From Candidatus Wallbacteria bacterium (GTDB taxonomy: Bacteria; Muiribacteriota; JAQTZZ01): a stretch of 64,000 nt of DNA. Numbering within the stretch: the first letter of the stretch is position 1; every line of letters starts with the position of its first letter. Below, in pieces: positions 1 to 64,000 of this stretch. The notes beneath the pieces are model-generated. The model ran no database searches and was not told where the DNA came from. It saw only the letters and a list, made by a program, of their open reading frames with translations. Made by a program: the position numbers and the translations under genes. The stretch lies in the NCBI GenBank assembly GCA_028687545.1, contig JAQTZZ010000003.1:1-64000 (forward strand). Reading direction: 5' to 3'.

Positions 1-1547
1 GTGGTATTGAGTTCCAGTTTTTTATAGGTCCAGGCTTTGATGGCCAGGCCGGCAGCAGTGCCCTGATATTTAACCAGTGATCCTGCATTCAGTGTGGGGT
101 TTGTGTTGACAGTCTCAGATCCTTTCAACTGGAGGGTAGCTCCGTTTGAGACTGTGATGGCAGTCCCTGAAGGAAGGTCGAAACCTGCCAGATTCAAAGC
201 AGCTCCGTTGCTGATGGTCAGAGCTCCGAAAGTGATGTTTGATCCAAGCGTGGTGGTACCGCTGGAGATTGTTGTCAGATTAGCGCCAGGGGTGAAAGTG
301 CCAGCACCTATTATTTTATAAATAAGATTGCCGTCAAAGGCCATATTGCCAGTGCCAAGTGTCAGTGTGCCAGTGGCATTAATGGTCAGATCTTTGTTGA
401 AAGTCATTAATCCACTGCCGTTTGTAAGAGCACCGGAAATGGATACTGTGTCGCTGAAACTGAGAGTGCTGGAATAAGTTGCAGATGTAAGTGTCTGACT
501 GGCTGCAATTGAAGTAGTGCCTGTGACTGTGAGATTGTTGGCATTAGCGCCTGTGCTTAGGGTGCCGAGCGTAACTGTCAGATTTTCTCCAACTGTGGTG
601 ACTCCAGGAAGTGTATAAGTAATTGCTGTGGTATTGAGTTCCAGGTTTTTATAGGGCCAGGCTTGGATAGCTTGAGGACTTGAAGAGGTTCCCTGATACT
701 TGACCAGGGATCCTGCGCTCAGGGTGGGAGTAGTGCTGACAGACTCAGGTCCTTTCAGCTGGAGGGTAGCTCCGCTTGAGACTGTCATTGCAGTAGTTGA
801 AGGAAGGTTGAAGCCGGCCAAATCCAGTGTCGCACCGCTGTTGATGGTCAGGGTTTTGAATGTGGTATCAGCGCCAAGTGTCAGTGTTCCGCCAGTCACG
901 ATCACAGTGCCGTTGTTGTGAGCGAAACTGGAATTGGTGTTGCTGCTGGTGGCATTGAGATTAGTGGTGGCGCTGGTGGCTGTATAGTTGGCAGTATTGT
1001 TGGTCCAGTTGCCTGTAAAAGTATTAATACCACTGCCGCCGTTGAAGGTACCATTGTTGATGAAATCTCCACTGAAAGTCATTAAACCACTGCCTGTGCC
1101 AGTGCCGAATGCCCCGGTCGCACCAATCGTGACCGCTGCAAAACTGAAAATCGTAGTTGTGGTGGGTGTTAATGTCCCATCGATAACCGTAGGTCCGCTT
1201 ACTGTCAATGTAATTCCGGCTGCTGTTGTAAGAGTTTTACCTGAGCCGATAGTCAGACCGACGAGAGCGTTTAATGGTGTGACACCAAGTGTTGGTTCGC
1301 TTGTAACTCCTGTTGGAATATCGACGCTGTCCCCAGCCACATCGCCCGGGACACCACTTGGAGACCAGTTTCCTGCAGTGGCCCAGTCGGTAGTGGAACC
1401 ATTCCAGGTATAAGCAGTAGCTCCAAAACCGATGCCATGCAACACAAAAAGGAAAATAACAGACAGGATTTTTCCGGTCAGAATTATTTTTCTGCTGAAA
1501 TCATCTGAATATTTATGGGAACAATCTAAATTCTGACTCAGCCGCAT
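1..1547 (-). CDS. secreted repeat-rich surface protein, N-terminal part (runs off left edge)
   Basis: An open frame reads on the minus strand from ATG at 1547 to the window edge with no stop, about 515 residues. It starts with a long basic N-terminus and a hydrophobic signal segment (roughly residues 23-42, ending near HGIGFGA). Then comes YTWNGSTTDWATAGNWSPSGVP, split here as YTWNGS and NWSPSGVP, which is typical of the opening of autotransporter- or filament-like beta-helix proteins. The rest is rich in Thr, Ser, Gly and Asn and made of repeats such as SGATLQLKG and AGSLVKYQG. A module of about 209 residues occurs twice (DNA period about 627 bp: the sequence at 1 recurs at 628). The composition suggests an exported beta-solenoid or adhesin. 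The C-terminal anchoring domain lies outside the window, so the export route is unknown. The gene is divergent from the regulator at 1892. Confidence 0.8.
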   Translation of the reverse strand, partial: MRLSQNLDCSHKYSDDFSRKIILTGKILSVIFLFVLHGIGFGATAYTWNGSTTDWATAGNWSPSGVPGDVAGDSVDIPTGVTSEPTLGVTPLNALVGLTIGSGKTLTTAAGITLTVSGPTVIDGTLTPTTTTIFSFAAVTIGATGAFGTGTGSGLMTFSGDFINNGTFNGGSGINTFTGNWTNNTANYTATSATTNLNATSSNTNSSFAHNNGTVIVTGGTLTLGADTTFKTLTINSGATLDLAGFNLPSTTAMTVSSGATLQLKGPESVSTTPTLSAGSLVKYQGTSSSPQAIQAWPYKNLELNTTAITYTLPGVTTVGENLTVTLGTLSTGANANNLTVTGTTSIAASQTLTSATYSSTLSFSDTVSISGALTNGSGLMTFNKDLTINATGTLTLGTGNMAFDGNLIYKIIGAGTFTPGANLTTISSGTTTLGSNITFGALTISNGAALNLAGFDLPSGTAITVSNGATLQLKGSETVNTNPTLNAGSLVKYQGTAAGLAIKAWTYKKLELNT

Positions 1548-1891
1548 TATAACCTCATTACTTTACCAGAAGCAGGAGACATACTTTCTCAGATATCTGT
1601 GTCAACCATCGCTGTTTTGCCTTTTCCATTGCTTCAGTTCTGCTCTATATTTATCAATCTTTAAGCTACAGTCAGAATTTCACAGTCAGAAATATTATTT
1701 CCTTGAAATTAGTTTCCTATCGTCTCCATCTATCTGTGAAATTAATTTTTTTGGAATTGGTGATGTGTCAATTTGCAGATAGTATTAAATACATATCAAT
1801 AAGTAACCGGTAATTTGTCTTTGGAAATATAAACTTATTTGTACCAAGTCAGAAATTGACTGTTTAATATTAACGGATTATCCTGACTAAG
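1548..1891. other. AT-rich divergent intergenic region
   Basis: This 344-bp spacer separates the minus-strand surface protein from the plus-strand regulator, so it should hold both promoters. It is clearly AT-richer than its surroundings. I could not find a -35/-10 pair with good spacing for either gene. No RNA gene or convincing small reading frame is visible. The motif gtcagaaatt recurs near 1671-1692 and 1849-1859 and could be a binding site, but this is speculative. Confidence 0.5.
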
Positions 1892-3397
1892 ATGGAACAA
1901 AAAATTCTGATCTGCAGTCTGCTTGAATCGCAGAGTGCTGCGGCATCTTATATTGCTATGCAAAGATTTCAGGATTCAGAGTTAGTCCTGACTTCTGTGC
2001 CAGGATTTCCTGCTAAAATCCTTGAAATTCTTTCAACTCTTAAAACCAGCAGTCATTTCTTCTTTTTGGGAGCTGAAGTTTTCTACAATCTGAAAGAATT
2101 TCAGGCTGTGATAGAGGCAGCAGTAACTTCCGGGCATCAGATAACCTGGTTAAACAACCGCCATGACCTGTCTTTTTTCCAAAGCAGAACCGGACCGAAT
2201 TTCAGGCTGCTTGAAAATAAGCTCAGTCTGCCTCAAATGATGGCCGAAAAATTCGAAGTCGATTCAGAATCTGTCAGAAAATATCTTGCCTGGCAGGAAA
2301 AGAAATCTCAGCTGATTTTTCCGGGTCTTCTGTATTTTACGATTCTCCATTCACATTACAAGAAAGAAAATGATATTGTGGGTCAGCTCGAGCTGTTTGA
2401 AAGCCTGCCTGCCTCATTTATCAATCTTGATTTTGTCCACTCCCAGTATCAGATCAACTGCATGAATCTGTTCTTACTGGCCCGTGGCGGATGTTTCTTG
2501 AAACTGAAAGAACTAATTCTGAAATACGGAACAAATCAAGGGAACGTCCTGATAAACGGAGAAAAAGGGACTGGAGTTGAAACAGCTGCATTCCTGATCC
2601 ATTACTGCAGCAGAAGAACAGGACGCCCTTTCCTTGAGATATTCTGTGCTGGTCTGGATGAAGAACAATTGGAAATGGAATTGTTCGGACTGGAAGGTTT
2701 CAGTGGGACCCAGAATAAACCTGGAATTTTGGAAAAAGCTAATGGCGGGACAGTGTTTCTGCAGGACATTGATAAAGTTCCTGCCAGGCTTCAGAAAAAA
2801 ATTCTTGATTTTCTGGATGAACGCAGCTTCCGCAGGGTGGGAGGAGTAAAAAAAATCAATACAGATGTCAGGATCATCAGTTCTGCTGAAAATGCACTTC
2901 CCGAAGACTTTGATGGCAATGGGCTGAGACAGGATCTTTATTATGGCATTACTGACACGATTCTTGAAATCCCCTCTCTCAGACAGTCGCCTGACGATAT
3001 TATTGCAATCGCCGAAGACATCAGTTACAGATTGGCTGAGGAGCTGAAGCTGGACGCAGTTAATTTTGATGAAAATGCCAGGCAGTATTTGACAAGCGGG
3101 AAATGGCCGGGGAACATCAGGCAGTTGACCAGACATCTTAAAATGGCATATTTTTCGAATCACTGGAAATGGGAAATGAAAGGTGAAAAGTATGAAGGGC
3201 GGCTTCAGAAAACAACCGGTGACTCCAAGGCAGACTTTTCTGAGTATGATCTGAAACTTTCCATGGAGCAGCATAAGCTGGAAATCATCCGCAGATATTA
3301 TCAGAAGTTCGGATCAAACAAGGCGCAGACAGCCAAGGCCTTGGATATTACACTCAATACTCTGAAATCGGCATTGAAGAAAATCGGCTTATCTTAG
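1892..3397 (+). CDS. NtrC-type AAA+ regulator with degenerate ATPase motifs and a Fis-type HTH
   Basis: This is a 501-residue protein. Residues 1-190 match no domain I recognise and do not look like a receiver or PAS domain. Residues 195-420 follow the sigma54-interaction AAA+ fold, and the end (about 460-501, FGSNKAQTAKALDITLNTLK) is a Fis-type helix-turn-helix for DNA binding. The active-site motifs are altered. Walker A reads GEKGTGVE (from residue 223), with Val229 where Lys is expected. The sigma54-contacting GAFTGA loop is replaced by GFSGTQ after ELFGLE. Walker B reads GGTVFLQDID (from residue 285) in place of GGTLFLDEI. In this family those positions bind and hydrolyse ATP and touch sigma54, so I infer a DNA-binding regulator that no longer works as a normal sigma54 activator. 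It stands alone, with the tRNA downstream. Confidence 0.82.
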   Translation: MEQKILICSLLESQSAAASYIAMQRFQDSELVLTSVPGFPAKILEILSTLKTSSHFFFLGAEVFYNLKEFQAVIEAAVTSGHQITWLNNRHDLSFFQSRTGPNFRLLENKLSLPQMMAEKFEVDSESVRKYLAWQEKKSQLIFPGLLYFTILHSHYKKENDIVGQLELFESLPASFINLDFVHSQYQINCMNLFLLARGGCFLKLKELILKYGTNQGNVLINGEKGTGVETAAFLIHYCSRRTGRPFLEIFCAGLDEEQLEMELFGLEGFSGTQNKPGILEKANGGTVFLQDIDKVPARLQKKILDFLDERSFRRVGGVKKINTDVRIISSAENALPEDFDGNGLRQDLYYGITDTILEIPSLRQSPDDIIAIAEDISYRLAEELKLDAVNFDENARQYLTSGKWPGNIRQLTRHLKMAYFSNHWKWEMKGEKYEGRLQKTTGDSKADFSEYDLKLSMEQHKLEIIRRYYQKFGSNKAQTAKALDITLNTLKSALKKIGLS

Positions 3398-3526
3398 GTC
3401 AGTCATTATTTTTCCCGCTGGTTTATTGACAATTTTCTAAGCAATGGGTAATTTATTATTGAGCTTTTGCGCCGTAAAGAATAGTATTTTTGAAAGCATC
3501 ATTACCATGGTAAAGCAAATGCGAGG

Positions 3527-3532
3527 TATACT
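3527..3532 (+). promoter_or_regulatory. possible -10 box of the tRNA-Ala promoter
   Basis: TATACT lies 30 bp upstream of the mature tRNA 5' end. A weak -35 candidate, TTACCA at 3502-3507, has a long 19-bp spacer and is part of the 12-bp palindrome TTACCATGGTAA (3502-3513). Position fits a tRNA promoter, but the -35 is poor. Confidence 0.35.
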
Positions 3533-3561
3533 TTACGGTGTTAAAGATCAATAAGTCAAGT

Positions 3562-3637
3562 GGGCGGTTAGCTCAATTGGGAGAGCGCGGCGTTCGCAAC
3601 GCTGAGGTCGGGAGTTCGAATCTCCTACCGTCCACCA
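3562..3637 (+). tRNA. tRNA-Ala (anticodon CGC)
   Basis: The full cloverleaf can be drawn by hand. The acceptor stem pairs GGGCGGT with ACCGTCC, including the G3-U70 wobble that is the known identity element of alanine tRNAs. The D stem is GCTC/GAGC, the anticodon stem CGGCG/CGCTG with loop TTCGCAA (anticodon CGC at 3595-3597), and the T arm GGGAG-TTCGAAT-CTCCT. The discriminator base A3634 is followed by an encoded CCA (3635-3637). It reads codon GCG. It is the only tRNA I find in the window. Confidence 0.96.
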
Positions 3638-3640
3638 TCT

Positions 3641-3764
3641 TCAGGTTGTTGAAAAACACCCGTCTGCTTCGTTGCCTTCGCCCTGCGCGGCTCATCGTAC
3701 CATTAGTACGCCTCGCCTTGCGCGGGCTCAAGCGCCTCGCATCCGGGGTTTTTGAACAACCTGA
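3641..3764. repeat. palindromic element abutting the tRNA 3' end
   Basis: This 124-bp segment begins 3 bp after the tRNA CCA. Its ends are inverted copies: TCAGGTTGTTGAAAAACACC at the left and GGGGTTTTTGAACAACCTGA at the right, with 2 mismatches in 20. Its centre holds the smaller hairpin CGTACCATTAGTACG and GC-rich half-repeats, so the whole unit could fold as a cruciform or long RNA hairpin. It looks like a non-coding REP- or MITE-like element. It may also act as the tRNA terminator. Confidence 0.75.
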
Positions 3765-3890
3765 TTTTAGATGCAAAGATAATGCGCCTAGCATCTCCAC
3801 GTTTTTGAACATTCTGATAATAACTACCTATTCAGCGGCTTTCCACGTGGGAAAAAAATCAGAACCAAACTATTAGTCTTTTTTCTGGGT

Positions 3891-6044
3891 GTGTTTTGTT
3901 TTCTGGTGCTGCTTGAACTTGTGCTCAATATTGCCGGAACAGTTTTCCGCAGGGAATATTATGTTCCCCCGAAAGAAACCCTGGGAAAAAAAGTGGTGCT
4001 TTGCCTTGGTGATTCGGTCACCTATGGCGCAGGGGTGGAGAGGGGGCAGGATTATCCTTCTAAACTTCAGGGCTTGCTTGGGAATGACTATCTGGTGTTG
4101 AATCTTGGAATCCCTGGTGCCAATTCCTCGGATGTATTGCATAAACTGCGGGAGAGCCTGAAAACTTATCGCCCGCAGACAGTAGTGATCCAGGCCGGTC
4201 CGGCCAATGCCTGGAATCACAATGGCCTTTCCGAATCAATGGGGGGAGAAAGCTTACTTGTGATTTTTCGGGAAATCCTCGGCTCTCTGAAGACCTACCG
4301 TCTAGTCACACTTCTTTCTGGAAACATTCATTCCAGACTGGCCGGGAATCCACCTTCCAGAGAAAGATTTATCCCTGAAGTCACTGAAGAGATCTCTCTG
4401 AATCGGGAGAAAACCAGTGAACTTGAAATCATTCAGCCTCCTGTCCTGGAGTTTACCATGGAAGTTTCGCGGAACAGCCTGGATTTCAACCAGTATCATT
4501 CCAGATCCTGGGAGCTGATCCATCAGAAACAGTTTTCCAAACTGCTGGTCACAATAGATGCTCCTGATTCCATTTCGGATTCTCTGGAGCTGGGAGCACT
4601 CGGTACTGCGCTTCACTGGACAGGCAGTTTCAACGAAGCTTTGTCGGTGTTCGAGACAGGCATCCGTAAATGGCCCGACATTTCAGCTTTTTATATTGGA
4701 GCAGCTCTTTCCCTCTGTGAACTGGGAAAATTGAAATCAGCCCAGGAGCTCCTGAAGACTGGAATCGATAAGACCGGGCCTGACATCGGGTATTTTACTG
4801 CGATGGGGCACATTTACTTCGCCGCTCATTTGAACATTCAGGCGTTGAGATGGCTGAACGCGGCCCTTACCTATGATCCGCATGACGCAGTCATCTATAA
4901 ACTGCTCGGGGACATCCACGAGGATCTTGCCCAGCCGGAACGCGCCCGGGAATATTACATGGAAGGGCTTAGAAACAATCCGGATTTCGAGGGTATCTTG
5001 TTTGCGCTGGGAAATCTGGCTTCATTGCAGGGAAAAGCATCAGATGCGAAGAGCTGGTACGAAAAGGTGCTGGCAGTAAACCCCGAGAATGCAGTCGCCA
5101 GGTCCAGACTGTCAGCAGGCAGTACTGTTGAAACCGCGCTGGAGGAATACGCACTGCGGCATCCAGTGGGTCCTATCGCTTATTTAGATCTGTCCAGGAT
5201 GGAAATGGTCAAAAACAATCTTCCGGCTGCCCGGGAATGGCTGGAAAAAGCTGTCAGTTCCAATCCCGGGTCTGGTACTGCATATCAGCAGCTCGGAGAT
5301 ACTTTTTTCCAGCAGTATGATTTTGAAGAGGCCAGGCGCTGGTATGAGGAAGGTATCCGCAATGCCCCGGAATTTCCGGGAAACTACTTTGGCATGGGAA
5401 ATGTGGAAGTGGAAAAGAAGGACTACAGCCGGGTGCTGTGGTGGTTCGAACAGGCATTCCAGAAAGGAGGCAGAAGACTCATCGTGGGAAATGTAGCGCT
5501 CAGTGTCCTGCGGATCTGCACTGATTCGCCGGATTCAGCTGAAACGTTCGTGGACTGGTTTGATCGCCAGCTTGGCGGGTTCAGTGATACGTTCGATCTT
5601 CAATATTACTACAATAGCGTAGCTGTTCTTTTTCTCGAAAAAGGCCAGCTGGAACGGGCGCTGGTTTACTTCCGTAAAAGCGACAACCGCCAGGCCGTTT
5701 CTCTGATAGACAGGCGGATCAGGGAGGGTGCTGCCAACGATTCATACATTCGGTTCATCAGCACCTGGGTTGCAAAAGACCTGGAGAAGTCGGTTGAAAT
5801 ATGCAGGAGCTCAGGGTGCAGTGTGCTTTTTCTGAATTATCCCGACAATGAAAACAAACCGGCCCGGATCGTAGCTGCCAGGCTTGGAGTGGTTTTAGTA
5901 GACGCTTATGCTGCATTCATGAAGCTCTGGCTTGCCGGCAAATCCCGGCAGGATTATCTGCTGCCCGATCAGGTGCACTGCACTCCGCTCGGGAATGAAT
6001 TCATGGCCGGACTGGTGATGGAAAAACTGGGGACATTACCCTGA
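3891..6044 (+). CDS. SGNH-type hydrolase with an internal TPR array
   Basis: Numbered from GTG 3891, this is 717 residues. A hydrophobic N-terminal segment (residues 1-20) suggests a signal anchor. Residues 36-110 are the first half of a SGNH/GDSL fold: GDSVTYGAG with the likely nucleophile Ser42, and an Asn-containing block GPANAWN. Residues about 200-600 are tandem TPR helices, for example WLEKAVSSNPGSGTAYQQLG. The second half of the SGNH fold follows, with DQVHCTPLG (Asp693 and His696 as the catalytic acid and base). The hydrolase therefore appears to be split by the TPR block. The substrate is unknown; relatives act on acyl or acetyl esters of lipids and polysaccharides. The start is doubtful: the hydrophobic reading extends upstream in frame to about 3849, but there is no ATG, GTG or TTG there, and GTG 3891 has no ribosome-binding site. 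Confidence 0.8.
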   Translation: MFCFLVLLELVLNIAGTVFRREYYVPPKETLGKKVVLCLGDSVTYGAGVERGQDYPSKLQGLLGNDYLVLNLGIPGANSSDVLHKLRESLKTYRPQTVVIQAGPANAWNHNGLSESMGGESLLVIFREILGSLKTYRLVTLLSGNIHSRLAGNPPSRERFIPEVTEEISLNREKTSELEIIQPPVLEFTMEVSRNSLDFNQYHSRSWELIHQKQFSKLLVTIDAPDSISDSLELGALGTALHWTGSFNEALSVFETGIRKWPDISAFYIGAALSLCELGKLKSAQELLKTGIDKTGPDIGYFTAMGHIYFAAHLNIQALRWLNAALTYDPHDAVIYKLLGDIHEDLAQPERAREYYMEGLRNNPDFEGILFALGNLASLQGKASDAKSWYEKVLAVNPENAVARSRLSAGSTVETALEEYALRHPVGPIAYLDLSRMEMVKNNLPAAREWLEKAVSSNPGSGTAYQQLGDTFFQQYDFEEARRWYEEGIRNAPEFPGNYFGMGNVEVEKKDYSRVLWWFEQAFQKGGRRLIVGNVALSVLRICTDSPDSAETFVDWFDRQLGGFSDTFDLQYYYNSVAVLFLEKGQLERALVYFRKSDNRQAVSLIDRRIREGAANDSYIRFISTWVAKDLEKSVEICRSSGCSVLFLNYPDNENKPARIVAARLGVVLVDAYAAFMKLWLAGKSRQDYLLPDQVHCTPLGNEFMAGLVMEKLGTLP

Positions 6045-6067
6045 AATCTGTTTTCTTTGAAGGATCT

Positions 6068-6096
6068 TTGCAAATTTGTAATCATTATTATATAAT
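6068..6096 (+). promoter_or_regulatory. sigma70-type promoter of the HTH-TPR-clpC-flbD operon
   Basis: A -35 box TTGCAA (6068-6073) and a perfect -10 box TATAAT (6091-6096) are separated by exactly 17 bp. Transcription would start near 6103 and leave a leader of about 155 nt before the ATG at 6261. I see no riboswitch class I can name in that leader. Confidence 0.7.
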
Positions 6097-6260
6097 GCAT
6101 CTGTTGAGAATGGTAAATGCCAACAACGGATCAGGTTTCTGGAGGATGGCTATAGTTTTACCGCATCACAGCTGATGATTTCACTGATTAACCCCGTATG
6201 CTAATCTATTGATATAAATTAATCCGAAAACCGAGCGACTTCATTATCAGGAGGGTTTCG

Positions 6261-6824
6261 ATGTCTACAAAAAGGTGGACCAAAGAGGAAGAAGATTTTT
6301 TAGAACTGAATTTCGAAAAGCTTTCCAATAAGGATCTGGCCGAGAAATTCAATGTTTCTGAGATAGCGATCCAGCGCAAGCTGGCCAGACTTTCCTGTCA
6401 CCGCCAGAAGCAGAAGAAATGGACCAAGGAAGATGAGATTTTCCTCAAGAAGAATTACATGAAATATTCGGACAAGGAACTTTCGGATCGATTCAGTGTC
6501 AGTGAAGTGGCGATCAAGCGCAAACTGCACAGGCTGAAACTTTCCAGAGCCCAGAAACGCAAGGAAAAAGCAGAGACATTCAAAGTCAAGGCAGCTCCGA
6601 TAGTCAAGATCAAGAACGAGACCACCAGAATCGTGAAAAGCAATGTAGAAGTTTACAACATCGGCAAGAAGAACTATGAGCTTAACCAGAAGATTTTCCA
6701 CCAGATCTGGAAAGACGAGGGAGTGGTAAAGAATCTTTTCCAGACCAGGGAAGGCAACAGCGCAATGCTGGTCGATTTCAAGCGGATGGGAGAAAAAGTC
6801 CTGATTTTCGGAATCAATGACTGA
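6261..6824 (+). CDS. twin Myb/SANT-like HTH DNA-binding protein
   Basis: This is 187 residues with a strong ribosome site (AGGAGG, 7 bp before ATG). Two near-identical HTH units lie in tandem: residues 5-48 (WTKEEEDFLELNFEKLSNKD) and 53-97 (WTKEDEIFLKKNYMKYSDKE). Each ends in a basic recognition helix, AIQRKLARL and AIKRKLHRL. This W-T-x-E-E/D layout resembles Myb/SANT-like and GcrA-like modules. A Lys-rich linker follows, then a small beta-rich C-terminal domain (about 130-187; YELNQKIFHQIWKDEGVV) that I cannot name. It is probably a transcription factor. As first gene of the operon with a TPR protein, ClpC and FlbD, it may control that operon. Confidence 0.7.
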   Translation: MSTKRWTKEEEDFLELNFEKLSNKDLAEKFNVSEIAIQRKLARLSCHRQKQKKWTKEDEIFLKKNYMKYSDKELSDRFSVSEVAIKRKLHRLKLSRAQKRKEKAETFKVKAAPIVKIKNETTRIVKSNVEVYNIGKKNYELNQKIFHQIWKDEGVVKNLFQTREGNSAMLVDFKRMGEKVLIFGIND

Positions 6825-6832
6825 GTATTTAG

Positions 6833-7459
6833 ATGAATAAAATTTTTCTGATCATTTTTTTATGCATACTGGCTTATGGATCCATTTACATGGGGCGGAG
6901 GATGTATACCAGCACCAGTGGATTCGTAAATAACGAAAAGAAAGTAATGAATCTTTATGAGAGTGCGCTTGCCGAAAAAAACTCGGGAGATCTGGAGCGT
7001 GCGAAAGCAGACCTGGATCAGGCCCTGGAATTCGCTCCTGAGAACAAGAAGATCAACATTCTGCTGGGTGATGTCTATACAGCCATGAACTTCGAAGAAA
7101 ATGCCGTTGGTTTTTATGAACGCGGCCTTTCCTCGCCTGAAGGCGTGAATTCAGAAGACATCCCGGTGATGTTCACCCTGTCCAGGCAATATGTCAACAA
7201 CCACAACCTTAAAACCAGATACGGATTCAAGAAGTGCTATTCTGTCGCAATGGAGTGCTACCAGAAAATACTCGGATTTGAACCACAAAACACCAAAGCC
7301 ATGCTGGGTCTGGGAATCTGCCAGTCCAAACTTGAGGATTATCAGTCTGCAAAAGAGACCCTGGATAAACTTCTCAAGCTCAATCCGGACGCCAAGATAG
7401 CAGCGATGGCTCAACAGATCCTGAATGAGCTGAACACTCTTAAAAACCCCACTAAGTAA
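6833..7459 (+). CDS. membrane-anchored TPR protein
   Basis: This is 208 residues. Residues 1-20 (MNKIFLIIFLCILAYGSIYM) form an uncleaved-looking signal anchor. The rest is TPR repeats, for example LERAKADLDQALEFAPENKK, AVGFYERGL and CYQKILGFEPQNTKAMLGLG. TPRs bind other proteins, so a periplasmic scaffold or adaptor role is likely. The gene starts 8 bp after the HTH gene and ends 1 bp before clpC, which implies cotranscription and possibly an adaptor link to ClpC, although the TPR part should lie outside the cytoplasm. Confidence 0.75.
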   Translation: MNKIFLIIFLCILAYGSIYMGRRMYTSTSGFVNNEKKVMNLYESALAEKNSGDLERAKADLDQALEFAPENKKINILLGDVYTAMNFEENAVGFYERGLSSPEGVNSEDIPVMFTLSRQYVNNHNLKTRYGFKKCYSVAMECYQKILGFEPQNTKAMLGLGICQSKLEDYQSAKETLDKLLKLNPDAKIAAMAQQILNELNTLKNPTK

Positions 7460-7460
7460 A

Positions 7461-9869
7461 ATGACTGAAGTATTCACCAACAGAGCCAAGAAAATCCTGT
7501 TCAGCGCTCAGGAGGAATCAGCTTTTCTCGGGAAATCTTACGTAGGCCCGGAACATCTCCTGCTGGCGATCGTCAAAGAAGCCGACGACGGGCTGAAGCG
7601 CTTGCTTGGAAACTTCAACCTCAGGTACAGCCATCTCAGGGTTGAGATCGAAGCACTCACTGCAAACACCAAGATCAAGGTAGCGGTTCATCGTGATCTG
7701 ACCCCAGCTGCCAAGCTGGTTTTGCGGAATGCAGTGGAAGAAGCCTACGCTTGTGGAGCCATGCAGGCCGACCTTGAGCATCTGATGATTGCTCTGCTCA
7801 AGCTGGATGAGGGTATTATTCCAGTACTTTTTCGTGAGATCAGGATTGAGCGGATCGAGATCATCAACGCCATCTACACCATCTCAAGCAATGACAAATC
7901 AGATAAGAAAAACCCGAAACCTTCTTCCATGCTCGACCGTTGCGGCATCAACCTGACAGCGGAGGCGATGGCTCAACGGCTGGACCCTGTGATCGGCCGC
8001 AAGACTGAAATCAACCGCATGATCAGGATTCTGGCGCGCCGCTCCAAGAACAACCCTGTGCTGATTGGAGATCCCGGAGTCGGAAAAACGGCAATTGTGG
8101 AGGGGCTGGCACAGAAGATCGTGAGTGGAGATGTACCCGAAACCCTTGATGGCAAACAGATTTATCAACTATCTCTTGCTTCACTGATTGCCGGAGCGAA
8201 ATTCAGGGGAGATTTTGAGGAACGGATAAAAAATCTGATCGATGAGATCAAGAAAGCCGGAAATCTGATCATCTTCATCGACGAAGTCCATATCATAGTT
8301 GGTGCCGGAGCTCCGGAGGGTGGCATGGATGCCGCCAATATTCTCAAGCCCGCTCTGGCCAGGGGAGAAATCCAGCTGATCGGAGCAACCACGATTGAAG
8401 AATACAGGCGATACATTGAAAAAGATATGGCTCTGGAACGGCGCCTTCAGCCGATTATGGTCGACGAGCCCTCAGTGCGGGAAACGGTCGAAATCCTATT
8501 CGGGCTTCGCAGTAGATTCGAGGAATTCCATAAAGTTTCGATTCTGGATGAAGCCCTGGAAAAAGCCGCACAATTCGCCTCGCGCTATCTGACCGACCGG
8601 TTCCTTCCGGACAAGGCAATCGACCTGATCGATGAAGCCGCGGCCCAGCTCAAGCTTGACTGCCGCCGTACCCCGGTTGAACTGCGTAAATTGCAGAAAG
8701 GACTCGTCTATATTCAGCAGGAAGAGGAAGAGGCCACCAGGGATCAGAAATACGAACTGGCCGCGATGAAACACTGCCAGGCGCTTGAATTGGAACAGAA
8801 AATCGAAATTCTTAAAAAGGAACTGATGAAAATCCAGGGCAGCGCACCGCAGCTTACCGCAGAACATGTCGCAGTTGCGGTCTCGGAATGGACCAAGATC
8901 CCGGTCCAGAAGCTTTGTGAACGGGAAATGGCGCAGATGCTCAATCTGAAACCAATGCTTTCCAGGGAAATCATCGGACAGGATGAAGCTCTGGATACAA
9001 TCGCTTCAGCCATCAAGCGTGCCAGGGTGCACCTTTCCAATCCCAACAGACCGCTTGGATCTTTCGTTTTTCTGGGACCATCCGGTGTGGGCAAGACTGA
9101 AACCGCCCGGGTGCTGGCTAGAGTTCTGTTCGACTCGGATGATGCACTGATCAGGATCGACATGTCTGAACTGATGGAAAAACATGCAGTCAGCCGCCTG
9201 ATCGGAGCCCCCCCGGGGTACATTGGCTATGAAAAGGGCGGCCAGCTGACTGAGCAGGTCAGGAGAAAACCGTATTCAGTGATTCTCTTCGATGAGATTG
9301 AAAAAGCCCATCCCGATGTATTCAATATTCTCCTGCAGATCCTGGAAGATGGGCGTTTAACCAGCTCCCAGGGGAAGATGGTTAATTTCAAGAATACCAT
9401 CATCATCATGACATCCAACATCGGGACCAGAAACATCAGCGAGAATTCCAGCATCGGATTCATGGATTTCAGCCGTGACAATCGGAAAGAGCTGGAAAAA
9501 ACTCTCACTAGAGAGTTGAAGAATCAGCTGAATCCTGAACTGATCAACCGCATTGATGAGATCATCATCTTTAACGCGCTTTCACTTGAAGACATCAGGA
9601 AGATAGCAGGAATCCAGTTCGCTGCAGTCCAGAAACGGCTGCTGGAAGAAAACATCAACCTGACTGTCAGCGATAATCTGCTCTCCTATCTTGCCAAACG
9701 GGCGCAGTCTGAAAAATATGGTGCGAGGCCACTGCGGAGACTGATGGAGCGGATGATTTGTGATTTTCTGGCTGAGACCATGCTGGAGGGGAACCTCTCC
9801 ACTGGAGACGAAGTCAAGCTGGAATTCGATCATATAGCTGAAAAAATTCTGATCAAGACCACAGAATGA
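7461..9869 (+). CDS. clpC: ATP-dependent Clp protease ATP-binding subunit ClpC
   Basis: This 802-residue AAA+ unfoldase feeds substrates to ClpP. Residues 1-150 are the double Clp N domain ([31 protein letters not shown]). The first ATPase ring has Walker A GDPGVGKT (203-210) and Walker B FIDEVH. A short UVR-like coiled coil around 430-465 ([18 protein letters not shown]) marks ClpC rather than ClpB, which has a long M domain. The second ring has GPSGVGKT (from 539) and [16 protein letters not shown]. An IGF loop (SSIGFMD), used to dock ClpP, is present near residue 670. Length is normal for ClpC. It lies 1 bp after the TPR gene, and its stop overlaps the start of the FlbD-like gene. No clpP or mcsAB is in view. 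Confidence 0.95.
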
Positions 9870-10060
9870 TTCTGACAAACCTGAACGGAAAGAAATTGAA
9901 CTTACGCCCCAGCGAGATAGAATCATTCCATGACGAATCTGGAATCACGATTCTGACTACCAGGGACAGGAAGACTTATAAAATAAAAGAGGATTCTGAA
10001 CTGATCGAGCGGATGTTTCTTGAAGAAAGAACCCGCCGCGGATACCGGGGCGGGCTCTAA
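9866..10060 (+). CDS. FlbD-family small protein
   Basis: This 64-residue protein ([20 protein letters not shown]...) matches the pattern of the small FlbD family: an N-terminal LNG[K]xxxLNxxxIE strand followed by a TxxxGKxYxVKE-like strand (here TRDRKTYKIKED). FlbD is often encoded with motility genes, but its biochemical role is poorly defined. Its ATG overlaps the clpC TGA, which suggests translational coupling. No flagellar or chemotaxis gene is in the window. The name rests on pattern similarity in a very short protein. Confidence 0.6.
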   Translation: MILTNLNGKKLNLRPSEIESFHDESGITILTTRDRKTYKIKEDSELIERMFLEERTRRGYRGGL

Positions 10061-10078
10061 CGGACGATTCCCTTTTTT

Positions 10079-10210
10079 CTAGCCATTGTTTTCACGGACC
10101 CTGTCAAGCATTTCATCCTGCTTGGCTGTGAATTTGCAGGGAAGATGTACTACTTCGTCCTTGTGCATAGTCCAGCAATTGTCGTCTTTCTGGCAGTGCG
10201 GGCATTTCAT
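10079..10210 (-). CDS. 43-residue Cys-rich small protein
   Basis: A short frame reads from ATG at 10210 to TAG at 10079-10081. It has an excellent ribosome site (GAGGAGG, 6 bp before ATG). The protein opens MKCPHCQKDDNCWTMHKDE and has four Cys (3, 6, 12, 25) and three His (5, 16, 22), so it could bind zinc as a minimal ribbon or be a small redox peptide. It is convergent with the FlbD-like gene, 18 bp away, and is preceded by a long inverted repeat at 10232-10288. I recognise no family. Confidence 0.65.
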   Translation of the reverse strand: MKCPHCQKDDNCWTMHKDEVVHLPCKFTAKQDEMLDRVRENNG

Positions 10211-10231
10211 GGCTTACCTCCTCGATACTCG

Positions 10232-10288
10232 ATTAAGAGTCTCTAACAAAATTTTTTAAATGAAATACATTTTGTAGAGACTCTTAAT
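10232..10288. repeat. 57-bp inverted repeat between divergent genes
   Basis: The left arm ATTAAGAGTCTCTAACAAAAT pairs with the right arm ATTTTGTAGAGACTCTTAAT, with one unpaired base and about 16 AT-rich bases between. It lies upstream of both the 43-aa gene (minus) and the exported protein at 10376 (plus). It could be an operator, a bidirectional terminator or a short mobile remnant. The perfect 12-14 bp outer arms make chance unlikely. Confidence 0.7.
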
Positions 10289-10375
10289 TTCTATCGGAAG
10301 AACTGGAAAAAAGTCTAAGGGGTAGTGAAATTTATTTTAAATTAAATTCTGTTTTCTGCCGATTTTTTAGGAGTC

Positions 10376-11179
10376 ATGCCAAAATTTTCTTTTTTTAGAA
10401 TCCTGCTCCTGCTTCCAGGTATTGCATTGCTCTTCCTGACTATTGATGGAATCGGAGCTTCTCCAGCTGATCCCTTCCGGCAAAATGGCGATCCGAAATG
10501 CCTGCAGTTGTTCATATCGCTTTCCAGGCTGAACAGGGCGCTGACTGAACTGAATTCCGCTGAGCGGATGCTGGCCTATCCCGAGCGGAAGCTTACTGAA
10601 TCACGGAAAATCCGCTATGCGTTCCTGTCGGAAACACAAAAAGAAGTGGACAGCTGCCTGCAAATCTGCCATGAGCTGAAATCCAGGTCTGCCGGTTTCG
10701 ATGAGCGGATGCTCGAAATCGCCTCACTCTGGAAGGAATGGAAGGCGATCCTGGACAAGCTGATTGACGAATCGGTCGAGAGGGACCGCTTACTGGCTGA
10801 AGGCGCCGCGCTCTCAAAACTTACCAGTCTCGATGGCCAGATTGGATCGACTATTGAAGAATCACAGAAAATCTATCTGGTGCTTGTGGAAACCATGGAA
10901 AAAGCCGCTGATGCAGCCGAGAGACAACTCCTGAAAGTCGAATCTGACGAGCCTCAGCCAAACCGGACTGGAATTTTTGTTGTTTTCCTCAGCATGCTGG
11001 TCCTGGGATATTTTCTGGGCAGAATGAAAAATTACGATGGAGTCTGTCTCTCTGGATTCAGGGATAATCCAACGGATACCCTGCGTGACACTGTGTCAAA
11101 AATTATGGTTGCCGTAAATTCTCAAATCGACGGGTTGAATCGCCTGATCGCCAGATGCGATGCCGGTGAAAAACAATAA
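10376..11179 (+). CDS. exported coiled-coil protein with a C-terminal membrane segment
   Basis: This is 267 residues with a clear ribosome site (AGGAG). Residues 1-30 are a signal peptide or anchor (ILLLLPGIALLFLTI). Residues 40-195 are charged helices typical of a coiled coil, with two close Cys residues near 84-88. A second hydrophobic segment lies at about 200-218 (GIFVVFLSMLVLGYFLG), then a short helical tail. No known family is recognised. It would sit in the inner membrane with a periplasmic coiled coil if the first segment is cleaved. It is monocistronic and convergent with eno. Confidence 0.6.
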   Translation: MPKFSFFRILLLLPGIALLFLTIDGIGASPADPFRQNGDPKCLQLFISLSRLNRALTELNSAERMLAYPERKLTESRKIRYAFLSETQKEVDSCLQICHELKSRSAGFDERMLEIASLWKEWKAILDKLIDESVERDRLLAEGAALSKLTSLDGQIGSTIEESQKIYLVLVETMEKAADAAERQLLKVESDEPQPNRTGIFVVFLSMLVLGYFLGRMKNYDGVCLSGFRDNPTDTLRDTVSKIMVAVNSQIDGLNRLIARCDAGEKQ

Positions 11180-11209
11180 AAGATGAGACAGGCCAGTGCC
11201 TGTCTCATC
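11163..11209 (-). terminator. rho-independent terminator of eno
   Basis: A perfect 12-bp stem GATGAGACAGGC / GCCTGTCTCATC with a 4-base loop lies at 11182-11209. Read on the minus strand it is followed by TTTTATTGTTTTT, the uridine tract expected after eno. In the plus direction no T-run follows, but the stem could still stop transcripts of the gene ending at 11179. Confidence 0.8.
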
Positions 11210-11242
11210 ATTACGGATGCTTAAATCGACAATTAAGGGCGG

Positions 11243-12682
<1,440 letters not shown>

Positions 12683-12700
12683 TTACAATTAGGAGCAGCC

Positions 12701-15010
12701 ATGTCTGTCGGCAAGTCGGTAGCCAGGAAAGATGCACTGGAAAAAGTCAGGGGAACTGAGAAGTTCGTAGCGGACCTCAGGCTTCCAGGAATGCTTTATG
12801 CAAAGATGGTGATGAGCTCATCTGCTCATGCTCAGATAAATCTCAAGGGTATCTCCGACCGGAAGCTCCGGAAAAACACGCTCATCCTGACTGCAGCGGA
12901 CATCCCAGGGAAAAACATCCTGCCTCTGGTTTTTTCGGACATGCCGTTTCTACCGGTAGCTGAAGTTAATTTCCACGGCCAGCCCATAGCCTTGATCGCT
13001 GCAGAAGATAAAAATACGCTGATTGATGCAGTCAGGGCTTACAAGGTGGAATACATGCCCCTTCCAGCCGTTCTCTCCATCGAAGACGCTCTGAAGAAGG
13101 ACGCCCCCAGGGTTTATGGTACAGATAATATTTTCAAATCATACAGGATCGTCAAAGGCAATGCGCACGAAGCTTTCAAGCAAGCTCCTCGGATCGCTGA
13201 AGATACCTACCGCACTCCTTATCAGGAGCATGCCTATCTGGAAACACAAGGCATGCTTGCAGTCCCCGACTCTGACGGCAGCATGACTGTCTATGGCTCC
13301 ATGCAGTGCCCGTTTTACGTGCGGGACGCCGTGGCCTCGATACTGGGGCTGCCGCTCTCCAAGGTGCGGATCATTCAGGCTGCCACAGGTGGAGGATTCG
13401 GCGGCAAGGAAGATATCCCTTCGCTGATGGCTGCCTATGCATCGCTGCTCTCGTGGAAATCCGGCAGACCTGTACAGCTTGTGCTCTCGCGAGAAGAAGA
13501 CCTGATCTTCTCCAGCAAGCGCCACCCGAGCATTACACACTACAGAACCGCTTACGACGAACAGGGGCGGATCAAAGCTGTGATAGTAAAATATTATTTA
13601 AACGCGGGAGCCTATGCCACTCTCTCGCCGGTCGTGCTCTGGCGGGGGACAGTGCATGCCGCGGGCCCCTATCGGATTGACAATGTGCTGGTCGAGACAT
13701 ATGCGGTGGCCACTAATCTGGTGCCCTGCGGCGCTTACCGGGGTTTCGGGACGCCGCAGATCCTGTTTGCTCATGAAAGCCAGCTGGACGAGATAGCTCA
13801 CTCGCTGGGCAGGGATCCTCTGGAAATACGCAGGATCAACCTGATTTCCGAAGGCGATACCACTGCCACAAATCAGAAACTGACGGAATCTGTGGGAGCC
13901 AGGGAAACGCTGGAAAAAGCCTTGAAAAGCAGCGGCTACAAACAGAAGATTTTTGAATTTAAGAACAATCCGGGAAAAGAGGAATGGCGAAAAGGCATCG
14001 GCTTATCCACTGTTTTTTATGGAGTGGGGCTGGGAGCCGGCGGCAAACACCTGGACCGAAGCGGAGCTTTTGTCCAGCTGAATGCAGACGGCAGCGCAGA
14101 AGTGGCTGCAGGCAACACAGAGATGGGGCAGGGATATAAAACCGTAATCGCCCAGATTGCCGCATCGGAACTTGGGATCAGTTACGAGCGGGTCCGGATC
14201 CTGGATGTCGATTCCAGCCGCGTCCCTGACTCTGGCCCTACTGTAGCTTCCAGAGCCACATTCATGTCCGGGAACGCTGTGATCGTCGCTTGCCGTGAGC
14301 TCAAGACGAGGCTCCTGCCGGCACTTTCGGAAAAATTCTCCACCAGTGTTTCTGCCCCTGATGTTTTGTGGAAAAACGATAAAGTGATTCAGATTGCCAC
14401 AGGCAGGGAAATTGAGCTGCAGGAGCTCGCGAAATTTGCTCTTTACGAGAAAAAGACCGGCTTGTCGACTGTGGGATGGTATGTTGCTCCCAACACGACC
14501 TTTGACAATGAAAACGGGCAGGGAGATGCCTATTTCACATATTCCTATGCCACCAATATTGCGGAAGTGGCTGTAAATCTTAGAACCGGTGAAATTAAAG
14601 TGGAGCGGATCACTGCCTGCCATGAGATCGGGAAAGCTATCAATCCTCAGCAGGTTGAAGGCCAGATTCAGGGCGGCACTCTGCAGGGCGCAGGTTACGC
14701 CACCTGCGAAGAAATACTGCACGACAATGGTCTGATGAAGACTACCGGCTTTTCAACTTACATCATTCCCACTGTGCTCGATGCTCCTGAAATCGTACCC
14801 TTGATTGCTGAAAAACCATACAGCCAGGGTCCATACGGCGGGAAAGGGTTTGGAGAATTACCGCTGATGGGTGTGGCTCCTGCAATCACCAATGCAGTCA
14901 GGAATGCTACGGGTGTTAAATTCTGTCAGATACCACTTACTCCTGAGAGAGTTTTTCAGCAACTGAAAGATGCGAACCAAGCCATTTTAAAAACGGCAAA
15001 AAAGAATTAG
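12701..15010 (+). CDS. molybdenum hydroxylase large subunit (xanthine dehydrogenase/aldehyde oxidase family)
   Basis: This is 769 residues with ribosome site AGGAG. It matches the molybdopterin-binding large subunit of the XdhA/CoxL family: an N-terminal a/b-hammerhead (residues 1-110, KVRGTEKFVADLRLPGMLYA), then the cofactor domain with GGGFGGKEDIPS, VPCGAYRGFGTPQ, GNTEMGQGYKT and, near the C-terminus, GGKGFGELPLMG, whose Glu is the general base in the family. These enzymes hydroxylate purines, aldehydes or N-heterocycles. They normally need FAD and [2Fe-2S] subunits. Neither is encoded here: eno is upstream and hisS is 8 bp downstream. Partners must be elsewhere, or the protein is a variant such as a selenium-dependent hydroxylase. 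The substrate cannot be told from sequence. Confidence 0.88.
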   Translation: MSVGKSVARKDALEKVRGTEKFVADLRLPGMLYAKMVMSSSAHAQINLKGISDRKLRKNTLILTAADIPGKNILPLVFSDMPFLPVAEVNFHGQPIALIAAEDKNTLIDAVRAYKVEYMPLPAVLSIEDALKKDAPRVYGTDNIFKSYRIVKGNAHEAFKQAPRIAEDTYRTPYQEHAYLETQGMLAVPDSDGSMTVYGSMQCPFYVRDAVASILGLPLSKVRIIQAATGGGFGGKEDIPSLMAAYASLLSWKSGRPVQLVLSREEDLIFSSKRHPSITHYRTAYDEQGRIKAVIVKYYLNAGAYATLSPVVLWRGTVHAAGPYRIDNVLVETYAVATNLVPCGAYRGFGTPQILFAHESQLDEIAHSLGRDPLEIRRINLISEGDTTATNQKLTESVGARETLEKALKSSGYKQKIFEFKNNPGKEEWRKGIGLSTVFYGVGLGAGGKHLDRSGAFVQLNADGSAEVAAGNTEMGQGYKTVIAQIAASELGISYERVRILDVDSSRVPDSGPTVASRATFMSGNAVIVACRELKTRLLPALSEKFSTSVSAPDVLWKNDKVIQIATGREIELQELAKFALYEKKTGLSTVGWYVAPNTTFDNENGQGDAYFTYSYATNIAEVAVNLRTGEIKVERITACHEIGKAINPQQVEGQIQGGTLQGAGYATCEEILHDNGLMKTTGFSTYIIPTVLDAPEIVPLIAEKPYSQGPYGGKGFGELPLMGVAPAITNAVRNATGVKFCQIPLTPERVFQQLKDANQAILKTAKKN

Positions 15011-15018
15011 GAGGATAA

Positions 15019-16278
15019 ATGATCACGAAACCCAAGGGAACAAACGATATTTTACCCGGCGACAGTTATCGCTGGCATCATCTGGAAGAAAAGATAAGGG
15101 AGATAACCCGTTGTTTCGGTTACAGGGAAATCCGCACTCCGATTTTTGAATCCACAGAGCTTTTTGTCAGGGGTGTGGGTGACGGGACTGACATTGTGGA
15201 AAAGGAAATGTATACTTTTGACGACCGCGGCAATCGTTCCATGACTTTGAGACCAGAGGGTACGGCTTCGGCGGTCCGCAGCTACATCGAGCATGGCCTG
15301 GACAAGCAGGAGGAACGCTGCAAGCTCTATTACGTAGGTCCTATGTTCAGATACGAACGGCCCCAGGCCGGCAGATTCCGGCAGCATTATCAGTTTGGGC
15401 TTGAGATTTTCGGTGAATCTTCTCCCTGGGCGGATGTGGAGATTTTCTCACTGATCAACAACCTTTACAAATCCCTGGGCCTTCAGAATCTTTCCATTAA
15501 CATCAATTCAGTGGGTTGCCGTGAATGCAGAGTGCATTACATGGAAAGCTTGAAGAAGTTCCTGGAGATCAATCTGAAATCTCTCTGTGAAGACTGCAAC
15601 CGGAGGTATCATAAGAATCCGCTCAGGACACTGGATTGCAAGAACGAAGGCTGCCACGAGCTGCTGCTTGAAGCTCCCCAGTCCCTGTCATACATCTGTG
15701 ATGACTGCAAGGCTCATTTTGAAGGTGTCAGGCATGGCCTGGACATTCTGGGCATCAAGTACGAGATCGCGCCTTCCCTTGTAAGAGGGCTGGATTATTA
15801 TACCAAGACAGTGTTCGAATTCGTGTCCAGCTCCCTCGGCGCACAGAACGCAGTCGGGGGTGGGGGACGCTACGACAACCTGATCAAGGAACTGGGCGGT
15901 CCGGACATTCCGGCAGTCGGCTTCGCGGCCGGAATAGAGCGCATCCTGCTCACCATGGACGCCGACGAAGTGGTGATTCCAGACAGCGACCTGATCGAAC
16001 TGAGGGTGATCGCCCTGGACGAGAAATCCCTGGAAGTCAGCTTTCGCCTGACCCAGGATCTTAGAAAAATGGGTTTAAAGGTGGATATGGATTTCAGAGG
16101 AAAAAGCCTGAAGGCTCAGCTGCGCAGTTCGGATAAGCGCAGAGAGTTGTTCGCCCTGATCATCGGGGAGAATGAGCTGCGCGAGCGCAAGGCCAAGCTT
16201 AAGGACCTCAATCACAAGAAAGAATTCGATGTGCAGCTGGACGATCTGGCCCTGATCTGCAAACTGATCAGAGGCTGA
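15019..16278 (+). CDS. hisS: histidyl-tRNA synthetase
   Basis: This 419-residue class II synthetase charges tRNA-His. Motif 1 region, TLRPEGTASAVRSYIEHG, the motif-2 loop MFRYERPQAGRFRQHYQFG and the His-specific block LVRGLDYYTKTVFEF are all present. The GGGGRYDNL and GFAAGIERI (motif 3) segments complete the core, followed by the anticodon-binding domain. A Cys-rich stretch (about 176-232; CEDCNRRYH, CKNEGCHE, CDDCKAHF) looks like a zinc-binding insertion found in some bacterial HisRS. It has a strong AGGAGG ribosome site and starts 8 bp after the hydroxylase gene. Confidence 0.97.
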   Translation: MITKPKGTNDILPGDSYRWHHLEEKIREITRCFGYREIRTPIFESTELFVRGVGDGTDIVEKEMYTFDDRGNRSMTLRPEGTASAVRSYIEHGLDKQEERCKLYYVGPMFRYERPQAGRFRQHYQFGLEIFGESSPWADVEIFSLINNLYKSLGLQNLSININSVGCRECRVHYMESLKKFLEINLKSLCEDCNRRYHKNPLRTLDCKNEGCHELLLEAPQSLSYICDDCKAHFEGVRHGLDILGIKYEIAPSLVRGLDYYTKTVFEFVSSSLGAQNAVGGGGRYDNLIKELGGPDIPAVGFAAGIERILLTMDADEVVIPDSDLIELRVIALDEKSLEVSFRLTQDLRKMGLKVDMDFRGKSLKAQLRSSDKRRELFALIIGENELRERKAKLKDLNHKKEFDVQLDDLALICKLIRG

Positions 16279-16283
16279 TAATA

Positions 16284-18047
16284 ATGATTAAACGGACTCA
16301 ATATTGCGGAGAAGTGACTGAAAAGCTTATTGGTAAAATCGTGACTGTCAACGGCTGGGTGCATAAACGGCGTGACCTCGGCAGCCTGATTTTTATCCTT
16401 GTACGCGACAGATCCGGACTGGTTCAGGTTGTGTTCGACCCCTCGGACAATGAAACCCTGTGCGGAAGCGCAGCTGAACTCAGTCCGGAATTCGTAGTTT
16501 CCATTTCCGGCATGGTGGCAGCCAGGACCCCGGAAAATGTGAACCCTTCAATGCATACGGGTAAGGTCGAAATCAGAGCCTCAGGGCTTGAAATTCTTAA
16601 CAGGAGCGAAACTCCGCCCTTCGTAATCGACGAACGGGAGACAGCCAGTGAAAATGTGCGGCTCAAATACCGTTACCTGGACTTGCGGCGACCCAATCTA
16701 ACCAGGAACATGATTTTTCGTTCCAGTTTCGGGCATTGCCTGAGGGATTTCCTGATCAACGAGGGTTTCCTGGAAGTGGAAACTCCGATCATGATCAAAA
16801 GCACACCTGAAGGAGCCAGGGATTATCTTGTTCCCAGCCGCGTACAGCCCGGGAAATTTTATGCCCTGCCGCAGTCTCCGCAGCTCATGAAACAGCTGCT
16901 GATGGTTGCCGGCATGGAGCGTTACTTCCAGTTTTCCCGCTGCTTCCGCGATGAGGACCTGCGGGCCGACAGGCAGCCGGAATTCACCCAGATCGACCTG
17001 GAAATGAGCTTTGTGGACGAAGAGGATGTTTATGAACTGTGCGAAAAGCTGATTGTGCATGGACTGGAAAAGGCCTGTGGCCGGAAGGTGGAGCGGCCTT
17101 TCCTGCGCCTCTCATACGAAGAAGCCATCGAGCGTTTCGGTTCGGATAAGCCTGACCTGCGCTATGGGCTCGAAATCCTGGATCTGGCGGCTGAAGTGGC
17201 AGGATCTGAATTCCAGGTGTTCCAGAAGGTGCTGGAAAAGAAGGGGAAGATCGGAGCCCTGGCCTTGAATCCGGTAAATCAGTATTCGCGGAAAAACATC
17301 ACTGAATTCGAGGAAATTTTAAAGAAAGAATACAAAATCGGCGGCCTGGCCTTTGTTAAAGTCGATTCAGGAAAACTGGACGGCGGCATTGCCAAATTCC
17401 TCTCAGCTGAGATCCAGGCGAAAATGATTAAAAAAAGCGGTCTCCAGACGGGTCTGATCTTCATAGTGGCTGATGAAAACCACGAGCGCGCCTGCTGCAG
17501 CCTCGGCCATCTGCGCAAAATCCTTGCAGACCGCGAGAACCTGATTACAGACAAGTCAGCGCTGAAATTTCTCTGGGTCAACCGTTTCCCGCTTTTTGAG
17601 CTGGATGACACAGGGAATTACACGCCCAAGCATCATATTTTCTCGCATCCGCGCGAAGAGGACATGCAGTTTATTGAATCCGAGCCATTGAAAGTGCACG
17701 GAAAGCTTTATGACATGGTGTTGAACGGGACTGAGCTCGGCTCAGGTTCGATCAGGATCAATCATCGTGAGTTACAGAAACGGATGCTGAATGTAATCCG
17801 CATGTCTGATGCAGACGCTGAAATCCGCTTTGGATTCCTGCTGGAAGCTTTCAAATACGGGGCTCCGCCCCACGGAGGGTTCGCCTTCGGCTTCGACCGG
17901 CTGGTGATGATTCTCTTAGGTGAGACGAGCATCCGCGATGTGGTAGCCTTCCCTAAGACAGCCTCAGCCTCCTGCCTGATGACAGGCGCACCGGATTCAG
18001 TTGACCCGAAGCAGCTGGATGAACTGAAGATCAGTATAAAAACCTGA
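16284..18047 (+). CDS. aspS: aspartyl-tRNA synthetase
   Basis: This 587-residue class IIb synthetase charges tRNA-Asp and possibly tRNA-Asn. It has an N-terminal OB-fold anticodon domain (GWVHKRRDLGSLIFILVRDR), motif 2 FRDEDLRADRQPEFTQIDLE, the bacterial GAD insertion domain (about 290-415), and motif 3 GFAFGFDRLVMILLGE followed by IRDVVAFPK. Length is normal for the bacterial type. It starts 5 bp after hisS, forming the common hisS-aspS pair. No gatCAB is in the window. Confidence 0.97.
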   Translation: MIKRTQYCGEVTEKLIGKIVTVNGWVHKRRDLGSLIFILVRDRSGLVQVVFDPSDNETLCGSAAELSPEFVVSISGMVAARTPENVNPSMHTGKVEIRASGLEILNRSETPPFVIDERETASENVRLKYRYLDLRRPNLTRNMIFRSSFGHCLRDFLINEGFLEVETPIMIKSTPEGARDYLVPSRVQPGKFYALPQSPQLMKQLLMVAGMERYFQFSRCFRDEDLRADRQPEFTQIDLEMSFVDEEDVYELCEKLIVHGLEKACGRKVERPFLRLSYEEAIERFGSDKPDLRYGLEILDLAAEVAGSEFQVFQKVLEKKGKIGALALNPVNQYSRKNITEFEEILKKEYKIGGLAFVKVDSGKLDGGIAKFLSAEIQAKMIKKSGLQTGLIFIVADENHERACCSLGHLRKILADRENLITDKSALKFLWVNRFPLFELDDTGNYTPKHHIFSHPREEDMQFIESEPLKVHGKLYDMVLNGTELGSGSIRINHRELQKRMLNVIRMSDADAEIRFGFLLEAFKYGAPPHGGFAFGFDRLVMILLGETSIRDVVAFPKTASASCLMTGAPDSVDPKQLDELKISIKT

Positions 18048-18391
18048 GCTTTCTAGCCTGAAATAACCTGCCTTATTGCTCAAATAATGGCATTCAATGT
18101 TTCGCACTATCTCCCGTCAACCAGCGTCTAAATTTCATAGGAGCTTCAGCATAGTGGGGAAAGCTGGTATCCATCCTCTCCTAGAATCCGGCATAAAGCA
18201 GATGCCTGTTCGCAATTTTTAAATTTAAACATTGGGTGTCGCAAGTTATTAATACGAATATCAACTTGCATAATGGTTGGTTCGAATACAATATAAGTAT
18301 ATCCACTTCATGCAAGAGGTTATAGTTACAATTGGGGTGACAGGCAAAGTCAAAGTTGATTAATAGATTCAATACTATGGGTGAATAATAG
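18048..18391. other. AT-rich non-coding stretch upstream of the toxin-antitoxin genes
   Basis: About 340 bp with no supported gene. A 7-bp stem GCAAGTT/AACTTGC (about 18241-18269) is the only structure I see. No clear terminator for aspS is visible. The composition is much more AT-rich than aspS, which suggests a junction to foreign DNA. Confidence 0.4.
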
Positions 18392-18420
18392 TTGACAAGT
18401 AATTAAGTATAAGTTATAAT
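18392..18420 (+). promoter_or_regulatory. perfect-consensus sigma70 promoter of the TA operon
   Basis: TTGACA (18392-18397), a 17-bp spacer and TATAAT (18415-18420) match the consensus exactly. Transcription would start near 18427, leaving a leader of about 15 nt that contains GAGG before the GTG start at 18442. Such a strong promoter fits a TA operon repressed by its own antitoxin. The surrounding AAGTATAAGTTATAA could hold the operator. Confidence 0.85.
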
Positions 18421-18441
18421 GAAATTGATGAGGTTAAGAAG

Positions 18442-18741
18442 GTGCTGTTTAAATTCGCGTCAAATAAGCTTGAAGAGCTTTATTATTCCGGCAAAGGTGC
18501 AAAAGACTATCCTTGCGAAATCGTCAGAGCCTTTGTAAAAAAAGTAAATGCCATCAAGGACGCCAGCAATGAAAATGACCTCCGCAAGATCAGAAGCTTG
18601 AATTTTGAAAGCATGAAGGGCGAGAAAGGTAAGTATTCAATCAGGTTGAATAAAAGTTGGAGGCTGATCGTTTCAATGACCAAAAATACGCTGGGAAAAA
18701 TCGTGATTATTCTTGAAATCGTAAATCATTACGGAGATTAA
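18442..18741 (+). CDS. higB: HigB/RelE-type toxin
   Basis: This 99-residue protein starts at GTG with GAGG upstream. It belongs by pattern to the HigB branch of the RelE mRNA-interferase fold: a helical N-terminus, then LRKIRSLNFESMKGEKGKY, SIRLNKSWRLIV and a C-terminal VIILEIVNHYGD. Relatives cut mRNA at the ribosome. The HTH antitoxin gene begins immediately after its stop codon (no gap), giving the toxin-first order that is usual for higBA. Confidence 0.88.
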   Translation: MLFKFASNKLEELYYSGKGAKDYPCEIVRAFVKKVNAIKDASNENDLRKIRSLNFESMKGEKGKYSIRLNKSWRLIVSMTKNTLGKIVIILEIVNHYGD

Positions 18742-19830
18742 ATGAACAATGCCAGACCGTTTATTATTATTCCACCCGGAGAAATCCTGAAGGACGAACT
18801 TGACGAGCGCGGATGGACACAGGACGAATTTGCCGACATCATCGGCAGGCCGATCCAAGTCGTCAATGAAATCATCAAGGGGAAAAAAGCGATCACACCG
18901 GAAACTGCGGTATTATTCAGTGCGGCACTCGGCACTTCCGCGGATTTTTGGCTCAATCTTGAAAATTCCTTCCGTCTGGATTTGATTTTCCACGAGAAAC
19001 AGGATCGTTCCGACATCTCGCTTAAAGCCAGAATTTTCGAGCTTGCTCCTGTAAAGGAAATGGTGAAGCGAAAATGGATCACGGGTTTCACTTCAACTGA
19101 TGAACTGCACACAAAAATTTTGCGCTTTTACGATATCCCCGATTTAGATCAGTTGAAACCACTCTCTGCTCGTCTGCGCAAGGCTAAAACGAAGTATTCG
19201 TCCGATCCCTCAATCCGCGCCTGGCAGAGAAAAGCCGAGATCGAGGCTGAAAAACTCAAAGTAAAAAAATATTCTAAAGCCTTGCTCTCCAAACTTGCCG
19301 ATAAACTTGCTTTGATCAGCGGATCAACAAACGATGCCGATACAGCCGCAGTACCGGCACTGCTCGCTGAGACCGGCGTCAGGTTCGTGCTTCTTCCCCA
19401 TCTTTCCAAGACAAGCGTAGACGGCGCCGCTTTCTGGATCGAAGGCAAATTTCCAGTAATTGCCATGACTTTGAGACTGGATCGCAAAGATAATTTCTGG
19501 TTTACCCTGCTGCATGAAATAGCCCACTTACTCAACAAAGATACCAGAGTTGACATTGATCTTTATCATCAGGAGCTTGATGCCGTAGAAATTAAAGCCA
19601 ACGAATTTGCTGCGAATCATTTGATTCCAGAAGAAAAGTATCAAGAGTTTCTTGATGAAACCGAACCCTTGTTCACCAGAAACAGAGTGAAGTCTTTTGC
19701 AGAAAAAATTGGCGTCCATCCATCGATCGTTGTTGGCCGCTTGCAGTATGATGAGAAAATCCCCTGGTCTAACCTGCGAAACCTTATGGAAAGCATTAGA
19801 CCGGTTTTTGCGAAATATATAACTCAATGA
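18742..19830 (+). CDS. higA: HigA-type antitoxin fused to an ImmA/IrrE (M78) metallopeptidase
   Basis: This is 362 residues. Residues 8-65 form a HigA/XRE HTH (PPGEILKDELDERGWTQDEF, IIKGKKAITPETA). A helical linker follows. Residues 200-320 are an M78 peptidase domain with HEIAH (258-262) and a downstream third ligand region VEIKANEFAANHL. The HTH part should bind HigB and the operator. In other systems the M78 domain cleaves a repressor, so here it may regulate release of the toxin or act on another target. A fused form of this kind is known in bacteria, and its catalytic role is usually unproven. Confidence 0.88.
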   Translation: MNNARPFIIIPPGEILKDELDERGWTQDEFADIIGRPIQVVNEIIKGKKAITPETAVLFSAALGTSADFWLNLENSFRLDLIFHEKQDRSDISLKARIFELAPVKEMVKRKWITGFTSTDELHTKILRFYDIPDLDQLKPLSARLRKAKTKYSSDPSIRAWQRKAEIEAEKLKVKKYSKALLSKLADKLALISGSTNDADTAAVPALLAETGVRFVLLPHLSKTSVDGAAFWIEGKFPVIAMTLRLDRKDNFWFTLLHEIAHLLNKDTRVDIDLYHQELDAVEIKANEFAANHLIPEEKYQEFLDETEPLFTRNRVKSFAEKIGVHPSIVVGRLQYDEKIPWSNLRNLMESIRPVFAKYITQ

Positions 19831-20178
19831 TTGAGAAGATGAGGTTTACATACCATTATCCGATGACGTATGTAATGACAAAGAACTTTATCCACAAATT
19901 CACTATCACCTATTGGATCTCCGCTGGACTGATGCTCAAGGAGACAAACTGAACTTGCGACAATCTTGGGACACAACTTACGACAATTCTCTCACAAGCT
20001 GTGAGAGAATTAGATCTTGGTGAAGCAGAATTGGGTGCAGCAAAATTACCCAGGAAAATGTGGACTGTACTACTTAAAAAGAGCGAGAAAACCAATGTCC
20101 GATAAAGACCTGTTGAACGAATACAATCTCGCTGATTCCCAAAATCATCGAACTGGCTAAAGTACGGTTTTATAAGAA
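19831..20178 (+). pseudogene. 348-bp spacer with possible gene debris
   Basis: No intact gene. Short readable fragments occur in different frames: one ends ...GAAKLPRKMWTVLLKKSEK before a stop at about 20103, and a 21-residue frame starts at ATG 20096 (MSDKDLLNEYNLADSQN). A perfect 12-bp hairpin AATTCTCTCACA / TGTGAGAGAATT lies at 19985-20011. This looks like a decayed gene between the TA pair and the YgjP-type gene, but I cannot name a parent family. Confidence 0.25.
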
Positions 20179-20940
20179 ATGAAACAAAAAATCGAATTTA
20201 TCGGGAATTTTCCAGTTATATGCGCTGAACTTAGAACGACATTTTCGCTTTTCCGCAGCAGCCGCAGGTTCAGCATCGGCATTACGATAAATCCGGAAAA
20301 AGGACTGTCTGTAACAGCGCCTTTCTGTACTTCTCACGAAATGATTTTGAATGTTCTGAAAAAGAAATCAACCTGGATAATTAAAAAAATTGAGGACCTT
20401 GCCTGCCATAAAGTTGCAAACAGAGAAACTCTTCAACCAGGTTGCCGTCTTAAATACCTTGGGCGTGAATATGTTTATTCAATAGAGAAAATTCCTGAAA
20501 ACAAGCTGTCAAGATGCAAACTTAGCGGTAAGTACCTGACCGTTTATTTACCCAGGAACTTGAAACCCGAACTAACAGGTGAAACCGCCAGGGATTTATT
20601 GCAAAAGTGGTATCTGAACAAAGCGGAAAACTGCCTGCAGGAAAGATGCGCGTTTTTTTCATCCGTGCTGAAACAGTATCCGTCGCGAATAATAATAAAG
20701 GAACAAAAAAGACGATGGGGCAGCTGCAATGCAAAAGGTGAAATCAGATTCAACTGGAGAATCATCATGGGCTCTCCTGAACTGGTTGATTATATTGTGG
20801 TGCATGAACTCTGTCATTTGAAATACAGAAATCACGGGAAGCGATTCTGGCAGGAAGTGGGAAAATTTCTACCGGATTACTTAAGCAGACGCAAAAATTT
20901 AAGCACACAAGGACTTGGATTCCAGCTTTCGCTGGAATGA
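20179..20940 (+). CDS. YgjP-type zinc metallopeptidase (M48-like)
   Basis: This is 253 residues. The catalytic centre is HELCHLKYRNHGKRFWQEV (HExxH near residue 211), preceded by the family block KRRWGSCNAKGEIRFNWRI and ELVDYIVVHEL. This is the YgjP/DUF45 metallopeptidase family. Members often sit near type I restriction genes or other defence loci, and the biological substrate is not established. The last seven residues, GFQLSLE, are encoded by a REP-like hairpin, so the natural C-terminus may have been replaced. The ribosome site is weak. Confidence 0.85.
   Translation: MKQKIEFIGNFPVICAELRTTFSLFRSSRRFSIGITINPEKGLSVTAPFCTSHEMILNVLKKKSTWIIKKIEDLACHKVANRETLQPGCRLKYLGREYVYSIEKIPENKLSRCKLSGKYLTVYLPRNLKPELTGETARDLLQKWYLNKAENCLQERCAFFSSVLKQYPSRIIIKEQKRRWGSCNAKGEIRFNWRIIMGSPELVDYIVVHELCHLKYRNHGKRFWQEVGKFLPDYLSRRKNLSTQGLGFQLSLE
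20919..20938. repeat. REP-like hairpin over the stop of the metallopeptidase gene
   Basis: ATTCCAGC-TTTC-GCTGGAAT is a perfect 8-bp stem with a 4-base loop, followed by GAC. It supplies the last codons and the stop of the upstream gene and lies 27 bp past the valS stop, so it may also terminate both converging transcripts. Sequences of this form are common dispersed repeats in many bacteria. Confidence 0.7.
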
Positions 20941-20964
20941 CGATGTCCCGGGAGTTTCCGCTAA

Positions 20965-23607
20965 CTACTTTTTCAGTACTGTTAAATTCTGCTCCAATTG
21001 AGCCAGTTTCTTCCCGAGTTCCTCCCGCTTTTCCCTCTGTTCGGTCACCACTTCAGGCTTAGCTTTGGCGAGGAAGCCATCGCTATTGAGTTTTTTATCC
21101 ACACGCCCAAGTTCAGTCAGCAGCAGTTCCCGCTCGCGGGTGAGACGGGTGACCTCTTTGTTTGTGTCGATCAGGCCTTCCAACGGAAAGTAAAGAACTG
21201 CACCTGCCACCACCTGCGTGCCGCAGGCGCCCTGCCGGTCAATCTGGAGACCGGTTTCCAGGGTTGAGCATTTTGTCAGTGAGATGATGTAATCCCTGCT
21301 GTCAGTGATCAGGGTCAGGATGCGCTCGTTTTCAGGTTTCACCATGATCCTGATCAGCTGCTGAGGCGGGATCTGGTATTCGCTGCGGAAATTCCTGCTG
21401 GCGCGCACGATTTCTTTTACTACAGCCATCCGCTGTTCAGCCTCTAAGTCGAGATATTTCTGATCTACCTGAGGATATTCTGAAATGATCAGCGGTTTTG
21501 CTATCCCCATGTTTTCCCTGATCTCCTCTGTGATGAACGGAGTATATGGATGCAGCAGGGTGATGATTCTTGCAAGCACACGATAGAGCACATTCTGTGT
21601 GACCAGTTTTCTTTGCTTGTCGCTGGAGGCGAGCGAAACCTTGGAAATCTCAATGTACCAGTCGCAGAAGTCATCCCAGAGGAATTCATAGAGAGACTGA
21701 GAGGAGTGAGAAAAGCGGAAAGAATTGAAATCAGCTTCTGCTGTAGCCACTGTGTTTTCCAGTCTGGAAAGAATCCAGCGGTCTGGCAGCAGCAGTTCCT
21801 CTTTTTTCAGTTCGATTTCCCGGTAACCCTCCAGGTTCATCAGAATGTATCGATGGGCGTTCCAGAGCTTGTTCATGAAATTGCGGAAACCTTCGATCTT
21901 TTTCAGCGATACATTCACGTCCCGTCCCTGGATGGCGAGCGAGGCCATTGTGAAGCGCAGGGCGTCTGTTCCGTAATCCTCGATCAGTTTCACAGGATCG
22001 ATCGCGTTGCCCGAAGATTTGCTCATTTTTTTCCCGTGCTCGTCGCGCAGCAGGGCATGGATGTAAACATCCCGGAACGGCACGTCTTTCATGAATTTCG
22101 TGCCCATCATGATCATGCGGGCCACCCAGAAGAAAATGATGTCAAAGCCTGTGGAAAGGGTGGAAGTGGGATAAAAGTAGTTTAAATCCGCGGTGTTATC
22201 AGGCCAGCCGAATGTAGAGAAAGGCCAGAGCGACGAGGAAAACCAGGTATCCAGCACATCAGGGTCCTGATGAATTTCAGCTGTCCCGCATTTCGGGCAT
22301 TTTTTGTCATCCACCCGGCTCGCCCAGGTGTGTTTGCATTCATCACAATAGAATACAGGGATCCTGTGGCCCCACCAGATCTGGCGGGAAATGCACCAGT
22401 CGCGGATGCCGTTGAGCCAGTTTTCATATGTCTTAGCCCATGTTTCAGGATGGAATTTTACCAGTCCGTCATTCACCACTGCCAGTGCTTCCACGGACAA
22501 CGGCTTCATCTTCACGAACCACTGTTCGCTGTATCTGGGCTCGATCGCGGTATGGCAGCGATAACAGTGGCCGACTGAGTGTAAATGGGGTACAGTCTGG
22601 ATCAGGAAGCCCTGTTCGGTCAGATCTTCGACAATCCGCTTTCGACACTCGTATCTGTCCAGTCCGGCGTATTTTCCTGCTTTGTGATTCATCCTGGCTT
22701 TTTCATCCATTACTGAGACGAACTCCAGCTTGTGCTCCTGTCCGATTTCATAGTCATTGATGTCGTGGGCAGGCGTCACCTTGAGCGCGCCGGTTCCGAA
22801 AGCCAGGTCCACCCGCTTGTCCGCAATGATTGGAAGTTCCCGTCCCACAAGCGGCAGAATCAGTTTCCTGCCGATCAGGTCTTTGTAGCGCTCGTCGTCA
22901 GGATTCACTGCCACTCCAGTATCTCCGAGCATCGTCTCAGGCCTGGTGGTGGCGATCACTATGAATTTATCCGGCTGGTCCTTGAAAAAGTACTTTACAT
23001 GATAAAATGCGCCGTTTATTTCCTCATGTTCCACTTCATCGTCTGCGATGGCTGTCGTGCAGCGCGGGCACCAGTTCACGAGATAATAGCCGCGGTAGAT
23101 CAGACCCTCTTCATAGAGTCTGCAGAAAGCTTCGCGCACGGCACGAGACAGTCCTTCGTCCATGGTGAAGCGCTCTCGATCCCAGTCGCAGGAGCAGCCC
23201 AGCTTTTTGAGCTGATTGATGATGGTCCCGCCATGTTCTTTCTTCCATTCCCAGACCCGCTTGATGAAAGCGTCGCGGCCGAGGTCCTCGCGCTTTTTTC
23301 CTTCTTTGGCCAGAGCCTTTTCCACCACATTTTGCGTGGCGATCCCTGCGTGGTCTGTGCCTGGCAGCCAGCAGGCCTCAAAACCCTGCATTCTGCGGGT
23401 TCTGATGATCAGATCCTGCAGAGTGTTGTTGAAAGCGTGTCCCATGTGGAGAATGCCTGTGACATTCGGCGGAGGGATCACGATGGTGAAGGGTTTTTTA
23501 TCCGCACTGGCTCTGGATTTGAAATAGCCGCCTTCCATCCAGAAGGCGTACCATTTTTTCTCCAGTTCCTCGGGCTGGTATTTAGAAGGTATTTCAGTAG
23601 TTTTCAT
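20965..23607 (-). CDS. valS: valyl-tRNA synthetase
   Basis: This 880-residue class Ia synthetase charges tRNA-Val. It has PPPNVTGILHMGHAFNNTLQ (HIGH motif), the editing domain (TTRPETMLGDTGVAVNP), WCISRQIWWGHRIP, the KMSKSSGNAIDP signature, an anticodon-binding helical domain, and the ValRS C-terminal coiled coil (LTRERELLLTELGRVDKKL). I choose ATG 23607 because GGAGG lies 6 bp upstream. An in-frame start at 23655 would add residues encoded by a repeat end and has no ribosome site. Confidence 0.97.
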   Translation of the reverse strand: MKTTEIPSKYQPEELEKKWYAFWMEGGYFKSRASADKKPFTIVIPPPNVTGILHMGHAFNNTLQDLIIRTRRMQGFEACWLPGTDHAGIATQNVVEKALAKEGKKREDLGRDAFIKRVWEWKKEHGGTIINQLKKLGCSCDWDRERFTMDEGLSRAVREAFCRLYEEGLIYRGYYLVNWCPRCTTAIADDEVEHEEINGAFYHVKYFFKDQPDKFIVIATTRPETMLGDTGVAVNPDDERYKDLIGRKLILPLVGRELPIIADKRVDLAFGTGALKVTPAHDINDYEIGQEHKLEFVSVMDEKARMNHKAGKYAGLDRYECRKRIVEDLTEQGFLIQTVPHLHSVGHCYRCHTAIEPRYSEQWFVKMKPLSVEALAVVNDGLVKFHPETWAKTYENWLNGIRDWCISRQIWWGHRIPVFYCDECKHTWASRVDDKKCPKCGTAEIHQDPDVLDTWFSSSLWPFSTFGWPDNTADLNYFYPTSTLSTGFDIIFFWVARMIMMGTKFMKDVPFRDVYIHALLRDEHGKKMSKSSGNAIDPVKLIEDYGTDALRFTMASLAIQGRDVNVSLKKIEGFRNFMNKLWNAHRYILMNLEGYREIELKKEELLLPDRWILSRLENTVATAEADFNSFRFSHSSQSLYEFLWDDFCDWYIEISKVSLASSDKQRKLVTQNVLYRVLARIITLLHPYTPFITEEIRENMGIAKPLIISEYPQVDQKYLDLEAEQRMAVVKEIVRASRNFRSEYQIPPQQLIRIMVKPENERILTLITDSRDYIISLTKCSTLETGLQIDRQGACGTQVVAGAVLYFPLEGLIDTNKEVTRLTRERELLLTELGRVDKKLNSDGFLAKAKPEVVTEQREKREELGKKLAQLEQNLTVLKK

Positions 23608-23640
23608 TTGATCCTCCGCAGTCATATTCCTTTTTAGTTT

Positions 23641-23664
23641 ACTCGACTTTGGCAATTTTTCCAG
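23641..23664. repeat. solo end of the 188-bp repeat
   Basis: ACTCGACTTTGGCAATTTTTCCAG matches one end of the full repeat copies (at 59400-59424 and, inverted, 23857-23880) with one or two changes. It lies between valS and the full copy at 23693 and looks like a remnant or second insertion. Confidence 0.65.
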
Positions 23665-23692
23665 TTTAGAAGATAAAACATTTAGATTTAGT

Positions 23693-23880
23693 GACTTGAG
23701 TTTGGCAAATTTTTATGGTGTGCAGCCAGATATTTGTTAAAAACCTTGATTTGTGGCGGGTCCTGTCCTGGCATAACTTTTTCTCTCCTTCGCAAGGCTC
23801 AGATCGAGAAATAAGTTACGCCTGGCCACCCCACAAGGGTTTCAGCGGCATGATATGGAAAATTTGCCAAAGTCGAGTTA
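23693..23880 (+). repeat. 188-bp inverted-repeat element, copy 1
   Basis: The ends GACTTGAGTTTGGCAAATTT and AAATTTGCCAAAGTCGAGTT are imperfect inverted repeats. The same 188-bp unit occurs at 59399-59586 in the opposite orientation. Conserved internal blocks include TTTGTGGCGGGTCCTGTCCT and GGCCACCCCACAAGGGTTTC. The central part of this copy (ATAACTTTTTCTC ... GAGAAATAAGTTA) is a stem-loop unrelated in sequence to the one in copy 2. No protein is encoded. It looks like a MITE or a structured non-coding element. Confidence 0.85.
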
Positions 23881-23967
23881 GTGATTTGAATTGATTGATT
23901 TTGCATTAAATTCAGAATTGTGTTAATCAAATAAAAGGGATAAGAATTAAGCAGATGGAAGTAATAA

Positions 23968-25110
23968 ATGTCGCGTGACCGATTGGATTCAAATGATGAA
24001 GATGTTCAGTATGAGATTCATATCCGTAGGAAACCGAAATTAATCGATAAAATAATATTTCGCTTACTGAAAATACTGCCTGCCAAAGATGTCAAACCTG
24101 GTAATCCACTAAAGCTATTGAAAGAGGTAAAGAGTTTCAAGGCTCTTGTAATTCTGATTTTAATTATTATTTTCACCATAAAAATTACCAGGGATTTTAT
24201 TGATACATTTCCATTAAAATGCAGCTGGACGCAAGCGACAGCGAGAGCACCATTTCCCCAGAGAAGAGTTCATTCCAGTATAGTCTTTAACAACAAAATG
24301 TGGGTGATCGGAGGTTACGGAGAGGGTGCTGTAAATTTAAATGATGTATGGTCTTCTGCTGATGGGATCACCTGGATTCAGTTCACTGCAAATGCAGCTT
24401 TTTCTGCCAGACATGCTCATACCAGCCTGGTTTTTAACAATAAGATGTGGGTGATCGGTGGGTGGGACGGAACAAAATGTAATAACGACGTCTGGTCTTC
24501 CTCCGATGGTGTAACCTGGATCCAGATTACACCTAATGCGGCTTTTCCTCCAAGATACTTGCATTCCAGTGTGGTTTTTGGCAATAAAATGTGGGTGATC
24601 GGCGGGACCCCATGGTTTGGTGGTTCCACTTCATACAATGACGTCTGGTATTCTACTGACGGCGCTAACTGGACTCAAGCCACACCCAGTGCGGCTTTTT
24701 CCAAACGCTATAGTCATTCCAGCCTGGTTTTTAACAACAAGATGTGGTTGATTGGCGGATATGACAGCACTAATTATTATAATGATGTCTGGTATTCCAG
24801 TAACGGGATCACTTGGACCCAGGTCCAGGAAAATGCGGCTTTTTCCAGACGAAGTGATCATTCAAACCTGGTTTATGACAACAAGATCTGGATAATCGGC
24901 GGCGGACTTAACTATACAGGATTTACTAATGATGTTTGGTATTCCCGCGATGGTGCAACCTGGACCCAGGTCACGCCCAGTGCCGCTTTCAGTCCCAGAG
25001 ATCAGCATAGCAGTATAGTTTTAAACAACAGAATATGGGTAATCGGGGGGTGGAATAATGCCACTACCTGTTTCAGCGATGTCTGGACATGCAGGCCATC
25101 GCGATTCTGA
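23968..25110 (+). CDS. membrane-anchored Kelch-type beta-propeller (paralogue 1)
   Basis: This is 380 residues. A basic cytoplasmic tail (1-65, YEIHIRRKPKLIDKIIFRLL) is followed by one membrane segment (about 66-88, ALVILILIIIFTI). Six Kelch-like repeats of about 48 residues follow, each of the form W-T-Q-x-x-x-x-A-A-F-x-x-R-x-x-H-S-S-x-V-F-N-N-K-M-W-V-I-G-G ... NDVW, given here residue by residue. The last ends DVWTCRPSRF. Six blades fit a closed propeller outside the cytoplasm. Function is unknown; such propellers bind proteins or glycans. The next gene is a paralogue. The ribosome site is weak. Confidence 0.85.
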   Translation: MSRDRLDSNDEDVQYEIHIRRKPKLIDKIIFRLLKILPAKDVKPGNPLKLLKEVKSFKALVILILIIIFTIKITRDFIDTFPLKCSWTQATARAPFPQRRVHSSIVFNNKMWVIGGYGEGAVNLNDVWSSADGITWIQFTANAAFSARHAHTSLVFNNKMWVIGGWDGTKCNNDVWSSSDGVTWIQITPNAAFPPRYLHSSVVFGNKMWVIGGTPWFGGSTSYNDVWYSTDGANWTQATPSAAFSKRYSHSSLVFNNKMWLIGGYDSTNYYNDVWYSSNGITWTQVQENAAFSRRSDHSNLVYDNKIWIIGGGLNYTGFTNDVWYSRDGATWTQVTPSAAFSPRDQHSSIVLNNRIWVIGGWNNATTCFSDVWTCRPSRF

Positions 25111-25204
25111 GATGCAAATATTACCTGTCTGAAAATTTTACTTTAAACACAGACTCATGTTAATTAAATATAGCGGACTGGATTCAGGCAGAGAGGGATA
25201 AATA

Positions 25205-26344
25205 ATGCCTCGTGATGAATGGGATTCTACTTACAGCGATATTCAACATGAGATTCATACCCGTAAGAAACCGAATTTAATCGACAGATTAATTTTTTTC
25301 CTGATGAAAAGGTATCCATCTGGAGATATCAGACCTGGCTGTTCGGCCAGGGTATTTCAGGCACTGATTTTTTTCCTGGTTGTGATTGCATTGTTTTCTG
25401 TGATCATCTTTACCTCAAGTAAACTGCTGGATTCAGTTGCCCCGGTTTCGCTAAGATGGAAACAGGCGACTTCAGAGGCGGCTTTTTCCGCCCGCCGCGG
25501 TCAGGCCAGCCTTGTCTTTAACGACCAGATCTGGGTGATGGCCGGTTGGGACGGGACCAGCACAAAAAACGATGTCTGGTCTTCGACTGATGGAATTTCC
25601 TGGTCCCTGGCTACTGCAAGTGCTGCCTGGAGCAAAAGAAATACTCCTGTCTGCCTGGTTTTTGACAGTAAAATGTGGCTGCTGGGCGGTTATACTAATG
25701 ATTCGAATAAGTATAACAACGATGTCTGGAATTCAGCTGATGGAATCAACTGGATTCAGGTGACCCCTTCAGCGCCCTGGAGCGGGAGATCTAACCATTC
25801 AGGTCTTATCTTTGACAACAAAATGTGGATAATGGGAGGGTATAACTTTTATAAATTCTCGAATGATGTCTGGTGTTCTACAGATGGCCTGAACTGGACA
25901 GAGGTTGCCTCATCTGCTCCCTGGCCTGCAAGAACAGGCACCCAATGTCTGGTTTTTGACAATAAAATGTGGGTAATTGGCGGCAGCGGCAGCAATTCTA
26001 ACTACAGTGATGCATGGTATTCCACTGATGGCAAGGACTGGACTGCAGTTACTACTGAAGCTCCCTGGGGAAGCCGGACCGCACACTCATGCCTGATTTA
26101 TGGAAAAAGCTTATTGTTGATAGGTGGATATCAGAGCGTTACAACTGCAGATCTTACATATAAGAATGATGTCTGGTCCACCAGTGATGGCATCACCTGG
26201 ACCAAGATAGCTGCTGTCGCTGTATTCCCAGGGCGTTTTTATCATTCCAGCCTGGTTTATAAAAGCAAGCTGTGGGTAATCGGAGGAGGAGACGGCACAG
26301 GAGTGAAAAACGATGTCTGGTCATGCAGGCCGTCCAGATTCTGA
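25205..26344 (+). CDS. membrane-anchored Kelch-type beta-propeller (paralogue 2)
   Basis: This 379-residue protein has the same plan as its neighbour. The tail (IQHEIHTRKKPNLIDRLIFF), membrane segment (about 58-80) and six Kelch repeats are followed by the same ending, DVWSCRPSRF. Repeat signatures include FDNKMWIMGGY and NDVWSSTDGISW. The two genes are a tandem duplication, 94 bp apart, with diverged repeats. It has a better ribosome site (GAGAGGGATAA) than paralogue 1. The conserved cytoplasmic tail suggests it also matters, perhaps for localisation or for contact with a cytoplasmic partner. Confidence 0.85.
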   Translation: MPRDEWDSTYSDIQHEIHTRKKPNLIDRLIFFLMKRYPSGDIRPGCSARVFQALIFFLVVIALFSVIIFTSSKLLDSVAPVSLRWKQATSEAAFSARRGQASLVFNDQIWVMAGWDGTSTKNDVWSSTDGISWSLATASAAWSKRNTPVCLVFDSKMWLLGGYTNDSNKYNNDVWNSADGINWIQVTPSAPWSGRSNHSGLIFDNKMWIMGGYNFYKFSNDVWCSTDGLNWTEVASSAPWPARTGTQCLVFDNKMWVIGGSGSNSNYSDAWYSTDGKDWTAVTTEAPWGSRTAHSCLIYGKSLLLIGGYQSVTTADLTYKNDVWSTSDGITWTKIAAVAVFPGRFYHSSLVYKSKLWVIGGGDGTGVKNDVWSCRPSRF

Positions 26345-26392
26345 CTCGAAATAGTTCCTGACATGGAATGCAATTCTGATATACTGTTGTAA

Positions 26393-27169
26393 ATGAAATC
26401 ATTGTTTCTGACACTCTTTTTTTCTCTGCTCACTGCAGTACTTTTCGCAGAGACCGGGGAAGTCAAAACGACTCCAGCTACTGCGGAAACCCCAGCCGAT
26501 TCCGCGGAAAGCAAAACCCCTGTTACAGGAGAGGTTCTGGTTAAAACACGCACCTGCCTGGAAAACATCCGGCTGCTTGAGCGGATAGTGCATGAAGGGT
26601 ATCTGCAGGGGCTGTCTCAGAAGCGCACTCTTTTTGACATCTGTTCAGCTGTCCGTCCTGATTTCAAGGCTCCGGAATGCCCGGCAGGCGGTTATTATTA
26701 CCTGAGGAAACTCCGTTATACCGAATACTGGCTGGTGGAGTGCTCGCAGCACCAGCCACCGAAGGATCTGGCAGGTCCTAATGACTGCTTCCTGGAAGCA
26801 TTTCAGCTGTTAAACAAAAGCTTCATGTTAGGCGCATCCACTTACAAACTCAAGAAACCTGAGCATTATCTTTTTCACCATGATCTCTGGCAGGCTAAAA
26901 AAGCCGCTGATCTCGGGATTAATTTGTCCGGGGGAGTCACAGATATCTATCTGGACCGGGCACACCCTGAATTCAAGAGAGAATTCAGGGAAGTCTTCCT
27001 GCCTGAACTGAAGAATCTCTCGCGCATTCTGAGAGTCTTTGAGAGCCAGTACATTACAGACATTGAGAAGATGGATTTCTACAATGAAATCAGGCGGGGT
27101 CTGGGCGGATTCTATCGATGGTATGCTGAGGACAGCGCAGAGATTTTCTGTTCAATTGTGTCTGATTGA
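26393..27169 (+). CDS. exported protein of unknown function
   Basis: This is 258 residues. It has a signal peptide (MKSLFLTLFFSLLTAVLFAE, likely cut after Ala19), then a low-complexity Thr/Pro/Glu stretch (about 22-45), then a globular part with several Cys (TCLENIRLLER, ECPAGGYYYLRKL, WLVECSQHQ, NDCFLEAFQLL). The C-terminal half is helical. YYYLRKLRYTEYWLVECSQH vaguely recalls the middle of pseudopilin-like exported proteins, but this is not firm. It is convergent with the transglycosylase gene, 6 bp away. Confidence 0.6.
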   Translation: MKSLFLTLFFSLLTAVLFAETGEVKTTPATAETPADSAESKTPVTGEVLVKTRTCLENIRLLERIVHEGYLQGLSQKRTLFDICSAVRPDFKAPECPAGGYYYLRKLRYTEYWLVECSQHQPPKDLAGPNDCFLEAFQLLNKSFMLGASTYKLKKPEHYLFHHDLWQAKKAADLGINLSGGVTDIYLDRAHPEFKREFREVFLPELKNLSRILRVFESQYITDIEKMDFYNEIRRGLGGFYRWYAEDSAEIFCSIVSD

Positions 27170-27175
27170 AGATCT

Positions 27176-28156
27176 TTAATCAGATTTCTGGGTGATGACC
27201 TTGATCAGTTCCTTGACATATCCTTTGATTTCCTTGATGATGTCCGGATTTAATTCGAATTCCATGTATTTCTGCCAGGTGGAGATGGCCTTGAAGTTCA
27301 AGCCGATTTTTTCATAGATGATGGCCAGGTTGTAATAGGCTTCCTTGAGGAACGGGTCCAGGCTGAGTGCCTTGAGATAATAAACGACTGCCTGCGAATA
27401 TTCCGCCTTCAGGTCATAGGCCAGGGCCAGATTGTAGTTCACCTCAGGAGCGTTCGGATACTTTACGGCAACTGTTTCGAAATCCCGCACCGCTTCGCCC
27501 AGGTTATCCTTCTGATAATTTGCGAATCCATCCTTGAAGCAACTGTTGAGGCCGATTTCCTTCAAGTTTTTCCCGTTCTGCTGATAGTACTTGTAATAGA
27601 AGTTGACTTTTTTGACATAGTTCCTTGTTTCTTCATAAGGAGGAATCCCGTTGTACTGAATCACCCGGGACGGTCCTGCATTGTATGCAGCCAGAGCCAG
27701 GTTCACATTCTTGAAGCGGACAAGCAGCTCGCTGAAATAACTGGTGCCTCCCTGCACATTCTGCTCAGGATCATAGGGGTCCTTGACTCCACATTTTTCG
27801 CAGATCACAGGCATCAGTTGCATCAGTCCCATCGCGCCCTTTTTGGAGACCGCCTTTGGGTCGAAATTGGACTCTGCTTTGATGATCGCCAGCACAAGCG
27901 CGGGTGGTAGTTCGTACTTTTCGGAATAGAGGGCCACGCTGTCCTGGTACTTCTCGCCGGTCTCCATCAGAGTGTAATAACCTTTGCTGCTCAGCAGCCT
28001 GCGCGGCTGCTTGCTGGTGGTTACCAGGATCTGATAGTCTTCGCTCTGCGGTTTGTCGGTGATATAGACATTGCCGTGGCTGTCCCGATAGCTATAGATG
28101 GCTGCGTGGCAGAACCCGCTAAAATATAGAAGGAACACTAAGAAAATCGCTTTCAT
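27176..28156 (-). CDS. lytic transglycosylase (SLT domain) with TPR tail
   Basis: This is 326 residues. A signal peptide (1-18) is followed by a DUF4124-like segment (IYSYRDSHGNVYITDKPQ). The SLT domain spans about 75-190, with ALVLAIIKAESNFDPKAVS (catalytic Glu in AESNF), GAMGLMQLMP and LALAAYNAGPSRV. Residues 205-315 are TPR repeats (VNYNLALAYDLKAEYSQAVV). Such enzymes cleave the glycan strand of peptidoglycan in the periplasm, for turnover or to let envelope machines through. The C-terminal TPRs probably recruit partners. It is last in a minus-strand cluster with the pseudopilin fusion. Confidence 0.9.
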   Translation of the reverse strand: MKAIFLVFLLYFSGFCHAAIYSYRDSHGNVYITDKPQSEDYQILVTTSKQPRRLLSSKGYYTLMETGEKYQDSVALYSEKYELPPALVLAIIKAESNFDPKAVSKKGAMGLMQLMPVICEKCGVKDPYDPEQNVQGGTSYFSELLVRFKNVNLALAAYNAGPSRVIQYNGIPPYEETRNYVKKVNFYYKYYQQNGKNLKEIGLNSCFKDGFANYQKDNLGEAVRDFETVAVKYPNAPEVNYNLALAYDLKAEYSQAVVYYLKALSLDPFLKEAYYNLAIIYEKIGLNFKAISTWQKYMEFELNPDIIKEIKGYVKELIKVITQKSD

Positions 28157-28199
28157 CGGGAAAAATATCGGCTGATTCGTGAAAAGTATTAGAAGAATC

Positions 28200-29384
28200 T
28201 CAAGTTTTAGCTATATTGAGGGCATAGTTGCCCAGCAGTTCGATCTGTGAACGCAGCCTGTTCATGTCCTCGTTGTGATTTTTATTTTCATGCCTGATCT
28301 GATCCAACTCGCGGACGAGCTGTTCCTTATCTCTGAGCTGCAGTTCGACATCTTCGATTTTCTGAGTCAGTTCACGGGATAAGGCATTTTTCCGCTCGAT
28401 TTCACCGGAAAGCTTGGCAATCTTAGCATTCAGATCGAAAATTTCACCGTCTTTGTCGTTGAGGGTTTTGATCAGTCGCTGTTTTTCCTGATCCTGTTTT
28501 TCGAATTTCTCGTCAGACTGGCGGAATCGTTCCTCATATTCGTTGAACTTACGTTCCTGGGTGGAACATTTAAGGGTTTCTTCGGCAGATTCGCGCCTGG
28601 CTTTCTCCAGTTCGCTCTTCAGATTGTCCATTGAGAGCTTCTGTTTTTCAATTTTCAGCAGCAGGTCATCCTTAATGCGGGACAGCAGTTCATCTTCGAA
28701 TCCGCTCCTTTGCCCGCCTTTTTCCAGGATCGCCACTTTTTCTTCGAGTTCGAGCCTGCGTCGTTCGAGGTCGTCATTTTTGGATTCCAGACTGGCGTTG
28801 ATGGATTCGAGGCTCTTGATTTTTTCCGGTATTTCATTGTTGTCAATTGGTGCTGCCACTTCCAGGGCCGAAACTTTCTTGACCAGACGGGTATTTTCTT
28901 CCTTGAGTCTGGCGATGTTCAGATTCTGCTGCTCCAGTTCCTGGGAAGCTTTGTGCGATGTCTCTGAAAGTTCCAGGTTGACCTTTTTGAGGTCCTGCAG
29001 TTCTGACCGTAAGAGTTCGTCTGACTCTTTCAGGTCCATTGCTGAGATTTTAGCTTGAAGTTCCTGGTTTTCGCTGCTCAGAGCCTGGATTTTTTCTTCA
29101 AGTTCCTGCTTGACCTGCTCAGCTGGATCGCTTGCATTCCTCTCGCTTGAAGCTTCTTCCAGTTCCTTGATCTTGTCCTGGAGGGTGGAGATCAGTTCTT
29201 CCTGTTCATGGATTCTGGCAGAGAGTTTTTCCCTGGCTGCATCTGCGGCTGAGTCGCCGGACTGGCCTTTGAGATTGTTGATCTGCATCTGCAGTAGTCT
29301 GATCAGATTGTCTTTCTGGACGATCTGCTGGTTGAGCTTTTTATAGAATTCAGTGTTGATGTCGATGGTTTCGCGCTCAGGCAT
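28200..29384 (-). CDS. long coiled-coil protein
   Basis: This is 394 residues from ATG 29384, chosen because GGAGGG lies just upstream; a longer in-frame start at 29462 has no such site. Almost the whole length is heptad-rich coiled coil (for example LQDKIKELEEASSER, LEKARRESAEETLKC, VRELDQIRHENKNHNED). No signal peptide or membrane segment is seen, so it should be cytoplasmic and filamentous. It lies between the pseudopilin fusion and the transglycosylase on the same strand. No specific family is recognised; a structural role in cell shape or in envelope machine assembly is possible. Confidence 0.7.
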   Translation of the reverse strand: MPERETIDINTEFYKKLNQQIVQKDNLIRLLQMQINNLKGQSGDSAADAAREKLSARIHEQEELISTLQDKIKELEEASSERNASDPAEQVKQELEEKIQALSSENQELQAKISAMDLKESDELLRSELQDLKKVNLELSETSHKASQELEQQNLNIARLKEENTRLVKKVSALEVAAPIDNNEIPEKIKSLESINASLESKNDDLERRRLELEEKVAILEKGGQRSGFEDELLSRIKDDLLLKIEKQKLSMDNLKSELEKARRESAEETLKCSTQERKFNEYEERFRQSDEKFEKQDQEKQRLIKTLNDKDGEIFDLNAKIAKLSGEIERKNALSRELTQKIEDVELQLRDKEQLVRELDQIRHENKNHNEDMNRLRSQIELLGNYALNIAKT

Positions 29385-29474
29385 GGTTCCCTCCAGAGTT
29401 TGCGGCAGGCCGATCTTTATGAGATGGCAATTTATTATAATATTGTCAAGTCCAGGTGTCAAACAAAACCAGTC

Positions 29475-30716
29475 TCAATATAGCGGAAAAGCGCACTGGT
29501 CATTGGTTACATCAGCATCCCCGTTTGTCAGGCAACACTCATAATTGCCGTCAAGCTGCTTCAAAAAGAGCCGCTGGCCCCCGTCTTTTGTGCTGGAATA
29601 AACGAGCCTTTTCCCGTCAGGGGAGAAGGATGGACTGGAGTTGACTTCACCTGTGGTGAACACTTCATCGGTTCTCGTCAACACCGAGTATTTGTAAATA
29701 GTATTACCGGACTGATAACAGAGGTACTGTCCGTCCGGGGAAAAAGCCGGCTCAGAAACAGGGGAGTTTGAAGTCGATTTTCTGGTCGGGTGATTGTTGG
29801 CAATTTCCTTGAGATTGGTGACATTGACCAGATACAGCTCCATTGCCCCGTTTTGGTCCGAACAGAAGGCCAGCACAGTACCGTTCGGCGAGAAACATGG
29901 ATAATTGGTATTAGGGGCATTCAGAGCTGTGACACGGGTTGGATACTGACCATCCAGACTCATGATCCAGATTTCCGAAGTTCCCCCACCCTGGTTGCAG
30001 GAATATGCAATCTTGGAGCCGTCAGGTGAAAAGCAGGGATATTCGCAGTTTCCTGATCCCATAGTGGTGAGCTGTTTGAACCCTTTTCCGTCGCTTCCTA
30101 TCAAATAAATCTGTTTACTGCCGGACATGCTGCTGTCGAAAACCACCTGTATTCCTTCAGGCGACAGTTTCGGATGATTGGCAGAGTAGCTCTGATCTGT
30201 GACTACCCGCAAATCCCTGCCGTCCAGCAGCACTGTATAAACCATCGAATTCCCGCCGGAATGCCTTACGAAAACTATCCTTTTCTGGTAATACATCTCG
30301 TACAAGTCATCGCCAGCCCAGACTCCTGCTTTGTCTTTGAAAGGTATCTGAAGTTTTCCGTCCGGGCCTGTGGATACTATTTTATAAAGAAATTCGTCCT
30401 GGATGTAACTGTTTCCCCAGGGGTCGATCGGAATCGAAACCAGCTGGTTTCCGATCAGGTTATTAAGGGAGGGCCAGCAGCTGTTCTTGAGATAAAAAGT
30501 TCCCGCAGCCTCGGCCAGAGATTTCAGGTCATCCTTGCATTTTGCACGCTTGGCGTCCTGGATATTGCCTGAAATGTATTTATACGCCAGGGGCACCAGC
30601 ATCGTCAGGATCATCATCACTGCAACGACTTCCAGGAAAGTGAAGCCTTTTTCAGGCAGATTTTGAATTAAACTGTTTTTCCGGGAATTCTGCAGCCAAC
30701 ATTTAAAATTCAACAT
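29475..30716 (-). CDS. GspG-like pseudopilin fused to a TolB-type beta-propeller
   Basis: This is 413 residues. Residues 22-45 hold a type IV prepilin cleavage site (PEKGFTFLEVVAVMMIL, cut after Gly, Glu at +5 of the mature form) and the hydrophobic helix. Residues 50-140 follow the major pseudopilin GspG pattern, including IPIDPWGNSYI and IVSTGPDGK. Residues 150-413 are tandem PD40/TolB-like repeats (ANHPKLSPEGIQVVFDSS, CFSPDGSKIAYSCNQG, SPSFSPDGKRLVYSS), enough for a propeller. Prepilin peptidase and the rest of a type II secretion or pilus machine are not in this window. I infer a minor pseudopilin whose tip carries a binding propeller. It starts 10 bp after relA. Confidence 0.85.
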   Translation of the reverse strand: MLNFKCWLQNSRKNSLIQNLPEKGFTFLEVVAVMMILTMLVPLAYKYISGNIQDAKRAKCKDDLKSLAEAAGTFYLKNSCWPSLNNLIGNQLVSIPIDPWGNSYIQDEFLYKIVSTGPDGKLQIPFKDKAGVWAGDDLYEMYYQKRIVFVRHSGGNSMVYTVLLDGRDLRVVTDQSYSANHPKLSPEGIQVVFDSSMSGSKQIYLIGSDGKGFKQLTTMGSGNCEYPCFSPDGSKIAYSCNQGGGTSEIWIMSLDGQYPTRVTALNAPNTNYPCFSPNGTVLAFCSDQNGAMELYLVNVTNLKEIANNHPTRKSTSNSPVSEPAFSPDGQYLCYQSGNTIYKYSVLTRTDEVFTTGEVNSSPSFSPDGKRLVYSSTKDGGQRLFLKQLDGNYECCLTNGDADVTNDQCAFPLY

Positions 30717-30726
30717 TTCACCTCAC

Positions 30727-32979
30727 CTATTTCAACCTGTATGCCTTCAGAACTTCCGGTATCGCAGCCAGTCTGGCGAGAATGCCTTCAAGCTGCGCCA
30801 CTTCCGAGAGTTCGATCTGGACATTGATGATCCCGCCGCCGTTTTTATTGCTGCGTGCGTTGAGATTGCTGATGTTGAGACTCATCTGGGTCGACAGTAC
30901 CTGGGTGATGTCCAGGATCATGTTGGGCCTGTCATCCACCTCCAGCCTGATCGAAACGAAGAAGGTCCCTTTTTTGATCTGTGCCTGGTCCCAGTGCAGG
31001 GCGATCAGCCGTTCCCGCTCATTCATGCTTTTGATGTTCGGGCAGTTGCTGCGGTGGACAGAAATACCTCTGCCGCGGGTGATGTAGCCCACTATCCTGT
31101 CGCCTGGAAGAGGGTTGCAGCAGCGTGAGAAGTTCAGGAGAGGATTGTCGATTCCTTCGACTATAATGCCTTGGGTGGATTTGGATTTTTTCTCTTGTCC
31201 TGTGCCGATCTTTTTCAGACGTTTCTGCGTGTCGAGGTAAAGGTTCCATTCCGGATAAACTTTGTTGAACAAATGCTGGAAACTGAGCTTGTCTCCACCC
31301 AGGGCCACCATGATCTCCTCAGGATTGCGGAAATCGGAGTCGGAAAACATTTTTTTGATCCGCTCTGTCTTTAAGAATGCCCCTGGGGACAGTTCGGCAG
31401 GGTTGAACGGTGGATTTTCGGCTTTTTCCACGATCTTCTGCATTCGTTTCAAACCCTTCTGCAGTGTGATCTTACCCCTGTCGAGGTAGACGTCGTGCTC
31501 CTGCTTGCGGAGATACTGCCGGATCTTATTCTTGGCGCGGTGGCTTTTGACGATTTCCAGCCAGCTCGTATTGGGATGGGACTGATTGGAAGTGATTACT
31601 TCCACAACATCACCATTTTTAAGCTGATAGTCGAGAGGAACTATCTTGCCGTTGACTTTGGCACCTGAGCATCGAATCCCTACATCAGTATGCACGGTGA
31701 AAGCGAAATCCAGAGGAGTTCCTGAGGCCGGCAGAGCCACTACATCGCCGGTCGGTGTAAATACAAAGACTTCGTCCTGGAACAGGTCGTTCTTGAGGTT
31801 GTGCATGAAGTCTGTGGCGTCCTGGATTTCGGAATGCCAGTCGATGAGCTGCCTCAGCCAGGAGATTTTCTGATTGACTTTCAGGTTGTCTGACTGGTTT
31901 TTCACTTCCTTGTAATCCCAGTGCGCGGCGATACCTGCCTCAGCCACCCTGTCCATTTCTTCGGTGCGGATCTGGATCTCCAGCGGAAGGCCTTCGTTTG
32001 TGTTGGCAACCTTCTGCATCACAGTGGTGTGCAGCGATTGATAGAGGTTCTGCTTGGGGATGGCAATGTAATCCTTGAATCTTCCGGGCATCGGTGTCCA
32101 GAGGTCATGCACTATGCCCAGGGCAGTATAGCAGTCCCTGACAGTGGGAAGGATAATCCTGACAGCCAGCAGATCGTAGATTTCATCGATGGTTTTATTG
32201 TTCTGCAGCATCTTCCTCCAGATGCTGTACAAGTGCTTCGTGCGGCCGTAAATTGTGGCCTGGATATGATTTTCCTTGAATCTTTCAGTGAGGAGTTCTA
32301 TGGTCTGTTCAACATAATTATCGCGTTCATTGGCACGTTCCGCCATCTGCCGATGAATTTTTTCATATTCAGCGGGTTCGATGGCGTTGAAACAGTAATC
32401 TTCGAGCAGCGATTTTATCTGGTGCATGCCGAGGCGGTGGGAGAGAGGCGAATAGATGTCCAGGGTTTCCCTGGCGATCCGCTTCTGCTTTTCCGGAGGC
32501 AGCGCGGATAGCGTCAGCACATTATTAAGCCTGTCTGCGAGCTTGATGATGATCACCCTGATGTCTTCGGACATGGCGAGCAGCATTTTGCGGATGTTTT
32601 CCGCCTGATGCTCGACTTTGGTTTTAAAGGCCAGTTTGCTGATTTTAGTGACCCCGTCGACAAGGCGTGCCATCACTGGCGAGAAGTTGTCCCTGATGTA
32701 ATCAACGGTAATTTCAGTGTCTTCTACAACATCGTGCAGTAGTGCTGCTGAAATGCAGGTCGAATCCATTCTCAGTTCACCGACGATCATGGCTACATTG
32801 AAAGGGTGATAGAAATAGGGAGAGCCGTCCGCGCGTTTCTGCGGTGCGTGCACACGCTCAGCCAGAAAAAATGCCTTCTCGATCAGCTCCCAGTTGGCAT
32901 CCGGATTGTAGGTGGCCACTTTCCGTTTGAGTTGAGCGAGGTCCGGTGTGTCATTGATATGGAGAAGATTGTCCATCAT
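30727..32979 (-). CDS. RelA/SpoT-type (p)ppGpp synthetase/hydrolase
   Basis: This 750-residue stringent-response enzyme has, in order, a HD hydrolase domain (FYHPFNVAMIVGEL, AALLHDVVEDTEI), a synthetase domain (PGRFKDYIAIPKQNLYQSLH), a TGS domain (VFVFTPTGDVVALPASGTPL), a zinc-finger-like/CC segment (LLNFSRCCNPLPGDRIVGYI) and a C-terminal ACT domain. The HD residues needed for hydrolysis are intact, so it is likely bifunctional (Rel type). It starts 7 bp after the pseudouridine synthase gene. Confidence 0.95.
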   Translation of the reverse strand: MMDNLLHINDTPDLAQLKRKVATYNPDANWELIEKAFFLAERVHAPQKRADGSPYFYHPFNVAMIVGELRMDSTCISAALLHDVVEDTEITVDYIRDNFSPVMARLVDGVTKISKLAFKTKVEHQAENIRKMLLAMSEDIRVIIIKLADRLNNVLTLSALPPEKQKRIARETLDIYSPLSHRLGMHQIKSLLEDYCFNAIEPAEYEKIHRQMAERANERDNYVEQTIELLTERFKENHIQATIYGRTKHLYSIWRKMLQNNKTIDEIYDLLAVRIILPTVRDCYTALGIVHDLWTPMPGRFKDYIAIPKQNLYQSLHTTVMQKVANTNEGLPLEIQIRTEEMDRVAEAGIAAHWDYKEVKNQSDNLKVNQKISWLRQLIDWHSEIQDATDFMHNLKNDLFQDEVFVFTPTGDVVALPASGTPLDFAFTVHTDVGIRCSGAKVNGKIVPLDYQLKNGDVVEVITSNQSHPNTSWLEIVKSHRAKNKIRQYLRKQEHDVYLDRGKITLQKGLKRMQKIVEKAENPPFNPAELSPGAFLKTERIKKMFSDSDFRNPEEIMVALGGDKLSFQHLFNKVYPEWNLYLDTQKRLKKIGTGQEKKSKSTQGIIVEGIDNPLLNFSRCCNPLPGDRIVGYITRGRGISVHRSNCPNIKSMNERERLIALHWDQAQIKKGTFFVSIRLEVDDRPNMILDITQVLSTQMSLNISNLNARSNKNGGGIINVQIELSEVAQLEGILARLAAIPEVLKAYRLK

Positions 32980-32986
32980 GCTGAAA

Positions 32987-33874
32987 TTATTTTACAGCCA
33001 GATCATCGATTTTTCCAGTTATTTCTGTAATTTTCCTGGCAAAGCCGGGGGGTAGGGGAGCTTTGAATGTTTTTTTTTCTCCCTGGATAGGGATCACGAT
33101 TTTCCGGCAATGCAGGAAAAGTTCGCCTGAACGGAAATATCTGGCGTCTCCGGTAAGAGGAGCTCCAAAATTCGCCATCTGTACCCTGATCTGATGGGTG
33201 CGGCCGGTGAAAAGCCTGATCATGATCAGCGTCTGCTCCCCTTTTACGGACAGGCGGCGGAGGCGCAGCAGGGCGAGCTTGCCTGTTGCGCTGATTTCCA
33301 TTTTGGGGCCGTCTGCCCTTTCTGCAAGCCTGTCGCGGAGTTCCAGAGTCCGACCACTGGGTATAAGCTGCCTGGAATCTGTTGCCAGCGCCAGGTAGAA
33401 TTTTTCTGCCTGACCCCAGTTTTCTTTCAAAGCCTTGAGAGTGCGGAAGTTTTTAGCGATCACCAGCACTCCTGAGGTGGGGAGGTCCAGCCGATGCACC
33501 GGAACCGGACGGAAAAGCCCGGCTCCGGCCAGTTGTTCGATCAGTCCGATGTGACCAGTGCCTTTGTGCACCGCAATGCCGGACGGTTTATTCAGCACCA
33601 GCAAGTCCTGATCCTCAAAGATCAGGATTTTTTTATAATCCATTGCTGCCGGCATTTCACTTTCTTCCGCTTCAAAGGGCGGGATCCTTACCGAATCGCC
33701 TGTGGAAAGCCTTACATCAACTTGAGCCCGCCTGCCGTTGATCCTGACCTGACCTGTTCTCGCCCAGCGGAAGAAGAGCGTTCGGGAAGCGCCGCGGCAG
33801 GCACGGGAGAGAAACTGCCAGAGCTTCATACCTGATTCGGTTTCGCCGACTGAGAGGGTGCGGACTTGTTTCAT
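32987..33874 (-). CDS. RluA-family pseudouridine synthase
   Basis: This is 295 residues. An N-terminal S4 RNA-binding domain (about 15-75, GQVRINGRRAQVDVRLSTGD) is followed by the catalytic domain. The active-site block is VHRLDLPTSGVLVIAKN with the catalytic Asp, and the C-terminal signature is LFTGRTHQIRVQMANFGAPL. These enzymes isomerise specific uridines in 23S rRNA or tRNA. RluC- or RluD-type specificity cannot be told apart here. It is first in a minus-strand series with relA and is divergent from the radical SAM gene. No clear ribosome site precedes the ATG. Confidence 0.92.
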   Translation of the reverse strand: MKQVRTLSVGETESGMKLWQFLSRACRGASRTLFFRWARTGQVRINGRRAQVDVRLSTGDSVRIPPFEAEESEMPAAMDYKKILIFEDQDLLVLNKPSGIAVHKGTGHIGLIEQLAGAGLFRPVPVHRLDLPTSGVLVIAKNFRTLKALKENWGQAEKFYLALATDSRQLIPSGRTLELRDRLAERADGPKMEISATGKLALLRLRRLSVKGEQTLIMIRLFTGRTHQIRVQMANFGAPLTGDARYFRSGELFLHCRKIVIPIQGEKKTFKAPLPPGFARKITEITGKIDDLAVK

Positions 33875-33929
33875 AAGTCAATTATATATATGCTTGATGG
33901 CGAAGAAAAGTTTCGAGGTTTAGTGCCTC

Positions 33930-34811
33930 ATGAAAAAAATAAAAAAAATCGCTTCAGCACTCTGGGAACATTACAAAAAATGTGACCTCTGCCCCCGGAT
34001 CTGTGGAGTCAACAGGCTGGCCGGTGAGCTCGGTTTCTGCGAGGCAGGGACTGATCTGAAAATAGCCAGCATGAATCTTCACTTTGGAGAAGAACCCCCG
34101 ATTTCCGGCACTGGCGGGTCAGGTACTGTCTTTTTCACCAACTGCACCCTGCGCTGTGTTTTCTGCCAGAATTATCCGATCTCGCAGCTGGCTTCAGGAA
34201 AGGTTTACTCCAGTCAGGAAGCAGCGGAAAAAATGCTTGGACTTCAGAAAAAAGGAGCACATAATCTTAATCTGGTCACTCCCACTCATATGCTGCCGTC
34301 AATCTTACAGGCGCTGGCCCTGGCAGTTTCCGAAGGATTTACCCTGCCGATTGTTTACAATACATCGGGTTGGGAAAGGAAGGAAATCATCCTGATGCTC
34401 GAAGGAATTGTGACGATTTTTCTGCCTGACATGAAATATTCTGACGATGCGCTGGCTGCACGGTTTTCCGGTTGCGGAGATTATGTCGGACCTAATCGCA
34501 GTGCGATCCTTGAAATGCAGAGGCAGCAGCCCCGACTCTGCCTGGACGACAGCTGTGTAGCGGAAAGTGGACTTCTGATCAGACATCTGGTGCTCCCTGG
34601 TCAGGTCGGGAACACCATTGCGATTCTGGACTGGATCTGCAAGCATCTGGGTAGAAACACCAATGTTTCTTTGATGAGTCAGTACTTTCCTGCTTACAAT
34701 GCGAAGAGCATTCCCGGACTGGAACAGTCTCTTTCAGCGGGAGAATATGAGCGGGCTGTTGAGCATGCCGAGAAACTTGGAATGGAGAACATTTTCATTC
34801 AAGCGATTTGA
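33930..34811 (+). CDS. radical SAM protein, PflA-like (COG1313 type)
   Basis: This is 293 residues. The iron-sulphur cluster motif CxxxCxxC reads CTLRCVFCQN. It is preceded by a Cys-rich block CDLCPRICGVNRLAGELGFC that is typical of this PflA-related subfamily. Downstream segments MKYSDDALAARFSG and LLIRHLVLPG also fit. The fold would generate a 5'-deoxyadenosyl radical, but the target is not known: these proteins are annotated as putative activating enzymes without a proven partner. No glycyl-radical enzyme is adjacent. The gene is divergent from the RluA-type gene. Confidence 0.88.
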   Translation: MKKIKKIASALWEHYKKCDLCPRICGVNRLAGELGFCEAGTDLKIASMNLHFGEEPPISGTGGSGTVFFTNCTLRCVFCQNYPISQLASGKVYSSQEAAEKMLGLQKKGAHNLNLVTPTHMLPSILQALALAVSEGFTLPIVYNTSGWERKEIILMLEGIVTIFLPDMKYSDDALAARFSGCGDYVGPNRSAILEMQRQQPRLCLDDSCVAESGLLIRHLVLPGQVGNTIAILDWICKHLGRNTNVSLMSQYFPAYNAKSIPGLEQSLSAGEYERAVEHAEKLGMENIFIQAI

Positions 34812-34825
34812 GATAAACCAGTTCT

Positions 34826-35095
34826 AGAACCCATTTCATAAGTCTGCGTCACCGCGTTGCCTTGCACATGCAAGCATTTCGAGGCCATCCGGTCGTAGGT
34901 GATGCGGCGCATCATCAAGACCGGATAACGAAGAAATGCGCAGCTTGTGCTGGCAACCCTCCGGGTTCGGGCTGCAAAATTCAAAAGCGTCGTTGCGGTT
35001 CGTCGGAAATGCACTACATTGCCTTCCTCACCGCGCCTAGCTTTTGAACTTCGGAGCTTCGAACGCGGCTGACGCAGACTTATGAAATGGGTTCT
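34826..35095. repeat. 270-bp element with 26-bp terminal inverted repeats
   Basis: The ends AGAACCCATTTCATAAGTCT (continuing GCGTCA) and the inverse TGACGCAGACTTATGAAATG (continuing GGTTCT) are perfect 26-bp inverted repeats. The inside has further partial inverted repeats, for example around CCGGTCG and CGACCGG-like segments. It encodes no convincing protein. This is the form of a MITE, a non-autonomous mobile element. No second copy is visible in this window and there is no clear target-site duplication. Confidence 0.85.
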
Positions 35096-35106
35096 AATGT
35101 TTTTTA

Positions 35107-35136
35107 TTGGACTTTTATCAAGAAGCTCTTTACAAT
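35107..35136 (+). promoter_or_regulatory. putative promoter of the hutP-like/ABC operon
   Basis: TTGGAC (35107-35112) and TACAAT (35131-35136) have an 18-bp spacer. It lies 12 bp beyond the end of the 270-bp element. The leader of about 45 nt contains a small stem, CCGGA/TCCGG. Confidence 0.5.
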
Positions 35137-35188
35137 ATTAAATGCCGGATCTGCAATTCCGGTCTATTTGCTTTAAAAGGAAACCAGC

Positions 35189-35656
35189 ATGAGTGAAACC
35201 AGGCTGCGGATCAATAATCTAGTTCTAAATGAAAAAGGGGAGCTTTCCCTGGTAAAGATTGCCGTCTGTCTGGCTACCATCGAAGACCAGGCCGACGAGG
35301 AGATCGTGGAGTATTTCAAGTCTCTGGGATTCCGCTGCGTGATTACGAGAGCTGGAGGACGCGGGGACAATTTCAAATTCAAACTGTTCCGCAACATACT
35401 GGCTGCAGCAGAAAACTCCGAAGTGATCAGCCGCAACCCTGAGAATGAATATACCGTTTACAGGAGCGTGGAAAACATTGTCAAACAATTCCGTGACGAG
35501 ATGGAAACCATCTGCGGAGGAGGAGCCAAGATCGGGATTGTCAGCCAGGGTACACACCTCGCAATCGGTGTCTATGGGTCAGTCGGCATACCCGGCTTGA
35601 ATGTGGACCGGGAAATTCTTGGAACAGATATTCAATATTACTCACTTAAATTATAA
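35189..35656 (+). CDS. HutP-family RNA-binding regulator-like protein
   Basis: This is 155 residues. The C-terminal half matches the HutP pattern: ...IGIVSQGTHLAIGVYGSVGIPGLN split here as THLAIGVYGSVGIPGLN, then REILGTDIQYY, parallel to HutP's YGTIGAPIKGLEHE...GVGINHI. HutP of Bacillus is a histidine- and Mg-dependent anti-terminator that binds UAG repeats in hut mRNA. Here no hut gene is near; the next genes are a sugar-type ABC ATPase (14 bp on) and two DUF3352-like proteins. It could control transcription of this operon through its leader, or have another role. The ribosome site is AAAGGA. Confidence 0.7.
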   Translation: MSETRLRINNLVLNEKGELSLVKIAVCLATIEDQADEEIVEYFKSLGFRCVITRAGGRGDNFKFKLFRNILAAAENSEVISRNPENEYTVYRSVENIVKQFRDEMETICGGGAKIGIVSQGTHLAIGVYGSVGIPGLNVDREILGTDIQYYSLKL

Positions 35657-35670
35657 TTTCTGGGGGAACC

Positions 35671-36756
35671 ATGGCGAGAGTCGAACTGCAGAAAATTTTC
35701 AAGAAATACGATAAGGCCCTGGATTTTACGATCAAGGGTGTGGATCTGGAGATCAAGGACCAGGAATTCATGATCTTCCTCGGTCCGTCAGGCTGCGGAA
35801 AGACCACCACCCTCCGGATGATCGCCGGACTTGAAGATATCAGCTCCGGCCAGGTCCTGATCGAGAACAAAGTGGTGAACGACCTGCCCCCAAAGGATCG
35901 TGACATTGCCATGGTCTTTCAAAATTACGCCTTATATCCGCATATGAGCATTTATGAGAACATGGCTTTTGGCCTTAAACTGCGTAAAGTCCAGAAGCTC
36001 GAGATAGATCAGAAAGTCAAGGAAGCCGCCAGGATCCTCGGCATCGAGGACCTGCTCCAGAGAAAGCCCAAACAGCTCTCAGGAGGGCAGCGTCAGCGCG
36101 TGGCTCTCGGAAGGGCTATTGTCAGGCATCCAAAGGTTTTTCTGATGGACGAACCCCTTTCCAACCTGGACGCTAAACTGCGTGTCCAGATGAGAAGCGA
36201 GCTTTCCAAACTTCACAAGCGTCTCAAGACGACTTTCATTTATGTCACTCACGATCAGGTCGAAGCCATGACAATGGGCGACAGAATAGCTATTTTCAAT
36301 GAAGGAATAGTACAACAGGTGGGAACTCCTTATGAAGTTTATCACAAACCCGTGAACAGATTTGTGGCAGGATTCATCGGAACTCCGCCGATGAATTTTA
36401 TTCCGGTGACATTGTCGGAATCCTCAGACATGATCATTCATCCTGAGTTCGAGATTCCGCTCAAAGACCCGGCTAAACTGAAAAACTATGGCGGCAGAAA
36501 GGTCGTTCTGGGAATCAGGCCGGAAGACTTCGAACTTGTGGAAAAAGGCGAGGGCCGGAATGTGATCAAAACCAGGATCGAACTGGTGGAACCGCTCGGA
36601 GCTGAAGATATAGCTTTTCTCGGGTTGTCCGGCGGGACCATTACCATCAGGCTCTCACCGGAAATCAGGGCTGCAGAAGGATCTGAAATCCGTGTCAGAC
36701 CGCTCTCCCACAAGCTCCATCTTTTTGATCACGACACAGGGAATGCAATCCGCTGA
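35671..36756 (+). CDS. ABC transporter ATPase, MalK/UgpC/MsmX type
   Basis: This is 361 residues. Walker A is GPSGCGKTT, the Q-loop is VFQNYALYPHMS, the signature is LSGGQRQRVALGRAI, Walker B is VFLMDEPLSNLD and the H-loop is VTHDQVEA. Residues 240-361 form the TOBE/OB regulatory domain typical of carbohydrate importers. MsmX-type ATPases often serve several distant permease pairs. The only permeases of this class here are at 61420-63128, so pairing with them is possible. Its operon contains no permease. The stop overlaps the next start by 1 nt. Confidence 0.93.
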   Translation: MARVELQKIFKKYDKALDFTIKGVDLEIKDQEFMIFLGPSGCGKTTTLRMIAGLEDISSGQVLIENKVVNDLPPKDRDIAMVFQNYALYPHMSIYENMAFGLKLRKVQKLEIDQKVKEAARILGIEDLLQRKPKQLSGGQRQRVALGRAIVRHPKVFLMDEPLSNLDAKLRVQMRSELSKLHKRLKTTFIYVTHDQVEAMTMGDRIAIFNEGIVQQVGTPYEVYHKPVNRFVAGFIGTPPMNFIPVTLSESSDMIIHPEFEIPLKDPAKLKNYGGRKVVLGIRPEDFELVEKGEGRNVIKTRIELVEPLGAEDIAFLGLSGGTITIRLSPEIRAAEGSEIRVRPLSHKLHLFDHDTGNAIR

Positions 36757-37910
36757 TGGTCTTCAATAAAGTCAGATGGATGATTCCAGTTATCGTATTT
36801 TTGCTTATCCTGTCTGCGCTTACTTATTTCGCTGTCGGCTATAGGCAGAACACCCTCTCGTTCATTCCGGACAACTACCTGTTTCTCTGCGGCGGCGGCA
36901 ACCTGTCAATTGCCCTCGAGAACTTCACGGCTTCGGATTTTCTAAACTTTCTTCCCGCAGACTACCAGTCTCTGCTGCTTGCGGCCAAACCTTACTCATC
37001 ACTGTTTCCTTCCGAATTTGCCTGCTGCCGCCTGAAGAATGGCCTGCTGATGGCTGTGGATGCGGGAAATAAAGTGAAACTGCTGGAATTTTATTTCAGT
37101 AGAGCCAGTCAGTCCGGAAAAATCAGTGATTATCTGATCTGCTCGTTTAATTATAAAAAGTACCGGCTTTTCGAGTTGACAGACTCCGGGCAGAGGACAC
37201 TGGTTTTTACTTTCGTGGAAAGCGCGATCCTGGCGGGAAACAACCGTGATTCCGTGTTATCGGCACTGGATGCGTATGATGGAATTCTCAAACCGGTTTC
37301 CAGGAGCTTGTCCACACCGTTCTTCACCAGGCTGTTGAAAAAGGATCCTTTCTTTTTTCTGTTCAACCAGGCAGTTATTCCTAAAACCTCCAGCGGAAAC
37401 ATCAGTTATCAGTCTCTTTTCGCCTTTTTCGATCCATTACAACTAAAGTTCAGCTTTTTTCCACGGTCCACCTCCAGATCGCCCTATCAATTTACCAGGG
37501 ACGCGATTGAACAGATGGTGGCTGACGGCAGGCTTGAATCTGAAGGAGACCCCGGCAGCAGAAAGCTGATTCTGAATCTTGCTTCTCTGTTCAACTTCTC
37601 CTCCCAGAGTCTGCCGGACTTCCTGAAACTGACATTTTTCTGTGTGGACGATGGGAGCAGGATTTTTGGCTCCAACAGCCTGCTGTCATTCGAAACACTG
37701 CGCCAAACGCCTCCCACAGAGCCATTTCATCTTGTGATCGAACCGACATTTTTAGGGCTGCTGCCGCTTCTCTCAAATTTCATCACGATTCCCGAGTATC
37801 TGAAGCCTGTGCTTGAATATCTGAAAAAGATTTCAGAGTTCAAGCTTGCGCTTTCCGGAAGCAGTCAGCCGGAATTCCTTGAACTGAAGCTAACAATCTT
37901 AAAAAAATAG
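36756..37910 (+). CDS. membrane-anchored DUF3352-like protein (1)
   Basis: This is 384 residues. An N-terminal signal anchor (about 8-28, MIPVIVFLLILSALTYFAVG) precedes a large outer domain beginning SFIPDNYLFLCGGGNLSIA, which resembles DUF3352-type exported proteins starting with a 'P-x-[DN]-x-x-x-x' strand. It has no recognised catalytic motif. It overlaps the ABC ATPase stop by one base and is 9 bp before a second, longer protein of similar type. That close coupling suggests a shared envelope function with the transporter ATPase. The family call is tentative. Confidence 0.55.
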   Translation: MVFNKVRWMIPVIVFLLILSALTYFAVGYRQNTLSFIPDNYLFLCGGGNLSIALENFTASDFLNFLPADYQSLLLAAKPYSSLFPSEFACCRLKNGLLMAVDAGNKVKLLEFYFSRASQSGKISDYLICSFNYKKYRLFELTDSGQRTLVFTFVESAILAGNNRDSVLSALDAYDGILKPVSRSLSTPFFTRLLKKDPFFFLFNQAVIPKTSSGNISYQSLFAFFDPLQLKFSFFPRSTSRSPYQFTRDAIEQMVADGRLESEGDPGSRKLILNLASLFNFSSQSLPDFLKLTFFCVDDGSRIFGSNSLLSFETLRQTPPTEPFHLVIEPTFLGLLPLLSNFITIPEYLKPVLEYLKKISEFKLALSGSSQPEFLELKLTILKK

Positions 37911-37919
37911 AGGTGCATC

Positions 37920-39464
37920 ATGCGTGTTTTTGTTTTTCTGTTGATCGTTCTCTGCTCCAGCCCGTTGATTGGCGAGGACTTTCAAAGCGCCGGGCTTATC
38001 CCTTCCAGCGCTTTCGCTTCCCTGATCTATCAGGGAGAATTCATCAGGAGCGTTTCAGGGCATCTTAAATCAGTGCTGACGTTCCGGACAGAGGAGGTTC
38101 TGGCCCGGGAACTTTTCAGTTTCAATTCAATTGAGATAAACAATATCAGGGAAGCGGCATTTTTTGCCTGCCCGTCCGCTGACGGAACCACAGAAAATCC
38201 ATTGGGACTTTTGACGTTCAAGGATTCTAAGCTCGCTCTGGAAAGTCTTAAAAAACACAGTGCACTTGGCTTTGAGCAATCAGGGGAGATTTTTTCGCTC
38301 ACAATCAAACCCGATCCCAAATCCAGCCAGAGGGAGGATTCGAATCCCCTGATTGAGGAAAAATTGACATTTTATGGACTTTTTTCCGGTGATTACTGTC
38401 TGCTGTCTCCAAAATCGATAAATCTTCTGACAGAATACAGAGAGCAGTTTGAAAAGCTTAGAAAAGACAACTCCGCTTCTCTTTCCAAACGCAGGGAGTT
38501 TCTGGAAGCAAGGAAGAATACTGCCTATTCAGGAGTGTCTGCCCTGTTCACAATCCCGGAAAAGCTCATGTCCAGACCAATGCATGATTATCCCTTCAAC
38601 CTGAACTCTTTTTCGGCTGACTTTCAGTCACCGCTCGTCAAGGCTGACTTCTATTTCACGCTCAATCCTGCCAATACAGATAAGCCAAGCTTCGTCGCGA
38701 TTCAGAATCTGCTCTCAGCCCTGGAAAACCGTGGCATACCCCATGAAAAACTGCTGGGGGCAGACCTGCTGGGTTTCCTGACTCTTAATCTGAACCCCGC
38801 GAAATTCAAGATCCCCCGGAATCTTTCCGACACTCTGCAGAAGGATGCCGGAATTTCATGGGAACAGGAAATTGTCCCTTTTTTAGGCAACTCTATGCTT
38901 ATCGGAGTCTATCCGCCCCTGGAAAAGTTTCCGCAGGTGGCTGCCATCTTCGATCTCTCGGATGAATCACGCTATTCCAAAATCAGGGACAAGGCAGCAA
39001 AATATTTCAATGCCAGGGCGTTTGTCGTGACCGAGGAAGAATACAAGAAATGTAAATTCACCACGATTTCATTTCCATTGTTCCCGAACGCCAAAGCTTA
39101 TCTTCTGGTGTCTGCAAAGAAACTGCTGGTTTCGAACAATCCGGATCTGATTTTCAACATGGTACATGGTGACAACCGGAATTCCATCGCAGACGATAGA
39201 ATTTACCGGGCCTTCCCGAGATCCTCTGACAAGAAAGCGGAACTCCTGGTGAATGTGATCGAAGCCCGGAAGTATGCAGCGTTGTGGAATCATAAGCTGG
39301 AAAAACTCGGGAACAAGAATTTCATCAGCCTGCTGGACCTTCAGCTTACAAATACTGATCTCCCGATTCTCAAGGGCATGCTCAGCGCAGCGCTGGAAAA
39401 CGATTTTCGACAGATTTCAACTGAAGAAGTCAGGGCAGCTGAGAAAAGCTTAAAAGGTAAGTGA
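37920..39464 (+). CDS. exported DUF3352-like protein (2)
   Basis: This is 514 residues with a cleavable signal peptide (MRVFVFLLIVLCSSPLIGED) and ribosome site GAGG. The mature part begins AGLIPSSAFASLIYQGEF, parallel in layout to the preceding protein. Later stretches such as LLTFKDSKLALESLKKH, FLGNSMLIGVY and YLLVSAKKLLVSNNPDLIFN are typical of the DUF3352 type, in which strands alternate with helices. No enzyme motif is seen. It ends the operon that starts with the HutP-like gene. Confidence 0.6.
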   Translation: MRVFVFLLIVLCSSPLIGEDFQSAGLIPSSAFASLIYQGEFIRSVSGHLKSVLTFRTEEVLARELFSFNSIEINNIREAAFFACPSADGTTENPLGLLTFKDSKLALESLKKHSALGFEQSGEIFSLTIKPDPKSSQREDSNPLIEEKLTFYGLFSGDYCLLSPKSINLLTEYREQFEKLRKDNSASLSKRREFLEARKNTAYSGVSALFTIPEKLMSRPMHDYPFNLNSFSADFQSPLVKADFYFTLNPANTDKPSFVAIQNLLSALENRGIPHEKLLGADLLGFLTLNLNPAKFKIPRNLSDTLQKDAGISWEQEIVPFLGNSMLIGVYPPLEKFPQVAAIFDLSDESRYSKIRDKAAKYFNARAFVVTEEEYKKCKFTTISFPLFPNAKAYLLVSAKKLLVSNNPDLIFNMVHGDNRNSIADDRIYRAFPRSSDKKAELLVNVIEARKYAALWNHKLEKLGNKNFISLLDLQLTNTDLPILKGMLSAALENDFRQISTEEVRAAEKSLKGK

Positions 39465-39496
39465 TGTATGGAGCTTCGCTCGGCTGAAGTACTGTG

Positions 39497-39591
39497 AGAG
39501 GTTGGCAGGTTTGTATGTTTGTAGGTTGGTATGTTGAGGAAAGATTCTGTAACCTACTAACTTACTAACATACCAACATACTGACCTCTTT
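39497..39591. terminator. inverted repeat between convergent genes
   Basis: GAGGTTGGCAGGTTTGTATG... on the left and ...AACATACCAACATACTGACCTC on the right form a long imperfect hairpin made of short repeats of GGTTGGTATGTT type. It sits between the stops of two convergent genes (39464 and 39607), where a bidirectional terminator is expected. The low complexity also fits a slippage-prone repeat. Confidence 0.5.
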
Positions 39592-39606
39592 CGATGTTAC
39601 ATGATT

Positions 39607-40215
39607 CTATAGTCCTAATTTATCCAGGCTGTTGTATACCTGCTGGATCGTCTTGTTCGCTCCACCTTCCAGGGCGTTGGCCTTATCGATCTGGGCTTGA
39701 GCCGGCACGGTCTGGCCGTTTTCAAAATAAGCCAAGGCCATCAGGGAGTGGGCTTCGGCATTGGAAAGGCTGAGTTTGCTTGAAAATACGTAGTTCACAT
39801 CTGATAAGCCCGCGCTTTCCAGATAACCGACTTCCTGATTGCCGGTGCGGGTGAGATAGATCATGGCCAGTCCGATCATGGCTTCTTTGTTTGCAGCATC
39901 TTCGGTCAGAGCAGTCGTGAACTTTGCAATCGTCTCGTCTGTGACCAGCGAAACTCCGTCCTCCCGAAGATCGATCCATCCCAGTCCGCTTCTTGCCGAT
40001 GCCTTGTCTGCTGCCGTAGATTCCTGATTCTGAAGCACTGCATTGAAAGTGCTCGTAGCAGAAGAGTAATTTGCGCCGTTCAAGTAGCTCCAGCCTGAGG
40101 TCACGGTATTGGCAGGCGGAGTAGTCCCTCCACCGCCTCCTCCACCACCACCTCCGCCGCAGCCGGAAATCACGAACAAGGCTGCCCCGATTATCAAAAG
40201 AAGTATGGCTTTCAT
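39607..40215 (-). CDS. small lipoprotein with TPR-like helices
   Basis: This is 202 residues. The signal peptide ends in a lipobox (FVISGC, Cys19), followed by ten consecutive glycines and then a helical domain with TPR-like spacing (SGWSYLNGANYSSATSTFNA, NKEAMIGLAMIYLTRTGNQE, NAEAHSLMALAYFENGQTV). It should be anchored in a membrane, likely the outer one. It starts 16 bp after the stop of the giant surface protein and is the last gene of that cluster. The Gly run is coded by GGC/GGA/GGT-type repeats and could vary in length. Confidence 0.75.
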   Translation of the reverse strand: MKAILLLIIGAALFVISGCGGGGGGGGGGGTTPPANTVTSGWSYLNGANYSSATSTFNAVLQNQESTAADKASARSGLGWIDLREDGVSLVTDETIAKFTTALTEDAANKEAMIGLAMIYLTRTGNQEVGYLESAGLSDVNYVFSSKLSLSNAEAHSLMALAYFENGQTVPAQAQIDKANALEGGANKTIQQVYNSLDKLGL

Positions 40216-40231
40216 TTGGCACCTCGCTTAG

Positions 40232-43200
40232 TTATTTCAGGATCGAGAACTTTCCTTCGAACTTGAGCCTGACTCCGTCCCGCACTGCTTCAAAGCGATA
40301 GAAATACACGCCATTGGCCAGTGGGTTGCCCTTCCTGCCGACCAGGTCGAACTGCTCCATTCCATTCGAACCGCTCAGATCGAGTGTTTTTACTTTTTTT
40401 CCGGAAGAGTCATAGATGATCAGTTTTGCTGACTCCGGAGTTCCGGAAAGTGAATACCTGACTGCGAGAAAATCTGTGGCAGGATTCGGGAACACCTGGA
40501 ACGTGTTCAGACTGAAAGGAAGATTCACTGCGAATCTGGTGGGAGCCAGCTGATTCTGGTTGCCTGCTTTGTCAGCGAGTTTGAACTGCAGCTGATAGTC
40601 CCCGTTTCCGAGAAATTCTCCGAATCTTACAGTCAGTTCTCCAGCTGCCGCATCGTAGCGGATCACCTGCGGTTTTCCATCCAGCGTGACTTCGCTGGAG
40701 CGCTCGTCAATTCCGGAACCGTATTCAGCGACTTTCAGGACGATTTCGTTGATCTTTTCCTTGTATTCCGGCTTGGCTTCAGTCAGAAGCCTGGGAGCCT
40801 TGGTGTCCTCGAACAGTCCGTATTTGCCGCTTTGCGAGGCAGGCGCGCTGAATGAACCGCCTGCATAATTGCGGCCGAGGAAGTTCCAGCGTTCATTCGC
40901 AAAATAATAAATTCCGGAACGCGGCGAGTCAGAGGCTTCGATTTTCAGAACTCCTGGTTTCGCTGCAGGGAAATAGAAAGAGTAAGCTGAACCGGTCTGA
41001 ACCAGTTCCCCTTCATAGGGAGCTCCTGAAGCAGGAGTGTTCAGGGGCGAATCCTGGAAGCAGACGATCGCTGCCTGCTCCTCTGTCAGATAGGAAAGAA
41101 GGGCCTGTTTGTCCGGGCTCGCGAGTGAACCTGTCTTGAAACTGCTCATTTCATAGACGAAATACATTGAGACTGTCCGGCCGCTGTCAGTCATTTTGAT
41201 CATGCCCAGTCCCGGATAGCTGCTTTTCAGGTGATATGCTCCTTTGAAGATATTGCTGCTCGAACCTGTAAGCTGCACAGTTGGGACTACCTCTGAGGTC
41301 GACATTCCGGTCTGCCAGATCACCAGCTGATGTGGAGAGCTCAGATATGCAGTCGGTTTTTTCAGATAGATCATCAGCGTGGTACCGTCTCCCGGCAGCG
41401 GGAAGGCTTCCAGCACATGATTTGCACAATTGGCGGCAGTGGTGAAATTGTAGGAGTAATCATCGCTCATGCTGTTGCCAGCCAGGTCTTTGCAGGAAGC
41501 TTTGACTGTGACAGTGTATCTGATGCCGTTGACCAGGGACGGGAAAGGACTGAAAGCAGCTGTCACTGTATCCGGATCATAGCTGAAATTTTGAACAGGT
41601 ATCAGGCGGGAACCGTTGGTCAGTGTGATCGTATCTTCTGAGATGGAATCCTGATCCATTGCTTCGCTGAATTTGATGCTGATTTCCTGTGTCAGAGGGA
41701 TACTGGTGGCATTTTCCACCGGAGTAACGGTTTCCACTACAGGAGGCTGGTTGTCAGACTCTGTGGTGAAATAAAGAGGACCGTCATTGTATGGATCGCC
41801 GCTGCTGATCGAAGAACCGCCGTCGACTGTAAAATAGTACCTTGTACTGTATTCCAGAGTGGGTGGAATGAACTTTTCCAGCCGCAGGGTTCCGATATAG
41901 GAGAGGGGAGATTTTGGAGAGATTTCGGGTCCGCTGAGACTGCCTTTATACAGCTTGATGATATGGCCGATTCCGTTGTCTGAAGTAAAGAAAGCCTGAA
42001 TTGAAGTGTCGATGCTGACATTGGACGCTCTGCTTGGCGGAATGGTGTGGCTGAGACCTGCTGCTGTGACGCCTCCCACAGTTTTGAACTGCAGCCTGTA
42101 GTATTCATATGAAAGGTTGGGCAGGCCGTCACCATCAGAGTCCAGCTTATGGCCATTGACGTCATAGACTGTTGCCATGATTTTAAGGTTGTAAGTCTCG
42201 TTTTCCGCGAGAGGAGTGGTCAGGATAGTGATCCTGATTTCCTTGGTGTCGACAGGTTCATTGATCGAGATCGGGATGATGGTTCCAGAGCTGTTGGTGA
42301 ACATGACCGAGGAAGTGCCTGCCGTGTTCAATGAATCCACTTCCATGGTATTGGTGAACTGCACGATGATCTCAGTCAATGATGTGGGAACCGTGTTCAG
42401 GTAATTATCCGGGATGGTTAGAACGACTTGCGGGTAGACTGTAGTCACGACCGGAGTTCCTGTCTGGAATCGCGAGGTGAACATGCTCTGCATTGTATTG
42501 CCCAGTGTGTCCTTGGAACTGCTGCCGACAACGACTGTATAGTAGAAATTTGTGATGAGTTCACCTGTGTCTGGATCAAAGGTGAGCACAGTCTGGGATG
42601 TGTTCCATGTTTTCTGGCCTGTGATCACTTCTCCGGTGTTGGAGACCAGGCTGAAGGAATTTCCCGTCACTGTCATATCCATGGCCTTGCTGAACGTAAC
42701 GACAATCACTTCGCTGCTGGAAACGTTTGTCTCTTCATTGGCCGGAGCAACAGAGACCACATATGGGAAATTCTGGGAAGTTGTCTGGAAACTGAAGATA
42801 TACTCGTCCAGAGGCGTACTGGAAAGATCGCCGTCAAAGCCGTTTCCTGCCAGGTCTTTGACCCCGTCTTCATTGATCGTCACTTTGTAGGTCTGGGTGC
42901 CGCCCAGCGGAACTATTGGAGTCAGCTCCGCCACATGGAGTCCCGATGAGTATTGGTCGAAATAGTGATAGAACGCATTGATCGGAACATTGCTCTGGTT
43001 GGTCAGGGAAATGGTGCTGGAATTGACGGTTGTCTCATCCACTGACTCGCTGAAATAGATCAGGATCTTGCTGTTAAGGCTTACGTTGAGGGAGCCGTTC
43101 TGCGGGTAGACTCCGTTCACAGTAGGTGGCATCTGGTCCGGATCAGGGAGGTTTTCAGTTTTAAAGGAGAATGGATAGTCGCTGATCAATGGAATTCCGC

Positions 43201-46200
43201 TCACATCTCTGCAGGAATTGGCCACTTTTACATAGATGTCCTTATTGAACGGCAGCGGATTCACCAGATTCAGATAGAATTTGGTGAGGTCCGACGGATT
43301 GTAAGTCACGGATGTGTTGAGCCTGGCCAGAACTTCACCGGTACCTGAAGCATTGGCGGTCAGCATGCTGGCAGTGATGCCGGTAAGAACTCTTGCTGCG
43401 TCCATGTTGTGATTGAACACGATTTCGATGCTGTCGAGCGTGTATCTGACATTTGTTGCCCCACTGGACGGACTGGTGCTGATGACCTTGACCACAGGCA
43501 GAGTGCCGAGGGTGTAAAAGTAGTATGTAAGGGTGTCAAGTTTGATGGTATTGGTATAGCCATCAAAATTGTTGCCATAGAGATCTTTGGCACCTGTCGC
43601 GACCTGCACTTTATACTGTTCGCCAGGTTGCAGGGTGTTGCTGGGATGGAAGGTCAGCTGATGGGGATGTGCTCCTGCGGTGTCCAGATAGGTTTTAGTG
43701 CCTCCAACCTGGTTTTCCTGGCTGTCCAGGAGAGAAAAGCCGTAATATACGCTTCCTTCATCCATGGTCTTGTTGAAGTAAAGCACAATGTCTGAACTCA
43801 GAGCTACATCGACTGAGTCCGGGCTGGGTGTCGTATAGTCCCTGACCCAGGTCGGCGTGAGAGTGTCGGGTATTGTATAGGCTTCAATCTTGAAATGATA
43901 ACTATAGTCCTGGAGCAGCCTGTTCCCGCTGGAGTTTGTGCAACTGGAGCCGATGCTGAGTTCGATGGTGGAGTTGTATGGCAGCGGATTTCTGGGCAGC
44001 AGATAGAAGTTCTTGAAATCCCCGCTCCAGGTGAGATTGCAGGCCAGACTGTTCTCTATGATGGTTTCCTTAGTGGTACCCGGCAGGATCACAGGCATCA
44101 GTTCCTTGGCGTTCAGTCCGGTGCTGATGCTCGCAGGGTCCATCGGATGGCTGAAATCGACTTCAATTGTACCGAGCAGGTGGGAAACATTGATTGCCCC
44201 GTCTGTCGGGATTGTCTTGAGCACCCAGGGGCTGACTCCTGTAGTGTAGAATACGAGCGAGAGGCCGTCCGCAGGAACTGTCTTGGGGATTCCATCAAAC
44301 AGGTTCCCTGAGAGGTCCTTGGCGGTATTTTCGATGATGACCTGGTACTTCACTCCTGCAGTCATGTCATAGGAGGGGTTGAAGACCAGTTCATTGCTGT
44401 GCGCTCCGCCGCTGCCGCGGTAGGCCAGGGTTCCTGTGATTTCATTGGAATCCTTGTCCAGCAGATGGAAGGCTTTATACAGGCTGCCTTCATCCATGGG
44501 TTTGGTGAAATAGATATAGATGTTGGCATCAGGGGAGACTTCAACCGACCCGTCCAGGGGGGAACTTAGAACCGTGTCCCAGGTCGGCTTGACTGTATCA
44601 GAGCCGCTTGCGGTTTCAGTAATGAATGTGAACAGGAAATCCGTGTCCTGACGGACTTCACCGTCTGCGCGCTGGCAGGTCGCCATTACTGTGACAGTGA
44701 TTGGCTTGCCATACGGCAGGGGGTTGTTGAGCAGCAGGTAGAATTTTGTTACCGGAGCTGTAGTAGCCGCTATTACAGTGGCCTGGAGGTGCTGGTCGTC
44801 CGCGACGGCATAGAGCCCTGCTGCCACGCTTGCGACATCCATGGGCTGGCTGAAATTGACTTCAACTGTCTGGAGCAGATGGGAAATATTGGTGGCACCG
44901 TCGGCAGGGATCGTGCTGAGCACAAGCGGACGGGCTGCCCCGGTTATGAAACTGATCTGCAACGGGTCATACTTGCTTGTGTTGCGGTTGCTGTCAAAGA
45001 AATTTCCGCTCAGGTCTTCAGCGCCTGGATTGGTATTTACGATAAAGATAAAGGCAGTGTCTGGTTTCAGGTCAAGGGTTGGCGTGAAGATCAGCTCGTG
45101 AGTGGAAGAACTCTCTCCTGAATCAAGGTAAGTCATAGTCCCTGCAACTTCCGGACCATAAGATTCCTGGGTGCCTTCAGTGCTGTTCAGTTCTCTGAGC
45201 GTGAATGCATTATAGAGACTGGCTTCATTCATGGATTTGGTGAAGAAAACGTGGATTTCGGCAGTAACAGGAATTTCCTCTGTAATCTGGTAGGGAGAGG
45301 TCGCAGTATACCAGGGTGGATAATGTGCAAGATTGACACTGCTGATCCAGGTTGGAATTGTGATGTCGCTGGAAGTACCGGTATTGAAGGTGAAGGCATA
45401 GTCAGAACTCATGCCGAGTTCATTAGTGTCGCGCAGGCAGGACTTCAGCACTGTGACTGTGATGGGTTTGTTATAGGGCAGTGGGTTTGTGAACAGCAGG
45501 TAGAATTTAGTAGTAGTGGCAACTCTTACAGCGGACTGGAGGCGCTGGCTGTCGCAGGAGGCATAGATCCCTGCGGCCACGCTCTCTGTGTCCATGGGCT
45601 GGCTGAAATTGACCTCGACTGTCCTGAGCAGGTGTGAAACGTTGATTGCGCCGTCTGCCGGGACTGTGCTGATCACAACCGGGCGGTTTGCGCCGGTGGT
45701 AAAGCTGTTCTGCAGCCTGTCATACTGATCAGTGTTACGGTTGGCGTCGAAGAAATTTCCGTTCAGGTCTCCTGCTCCCGGATTGGTGTACAGAGTATAG
45801 ACATAGACGGTATTGGCTTTCAGGTCTATGCTGGGCGTGAAGATCAGTTCATGGGTGGAACTGCTTTCTCCTGAATCCAGGTAGGCTATGCTGCCCGCGA
45901 CTCCAGGTCCGTCCTGCTCCTGGAGCGTGAATGAGCTGTAAAGAGAAGCTTCATTCATGGATTTGGTGAAGAAAATTCTGATGGAGCTGTTGATCGGGAT
46001 TTCTTCGGTAATCTGGTAGGGATAGGTCTCACTATACCAGGGAGGATTATGAGCAGGATCGGCCTTGCTGACCCAGGTTGGTATAGCATTATCCGAAGAT
46101 TTTTCAGTGGTGAAAGTAAAGACATAGTCAGCCGGCATCCTGATCAGATCCGGGGTAATGGACCTGCAGTTTTGTGAAATCGAAATCTGCACAAGGCTCT

Positions 46201-49200
46201 CATAGTGAACCGGGTTTTTCAGCTGCAGATAGAACTTCTTCGCATTCGTGAGAGTCGAAGGCAACCACTTCACTTCAGAACTCAGGTTTTGCCAGATGCC
46301 GTTTCCATCCTGAAGCTGGGCGCTGATGTTGTTTTTGACTGTGGAAGTTTCCATGGACTGGCTGAAATTGATCTCCACTGTGATTTCATTGGTTACATTT
46401 ATAGCACCAGCCGCGGGTAATGTGCTGACTACATGGGGCAGGGGGCTGCTGGTGGTGAAATTGAGAGTCAGCGGAATGGCGGCATTACCGGAAAAAGCCT
46501 CATTGCTGGTGAAGTTGTCTGTGTTCAAATCTTCAGCGCCCGGGTTGGTGTCTATGTGGAAAGTATAGCGGGCAAGAGGATTGAGTGGTACATAAGGCGT
46601 GAAAATCAGTTCATGGGTCGAGCTGTTCTCGCCTGAATCCAGATAGGCCTTGTCGCCTGCCACTACATGGCCGTCGTAGTCCTGCAGATAGGCGGCCATA
46701 TACAGCTTGGCTTCATGCATGGATGTATTGAAGAAGATCTTGATGGGATCGGTTAATGATACTTCAGTACTGTCCATGGAAGGTATTGTTCTACTGCTGA
46801 CCCAGGTGGGAATTTGTGTTTCAGCTGTCGATTCAGTCGTGAACGAGAACCAGTATTTATCCGGCATCTTTTCCCCGTCGTCTGACTCGCAGCTTCTGGA
46901 AACAATCATCCGCACAGTGTCTTTATAGGGAAGCGGATTTTTCGGGTGCAGGTAAAAAATATCTTTCGCAGCGTTCCATGTCACTTCAGCGGTCACAAAC
47001 TGCCATACATCGGTCTGATATTGCAGCTGAGCGCCGATGAAAGTTTTAGTCACATCCGGATTCATGGGCTCGCTGAATCTGATTTCTATTGTCTGGGTGC
47101 GGTTGAAAAGGTTCAGGTGAGATACATCAATCGCTCCATCGGCAGGCCAGGTGCTGATCACATGTGGCAGAGTGCTGCCTGTGGTGAAATTGTAGACCAG
47201 GTTATCCTTTGCAACCTCGGTAGTGATATAGGCGTCGAATTGATTCCCGCTGAGGTCATTGGCTACACTGTCAAACTGGATTTTATAGCTGACCAGTTCC
47301 GCCAGATTTTCGTAAGGCCTGAAAATCAATTCATGGGTTGAGCTGTTCTCGGAAGAGTCCAGATACAACTTTGTACCCCCGACTTCCTGGGTGTTTGGGT
47401 CGTAAAGATGGAAAGCCCTGTACACGCTGGCTTCATCCATGGATTCAGTGAAGAAAATATGGATTTCGCTGGTGACAGCCACTTCGATACTGTTGATGGA
47501 AGGCGACGTCTCGCTGTACCACTTGGGAGTATGGGTCAGATCGATCCTGCTGATCCAGGTGGGGGAAACTGTGTCGCTGACCGGGTTGTTTTCGGTAGTG
47601 AAAGTGATCACTGCATCATCTTTCATCCTGGTTTCGCTGGTGGAACAGCAGTTTCTCATTACCCTGATGCTGATGTTCTTGTTATAGGGAAGCGGGTTCA
47701 GGAAATGGAACATGAAATCATTGGTAGGTGAAGCAGTGTAATCAACGTAACCCTGAATCTCCTGGGAGTCATAAAATGCACGGATGGAATTAATTACAGT
47801 TGCGGTATCCATCATGTGGTCGAAGACTATCTCCACTGTCGCTATATTGTTGGAGACATTGTTTGCTCCATCCGCAGGGATTGTGCTCTGGACCTTTGGT
47901 TTGCTGCCATGGGTATTAAATGCGTAAGTCAGCGTTTCCATGGTCTCGGTGGTAAGCAGGGCATCAAAGGAATTCCCGCTCAGGTCTATGGCATATCCTA
48001 TGCTTTCAGGGGATTTGTAGCTCATCAGTTCGACCGTGTATTGCTCGGCTTCCTGGAAACTATAGCTTGGCTTGAAGCTCAGCAGATGGTTGGGGCTGTC
48101 TGTATAGACCAGGCTTCCGCTGACCATGTTCCCTTCAGAGTCGATCAGGTGGAAAGACGGACTGAGCGAAGCTTCATTCATGGATTTGTTGAAAGCGATC
48201 TCAACCGAACTGGCGATCGCTACTTCCGTGCTTCCAGGATAAGGAGTGGTGCGGGACTGCGCCTGCGGGACAAGGTCTCCATCCCAGGTGGGACGGGTAA
48301 TGTCGTGGGTGCCTTCGCTTTCCGTCTCGAAAGTGGCGGAGAAGGTCGGATTGTATTTCATTCTGGACCCTTGGGCGCTTCTGCAGTTGTTGAGAGCGAT
48401 CAGGTAAATGGTCGTGTCGTAAGGCAGAGGGTTTTCGACTTCGAGCGTGAATGTTTTGGCAGGGACTGCAGGCCAGTTGAGCTGGCTGGTTTTCAGGGGT
48501 TCCAGGCTGCCTCCATAGAAGATGGCTACCTGAAGTCCCTGGGACACAGAGGTCGGATCCATATCGTGGCTGAAAGTGAAACTCACCACTTCTTTGGTCC
48601 GGTTAACTTCTGTGGTGCCATTGCTGGGATTGGTGCTTATCACCCAGGGCGCAGCGCCGGGAGTGGCAAATTTGAAGACCAGGGGTTCCAGGGCCGGAGT
48701 GTTCAGGTATCTGTCAAAGCTGTTTCCCCAGATGTCCTTGGCATTGCTGTTGACCTCCACTGAATAGATCTCAGTATTCTTGAATCCGCCTGTGGGGATA
48801 AAGCTCAGTTCATGGGCTGCACCAGGTCTGACAGCCGGGTCCTGATAGTTCAGCTGCCCTATCACCTCGTTTTCAGCGCTGTCTTTCACTATGACAGCAG
48901 TCCTGAGGCTGGCTGCATCCATGACTTTGCTGAAATCGATGTAAATTGCGGAGTTTGTGTTTACTTCCACTGAATTGTGCTGCGGGCTGATCGAGGTCTC
49001 TGAAGTTATGGTCGGTCTGGTGGTGTCAGAAAATGTCGCAGAGACAGTTCTGAAAGATACCAGGCTTGCTTCACCAGAGTAGTCCGGGCTGGAAGAGAGA
49101 GGCACCCCGTTCAGATTCCGGATGGCGTGGCTGTAGCTGAATGTGTAATCTGAATTAAAGGCGAGATAGGAGGCTGGGTGGAACACTACCCTGTATGGCG

Positions 49201-52200
49201 ACAGGAATCCGTTCGGAACATACTGATATTCCACTGTGCCTAAGACTTCATTGTCCAGGCTGACTTCATGGCTGCATTTGAACAGCCTGACACTGTTGCA
49301 TCCCCACTTAGTCTCCACTGAATGCGAATCCAGCGGCGAATCGAAAAAGATTGTGATTTCAGTGGAAGCGTAATTTACCGGAACTTCAGTGGTCCTGTCC
49401 ACGCCTGTCTGATTAGCCAGCGGATCAGTGGTCAGGACATGCGGCACATCCTTGATCACATTGAAAGTGAATGATCTGGAGAAGATAGAGGTTCCGGCTA
49501 AGCTTACAATGCCTGGCAGAACTGTCGGATGATCGGATGCTTCCGGGCCACCGTCATTGTATGAGTTGGGTCCTGCATAAGGCACATCCGCCAGATTGGT
49601 CTGCTTGTTTTTGCCTGCCAGCATGATCGAGCAGACTCCGCCGATTTTGAACAGATTGTTGTTGAAATCAAGCACTACTATTGTTTTGCCGTCATTGCTC
49701 TGATCCTGCATGTAATAAGAATTGTCGAGCGGAGGCCCTCCGATTCCAGGCACGGTTTCCGCTGTTGTGGTCAGCTGATACCATTGATAGCCGCCATTGT
49801 TGTAAAGGCTGATCCAGAGGCTGTTCAGCTCTCCTGTCTTGTCCATGCGCTCTGAAAAGAGAAATTTAACGTTGATGTCCGGATTGAAGAACTGCTTGGT
49901 CTGGCCTGAGGTGTTTGTGTAAACTCCATTTTTTTCAGTGTAATTCACTCCATTTTCTTCAACAATTGCTTCGACTGTCGGTTCAGTCAGAGCAGTGAAC
50001 ATTGTAGCTGTGAGCGAATCGCTGTCAATCACATTGCCTGCCCTGTCGATAATGGTTCCGCTGACTACTCCACCCAGAGTATAATGGGCGTTAGGATCCA
50101 GGTAGGACGGACCGGCAGAGAAGTAATCAAACACTTCTACCGATGAGCCATAGAAAGAAGTGTCCCCTACTTTCCAGGTGGCTGAGAAAAGATTGATTGG
50201 ATTGGGATCCTTTGACTCGACTTTTTCACTGGAGATCAAGACGTCATCCTGCTTCAGGAAATCGAACAGATTTGAGGCGCTGATCGAAGGCAGCACAGGT
50301 GCGGCATTGGTCTGCGTACCGCTCCCTATGAATACAGGCTCGTCGAAATTCAGGGTGAATCCTGTATACATGGGGATGGGATCCTGGCCTGACAAATATG
50401 TAACAGGGTTTGGATTTGGAGACTGATCTTTCTGAAGCGAGCCGTCCAGATGATTGAAAAAGTAAGTCGGCATGAAAGTCATTTTTGGTTTGACTGAGTC
50501 CACGTGTATCACAAAAGTGCTTTCACATTGATTGCCTGCCCTGTCAGTGACTGTTGAAGTCAGTTCATAATCTCCGTCTGCAGGGAGGCCTCCTTTGACT
50601 TCGAAAGTGGCATTGCATTTCTGGGAAACCGGGTCTGAAGCGAGTACTTCCACGGTTTTATTGCCCATTGAGCTGGACAGGTTGAAAAAGCTGTCATAGG
50701 ATGGTGCAGGTCCGATCTTGGGTGAAGCATAGAGGTATGAATTTTTCTCAATGTAATTCACGCAGACTTCAAAAGTGGTGTTTTTCTTGAAATACGATCC
50801 TGAATCAACGACTATGGTCGGGTTTTTGGCGTCTATGATCGCTTTAGCAGTCAGGCCGATCAGTTCAGGCGTGACCACTACATCATTGATCACAGGCGGA
50901 GTGGTATCAATTGTGACGCAGGTTGAAGAATAAGGGGTGACTGTATGATTTCCGGCAGCATCCATCAGCCTGACTAGAATTCTTCCATTGTTAGCGTCCG
51001 GGCTTCCTACTGATACTTTTTTATTGGTGAAAGTGGCCATATAGTCTGAGGAGATGGTGTTAGGACTTGAACTGTCTGATCCAATGTTTCCCAGGTCCAG
51101 TATGATGTCTGAATCGGTCATGGCGCTCTGGTTGCCTGCATCGTCATAATAAAAGGTGACCTGGAAATTGTCGCCTGCAGGCAGGTAAATGGCAGGCCAT
51201 TGGCTGGCTGCCAGTTCCGAAGTGTCGAAAGACAGGCTCTTGGTGGTGTTCGAGAATACCAGACAATTGAAATCAGGTACAGTATCGTCAATCATGATAT
51301 TGTAGTAGGATTTTTCCAGGACGTTTCCTGCCTTGTCAGTGATATAGAGTGTAATGGTCTTGCCTGCTGCAACACCGACCGTGTCTACCTGAAAGTTGTT
51401 GTCAAACATGATGGTGCCTTTGGTCGAGGCCACAGTCGGTGGAACAACGGCAGCTTCATGAGTAGCATTGACTATGATGTTTTGGAGGTCCAGGTAATAA
51501 TCATTCTGGTCAAGGGAGATATTGTCTTCTGTGAAAGACACCTGGATCCTGAAATGCGAGCCTCCATTCGGTGCATATGGCGGGGAATTCTTGCCCTTGA
51601 GATAGGCCGGCGTAGTCGGCGTTGTCAGAGGCCAGGATCTCATGGACTGATTGTCCCAGCCCCAGTCGTCGTTGTAGATTGTGATGGAATCTACCACAGG
51701 CGAGATGCTGTCCACCTGCAGTGTGAAAGTGGCTGAAGAGGAAAGGCGTTCAGGCTTGATCCCTGGAATATAATCTGAAACAGTGATGATCACTGCCTGG
51801 GGAGAGCTTCTGCCGGGATCGATCGAGATCGGATACCAGGATCTGACAATGGAGTCTGCTTCCTGGTCTGTCTGCGAGGTCGGTGCGATTGTCAGAGACC
51901 CAAGATCGCAGATGTATCCTGTGGAAGTTTCATCTGTATTGTCGTCCCTGAATCTGACCCTGATCTCCATGGTACCTGTAGCAGCCACTGGTCCCACCGA
52001 GTTGCCTGACAGATAGGGGCTGGTAATCTGCCATCTCTTACCCATGCAGCGTACTTCGATCGAAGAGATCACAGGTGCTAAGGAGTCGATACCTACATGC
52101 GGCTGCCATTCCATAGGATTGTCTGTTGCTGAATCATGACCGCCGGCGCTGATCTTGACTTCCTGGCTGTTCCCGTCTGTGCAGTGGACAGGGATCGAAA

Positions 52201-54334
52201 CCGCGTCCACGCCGATGTCAAAATGCTGAGAAATCTTGCCGCTCGAGCTTCCGACATAAGCGATGACTTCATAAGTGGCTGCCCTGTCGACTGTAACTGA
52301 ACCGTTCACCGTGACTTCTGTGGAACGGGTTTTATAACCGTCTGTCGGGGATGTGACATCAATGTGATTCACGCCTTTCGCAGTGCTGTTCACCATCAGG
52401 GTGAAAAAGACTGTAGTGTATATGTGCTGCGGATCTGCTCCGGCATAGTCATCCGGGACATTGATGGTTACCCTCTGGTTAACGATTTTGTTGGCCGGAA
52501 TATTAACCGGGTACCAGTACTTTTCGTACCATCCTCCGGTAGGTCCCTCGAGCGGCATCCCCTGGGGTGCTGTGGTCAGAGTCCCCAGATCGCAGAGGTA
52601 ATCAGATTCCGTTGCGTCGTGATGGAGCGCGTCCTTGAACGAAATCCGGATTTCCATAGTTGGATCTTTGCCAACAGGACCTACCAGGTTATTGGTGGCG
52701 TAAGGTGAATTAAGGATTGTGACTACTGTGTTTTCATCAGGGTCAAGATAGGTTATTTCGATTGATTGGACTTCAGGAGGAGTGCCGTCAATATCCATGG
52801 TCCAGCCTTCATCGTCTAAAAATGCTTCAGCAGAGGCATAAAAGGCACGGGACGTTCCATCCACGCAGCCTTCCACTGTGACAGGAAAGGTGTAAGTCCC
52901 GGCTGCGCCGAATGTGCGTGAAGCATAGGCGGTTTTTGTGCCTACATGAGCTTCGACTGTGACTGTATCCGGCGCATTGATTGTTATCTCTGTTGTCAGT
53001 ATGACTTCACTGGAACGGGCCAGGTAGCCATTATCAGGCTTTAAAATCTTGAAGTCAGTCACTGCATAAATAGTGATTTTTTTTGTGGTGGCACTTACGC
53101 CTTTGCAGGTGGCAGAGACTGTCTGAGATGGACCTGTCAGGCAATTATGCACTTCGACAGTAGCTATTTGATGCCCACTGGTAAAAACGCAGACAGTAGA
53201 CCCTGACTTTGTCCCGACAGTGGCAAAGACTTCAGCTGTCGCATCTAAGAACGGACCAGGGGAATCCACTTCGCAGGTCACAATGATTTCAGTTGTATAC
53301 AAAATCGCGTTATTTGTCGGACTGTTGATCGTGACACTCGTCGGGGCTACTGTATAAATATTGATGGTCGGTGCCGGAGCATGCAGCACGGTTGAATCAA
53401 GCCCGTCGACAGTAACTTTGACTGCCTGGGCTGTTCCTGCTGCGCAAGCGCTCACCAGGATCGGAAAAGTTTCGGTCCCTGCACCTGCGAAAACGTGCGA
53501 AACCACACCGGATTTTGCTCCGACAAGAGCGGTCACTGATCGTGTGCAGGCCTCGAAAACCGTCACTCTGGCCTGTACTGTAATTTCCTGGGTATAAAAA
53601 GTAGATCCAGTAGTCGGAGAAAAGACCTGGCAGTCGGTCACAGGATAAATGTTGATTTTTACCGCAGTCGCATTGCTGTATGTCCCGTTGCACAGCACCT
53701 TGACATACTGGTTGACACCAGTGACGCAGTTTACGGGGATCGTAATGCCTGAGTCTGTCCCTGAAGTGCCGGAAAATGTATGTGTGATATGTGCTTCATG
53801 TGTGCCGATGTAAGCGTAGACTTCAGCAGTCACTCCTGCTACTCCATTAGTATCATATGTCACGCTGCAGACCACATTATTCGCTGTAGCGTATAGGTTT
53901 GCTCCATTGGCAGGACTGGTCACTGTACAGTTGCTCACATCTGCCCATTTGATATTTATCTTTTGTGCTGTGTAGAAATCAGTAGAATCTTTTGATCCGC
54001 TCCCGTCTACATCGGCATGGACTGTTTGATTGAGCCCGCCTACGCATGACACTGTAATGTCAAAAGAATGGGTCCCTGATGAAGTGCTGAAATTATATGA
54101 AGTGTGAGTATGTGCTGCTGCTCCGACGTAAGCAGTTACATTTCTGGTGCCACCTGTGCCACCAGACCAATCCACAGTGATGTGCGCTGTGACTTCTGTT
54201 GTATAGAAGATAGCGCCATCTATCGGTGTCTCCACTGTAATATCATCAATAGTGAATGCCGCCATTGCTGCCTGGGCCCAGCCCAGCAGCAGGATGAACA
54301 GCAGCAGGCTGATTGAACTCCGGATTCTGCTCAT
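40232..54334 (-). CDS. 4700-residue multi-domain Ig-repeat surface protein
   Basis: A single uninterrupted frame of 14.1 kb. Residues 1-25 are a signal peptide (SLLLFILLLGWAQAAMA). Residues 25-750 hold six Ig-like modules of about 85-100 residues, each with a TSPTxG..[LF]YTTEITV start. Residues 750-1770 include DSI...YND-type Ig modules and irregular regions. Residues 1770-4330 are bacterial Ig-like (SbsA/Big_5) units arranged as a super-repeat of about 225-250 residues: an A unit (PTWVSS...SMNEASLY...STHELIFTP...DLSGNFFD) followed by a B unit (VVSTVPADGAINVSHL...FSQPMD...NPLPY). About eight A/B pairs are seen. The C-terminus (about 4610-4700) is a FlgD-Ig/Por-tail-like domain (FQVFPNPATDFLAVRYSL...NGVYFYRF...GKFSILK), like sorting domains of secreted proteins. 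I infer a giant surface adhesin or sheath. Its ATG overlaps the stop of the lipoprotein gene upstream. Confidence 0.9.
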   Translation of the reverse strand: MSRIRSSISLLLFILLLGWAQAAMAAFTIDDITVETPIDGAIFYTTEVTAHITVDWSGGTGGTRNVTAYVGAAAHTHTSYNFSTSSGTHSFDITVSCVGGLNQTVHADVDGSGSKDSTDFYTAQKINIKWADVSNCTVTSPANGANLYATANNVVCSVTYDTNGVAGVTAEVYAYIGTHEAHITHTFSGTSGTDSGITIPVNCVTGVNQYVKVLCNGTYSNATAVKINIYPVTDCQVFSPTTGSTFYTQEITVQARVTVFEACTRSVTALVGAKSGVVSHVFAGAGTETFPILVSACAAGTAQAVKVTVDGLDSTVLHAPAPTINIYTVAPTSVTINSPTNNAILYTTEIIVTCEVDSPGPFLDATAEVFATVGTKSGSTVCVFTSGHQIATVEVHNCLTGPSQTVSATCKGVSATTKKITIYAVTDFKILKPDNGYLARSSEVILTTEITINAPDTVTVEAHVGTKTAYASRTFGAAGTYTFPVTVEGCVDGTSRAFYASAEAFLDDEGWTMDIDGTPPEVQSIEITYLDPDENTVVTILNSPYATNNLVGPVGKDPTMEIRISFKDALHHDATESDYLCDLGTLTTAPQGMPLEGPTGGWYEKYWYPVNIPANKIVNQRVTINVPDDYAGADPQHIYTTVFFTLMVNSTAKGVNHIDVTSPTDGYKTRSTEVTVNGSVTVDRAATYEVIAYVGSSSGKISQHFDIGVDAVSIPVHCTDGNSQEVKISAGGHDSATDNPMEWQPHVGIDSLAPVISSIEVRCMGKRWQITSPYLSGNSVGPVAATGTMEIRVRFRDDNTDETSTGYICDLGSLTIAPTSQTDQEADSIVRSWYPISIDPGRSSPQAVIITVSDYIPGIKPERLSSSATFTLQVDSISPVVDSITIYNDDWGWDNQSMRSWPLTTPTTPAYLKGKNSPPYAPNGGSHFRIQVSFTEDNISLDQNDYYLDLQNIIVNATHEAAVVPPTVASTKGTIMFDNNFQVDTVGVAAGKTITLYITDKAGNVLEKSYYNIMIDDTVPDFNCLVFSNTTKSLSFDTSELAASQWPAIYLPAGDNFQVTFYYDDAGNQSAMTDSDIILDLGNIGSDSSSPNTISSDYMATFTNKKVSVGSPDANNGRILVRLMDAAGNHTVTPYSSTCVTIDTTPPVINDVVVTPELIGLTAKAIIDAKNPTIVVDSGSYFKKNTTFEVCVNYIEKNSYLYASPKIGPAPSYDSFFNLSSSMGNKTVEVLASDPVSQKCNATFEVKGGLPADGDYELTSTVTDRAGNQCESTFVIHVDSVKPKMTFMPTYFFNHLDGSLQKDQSPNPNPVTYLSGQDPIPMYTGFTLNFDEPVFIGSGTQTNAAPVLPSISASNLFDFLKQDDVLISSEKVESKDPNPINLFSATWKVGDTSFYGSSVEVFDYFSAGPSYLDPNAHYTLGGVVSGTIIDRAGNVIDSDSLTATMFTALTEPTVEAIVEENGVNYTEKNGVYTNTSGQTKQFFNPDINVKFLFSERMDKTGELNSLWISLYNNGGYQWYQLTTTAETVPGIGGPPLDNSYYMQDQSNDGKTIVVLDFNNNLFKIGGVCSIMLAGKNKQTNLADVPYAGPNSYNDGGPEASDHPTVLPGIVSLAGTSIFSRSFTFNVIKDVPHVLTTDPLANQTGVDRTTEVPVNYASTEITIFFDSPLDSHSVETKWGCNSVRLFKCSHEVSLDNEVLGTVEYQYVPNGFLSPYRVVFHPASYLAFNSDYTFSYSHAIRNLNGVPLSSSPDYSGEASLVSFRTVSATFSDTTRPTITSETSISPQHNSVEVNTNSAIYIDFSKVMDAASLRTAVIVKDSAENEVIGQLNYQDPAVRPGAAHELSFIPTGGFKNTEIYSVEVNSNAKDIWGNSFDRYLNTPALEPLVFKFATPGAAPWVISTNPSNGTTEVNRTKEVVSFTFSHDMDPTSVSQGLQVAIFYGGSLEPLKTSQLNWPAVPAKTFTLEVENPLPYDTTIYLIALNNCRSAQGSRMKYNPTFSATFETESEGTHDITRPTWDGDLVPQAQSRTTPYPGSTEVAIASSVEIAFNKSMNEASLSPSFHLIDSEGNMVSGSLVYTDSPNHLLSFKPSYSFQEAEQYTVELMSYKSPESIGYAIDLSGNSFDALLTTETMETLTYAFNTHGSKPKVQSTIPADGANNVSNNIATVEIVFDHMMDTATVINSIRAFYDSQEIQGYVDYTASPTNDFMFHFLNPLPYNKNISIRVMRNCCSTSETRMKDDAVITFTTENNPVSDTVSPTWISRIDLTHTPKWYSETSPSINSIEVAVTSEIHIFFTESMDEASVYRAFHLYDPNTQEVGGTKLYLDSSENSSTHELIFRPYENLAELVSYKIQFDSVANDLSGNQFDAYITTEVAKDNLVYNFTTGSTLPHVISTWPADGAIDVSHLNLFNRTQTIEIRFSEPMNPDVTKTFIGAQLQYQTDVWQFVTAEVTWNAAKDIFYLHPKNPLPYKDTVRMIVSRSCESDDGEKMPDKYWFSFTTESTAETQIPTWVSSRTIPSMDSTEVSLTDPIKIFFNTSMHEAKLYMAAYLQDYDGHVVAGDKAYLDSGENSSTHELIFTPYVPLNPLARYTFHIDTNPGAEDLNTDNFTSNEAFSGNAAIPLTLNFTTSSPLPHVVSTLPAAGAINVTNEITVEINFSQSMETSTVKNNISAQLQDGNGIWQNLSSEVKWLPSTLTNAKKFYLQLKNPVHYESLVQISISQNCRSITPDLIRMPADYVFTFTTEKSSDNAIPTWVSKADPAHNPPWYSETYPYQITEEIPINSSIRIFFTKSMNEASLYSSFTLQEQDGPGVAGSIAYLDSGESSSTHELIFTPSIDLKANTVYVYTLYTNPGAGDLNGNFFDANRNTDQYDRLQNSFTTGANRPVVISTVPADGAINVSHLLRTVEVNFSQPMDTESVAAGIYASCDSQRLQSAVRVATTTKFYLLFTNPLPYNKPITVTVLKSCLRDTNELGMSSDYAFTFNTGTSSDITIPTWISSVNLAHYPPWYTATSPYQITEEIPVTAEIHVFFTKSMNEASLYNAFTLRELNSTEGTQESYGPEVAGTMTYLDSGESSSTHELIFTPTLDLKPDTAFIFIVNTNPGAEDLSGNFFDSNRNTSKYDPLQISFITGAARPLVLSTIPADGATNISHLLQTVEVNFSQPMDVASVAAGLYAVADDQHLQATVIAATTAPVTKFYLLLNNPLPYGKPITVTVMATCQRADGEVRQDTDFLFTFITETASGSDTVKPTWDTVLSSPLDGSVEVSPDANIYIYFTKPMDEGSLYKAFHLLDKDSNEITGTLAYRGSGGAHSNELVFNPSYDMTAGVKYQVIIENTAKDLSGNLFDGIPKTVPADGLSLVFYTTGVSPWVLKTIPTDGAINVSHLLGTIEVDFSHPMDPASISTGLNAKELMPVILPGTTKETIIENSLACNLTWSGDFKNFYLLPRNPLPYNSTIELSIGSSCTNSSGNRLLQDYSYHFKIEAYTIPDTLTPTWVRDYTTPSPDSVDVALSSDIVLYFNKTMDEGSVYYGFSLLDSQENQVGGTKTYLDTAGAHPHQLTFHPSNTLQPGEQYKVQVATGAKDLYGNNFDGYTNTIKLDTLTYYFYTLGTLPVVKVISTSPSSGATNVRYTLDSIEIVFNHNMDAARVLTGITASMLTANASGTGEVLARLNTSVTYNPSDLTKFYLNLVNPLPFNKDIYVKVANSCRDVSGIPLISDYPFSFKTENLPDPDQMPPTVNGVYPQNGSLNVSLNSKILIYFSESVDETTVNSSTISLTNQSNVPINAFYHYFDQYSSGLHVAELTPIVPLGGTQTYKVTINEDGVKDLAGNGFDGDLSSTPLDEYIFSFQTTSQNFPYVVSVAPANEETNVSSSEVIVVTFSKAMDMTVTGNSFSLVSNTGEVITGQKTWNTSQTVLTFDPDTGELITNFYYTVVVGSSSKDTLGNTMQSMFTSRFQTGTPVVTTVYPQVVLTIPDNYLNTVPTSLTEIIVQFTNTMEVDSLNTAGTSSVMFTNSSGTIIPISINEPVDTKEIRITILTTPLAENETYNLKIMATVYDVNGHKLDSDGDGLPNLSYEYYRLQFKTVGGVTAAGLSHTIPPSRASNVSIDTSIQAFFTSDNGIGHIIKLYKGSLSGPEISPKSPLSYIGTLRLEKFIPPTLEYSTRYYFTVDGGSSISSGDPYNDGPLYFTTESDNQPPVVETVTPVENATSIPLTQEISIKFSEAMDQDSISEDTITLTNGSRLIPVQNFSYDPDTVTAAFSPFPSLVNGIRYTVTVKASCKDLAGNSMSDDYSYNFTTAANCANHVLEAFPLPGDGTTLMIYLKKPTAYLSSPHQLVIWQTGMSTSEVVPTVQLTGSSSNIFKGAYHLKSSYPGLGMIKMTDSGRTVSMYFVYEMSSFKTGSLASPDKQALLSYLTEEQAAIVCFQDSPLNTPASGAPYEGELVQTGSAYSFYFPAAKPGVLKIEASDSPRSGIYYFANERWNFLGRNYAGGSFSAPASQSGKYGLFEDTKAPRLLTEAKPEYKEKINEIVLKVAEYGSGIDERSSEVTLDGKPQVIRYDAAAGELTVRFGEFLGNGDYQLQFKLADKAGNQNQLAPTRFAVNLPFSLNTFQVFPNPATDFLAVRYSLSGTPESAKLIIYDSSGKKVKTLDLSGSNGMEQFDLVGRKGNPLANGVYFYRFEAVRDGVRLKFEGKFSILK

Positions 54335-55992
54335 TGTGTCACCTCACCTGTACTTGTGCCGCCTGTGTAGCGGGTCATGATTACAGGCACTGTCATGGTT
54401 TTTCCTTCTTCCAGGATGAAGTAGTCAGTACCTGACTGGTTATAGCGATAGTCGCCATTGACCCTGGCAGGAGTGCCGACAGTTTCCACGTATTCGCACT
54501 TGATCTTGTAAATGCCTGAGAACAGGCTGTCCACGGTAAAGCGATAGCCGATCAGTGTGAATCTGCTGGAAACATCGATCGGTACTTCCGTGTATTCGGA
54601 GAGATCCAGGCCTGCGGCAGTGGTAGTGGTGGTTTCCTTGGTGGTTGAGGTCTCCTGGGTCCCGGTCGTGCCTGAAGTTCCGGTGCCGGTGCCGCCTGTG
54701 GTAGTGGTGCTGGTACCTTCCGGAAGCTTGACCATCCGTAAGAGCTTGAGGCTGATCAGAGTTTTGTCCACTGTCAGATAGGCATATTTGCCGCCACTGG
54801 AAGTATAGAATTCGCCCTCCACTTTGGATGAGGGATTGTTGTTCACCATGTTCACCTCAACCTTGGTCTTGTCTTCCTTGGGCAGGAATTTCAGGTCCAT
54901 GCTGAGTGTCTCGAAATTTGTTTTCCGGAAAAGGACAGTCTGCTCACCCGGCGGGATGTTCATCAGCAGAAAATCGCCCTGCGAGTCTGACTTGGTAGTA
55001 GTGGAGCCGTCCTTGACAGTGATGTCTGTCTGTTCCAGCCCGAGTCCTGTAGCCGGGTCTGTCACGCGGCCGGCCAGAGTGGCCTTATAAGGCTGGATCC
55101 GGATCACTTTCACAGTTTCGCCGCCTGCAGCTGTCAGATTCAGGCTGTCGGATTTCTGGTAATAGCCGTCTTTTTTTAACAGCAGGTTGTAGGTTTTCGG
55201 CCCCAGGCTGGCCATGTAGACCATCCCGTCCTTGTCTGAGTACCATGAATCGATCACTACATCCGACCCTTCGATGATCACCTGCACGCCTTCCACAGGG
55301 TTGCTGTTGTTGGCATCCAGAATCTGAAGCGCTACTTCCGAATAGTCGTTTTCCATCACAAGCGTAGCATTGGCATAGCTCTCAGTCCCATAGGTGAAAA
55401 CAGGCAGGCTCTTCGAGGTCTTGCCGTCTAAAGAGAAAGTCAGGGTGTGGTTTCCAGAGGTTACATTGGCATAGAAGTATAAGCCGTTCGGATTGGTATA
55501 GGCTGTCTGGCCGTCAAGTGTCACCTTCACCTCAGGAATGCCTTTGCCGAATCCGTCCAGGGTATAGCCGCTGACTGATCCTGCCTTGGATGAGGTCAGG
55601 CCGAAAGTTTCAGTCAGCATCACATTGGACTGGCCGGTCTGATCGATGAGCACGGATTTTTCATAGAGATTGAACCCGCTGGCTTCCACGCGCAGGGTAT
55701 AAGTCTTGGCTGCCAGAGGCCCTTCGAATGTATAAAACCCGTTGTAAATGGATCTGGTCTCGCGCTTTGTGATGCCGTCGGTCAGGATCACCAGCGCATT
55801 GCAGACCGGAGCATTGGAGACAGCGGCAGTCACGGTTCCTGTGAAAACGACGGCCCCGACTGTGGCGCCGAGATTCCTGTCAGCCACCATGCTGTTGAGC
55901 ACTGAGGTATTATCATTGTGGCAGCCGATCAGAAAAATCAGCGAGAGCGTGGCAGCCGTGATAGTCATCAGTATCTTGATCCGGGTTCTCAT
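54331..55992 (-). CDS. lipoprotein with carboxypeptidase-regulatory-like repeats
   Basis: This is 553 residues. The lipobox is SLIFLIGC (Cys24). Several modules of about 75-90 residues follow the carboxypeptidase regulatory-like/Cna_B plan: AVVFTGTVTAAVSNAPVCNA, VSGYTLDGFGKGIPEVKVTL, LAGRVTDPATGLGLEQTDIT, each with a G-x-Y-x-F-x-[GN] type middle. A Thr/Gly low-complexity linker (about 425-460, GTGTSGTTGTQETSTTKETT) precedes a final beta domain. It is probably an outer-membrane-linked beta-stalk. Its last codons overlap the first of the giant gene, so the two are probably translated together. Ribosome site GGGAGG. Confidence 0.85.
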   Translation of the reverse strand: MRTRIKILMTITAATLSLIFLIGCHNDNTSVLNSMVADRNLGATVGAVVFTGTVTAAVSNAPVCNALVILTDGITKRETRSIYNGFYTFEGPLAAKTYTLRVEASGFNLYEKSVLIDQTGQSNVMLTETFGLTSSKAGSVSGYTLDGFGKGIPEVKVTLDGQTAYTNPNGLYFYANVTSGNHTLTFSLDGKTSKSLPVFTYGTESYANATLVMENDYSEVALQILDANNSNPVEGVQVIIEGSDVVIDSWYSDKDGMVYMASLGPKTYNLLLKKDGYYQKSDSLNLTAAGGETVKVIRIQPYKATLAGRVTDPATGLGLEQTDITVKDGSTTTKSDSQGDFLLMNIPPGEQTVLFRKTNFETLSMDLKFLPKEDKTKVEVNMVNNNPSSKVEGEFYTSSGGKYAYLTVDKTLISLKLLRMVKLPEGTSTTTTGGTGTGTSGTTGTQETSTTKETTTTTAAGLDLSEYTEVPIDVSSRFTLIGYRFTVDSLFSGIYKIKCEYVETVGTPARVNGDYRYNQSGTDYFILEEGKTMTVPVIMTRYTGGTSTGEVTQ

Positions 55993-56047
55993 CGAGCCTC
56001 CCTATTAGAAAGTATTAAAAATCCAAATTTCATAATCATGCCCCTTT

Positions 56048-57499
56048 TCAATGTATGCACTCGTTCCAGAAATTCATTCCTGTATCAGCTTTGATATAAT
56101 CATTGGCCGGGAGATTGGTAAAAAGCGGAGCAACTTCATATAAAATATTGATTGTATTGATGTCTGACGAAGAGAGCTCAGGCCGCGGCAGGGAATAAGT
56201 CGGAAGCTTCAGAGTCGAACCGAACATCACATCCCCTTCATTGTAGCTGTGTCCCCACAGGCCCAGGGCGTGGCCGATCTCGTGCAGAGCCAGGTATTCG
56301 CTGGCAGCGTTGTCGATCAGCCCTCTGCCATTGTAAGGATCGACTGCAGTCAGCAGAACCACTGGCTTGTGCAGAAACAGGCCTGCCATGTTACTGGCTG
56401 GATTGGAAGCCAGTGTCAGGCCGAGCAGGCTGGCAGTAGAAGTTTCGCTCGTGGAACTCGTAGAGGTTGGCTCTACATTGATCTTGTTTGTCCAGTAAAT
56501 GGAGAGGTCTGCCACTGCAGGATCATCAGTCACAACGAATGAAAGAGCAGGACAGGCTGTGGCCCATTCATTGAGCGCGTTCCTGGCATTGCTGTGCAGT
56601 TTGTCCAGCACTATGGAAAGAGGGGACAGGATTTCCAGGCTGTTGATAAAAGCAGTCTGATTATCCACGCTCTGAAATGAAACATCCATGGTTTCCGGAG
56701 GAGTGAGGAGAAATTCTCCTCCACCGTTTATGGAATTCGGATCAGGATAACTAATGGTGCTTATTTTATCCGAACTGTCGATTATTGACTGAGGAATTAC
56801 GATCGGATCTTTGCAGGTCACGAAATCGCCCAGATAGACCTTGACCGGCATGTCCAGAAATCTGCGGGAAGATATCCTGAGTCTTTTTTCAGGAGCATCG
56901 TCATCAAACCTTATCAGGCGACTGATATAGGCATAGTAGTTAGGAGTGCGCACTGACGGGACTTTTGGCTGATATTCCAGCAGATTTTCCCCAGGCTGGA
57001 GCAGAATGTCGATCGATTCAGTCTTGAATCCAGGCACGAACATTTCCAGTTTGTGGAACCCCACGTTAAGATCATTGATCCCTGCAAGGTAATTACTTGT
57101 ATTAAAGAGTGTCGAATCTTCGACTGCCCATTTATTCTGGATCAGCTTGTCATTATCGACTCTGATCAGAGCTTTAGGATGCCAGTAAATTGATTCCGCT
57201 CCTGTAACTTCCGTTGACTCTATGACATAGCTCAGGACATTTTCAATGGGAGTAATATGATTGCTGCCGTTGTCATGATATCCAACGCCAAACCAGAAAC
57301 CATTGTAAGAAGTCTGAGACCTGAGGTAGCGGACCTTGACTGCCAGATTGGCTTTGCCGTCGCTTCCCTGCGGCGTATAAGGCAGCAGGCTGAAGGGCAC
57401 GCTGGTGCCTGACCCGTCATCCTTGCAACCCAGGAACATGGTTGCAAACAGCAGCAGGCTCGCATACAGGAGCTTCTTCAGTCTGGATTTATTTGCCAT
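56048..57499 (-). CDS. matrixin-like zinc metalloprotease lipoprotein
   Basis: This is 483 residues. The lipobox is LLFATMFLGC (Cys25). The C-terminal third carries the zinc site HEIGHALGLWGHS (His406, Glu407, His410, His417) and a downstream Met of the Met-turn in GDVMF. This is the HExxHxxGxxGH form found in bacterial matrixins. The N-terminal 300 residues are beta-rich and unrecognised. It is likely anchored at the envelope and could process other proteins of this cluster, perhaps the giant, but no substrate is shown. It lies 55 bp before the carboxypeptidase-regulatory-like lipoprotein gene. Confidence 0.85.
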   Translation of the reverse strand: MANKSRLKKLLYASLLLFATMFLGCKDDGSGTSVPFSLLPYTPQGSDGKANLAVKVRYLRSQTSYNGFWFGVGYHDNGSNHITPIENVLSYVIESTEVTGAESIYWHPKALIRVDNDKLIQNKWAVEDSTLFNTSNYLAGINDLNVGFHKLEMFVPGFKTESIDILLQPGENLLEYQPKVPSVRTPNYYAYISRLIRFDDDAPEKRLRISSRRFLDMPVKVYLGDFVTCKDPIVIPQSIIDSSDKISTISYPDPNSINGGGEFLLTPPETMDVSFQSVDNQTAFINSLEILSPLSIVLDKLHSNARNALNEWATACPALSFVVTDDPAVADLSIYWTNKINVEPTSTSSTSETSTASLLGLTLASNPASNMAGLFLHKPVVLLTAVDPYNGRGLIDNAASEYLALHEIGHALGLWGHSYNEGDVMFGSTLKLPTYSLPRPELSSSDINTINILYEVAPLFTNLPANDYIKADTGMNFWNECIH

Positions 57500-57557
57500 T
57501 TTTTCCTCTCAACCCTTTGAAATCCCGATTCCTGGCAGAGGTCTGCCCCTGCATTTT

Positions 57558-58490
57558 TCAGAACGTATACGTCATTCCGCCCGAGTAGATCGCATCTGAG
57601 CCGTTGAAGAGATTCAAGGCTGCGAAATCCAGGGAGATCCTGGAATGGCGGTATCTGGCCCCGCAGTTGAAAGCCAGGTTGTTGTCGTCATTGATGTAAT
57701 TGCCCCAGAGCTGCTTGGCTTCAGCGAGCAGCGAAGTATATCCCAGGCGGTATTCCAGTCCTGCTCCGGCGATTGCCAGATCCTGGCGTTCGATGTGGAT
57801 CGGAGGGATGTCTGTGCTGCGGATGAAGGTGTTTTTCAGGGAAAAGTTCGTGAACAGCCTGGGGCTGACCTGATCCGAGATCGCGATGTAATAGCCGTTC
57901 ATCTTTTCCAGGTCCATGTAATCCATCAGGAGCTGATCCTCATTGCTGAGATTCGTGTATTGCCCGCCGAAAGCGACGGCTTTTCCCTTGTAAGGAGTCG
58001 CCAGCTTGAAGTGGAATGTGGCGAATTCCTTGCGGATGGAGTAATTGACATTTGCCGGAATGCTGCTTATGTCATTGTTCACTGAAATGAAGTTCACTCC
58101 GCATTCAGTGTTTTTTCTGACTCCGTAGTTAAGGGAACCTATGTATTCCCATTTTTTGGATTGATATGCCGCTCCCTGCAGATTGAAATCGCCGTCCGAG
58201 TAAAGCATGTGGCCTGCCACGTTGCAGTAACCGTGCGAGGCGATGAAGGCAGTGGGAAGTTCGATCAGTCCTGTGCAGCCCGAGAGGCAGAGTCCTCCGT
58301 CTCCCAGCGAGAGTTCAGCCAGCCGTGAAAAGTACGAAACCGGATATTGTTCGTCGTCTGCCGGCGGTTTCTGCTTGTTCAGGATCTCGTCCTTATAGCT
58401 GTATCCGATCTGCTGCAGGGCATCATCCACCTGCTCTGCAAAGGCACAGGCAAAATTGAAAAAGACAAAAAAGATGATTATTTTTTTCAT
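57558..58490 (-). CDS. putative outer-membrane beta-barrel protein
   Basis: This is 310 residues with a signal peptide (MKKIIIFFVFFNFACAFAEQ). The mature part alternates hydrophobic and polar residues in strands (EYIGSLNYGVRKNTEC, FATFHFKLATPYKGKAVAFG) and ends ...IYSGGMTYTF, with the terminal Phe typical of BAM-inserted barrels. It resembles PorV/PorQ-like or general long-chain-type barrels in layout, but I cannot assign a family. As first gene of the five-gene cluster it could anchor or export the giant protein. The ribosome site AGGGG is acceptable. Confidence 0.7.
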   Translation of the reverse strand: MKKIIIFFVFFNFACAFAEQVDDALQQIGYSYKDEILNKQKPPADDEQYPVSYFSRLAELSLGDGGLCLSGCTGLIELPTAFIASHGYCNVAGHMLYSDGDFNLQGAAYQSKKWEYIGSLNYGVRKNTECGVNFISVNNDISSIPANVNYSIRKEFATFHFKLATPYKGKAVAFGGQYTNLSNEDQLLMDYMDLEKMNGYYIAISDQVSPRLFTNFSLKNTFIRSTDIPPIHIERQDLAIAGAGLEYRLGYTSLLAEAKQLWGNYINDDNNLAFNCGARYRHSRISLDFAALNLFNGSDAIYSGGMTYTF

Positions 58491-58560
58491 AGGCTATCCC
58501 CTGTGTTTTAATATGGTTATCGACAGTTGCAAGCAGGAGATTAAGCGATTTGGTGAGTGG

Positions 58561-58640
58561 TCCTGTTCTGTTATTAAATTTCGAGTTTCGCGATGAAATT
58601 TAATTACAGAACAGGATCCCCGAGCTCCGTGAGGGGATCT
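58561..58640. repeat. double hairpin upstream of the surface-protein cluster
   Basis: TCCTGTTCTGTTATTAAATT (continuing TC) pairs with GAAATTTAATTACAGAACAG (continuing GA), 21 of 22 matches around a 12-base loop (58561-58614). A second stem, GATCCCC/GGGGATC, follows at about 58614-58640. Both lie between the lemA terminator and the first gene of the cluster, so they are in its probable leader or promoter region. They could be a regulatory structure or a small mobile remnant. Confidence 0.65.
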
Positions 58641-58700
58641 GAGAACCCATTACAAACAAGTTTGAAAGTGTCTCTTCAAAGGATTTTAATTACTGATTCG

Positions 58701-58733
58701 AGAAAAAAACGGCCGCGGAAAAAAGCGGCCATT
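58701..58733 (-). terminator. rho-independent terminator of lemA
   Basis: Read on the minus strand: GGCCGC-TTTTTTCC-GCGGCC followed by GTTTTTTT. The stem is GC-rich and the T-run is long. It lies about 25 bp past the lemA stop. Confidence 0.85.
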
Positions 58734-58755
58734 TAGCTTACTGATTTAAAATCTG

Positions 58756-59331
58756 TTACTTGAAGTTGAACTTTACTTCCACATCCTGCTTGTCTGTGTC
58801 AGCGACCTTGAACATCTCTTCAGGAGTGTAGCCGAGCATCCTGGCGATCAGCAGGTCAGGGATGGAAGCGATGCGGATATTATAGGAATTGACGCTGTCG
58901 TTGTAGAATTCTCTCCGGTCCGCGATCTGATTCTCGATTTCAGAGATTCTTCCCTGGAACTGCAGGAAGCTTGCATTAGCTTTGAGATCAGGATAATTTT
59001 CCGCGACCGCGAACATGGATTTCAGCGCGCCTGCCATCATATTGTCGGCACCGGCCTGGTCCCCGACTGTTTTGGCGTTCATGAATGCAGTGCGGGCCTC
59101 TGTCACTCTCTGGAGCACTTCGCGCTCATGCTTCATGTAGGCTTCGACTGTCGGCATCAGCTTGGTCAGTTCGTCGTGCCGCTGCTTCAGCAGCACGTCG
59201 ATATTGGCCCAGCTCTTTTTAATGTTGTTCTTCACTGAGATCAGGCCGTTGTATAAGGAGATGAAATAGACAACGATCCCGATCAGGAAGATGACCATGA
59301 TGAAAAGGACAGCTAAACCGATGATTATCAA
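58756..59331 (-). CDS. lemA: LemA family protein
   Basis: This is 191 residues. A hydrophobic N-terminal segment (MIIIGLAVLFIMVIFLIGIVVYF) is followed by the LemA helical domain: LYNGLISVKNNIKKSWANID, HDELTKLMPTVEAYMKHERE, and the C-terminal block FYNDSVNSYNIRIASIPDLL. LemA proteins are membrane anchored with most mass on one side; their role is unclear but they often accompany GIDE- or TPM-domain proteins. Here the GIDE gene lies upstream on the same strand with the 188-bp repeat between. A ribosome site AAGGAGGA lies 7-8 bp before ATG, and a TATAAT-like box is further upstream (around 59365). Confidence 0.93.
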   Translation of the reverse strand: MIIIGLAVLFIMVIFLIGIVVYFISLYNGLISVKNNIKKSWANIDVLLKQRHDELTKLMPTVEAYMKHEREVLQRVTEARTAFMNAKTVGDQAGADNMMAGALKSMFAVAENYPDLKANASFLQFQGRISEIENQIADRREFYNDSVNSYNIRIASIPDLLIARMLGYTPEEMFKVADTDKQDVEVKFNFK

Positions 59332-59398
59332 CGTTCCTCCTTCTCAGGCAATTTTATTCTGATATATTATTATAATAACATCAGGGAAATCAAATCTC

Positions 59399-59586
59399 TA
59401 ACTCGACTTTGGCAAATTTTCCAGATCATACCGCTGAAACCCTTGTGGGGTGGCCAGGCGTCCGAAGCTGTAACAAAACCAGGAGGGTTTTTCAACAGCT
59501 TCAGATGCCAGGACAGGACCCGCCACAAATCGAGTTTTCCGAACAACCTTTGGCTGTACACTACAAAAATTTGCCAAACTCAAGTC
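59399..59586 (-). repeat. 188-bp inverted-repeat element, copy 2
   Basis: Same length and same end and flank blocks as 23693-23880 but inverted: it begins AACTCGACTTTGGCAAATTT and ends AAATTTGCCAAACTCAAGTC. The central stem-loop here is GAAGCTGT ... ACAGCTTC with a loop containing AACCAGGAGGGTTTTTC, unrelated to the core of copy 1. It lies between the GIDE gene and lemA, so it may be in their shared transcript. No protein is encoded. Confidence 0.85.
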
Positions 59587-59612
59587 TTTAACCTGGTTTT
59601 TCAACAGCAGAC

Positions 59613-60482
59613 TCACCTCACACCCAGGCGGAATAATAAGTAAATCATGCATACCAGGGTGAGCAGAGGACCGCCGAAGATGGCGAACGGAGCCCACCAT
59701 CCCAGGGAACTGAGAATATCCTTTTCACTGGAATCAGAAAGGTAAAACCACTGCTCGCCTTTTCTGATGCTGGCCACGCATTTGTTGTCTTCCAGAGCCA
59801 TGCTTTTCATTTGCGCTGCAAGATCCGGGTCAGGGTTGTCCAGGTTGTCTGCATCGGCTTTTTTCTGCCAGAAAGCGGCTGTGCCGAGTATGTAAAGCCC
59901 GTCATTAGGGGCGATGAAAATTTCAGTGAAGCGCAGCCGCCTGTGCCCGCCGAACAGGGATTCATAATTGATGTGCTTCTGTTTCAGGAAAGCTGTCAAT
60001 TCAGCCGGAAGGGTGGAAAAGGAGCTGAATTCCCTGCAATAGTCTGTTTTCAGATTCATCGTGGCTCCCTCAGGGAAGACAATGGCTCTGGCTGTGTCGT
60101 CTTCGATGAAGAAAGCTTCATTGGACTCGCCTTTGGATAACAGACTCCAGTGCCCCCCGTTTTTACTGGAGACCCACTGATCCACCTTCCACTGGAAGTA
60201 GACACATGGTTTCAGATGCATAGGGGAGAGAAGATTTTTCCTGCCCAGCGCCTTGCCGTTCACTTCCACCAGCCCCATGGCCATGGAACGGATCTTGGAG
60301 GTAGGCGTGTTTTCGATGGTACGCTTGAGGCGGAGTTTCTGGAAGCCGCTGTAGAAAAAATAGAGGCCTGCGAAAAAACCGATCGCAGCATAGACTACCG
60401 GATCGCTGTCGTCATGGTGATGACTGGCAAGCTGGATTAACGGGGCAGCCTGCAGCAGAAAAAGATGGATTGTTGTGATCAT
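59613..60482 (-). CDS. GIDE-domain membrane protein (E3-ligase-like domain)
   Basis: This is 289 residues from ATG 60482. A TTG start at 60518 would add a tail without a ribosome site. A membrane segment near residues 35-50 (AIGFFAGLYFFYSGF) is followed by a domain of MULAN/GIDE type: MAMGLVEVNGKALG, HLKPCVYFQWKVD, GLYILGTAAF. A second membrane segment lies at the C-terminus (PFAIFGGPLLTLVCMIYLLF). No RING finger is visible, so ligase activity is not implied. Bacterial GIDE proteins often occur next to lemA, as here. Confidence 0.85.
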   Translation of the reverse strand: MITTIHLFLLQAAPLIQLASHHHDDSDPVVYAAIGFFAGLYFFYSGFQKLRLKRTIENTPTSKIRSMAMGLVEVNGKALGRKNLLSPMHLKPCVYFQWKVDQWVSSKNGGHWSLLSKGESNEAFFIEDDTARAIVFPEGATMNLKTDYCREFSSFSTLPAELTAFLKQKHINYESLFGGHRRLRFTEIFIAPNDGLYILGTAAFWQKKADADNLDNPDPDLAAQMKSMALEDNKCVASIRKGEQWFYLSDSSEKDILSSLGWWAPFAIFGGPLLTLVCMIYLLFRLGVR

Positions 60483-60582
60483 GATTAACTTTATAGCGCA
60501 AATCAAGGAATCGGTCAATTTCCGGTTTCGTCTTTGCCGCCTGCCTGATAGAATAGGCTGAGCTAAATTCAGTGAGGTAATT

Positions 60583-61377
60583 TTGTTCTTCTGCCTATCC
60601 CACCTCAGGACTGCGGAATTCTATAATCTCTTCCACTACTCCATCTATATACTGATACTTTACATTTTTTTCACCCGCTACCGCGAAAAGTCCGAATATC
60701 GTTTGAATCTTGACCAGAAGGCCGATCTCGGAACAGTCAGGGATTTTTTCTTCCTCTTTCTATTCTCCGCTTTAGTGGCATTTATTAACTATGTCTGTGT
60801 GGTAGGTTCTCTTAACCCCGGAAATTTCTTTCACCGGGTCTTTTTCGGTTTTTTCAACCTGGAAAACATTTTCAGAGCTAATTATCTGCTGCTTTTATAC
60901 GCTCCTTTCTACGAAGAACTGGTGTTCCGCTTTTTCTTTTACAATCTGTTCTTCGAATTATCGAACATCGGCGGATATCCCAGGCGGTTTGTGATTCTCT
61001 CTGAAATCTATCTGCTCTTTTTTGCTGCCTTCTTCAGGCCGTTGTTTCCTGACAACCACCTGCAGATGATAGTGTCGAGCCTGCTCTTTTTCCTGTTCAT
61101 GATGATCCTGAATCAGGGCCTTACGCTGATTCACAGAATGGCATTCGAGAAAAGGGTGATGCTCCTGAATGTGGTTTTTTTCGCCTCCGGACATTTTTTC
61201 AAATTCTACCTGTATCATGGCGGCAGATTCGCTTTCACACTGGCGCTCTACATTTTGTTTTCGATTCTGGTCAATCTCCTTTATCAGCGGAAAAAAAGTA
61301 TCGTCTATCCGCTCTGGCTGCATTTTGTCTGGAATTTCTGGATGATCCTGCCTTCCTGCGGAAGCTTTCCCGGATGA
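60583..61377 (+). CDS. CPBP-type intramembrane metalloprotease
   Basis: This is 264 residues, highly hydrophobic, with about seven to eight membrane segments. The CPBP (CAAX protease and bacteriocin-processing) motifs are present: EELVFR (Glu111, Glu112, Arg116), FFASGHFFKF with the first His, and the C-terminal WLHFVWNFW. Such proteases cleave within membranes; the bacterial substrates are mostly unknown. The start codon is TTG at 60583 with GAGG just upstream, which is plausible but not certain. The ABC permease gene follows after 42 bp. Confidence 0.8.
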   Translation: MFFCLSHLRTAEFYNLFHYSIYILILYIFFTRYREKSEYRLNLDQKADLGTVRDFFFLFLFSALVAFINYVCVVGSLNPGNFFHRVFFGFFNLENIFRANYLLLLYAPFYEELVFRFFFYNLFFELSNIGGYPRRFVILSEIYLLFFAAFFRPLFPDNHLQMIVSSLLFFLFMMILNQGLTLIHRMAFEKRVMLLNVVFFASGHFFKFYLYHGGRFAFTLALYILFSILVNLLYQRKKSIVYPLWLHFVWNFWMILPSCGSFPG

Positions 61378-61419
61378 GCCTGTTTGCCATTTCGGGCTGC
61401 TTGGATTAAAATAATTTCC

Positions 61420-62301
61420 ATGAGCAAGGTCTGGAAAAACAAAGAGTGGGATGCCTACCTCTATCTTCTTCCGGCAGTGTCGATCATCCTTTTTTTTCAT
61501 GTGATGCCCATTTTTCTCGCAGCTTTTGTCAGCCTTCAGGAATGGGACCTGATGAGCCCTGCGAAATTCGTCGGGCTTTCAAATTACAGGTCCATCCTGC
61601 AGAGCGATGAATTCTATTCTTCCCTCAAACATACGGTATATTTTTCCCTGGGAAGCGTACCCGGCGGAATCCTGCTGGCCCTGTTCATAGCAATTCTGCT
61701 CAACAGTAAAATCAAGGGGCTCTCCTTTTACCGCACACTCTATTTTATCCCTGTGATCACCTCCATCAACGCGGTGGCGATTGTCTGGAAATGGATCTAT
61801 CACGGGCAGTATGGGCTTCTCAATTATTTGATAGGTTTCCTGGGTTTTCCCTCTCAGGACTGGCTTCAGGACCCGCGCTTCGCAATGCCGGCCATCATCA
61901 TGATGAGCATCTGGAAAGGACTGGGATACAATGTGGTGATTTTTCTGGCAGGGCTGCAGAACGTGCCCGGGTATCTGTATGAAGCTGCCCGCATTGACGG
62001 AGCCAATGCCTGGGAGCGCTTCCGGCACGTCACCTGGCCGCTGCTCTCGCCTGTCACCTATTTTGTGCTGGTGATGTCCACAATTTCCTCTTTCCAGGTA
62101 TTCGCCCAGGTCTATATGATGACTCCCAACGGCGGCCCCATGGGCAGCACCACAGTGATTGTTTTCTACCTTTACCAGTATGCCTTCAGGCAGTATAAAT
62201 TCGGCTACGCCTCAGCGTTGGCCTTTATTCTCTTCCTGATCATCCTGACCATGACTCTTCTGCAGAAGTTTTTTGTGGAGAAGAAGGTACACTATTCATG
62301 A
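61420..62301 (+). CDS. ABC sugar transporter permease (MalF/UgpA type)
   Basis: This is 293 residues. MSKVWKNKEWDAYLYLLPAV is a standard start; the in-frame TTG at 61384 is not needed. There are six membrane segments, and the EAA loop reads YEAARIDGANAWERFRHVTW, which contacts the ATPase. MalF/UgpA-type permeases import sugars or glycerol phosphate. It overlaps the partner permease by 4 nt (ATGA). No substrate-binding protein is in view. The ATPase at 35671 is the only candidate of the right class. Confidence 0.95.
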   Translation: MSKVWKNKEWDAYLYLLPAVSIILFFHVMPIFLAAFVSLQEWDLMSPAKFVGLSNYRSILQSDEFYSSLKHTVYFSLGSVPGGILLALFIAILLNSKIKGLSFYRTLYFIPVITSINAVAIVWKWIYHGQYGLLNYLIGFLGFPSQDWLQDPRFAMPAIIMMSIWKGLGYNVVIFLAGLQNVPGYLYEAARIDGANAWERFRHVTWPLLSPVTYFVLVMSTISSFQVFAQVYMMTPNGGPMGSTTVIVFYLYQYAFRQYKFGYASALAFILFLIILTMTLLQKFFVEKKVHYS

Positions 62302-63128
62302 GCCGCATAAAACTGAGTCCTTCGAAATTCCTGATCCACCTGATCCTGCTGCTGGGCGCAATAGCCATGGTGATGCCCTTTTACTGGATGGTCTCGACTT
62401 CGCTCAAAACCTCTCAGGAAGTTCTGCAGTTCCCGCCTAAACTCTGGCCGGACACCATGCAGTGGGGAAATTACGCTGAAGCTTTCACCAAGCAGCCCTT
62501 TGGCCGCTATTTTCTGAATACTTTTTTCATTGCGCTCGCCACTACCGGGGGCCAGTTACTTCTGGGATCCCTCGCTGCCTTTGCTTTCACTTTCATGGAA
62601 TTCCCCCTGAAAAACACTATTTTCATGCTGCTACTTTCCACAATGATGATCCCCCAGCAGGCGCTTTTGATCCCGGATTACATTGTCCTCTCCAAACTGG
62701 GCTGGATCGATACTTTCAACGCACTGATCGTGCCCTGGATGGGTTCTGTCTTTACCATTTTCCTGCTCAGGCAGTTTTTCATGCAGCTTCCAAAGGACCT
62801 GTATGATGCGGCCAAAATCGACGGCTGCACCAAATTGCGTTTCTTTTTCCAGATCATCCTGCCACTTTCCGTGCCTCCGATGATCACAGCCGGGATCTTC
62901 AACTTTCTGGGCAGCTGGAACAGTTTCCTCTGGCCCCTGATGGTCACCAATTCCCAGGAGATGCGCACGATCCAGGTGGGCTTAGCTTATTTTTCGCAGG
63001 ATTCCGGGACAGCCTGGGAACTCCTGAGCGCGGCGGCCACATTCTGTACACTGCCGCTGGTCATCGGCTATTTCATGGCTCAGAAGCAGTTCATCGAAGG
63101 CGTTGCCAGATCGGGGATGAAGGAATGA
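62298..63128 (+). CDS. ABC sugar transporter permease (MalG/UgpE type)
   Basis: This is 276 residues with six membrane segments. The start (PSKFLIHLILLLGAIAMVMP, FYWMVSTSLKTSQEV) is typical. The EAA loop is LYDAAKIDGCTKLRFFFQII, and the C-terminus YFMAQKQFIEGVARSGMKE matches the IEGV..G(A/S)VKG form, where the last Gly is replaced. It overlaps the next gene by 4 nt (ATGA), so the three genes are an operon. Confidence 0.95.
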   Translation: MSRIKLSPSKFLIHLILLLGAIAMVMPFYWMVSTSLKTSQEVLQFPPKLWPDTMQWGNYAEAFTKQPFGRYFLNTFFIALATTGGQLLLGSLAAFAFTFMEFPLKNTIFMLLLSTMMIPQQALLIPDYIVLSKLGWIDTFNALIVPWMGSVFTIFLLRQFFMQLPKDLYDAAKIDGCTKLRFFFQIILPLSVPPMITAGIFNFLGSWNSFLWPLMVTNSQEMRTIQVGLAYFSQDSGTAWELLSAAATFCTLPLVIGYFMAQKQFIEGVARSGMKE

Positions 63129-64000
63129 AAATATTTCTGGTTATCCTGCTGTTCATCGGATTGCCCCTGTTCGCCGACACAGAGGACGATAAGGCCGAGG
63201 CCAGCGCCAGGATCCGCGCCAGGCTGGAGCAGCAGTGGCAGGCCAAAAATTATTATTTCAACACGATTTACCAGATGGAGCGGGAACAGTGGGACAAAGC
63301 CATGTACAGTGCCCAGAAAGTCCTTGAACTGTCTCCTGACGACCAGCGGGTCAGAATACTGATCCAGGAAATCGAGTCCAAGCGCTGGGAAGGTTATAAG
63401 AAGCTTTATCACGATGATTCCCCGGCCCGCAAGACGATCGGCATCAAGTTCGACTGGAACAAGGTGGATACTTTCGCTGAGGAAGTGATCCCGGTCTGCA
63501 CTGAATCAATGAAGTATTTCACACTGGGCGAACGGGCGTTCGAGCTCGGAAGCACGGAAGTGGCCGAGTCTTATTACAAGATGGCGATCTCCAAGTCGCC
63601 CGGATTTGGTACGGCTTATCAGCGTCTCGGAGAGATTTATTTCGTCAGGGACGACAAGGAACTGGCTTCTTTCTGTTTCAACAAATCTGTGGAGTATCAG
63701 AAATACAGTCAGGAAAACAGGCTCTGCCTTGCCAACCTTCTGCTGCTTGCCCATGATTATGATGAAACCGAGAAGGTTCTTGCCGAGATCAGGAAGCTCG
63801 ACTCTGAAAGCGAAGTCGCGGCTGTGGCGCGGGGGATGGAATTCAGAGTGAAGCGGGAACGGATGATGTACGGGCTGATGGCTGAACAGAAAATCGACGA
63901 AGAGAGGTTCGTGAATCTCTCGGCCAGGCAGGAAAAGGAACTCTACACCTATGCCTTCGGACATTTCTATTTCCTGGAAAAAGCGAGACAGGCGAATCCG
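63125..64000 (+). CDS. exported TPR protein, N-terminal part (runs off right edge)
   Basis: The ATG at 63125 overlaps the permease stop. At least 292 residues are in view with no stop. A signal peptide (MKIFLVILLFIGLPLFADT) is followed by acidic and helical sequence with TPR units: AMYSAQKVLELSPDDQRVRI, SYYKMAISKSPGFGTAYQRL, LASFCFNKSVEYQKYSQENR. It is probably periplasmic. In this operon position a substrate-binding protein is usual; a TPR protein instead is odd. The missing C-terminus could hold another domain. Confidence 0.8.
   Translation, partial: MKIFLVILLFIGLPLFADTEDDKAEASARIRARLEQQWQAKNYYFNTIYQMEREQWDKAMYSAQKVLELSPDDQRVRILIQEIESKRWEGYKKLYHDDSPARKTIGIKFDWNKVDTFAEEVIPVCTESMKYFTLGERAFELGSTEVAESYYKMAISKSPGFGTAYQRLGEIYFVRDDKELASFCFNKSVEYQKYSQENRLCLANLLLLAHDYDETEKVLAEIRKLDSESEVAAVARGMEFRVKRERMMYGLMAEQKIDEERFVNLSARQEKELYTYAFGHFYFLEKARQANP

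Follow-up and report, generated by a model that had tools for sequence, protein, structure and literature searches.

For the modular pilins, 264 architectures were counted in 2021 (PMC8179133). PilB and PilC of Streptococcus sanguinis, which carry a vWA and a lectin module, respectively, consist of a class III leader, a small pilin module, and a bulky non-pilin domain attached to the C-terminus via a short linker; adhesion was demonstrated for the vWA module of PilB (PMC8179133). The same organization is found in a pilin-propeller fusion encoded in the window, which is the whole stretch of 64,000 nucleotides analysed here from a Candidatus Wallbacteria genome. The fusion differs from PilB and PilC in its head, a TolB-type six-bladed propeller, and in its pilin module, which is GspG-like.

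The two halves were compared with the known proteins they resemble. The pilin half shares with GspG/PulG a helix with Glu5, a DPWGN block, a GPDG block, and two acidic residues in the position of the calcium loop. Unlike GspG/PulG, the fusion fails the curated cut-offs, is three times longer, and lies outside a gsp operon. The acidic pair (D136-D137) is conserved in three fusions; the Asp of the GPDG block is Asn in the closest relatives. By analogy with GspG, a calcium role might be inferred for the GDD. The propeller half is a six-bladed PD40 propeller like that of TolB in the Tol-Pal system, and the top PDB matches of its model in Foldseek are TolB structures (such as 2ivz, 2.2 Å over 275 columns). 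Unlike TolB, the fusion has no TolB_N domain and no Sec leader, is joined to a pilin, and scores far under the TolB cut-off. TolB_N was found by Pfam neither in the fusion nor anywhere in its genome. It is also absent from 35 of the 36 other genomes of the phylum that were searched, the remaining one having a match below the cut-off only. The term "TolB-type" therefore refers to the propeller fold alone.

The PilY1/PilC tip adhesin also has a beta-propeller tied to type IV pili, and may be compared with the fusion in function by analogy. However, PilY1 itself is no pilin, and the propeller it carries belongs to another family; the PilC/PilY1 C-terminal propeller family gave no match in the fusion in a Pfam scan to E 1. 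The mitochondrial T2SS was rejected as a precedent, as its WD40 proteins are separate and not fused. The literature search found no paper on PD40 together with a prepilin.

Architecture and predicted structure of the fusion

The fusion ORF is uninterrupted on the minus strand (Table 1), a strand that the earlier note did not give; plus-strand frame 1 contains several stops across this interval. The prepilin motif is EKG^FTFLEVVAVMM, with Glu at +5. The N_methyl match (with neighbours in frame) reaches 21.6 bits against a cut-off of 21.2, and TIGR02532 reaches 18.0 against 16.3. The cleavage site read from the N-terminus in the earlier note is thus supported by both families. The mature module contains Phe+1, Glu+5, and, in the AlphaFold2 model, a long helix (27-78) and a small β-sheet (105-141). 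Pfam T2SSG matches residues 50-121 just under its cut-off (E 4.7e-4, 20.6 bits vs 21), and NCBIfam gspG is also under (E 4.9e-11, 42.8 vs 88.85 bits). The closest solved structure by sequence is PulG 5wda (E 1.4e-5, residues 25-113). Of the earlier assignment to a GspG-type pseudopilin, the DPWGN and STGPDGK blocks and the GspG-like matches stand; the GspG type itself does not, as the curated GspG and T2SSG cut-offs were not reached.

In the C-terminal half, PD40 was matched in four stretches (Pfam, E 8e-29), and the NCBIfam TolB propeller model was also matched (E 5e-44), far under the TolB cut-off (150.9 vs 343.15 bits). The closest solved structure by sequence is TolB 4jml (E 4e-29). These matches agree with the PD40/TolB repeats proposed earlier for this region.

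Table 1. Features of the fusion gene and its neighbours, in window coordinates.
Feature	Position	Strand	Basis or remark
RluD-type pseudouridine synthase	32987..33874	minus	Pfam PseudoU_synth_2, S4; first of the co-directional run
rsh (RelA/SpoT)	30727..32979	minus	Pfam HD_4, RelA_SpoT, TGS, ACT_4; directly upstream of the fusion
Shine-Dalgarno-like GAGGTGA	30724..30718	minus	Directly after the rsh stop codon
Pilin-propeller fusion ORF	30716..29475	minus	413 aa; ATG at 30716, stop at 29475
Prepilin leader, residues 1-24, Gly at -1	30645..30716	minus	Sequence; N_methyl match at residues 22-40
Mature pilin module, residues 25-141	30294..30644	minus	T2SSG/GspG matches, PulG 5wda, AlphaFold2 model
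DPWGN block, residues 98-102	30411..30425	minus	W100 and Y104 invariant in 8/8 fusions
STGPDGK block, residues 115-121	30354..30374	minus	G120 invariant in 8/8 fusions
GDD, residues 135-137, at GspG calcium-loop position	30306..30314	minus	Invariant in three fusions
Six-bladed TolB-type propeller, residues 146-409	29490..30281	minus	PD40, TolB propeller model, AlphaFold2, Foldseek
Coiled-coil protein, 420 aa	28200..29462	minus	Partial homologue in L098; between fusion and transglycosylase
Lytic transglycosylase (SLT) with TPR repeats	27176..28156	minus	Pfam SLT E 5e-29

The AlphaFold2 model, based on 29 aligned sequences, has a mean pLDDT of 89.8 and a pTM of 0.83. It shows the helix at residues 27-78, a small sheet to residue 141, five linker residues, and the propeller from residue 146. 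After the GDD, the last pilin strand follows shortly downstream, and then the linker of about five residues. Six blades were counted by eye from the PD40 repeats, the first being completed by the C-terminal strand; the ring is closed by the pairing of this last strand (404-409) with the first repeat. The predicted structure of the fusion thus combines an intact pilin module and a closed propeller. A run with only three sequences (pLDDT 58.9, pilin module unresolved) was superseded by the 29-sequence alignment, and an alignment including full-length GspG rows was set aside, as the GspG tails were misplaced onto the propeller. A search of a viral fold library with the fusion returned generic propellers only.

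Conservation of the fusion in related genomes

G001, another genome of this family, encodes an orthologue of 437 aa. It aligns with the fusion from end to end (38-39% identity) and directly follows the rsh gene (L023 1341-3596), as in the window. The G001 contig stops 30 bases past the fusion, and the coiled-coil and transglycosylase genes lie, ordered as in the window, at the end of a different contig. Such a split is what a conserved gene order and an assembly break at this point would produce. A second pair of fusions, paralogous to the first, adjoins a carbamate-kinase-like gene in both genomes. One fusion (377 aa) was identified in the f6 genome. Three genomes of one f7 genus contain fusions of 421-449 aa, located between a glycyl-tRNA-synthetase-like gene and recN (both named by sequence).

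Both halves are common to eight proteins from six genomes in three families of the phylum. Residues that never vary among these eight proteins are F25, E29, P82, W100, Y104, D107, G120, and G131. Chance or a chimeric assembly is excluded, since the fusion in its full length has both an orthologue and a paralogue. A break or frameshift between the halves, named earlier as a possible objection, is countered by the uninterrupted ORF and the full-length orthologues. Judged by these sequence comparisons, the pilin-propeller fusion is real and not an assembly error.

No further match spanning both halves was found in 382 genomes (342 outside the phylum) when four candidates per genome were scored; given this scoring, independent fusions may exist elsewhere. 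In family f8, a pilin cut short at a contig end shares the DPFLxR...GDD signature and is possibly a further fusion. In the pilin-module tree, the fusions cluster together (three changes, with none of 500 shuffles as low), and the starred branches do not decide for a single origin.

Gene neighbourhood and type IV filament machinery

From the RluD-type gene to the transglycosylase, five genes run in one direction with gaps of 7-43 bases, and may therefore share a transcript. A possible common transcript alone does not make them one machine. The earlier note had placed the transglycosylase gene next to the fusion, where it could open peptidoglycan for such a machine. The two genes are not immediate neighbours, and the functional link is not supported: the coiled-coil ORF intervenes, and none of the other fusion loci showed an adjacent SLT gene. 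The coiled-coil/transglycosylase pair is kept only in the closest relative (G001, on another contig), in which the transglycosylase orthologue is 62% identical. The link of the fusion to the lytic transglycosylase is weak. No pilus or secretion gene cluster was seen around any fusion. The neighbours are housekeeping genes, including rsh, carbamate kinase, and glycyl-tRNA synthetase with recN.

Other genes were noted in the window. Near the fusion, two kelch propellers with non-prepilin membrane anchors are encoded in tandem (380 and 379 aa; 23968-26344, plus strand). A 4,700-aa protein (40232-54334, minus strand) combines some 20 Ig-like domains of the Big_5 family with a C-terminus resembling Por_Secre_tail. 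It is followed by a CarboxypepD_reg repeat protein and a matrixin-like protease.

The earlier note proposed looking for a prepilin peptidase, whose absence would count against its reading, and for GspD/E/F genes outside this region; all of these types were found. There are two prepilin peptidase matches, and one gene has both the peptidase and the N-methylation domains. There are also 15 T2SSF matches, nine secretin matches, many T2SSE ATPases, a PilT-like ATPase (by sequence), and 35 N_methyl matches genome-wide. A PilM-PilB-PilC-secretin cluster is located on contig 7. Several type IV filament machines are thus encoded, and the fusion is not assignable to one of them. For this reason, and because the curated cut-offs were not reached, the module is termed "GspG-like" rather than "GspG-type".

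Possible roles of the propeller head

The fusion has the features of a modular type IV pilin: a class III signal with Gly at -1, a hydrophobic helix, Glu5, a small pilin module, and a non-pilus-specific extra domain on a short linker, in an organism with a peptidase and an assembly machine. The fusion is probably (at about 0.6) a modular minor pilin of a type IV filament, either a pilus or a pseudopilus, which presents the propeller as a binding head. The 24-residue leader would be removed by the prepilin peptidase, and the hydrophobic helix would anchor the protein in the inner membrane. A PilB/PilC-type machine could then pack the GspG-like module, with its Glu5, into the growing filament. 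The propeller, on its linker of about five residues, would project from the filament and might bind a ligand located at the outer envelope or beyond it.

The main rival is a role as membrane anchor only. The leader and helix would deliver the propeller to the outer face of the inner membrane and retain it there, with the pilin module as a spacer that never joins a filament and the propeller as a periplasmic binding scaffold. The fusion gene is outside filament clusters, and the 3,777- and 6,765-aa prepilin-type proteins of the same genome suggest anchor use of such N-termini. However, the pilin residues past the helix are conserved across the deepest fusions, the pilin module is confidently folded in the model, and the GspG-like homology reaches residue 121. 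Conserved pilin motifs beyond the signal are more than a mere anchor would need; together with Glu5 and the intact module, they favour incorporation into a filament. An anchor role is considered somewhat unlikely.

It is quite unlikely that the fusion serves a type II secretion-like pseudopilus as its cargo receptor; in that case, the propeller would stay in the periplasmic vestibule and capture a secretion substrate, which growth of the pseudopilus would push through a secretin. The module is GspG-like and not PilA-like, and nine secretin matches are present in the genome, but no gsp operon adjoins the fusion and no candidate substrate was found. In addition, the cap subunit of the minor-pilin tip complex has no Glu5 (PMC10191384), whereas Glu5 is present in all eight fusions. 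An inner-membrane-tethered substitute for TolB, acting in a Tol-Pal-like system for outer-membrane constriction, would explain a TolB-type propeller in a genome in which the classical TolB_N was not found. This is very improbable, as the fusion itself has no TolB_N, scores 151 against the TolB cut-off of 343, and has no tol genes nearby; moreover, TolB_N is missing in almost the whole phylum, whereas the fusion is found in few members only. A product of assembly chimerism or frameshift joining two genes has a negligible chance, for although the draft genome behind the window is split into 108 contigs, the fusion recurs in a separate assembly at 38-39% identity after the same upstream gene, and in six genomes in all.

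Within the modular minor pilin model, a position below the cap or along the shaft is more likely than a GspK-like cap, judging by the same comparison of Glu5 with the tip complex (PMC10191384).

Other prepilin-type proteins were observed in the same genome. An uninterrupted 6,765-aa ORF outside the window (C17:30803-51100; L123:2804-12001 + L124:1-11097) starts with the prepilin motif MRA^FTIVEILVTMILL and has kelch propeller repeats. It is far larger than the most extreme added-domain case in PMC8179133, an 860-residue protein with twelve extra repeats. A 3,777-aa prepilin-type ORF (C11 from about 70461; L128:462-11792) has PD40 repeats and a beta-helix region; the first 189 residues of these two proteins are 50% identical. 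A further prepilin (C30; L022:7596-8915) has a 320-residue C-terminal head with no Pfam family, and an Asp-box-like SLDSGASW near its end points to a different type of propeller. The packing of the 3,777- and 6,765-aa proteins into a filament is hard to imagine, so the lineage may use prepilin ends simply as anchors.

It is tentatively suggested that a type IV filament or prepilin-secretion route has been turned into a general beta-propeller display system in this lineage. At the small end would be minor pilins of about 400 aa with a single propeller (two per genome in the family), and at the large end the proteins of 3,777 and 6,765 aa. If true, propellers would be borne as binding heads on filaments or envelope fibres. 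The fusion itself adds a large binding fold, already well understood, to the modules seen on pilins, and the question arises how a propeller of about 270 residues passes through a secretin when pilin-borne. The phylum is uncultured, and almost nothing on its pili was found in the literature searched. The fusion is a concrete candidate for how such cells might attach to or capture large molecules.

Follow-up and report, generated by a model that had tools for sequence, protein, structure and literature searches.

The closest described counterparts of the gene arrangement reported here belong to the type IX secretion system (T9SS), which passages of two published accounts describe as specific to Bacteroidota (PMC7463736, PMC10202324). 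Its type B substrates in F. johnsoniae are often encoded in linkage with cognate shuttle genes of the PorP/SprF kind, and a PorE homologue is also present in five such operons (PMC12618676). The PorE-PorP-PG1035 complex of P. gingivalis supports anchoring via such partners (PMC9143113).

Here, we describe a cluster of five exported proteins in a 64,000-nt stretch of DNA (the window, to which unprefixed coordinates refer) carried by a 4.54-Mb draft genome, G000, of Candidatus Wallbacteria. A search of the open-access literature returned nothing on secretion or surface proteins of these bacteria. The cluster was compared across 37 genomes (G000 to G036), all assigned to one phylum by GTDB. The sole same-family relative of G000 in this set is Candidatus Wallbacteria isolate STB_16 (G001), while Candidatus Muiribacterium halophilum (G002) shares the phylum and belongs to a different family. 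A large family in the set, f5, probably corresponds to the Riflebacteria, an assignment that is our own.

Results

Five same-strand ORFs were confirmed between positions 39607 and 58490, all on the minus strand. The first in transcription order encodes a barrel protein of 310 aa (57558..58490) with a signal peptide, an unstructured or plug-like N-terminus carrying an LSGxxGLIxIPTA-type motif, and 12 long beta strands. It is followed by a 483-aa lipoprotein with a matrixin-like (M10) domain (56048..57499), a 553-aa lipoprotein with four carboxypeptidase-regulatory-like (CPD) domains (54331..55992), a giant secreted protein of 4700 aa (40232..54334), and a 202-aa TPR lipoprotein (39607..40215) in which a poly-Gly tether follows the lipobox cysteine. 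In this order, gaps of 58 bp and 55 bp follow the first two genes, the third and fourth share 4 bp in an ATGA-type overlap (54331-54334), and 16 bp separate the last two. The translations of all five products show signal peptides and lipoboxes. The initial annotation had described five exported, co-oriented genes around a giant whose ATG overlaps the previous stop, and this layout was verified throughout. Pfam searches of the cluster matched Peptidase_M10, CarboxypepD_reg (four copies), Big_5 (21 copies), and TPR_19, and returned nothing for the barrel.

A strong terminator-like hairpin of 10 pairs (58734-58707, minus strand) lies between an upstream lemA-like gene and the barrel gene, setting the cluster apart from the former. 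The same hairpin scan, whose total count was within the range of shuffled sequences, found no minus-strand hairpin of comparable strength inside the cluster, and promoter-like matches were no better than chance level. Elsewhere in the window (23968-26344), two adjacent paralogous ORFs of 380 and 379 aa both carry the end DVW(T/S)CRPSRF.

The initial annotation had staked its reading on the gene order being conserved in relatives, and this order is kept in Muiribacterium (locus L026), where a barrel, an M10-like protein, a CPD lipoprotein, a second CPD lipoprotein, a giant of 2238 aa, and a TPR lipoprotein follow one another, i.e., all five genes in the same order with one CPD lipoprotein added. 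The three proteins aligned between the window and Muiribacterium (barrel, TPR, and M10) are 22-32% identical. Because the order is kept in an independent genome, the cluster is not a chance arrangement; it is real and conserved. In the Wallbacteria relative, the giant and TPR lipoprotein are retained along with the genes that lie beyond the TPR gene (L078); a contig ends within its barrel gene (L025), and its genome gave no M10-like match.

The giant begins with a Sec signal peptide, recognized by inspection (MSRIRSSISLLLFILLLGWAQAAMAAF), continues through N-terminal Ig-like repeats and 21 Big_5 domains, and ends in a conserved C-terminal module of 235 aa (40235..40939, minus strand) that combines an Ig-like (Big_13/Big_3_2) domain with a T9SS-type tail. 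Within the latter, a Por_Secre_tail / FlgD_ig sorting-type domain spans residues 4614-4683 (40286..40495, minus strand) and scores above the curated cut-offs of both PF18962 (29.6 bits, cut-off 27) and TIGR04183 (28.9 bits, cut-off 23). The protein closes with the residues GKFSILK. By model score, then, the tail is a member of the T9SS type A sorting family. PF18962 was matched by 22 of 23 sampled tails, and FlgD_ig scores as well as Por_Secre_tail. Tail-bearing proteins occur in every genome of the phylum set except G019 (n = 37), usually several to a genome and reaching up to several thousand residues, and in most genomes several proteins keep the 235-aa module. Two other routes were considered and rejected for the giant: type I secretion, given its N-terminal Sec signal and a cluster with no ABC exporter gene, and a PEP-CTERM/exosortase route, given that it ends in a beta-type tail with no C-terminal membrane helix.

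The TPR lipoprotein is predicted by AlphaFold to form TPR-like helix pairs (pLDDT 85); its PDB matches, all with E of at least 0.001, were to designed TPRs, MamA, and the pilotin PilF. It is the partner of the tail protein well beyond this cluster. Across the 37 genomes, 81 of 129 tail genes have a TPR lipoprotein gene within 400 bp downstream on the same strand, where about 0.02 such pairs would be expected by chance. Conversely, 95 of 112 TPR lipoprotein genes sit behind a tail gene, and several of the remaining genes are at the edge of a contig or follow a broken tail gene. Not every tail protein needs such a partner, since 43 of the 129 have no TPR lipoprotein within 900 bp. The very end of the tail is near-invariant (K[ILF]AVLR). 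Where pairs do occur, the distance matrices of tail and TPR partner are correlated at r = 0.90 (51 pairs, 27 genomes). Shuffling the TPR partners within genomes gave a mean of 0.37 and a maximum of 0.61, with 0 of 2000 shuffles reaching the observed value, so the pairs are inherited as units. Linkage of adjacent genes alone could explain this co-inheritance, which is thus no proof of contact. Beyond the phylum, tail proteins also precede four of the five best TPR matches (L105, L107, L108, and L109), and two of these clusters include a PorV-like gene. The giant and its TPR lipoprotein therefore form a repeated, phylum-wide pair that is the core of the cluster, and this carries the finding beyond one isolated locus. 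In a limited search of open-access papers, we found no description of such pairing.

Variants of the pair were seen at other loci. On another contig of the window's own genome (L073:3851-6195, contig C10), the gene for a 564-aa tail protein overlaps that of a TPR lipoprotein and, by inspection, a carbohydrate-binding-like gene and then an SLH-domain porin-like gene lie behind this small pair. Family f5 contains tandem giant-TPR-giant-TPR arrays, followed by a PorV-family gene in one case (L082:2245-13804) and by a CPD-like lipoprotein in another (L079:1629-16203). One Muiribacterium tail gene (L087:16054-19979, contig C73) has an in-frame TGA in the tail domain just before the TPR lipoprotein gene, which could reflect a pseudogene or an assembly error.

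The phylum was then compared with models of T9SS machinery. PorV/PorQ-family proteins score over the cut-off of NF033709 in 33 of 37 genomes, including that of the window, and 17 of 41 such genes directly adjoin a tail gene or the gene of a TPR lipoprotein. None of the phylum members scanned reached the equivalog-level models for PorV and PorQ, and the Pfam PorV model PF19572 matched nothing anywhere, a result that is misleading taken alone, as NF033709 detects the family. In the window's genome, a tail protein gene overlaps the PorV-family gene that follows it (L166:3148-6487, contig C20), and another PorV-family gene lies right behind a lipoprotein gene (L167:2832-5442, contig C14). The motor protein GldM (TIGR03517) is absent from the 37 genomes; the model does detect it in G101, a genome of another phylum (E = 3e-108). 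Full-length SprA was likewise not found in the 37 genomes, by a model that detected it in no positive control, G101 included. What that model did return, in 33 of 37 genomes, was a short sub-threshold match at about model positions 591-714. This SprA-like stretch (best E 1.5e-14) lies in a beta-barrel-like protein of roughly 820-1100 aa (L070:4560-7016, contig C25, in G000, and homologues across 33 of the 37 genomes). There is usually a single such protein in a genome, and it is a candidate reduced translocon. A PDB search with the SprA-like proteins gave no match. In several genomes, the peptidase region of the PorU model NF033707 gave a match below the cut-off, and the giant tails match the model's C-terminal region. 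PorE has a multidomain architecture, and the cluster has no homologue of it, the 202-aa lipoprotein consisting of TPR repeats only.

The 12 long strands of the cluster's barrel were predicted by AlphaFold (pLDDT 75). Its best Foldseek match is FapF (5o67; TM about 0.51-0.54), followed by autotransporter and COG4313 barrels, a likeness at the level of fold only at TM about 0.5. It has no Pfam or NCBIfam family, the PorP/SprF and PorV models included. Two-partner or type V secretion was rejected, as the barrel has 12 strands, has no POTRA domain, and is not fused to the giant.

Barrel homologues were found in 22 of 57 genomes searched, every one in the window's phylum, and a search among named genomes with a three-row barrel alignment recovered the two known relatives alone. 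In most genomes of the phylum, a CPD lipoprotein gene adjoins the barrel gene, mostly with no giant gene beside them; in most f5 genomes it lies directly before the barrel gene, which is usually followed by a HEAT-repeat-type protein (checked with Pfam in L028 only). Two f5 loci (L028:2084-13554 and L030:11613-15578) illustrate this unit, the HEAT-repeat protein bearing a C-terminal membrane helix; L028 lies, by inspection, near gspE/F- and pilMNO-like genes. The barrel and CPD lipoprotein are a second phylum-wide module, joined to the giant and TPR module in the window and in Muiribacterium. Four genomes (G004, G008, G011, and G014) have giant and TPR pairs and no barrel homologue.

The M10 match in the window scores 35.1 bits (Pfam cut-off 24; E = 1.5e-8), and the protein has an intact HExxH zinc motif, third histidine, and Met-turn (HEIGHALGLWGH...DVMF). 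The zinc-binding motif occupies residues 406-417 (56249..56284, minus strand). Among the 36 relatives, only Ca. Muiribacterium has a homologue, the other 35 genomes searched having none, and the alignment places KAIGKALGLLGS at the position of HEIGHALGLWGH, i.e., the catalytic residues are lost. Protease activity is therefore not a conserved part of the set, and the processing of the giant by this protein, as first proposed, is weak. Rather than acting as a required protease, this lipoprotein probably has a binding or structural role.

Discussion

The reading that we consider best, at a probability of roughly 0.55, is that the five genes make up an operon-like unit serving a single giant surface protein, which takes a type IX-secretion-like route and is held by its own TPR lipoprotein. 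The surface system as a whole would be T9SS-like and motor-less, with every giant accompanied by such a lipoprotein. After export by Sec, the 4700-aa giant would use its Por_Secre_tail-type domain to cross the outer membrane and reach the cell surface, passing through a divergent translocon whose genes lie elsewhere in the genome. There, the Gly-tethered TPR lipoprotein would hold it by binding the tail or an adjoining region. The barrel and CPD lipoprotein would constitute a second outer-membrane module, recruited to the giant's operon in the Wallbacteria/Muiribacteria lineage. The initial annotation had been right about the cluster itself; it had omitted the C-terminal T9SS-type tail, the phylum-wide giant and TPR pair, and the PorV-family proteins elsewhere in the genome. 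Its proposal that the system anchors the giant is upheld as far as the tight tie between giant and TPR lipoprotein goes, by pairing and co-inheritance, and anchoring by a dedicated TPR lipoprotein, perhaps through direct contact with the tail, is a plausible and the best reading of that tie.

The five genes may instead be two independent modules that share an operon by chance, the barrel and CPD lipoprotein (possibly with the M10-like protein) having an envelope function of their own and the giant and TPR lipoprotein forming a surface unit, with no five-part system. That most genomes of the phylum encode the barrel with a CPD lipoprotein and no giant, that giant and TPR pairs occur elsewhere, and that the M10 catalytic residues are not conserved would all fit. 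This account is rather unlikely, though it deserves a serious minority share of belief: Muiribacterium, from a different family, shares the joint order with proteins only 22-32% identical, CPD lipoproteins in f5 also follow giant and TPR pairs, and the genes in the window are separated by short gaps with one pair overlapping. We find it improbable, by comparison, that the barrel is the giant's dedicated exporter, of two-partner, autotransporter, or FapF type, with the lipoproteins anchoring and the M10 protein processing the product. It was this model that the initial annotation favored; its conserved exported set and tightly tied partner lipoprotein find support, while barrel export and M10 processing do not. 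The barrel does come first in the same unit, and its best fold match is a polypeptide transporter, FapF, with autotransporter barrels next. However, the TM-score is only about 0.51-0.54, and COG4313, a general porin channel family, scores alike. Export of the giant by the barrel is also weak because the barrel is usually encoded elsewhere, with a CPD lipoprotein and away from giants, and genomes with giant and TPR pairs can have no barrel homologue; the M10 active site, moreover, is lost in Muiribacterium.

Similarly improbable is a tail that is a FlgD-Ig-like domain with no role in secretion, in which case the giant would be a scaffold in the periplasm or bound to the wall, and the TPR lipoprotein would tie it to the outer membrane. 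The equal scores of FlgD_ig and Por_Secre_tail, and the failure to find GldM or full-length SprA in the 37 genomes, speak for such a scaffold; yet tail and TPR genes have PorV/PorQ-family barrels as neighbors, the extreme end of the tail hardly varies, as in sorting domains, and 4700 aa of Ig repeats would be unusual for the periplasm.

Returning to the type IX-like reading, a broader version of it would have this phylum, and perhaps others, use T9SS-related export without GldM, in which a reduced SprA-like barrel works with PorV-family shuttles to export giant tail proteins and a dedicated, co-inherited TPR lipoprotein captures each giant. We offer this version tentatively, as possible rather than probable. 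Were it correct, the TPR lipoprotein would represent a type of partner as yet undescribed in T9SS. Tail proteins, together with PorV-family barrels and a constant TPR partner, outside Bacteroidota and without GldM would make the logic of the sorting tail older or broader than its machine. The tail and TPR pair would additionally supply a partner through which the retention of giant surface proteins can be tested, and its recurrence across the phylum points to an undescribed way of handling such proteins.

Among known systems, the FapF and COG4313 channels share with the window's barrel a fold class of 12 strands and an N-terminal extension. They differ in that the match is only at TM about 0.5 and 10-12% identity, and no Fap amyloid families were found among the five cluster proteins. 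The giant resembles SiiE-type Ig-repeat adhesins, which use type I secretion, in its thousands of residues of bacterial Ig-like domains; unlike them, it has an N-terminal Sec signal and a T9SS-type tail, and its cluster has no ABC exporter gene. The likeness to T9SS extends further. The giant has a Sec signal, a C-terminal sorting-type domain, the build of a giant repeat adhesin-like substrate, and an adjoining cognate partner; operons of substrate, barrel, and PorE homologue are known (PMC12618676, PMC9143113), and PorV/PorQ-family proteins are present in the window's phylum. In contrast to T9SS, no GldM motor and no full-length SprA were found in this phylum, and the cluster's barrel matches neither the PorP/SprF nor the PorV model. 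The partner differs too, being a small TPR lipoprotein, and the known shuttle-linked pairs are of type B, not of type A (PF18962/TIGR04183) like the tail here. The tail and TPR pairs follow the same logic as the substrate and partner operons of T9SS, with different parts.
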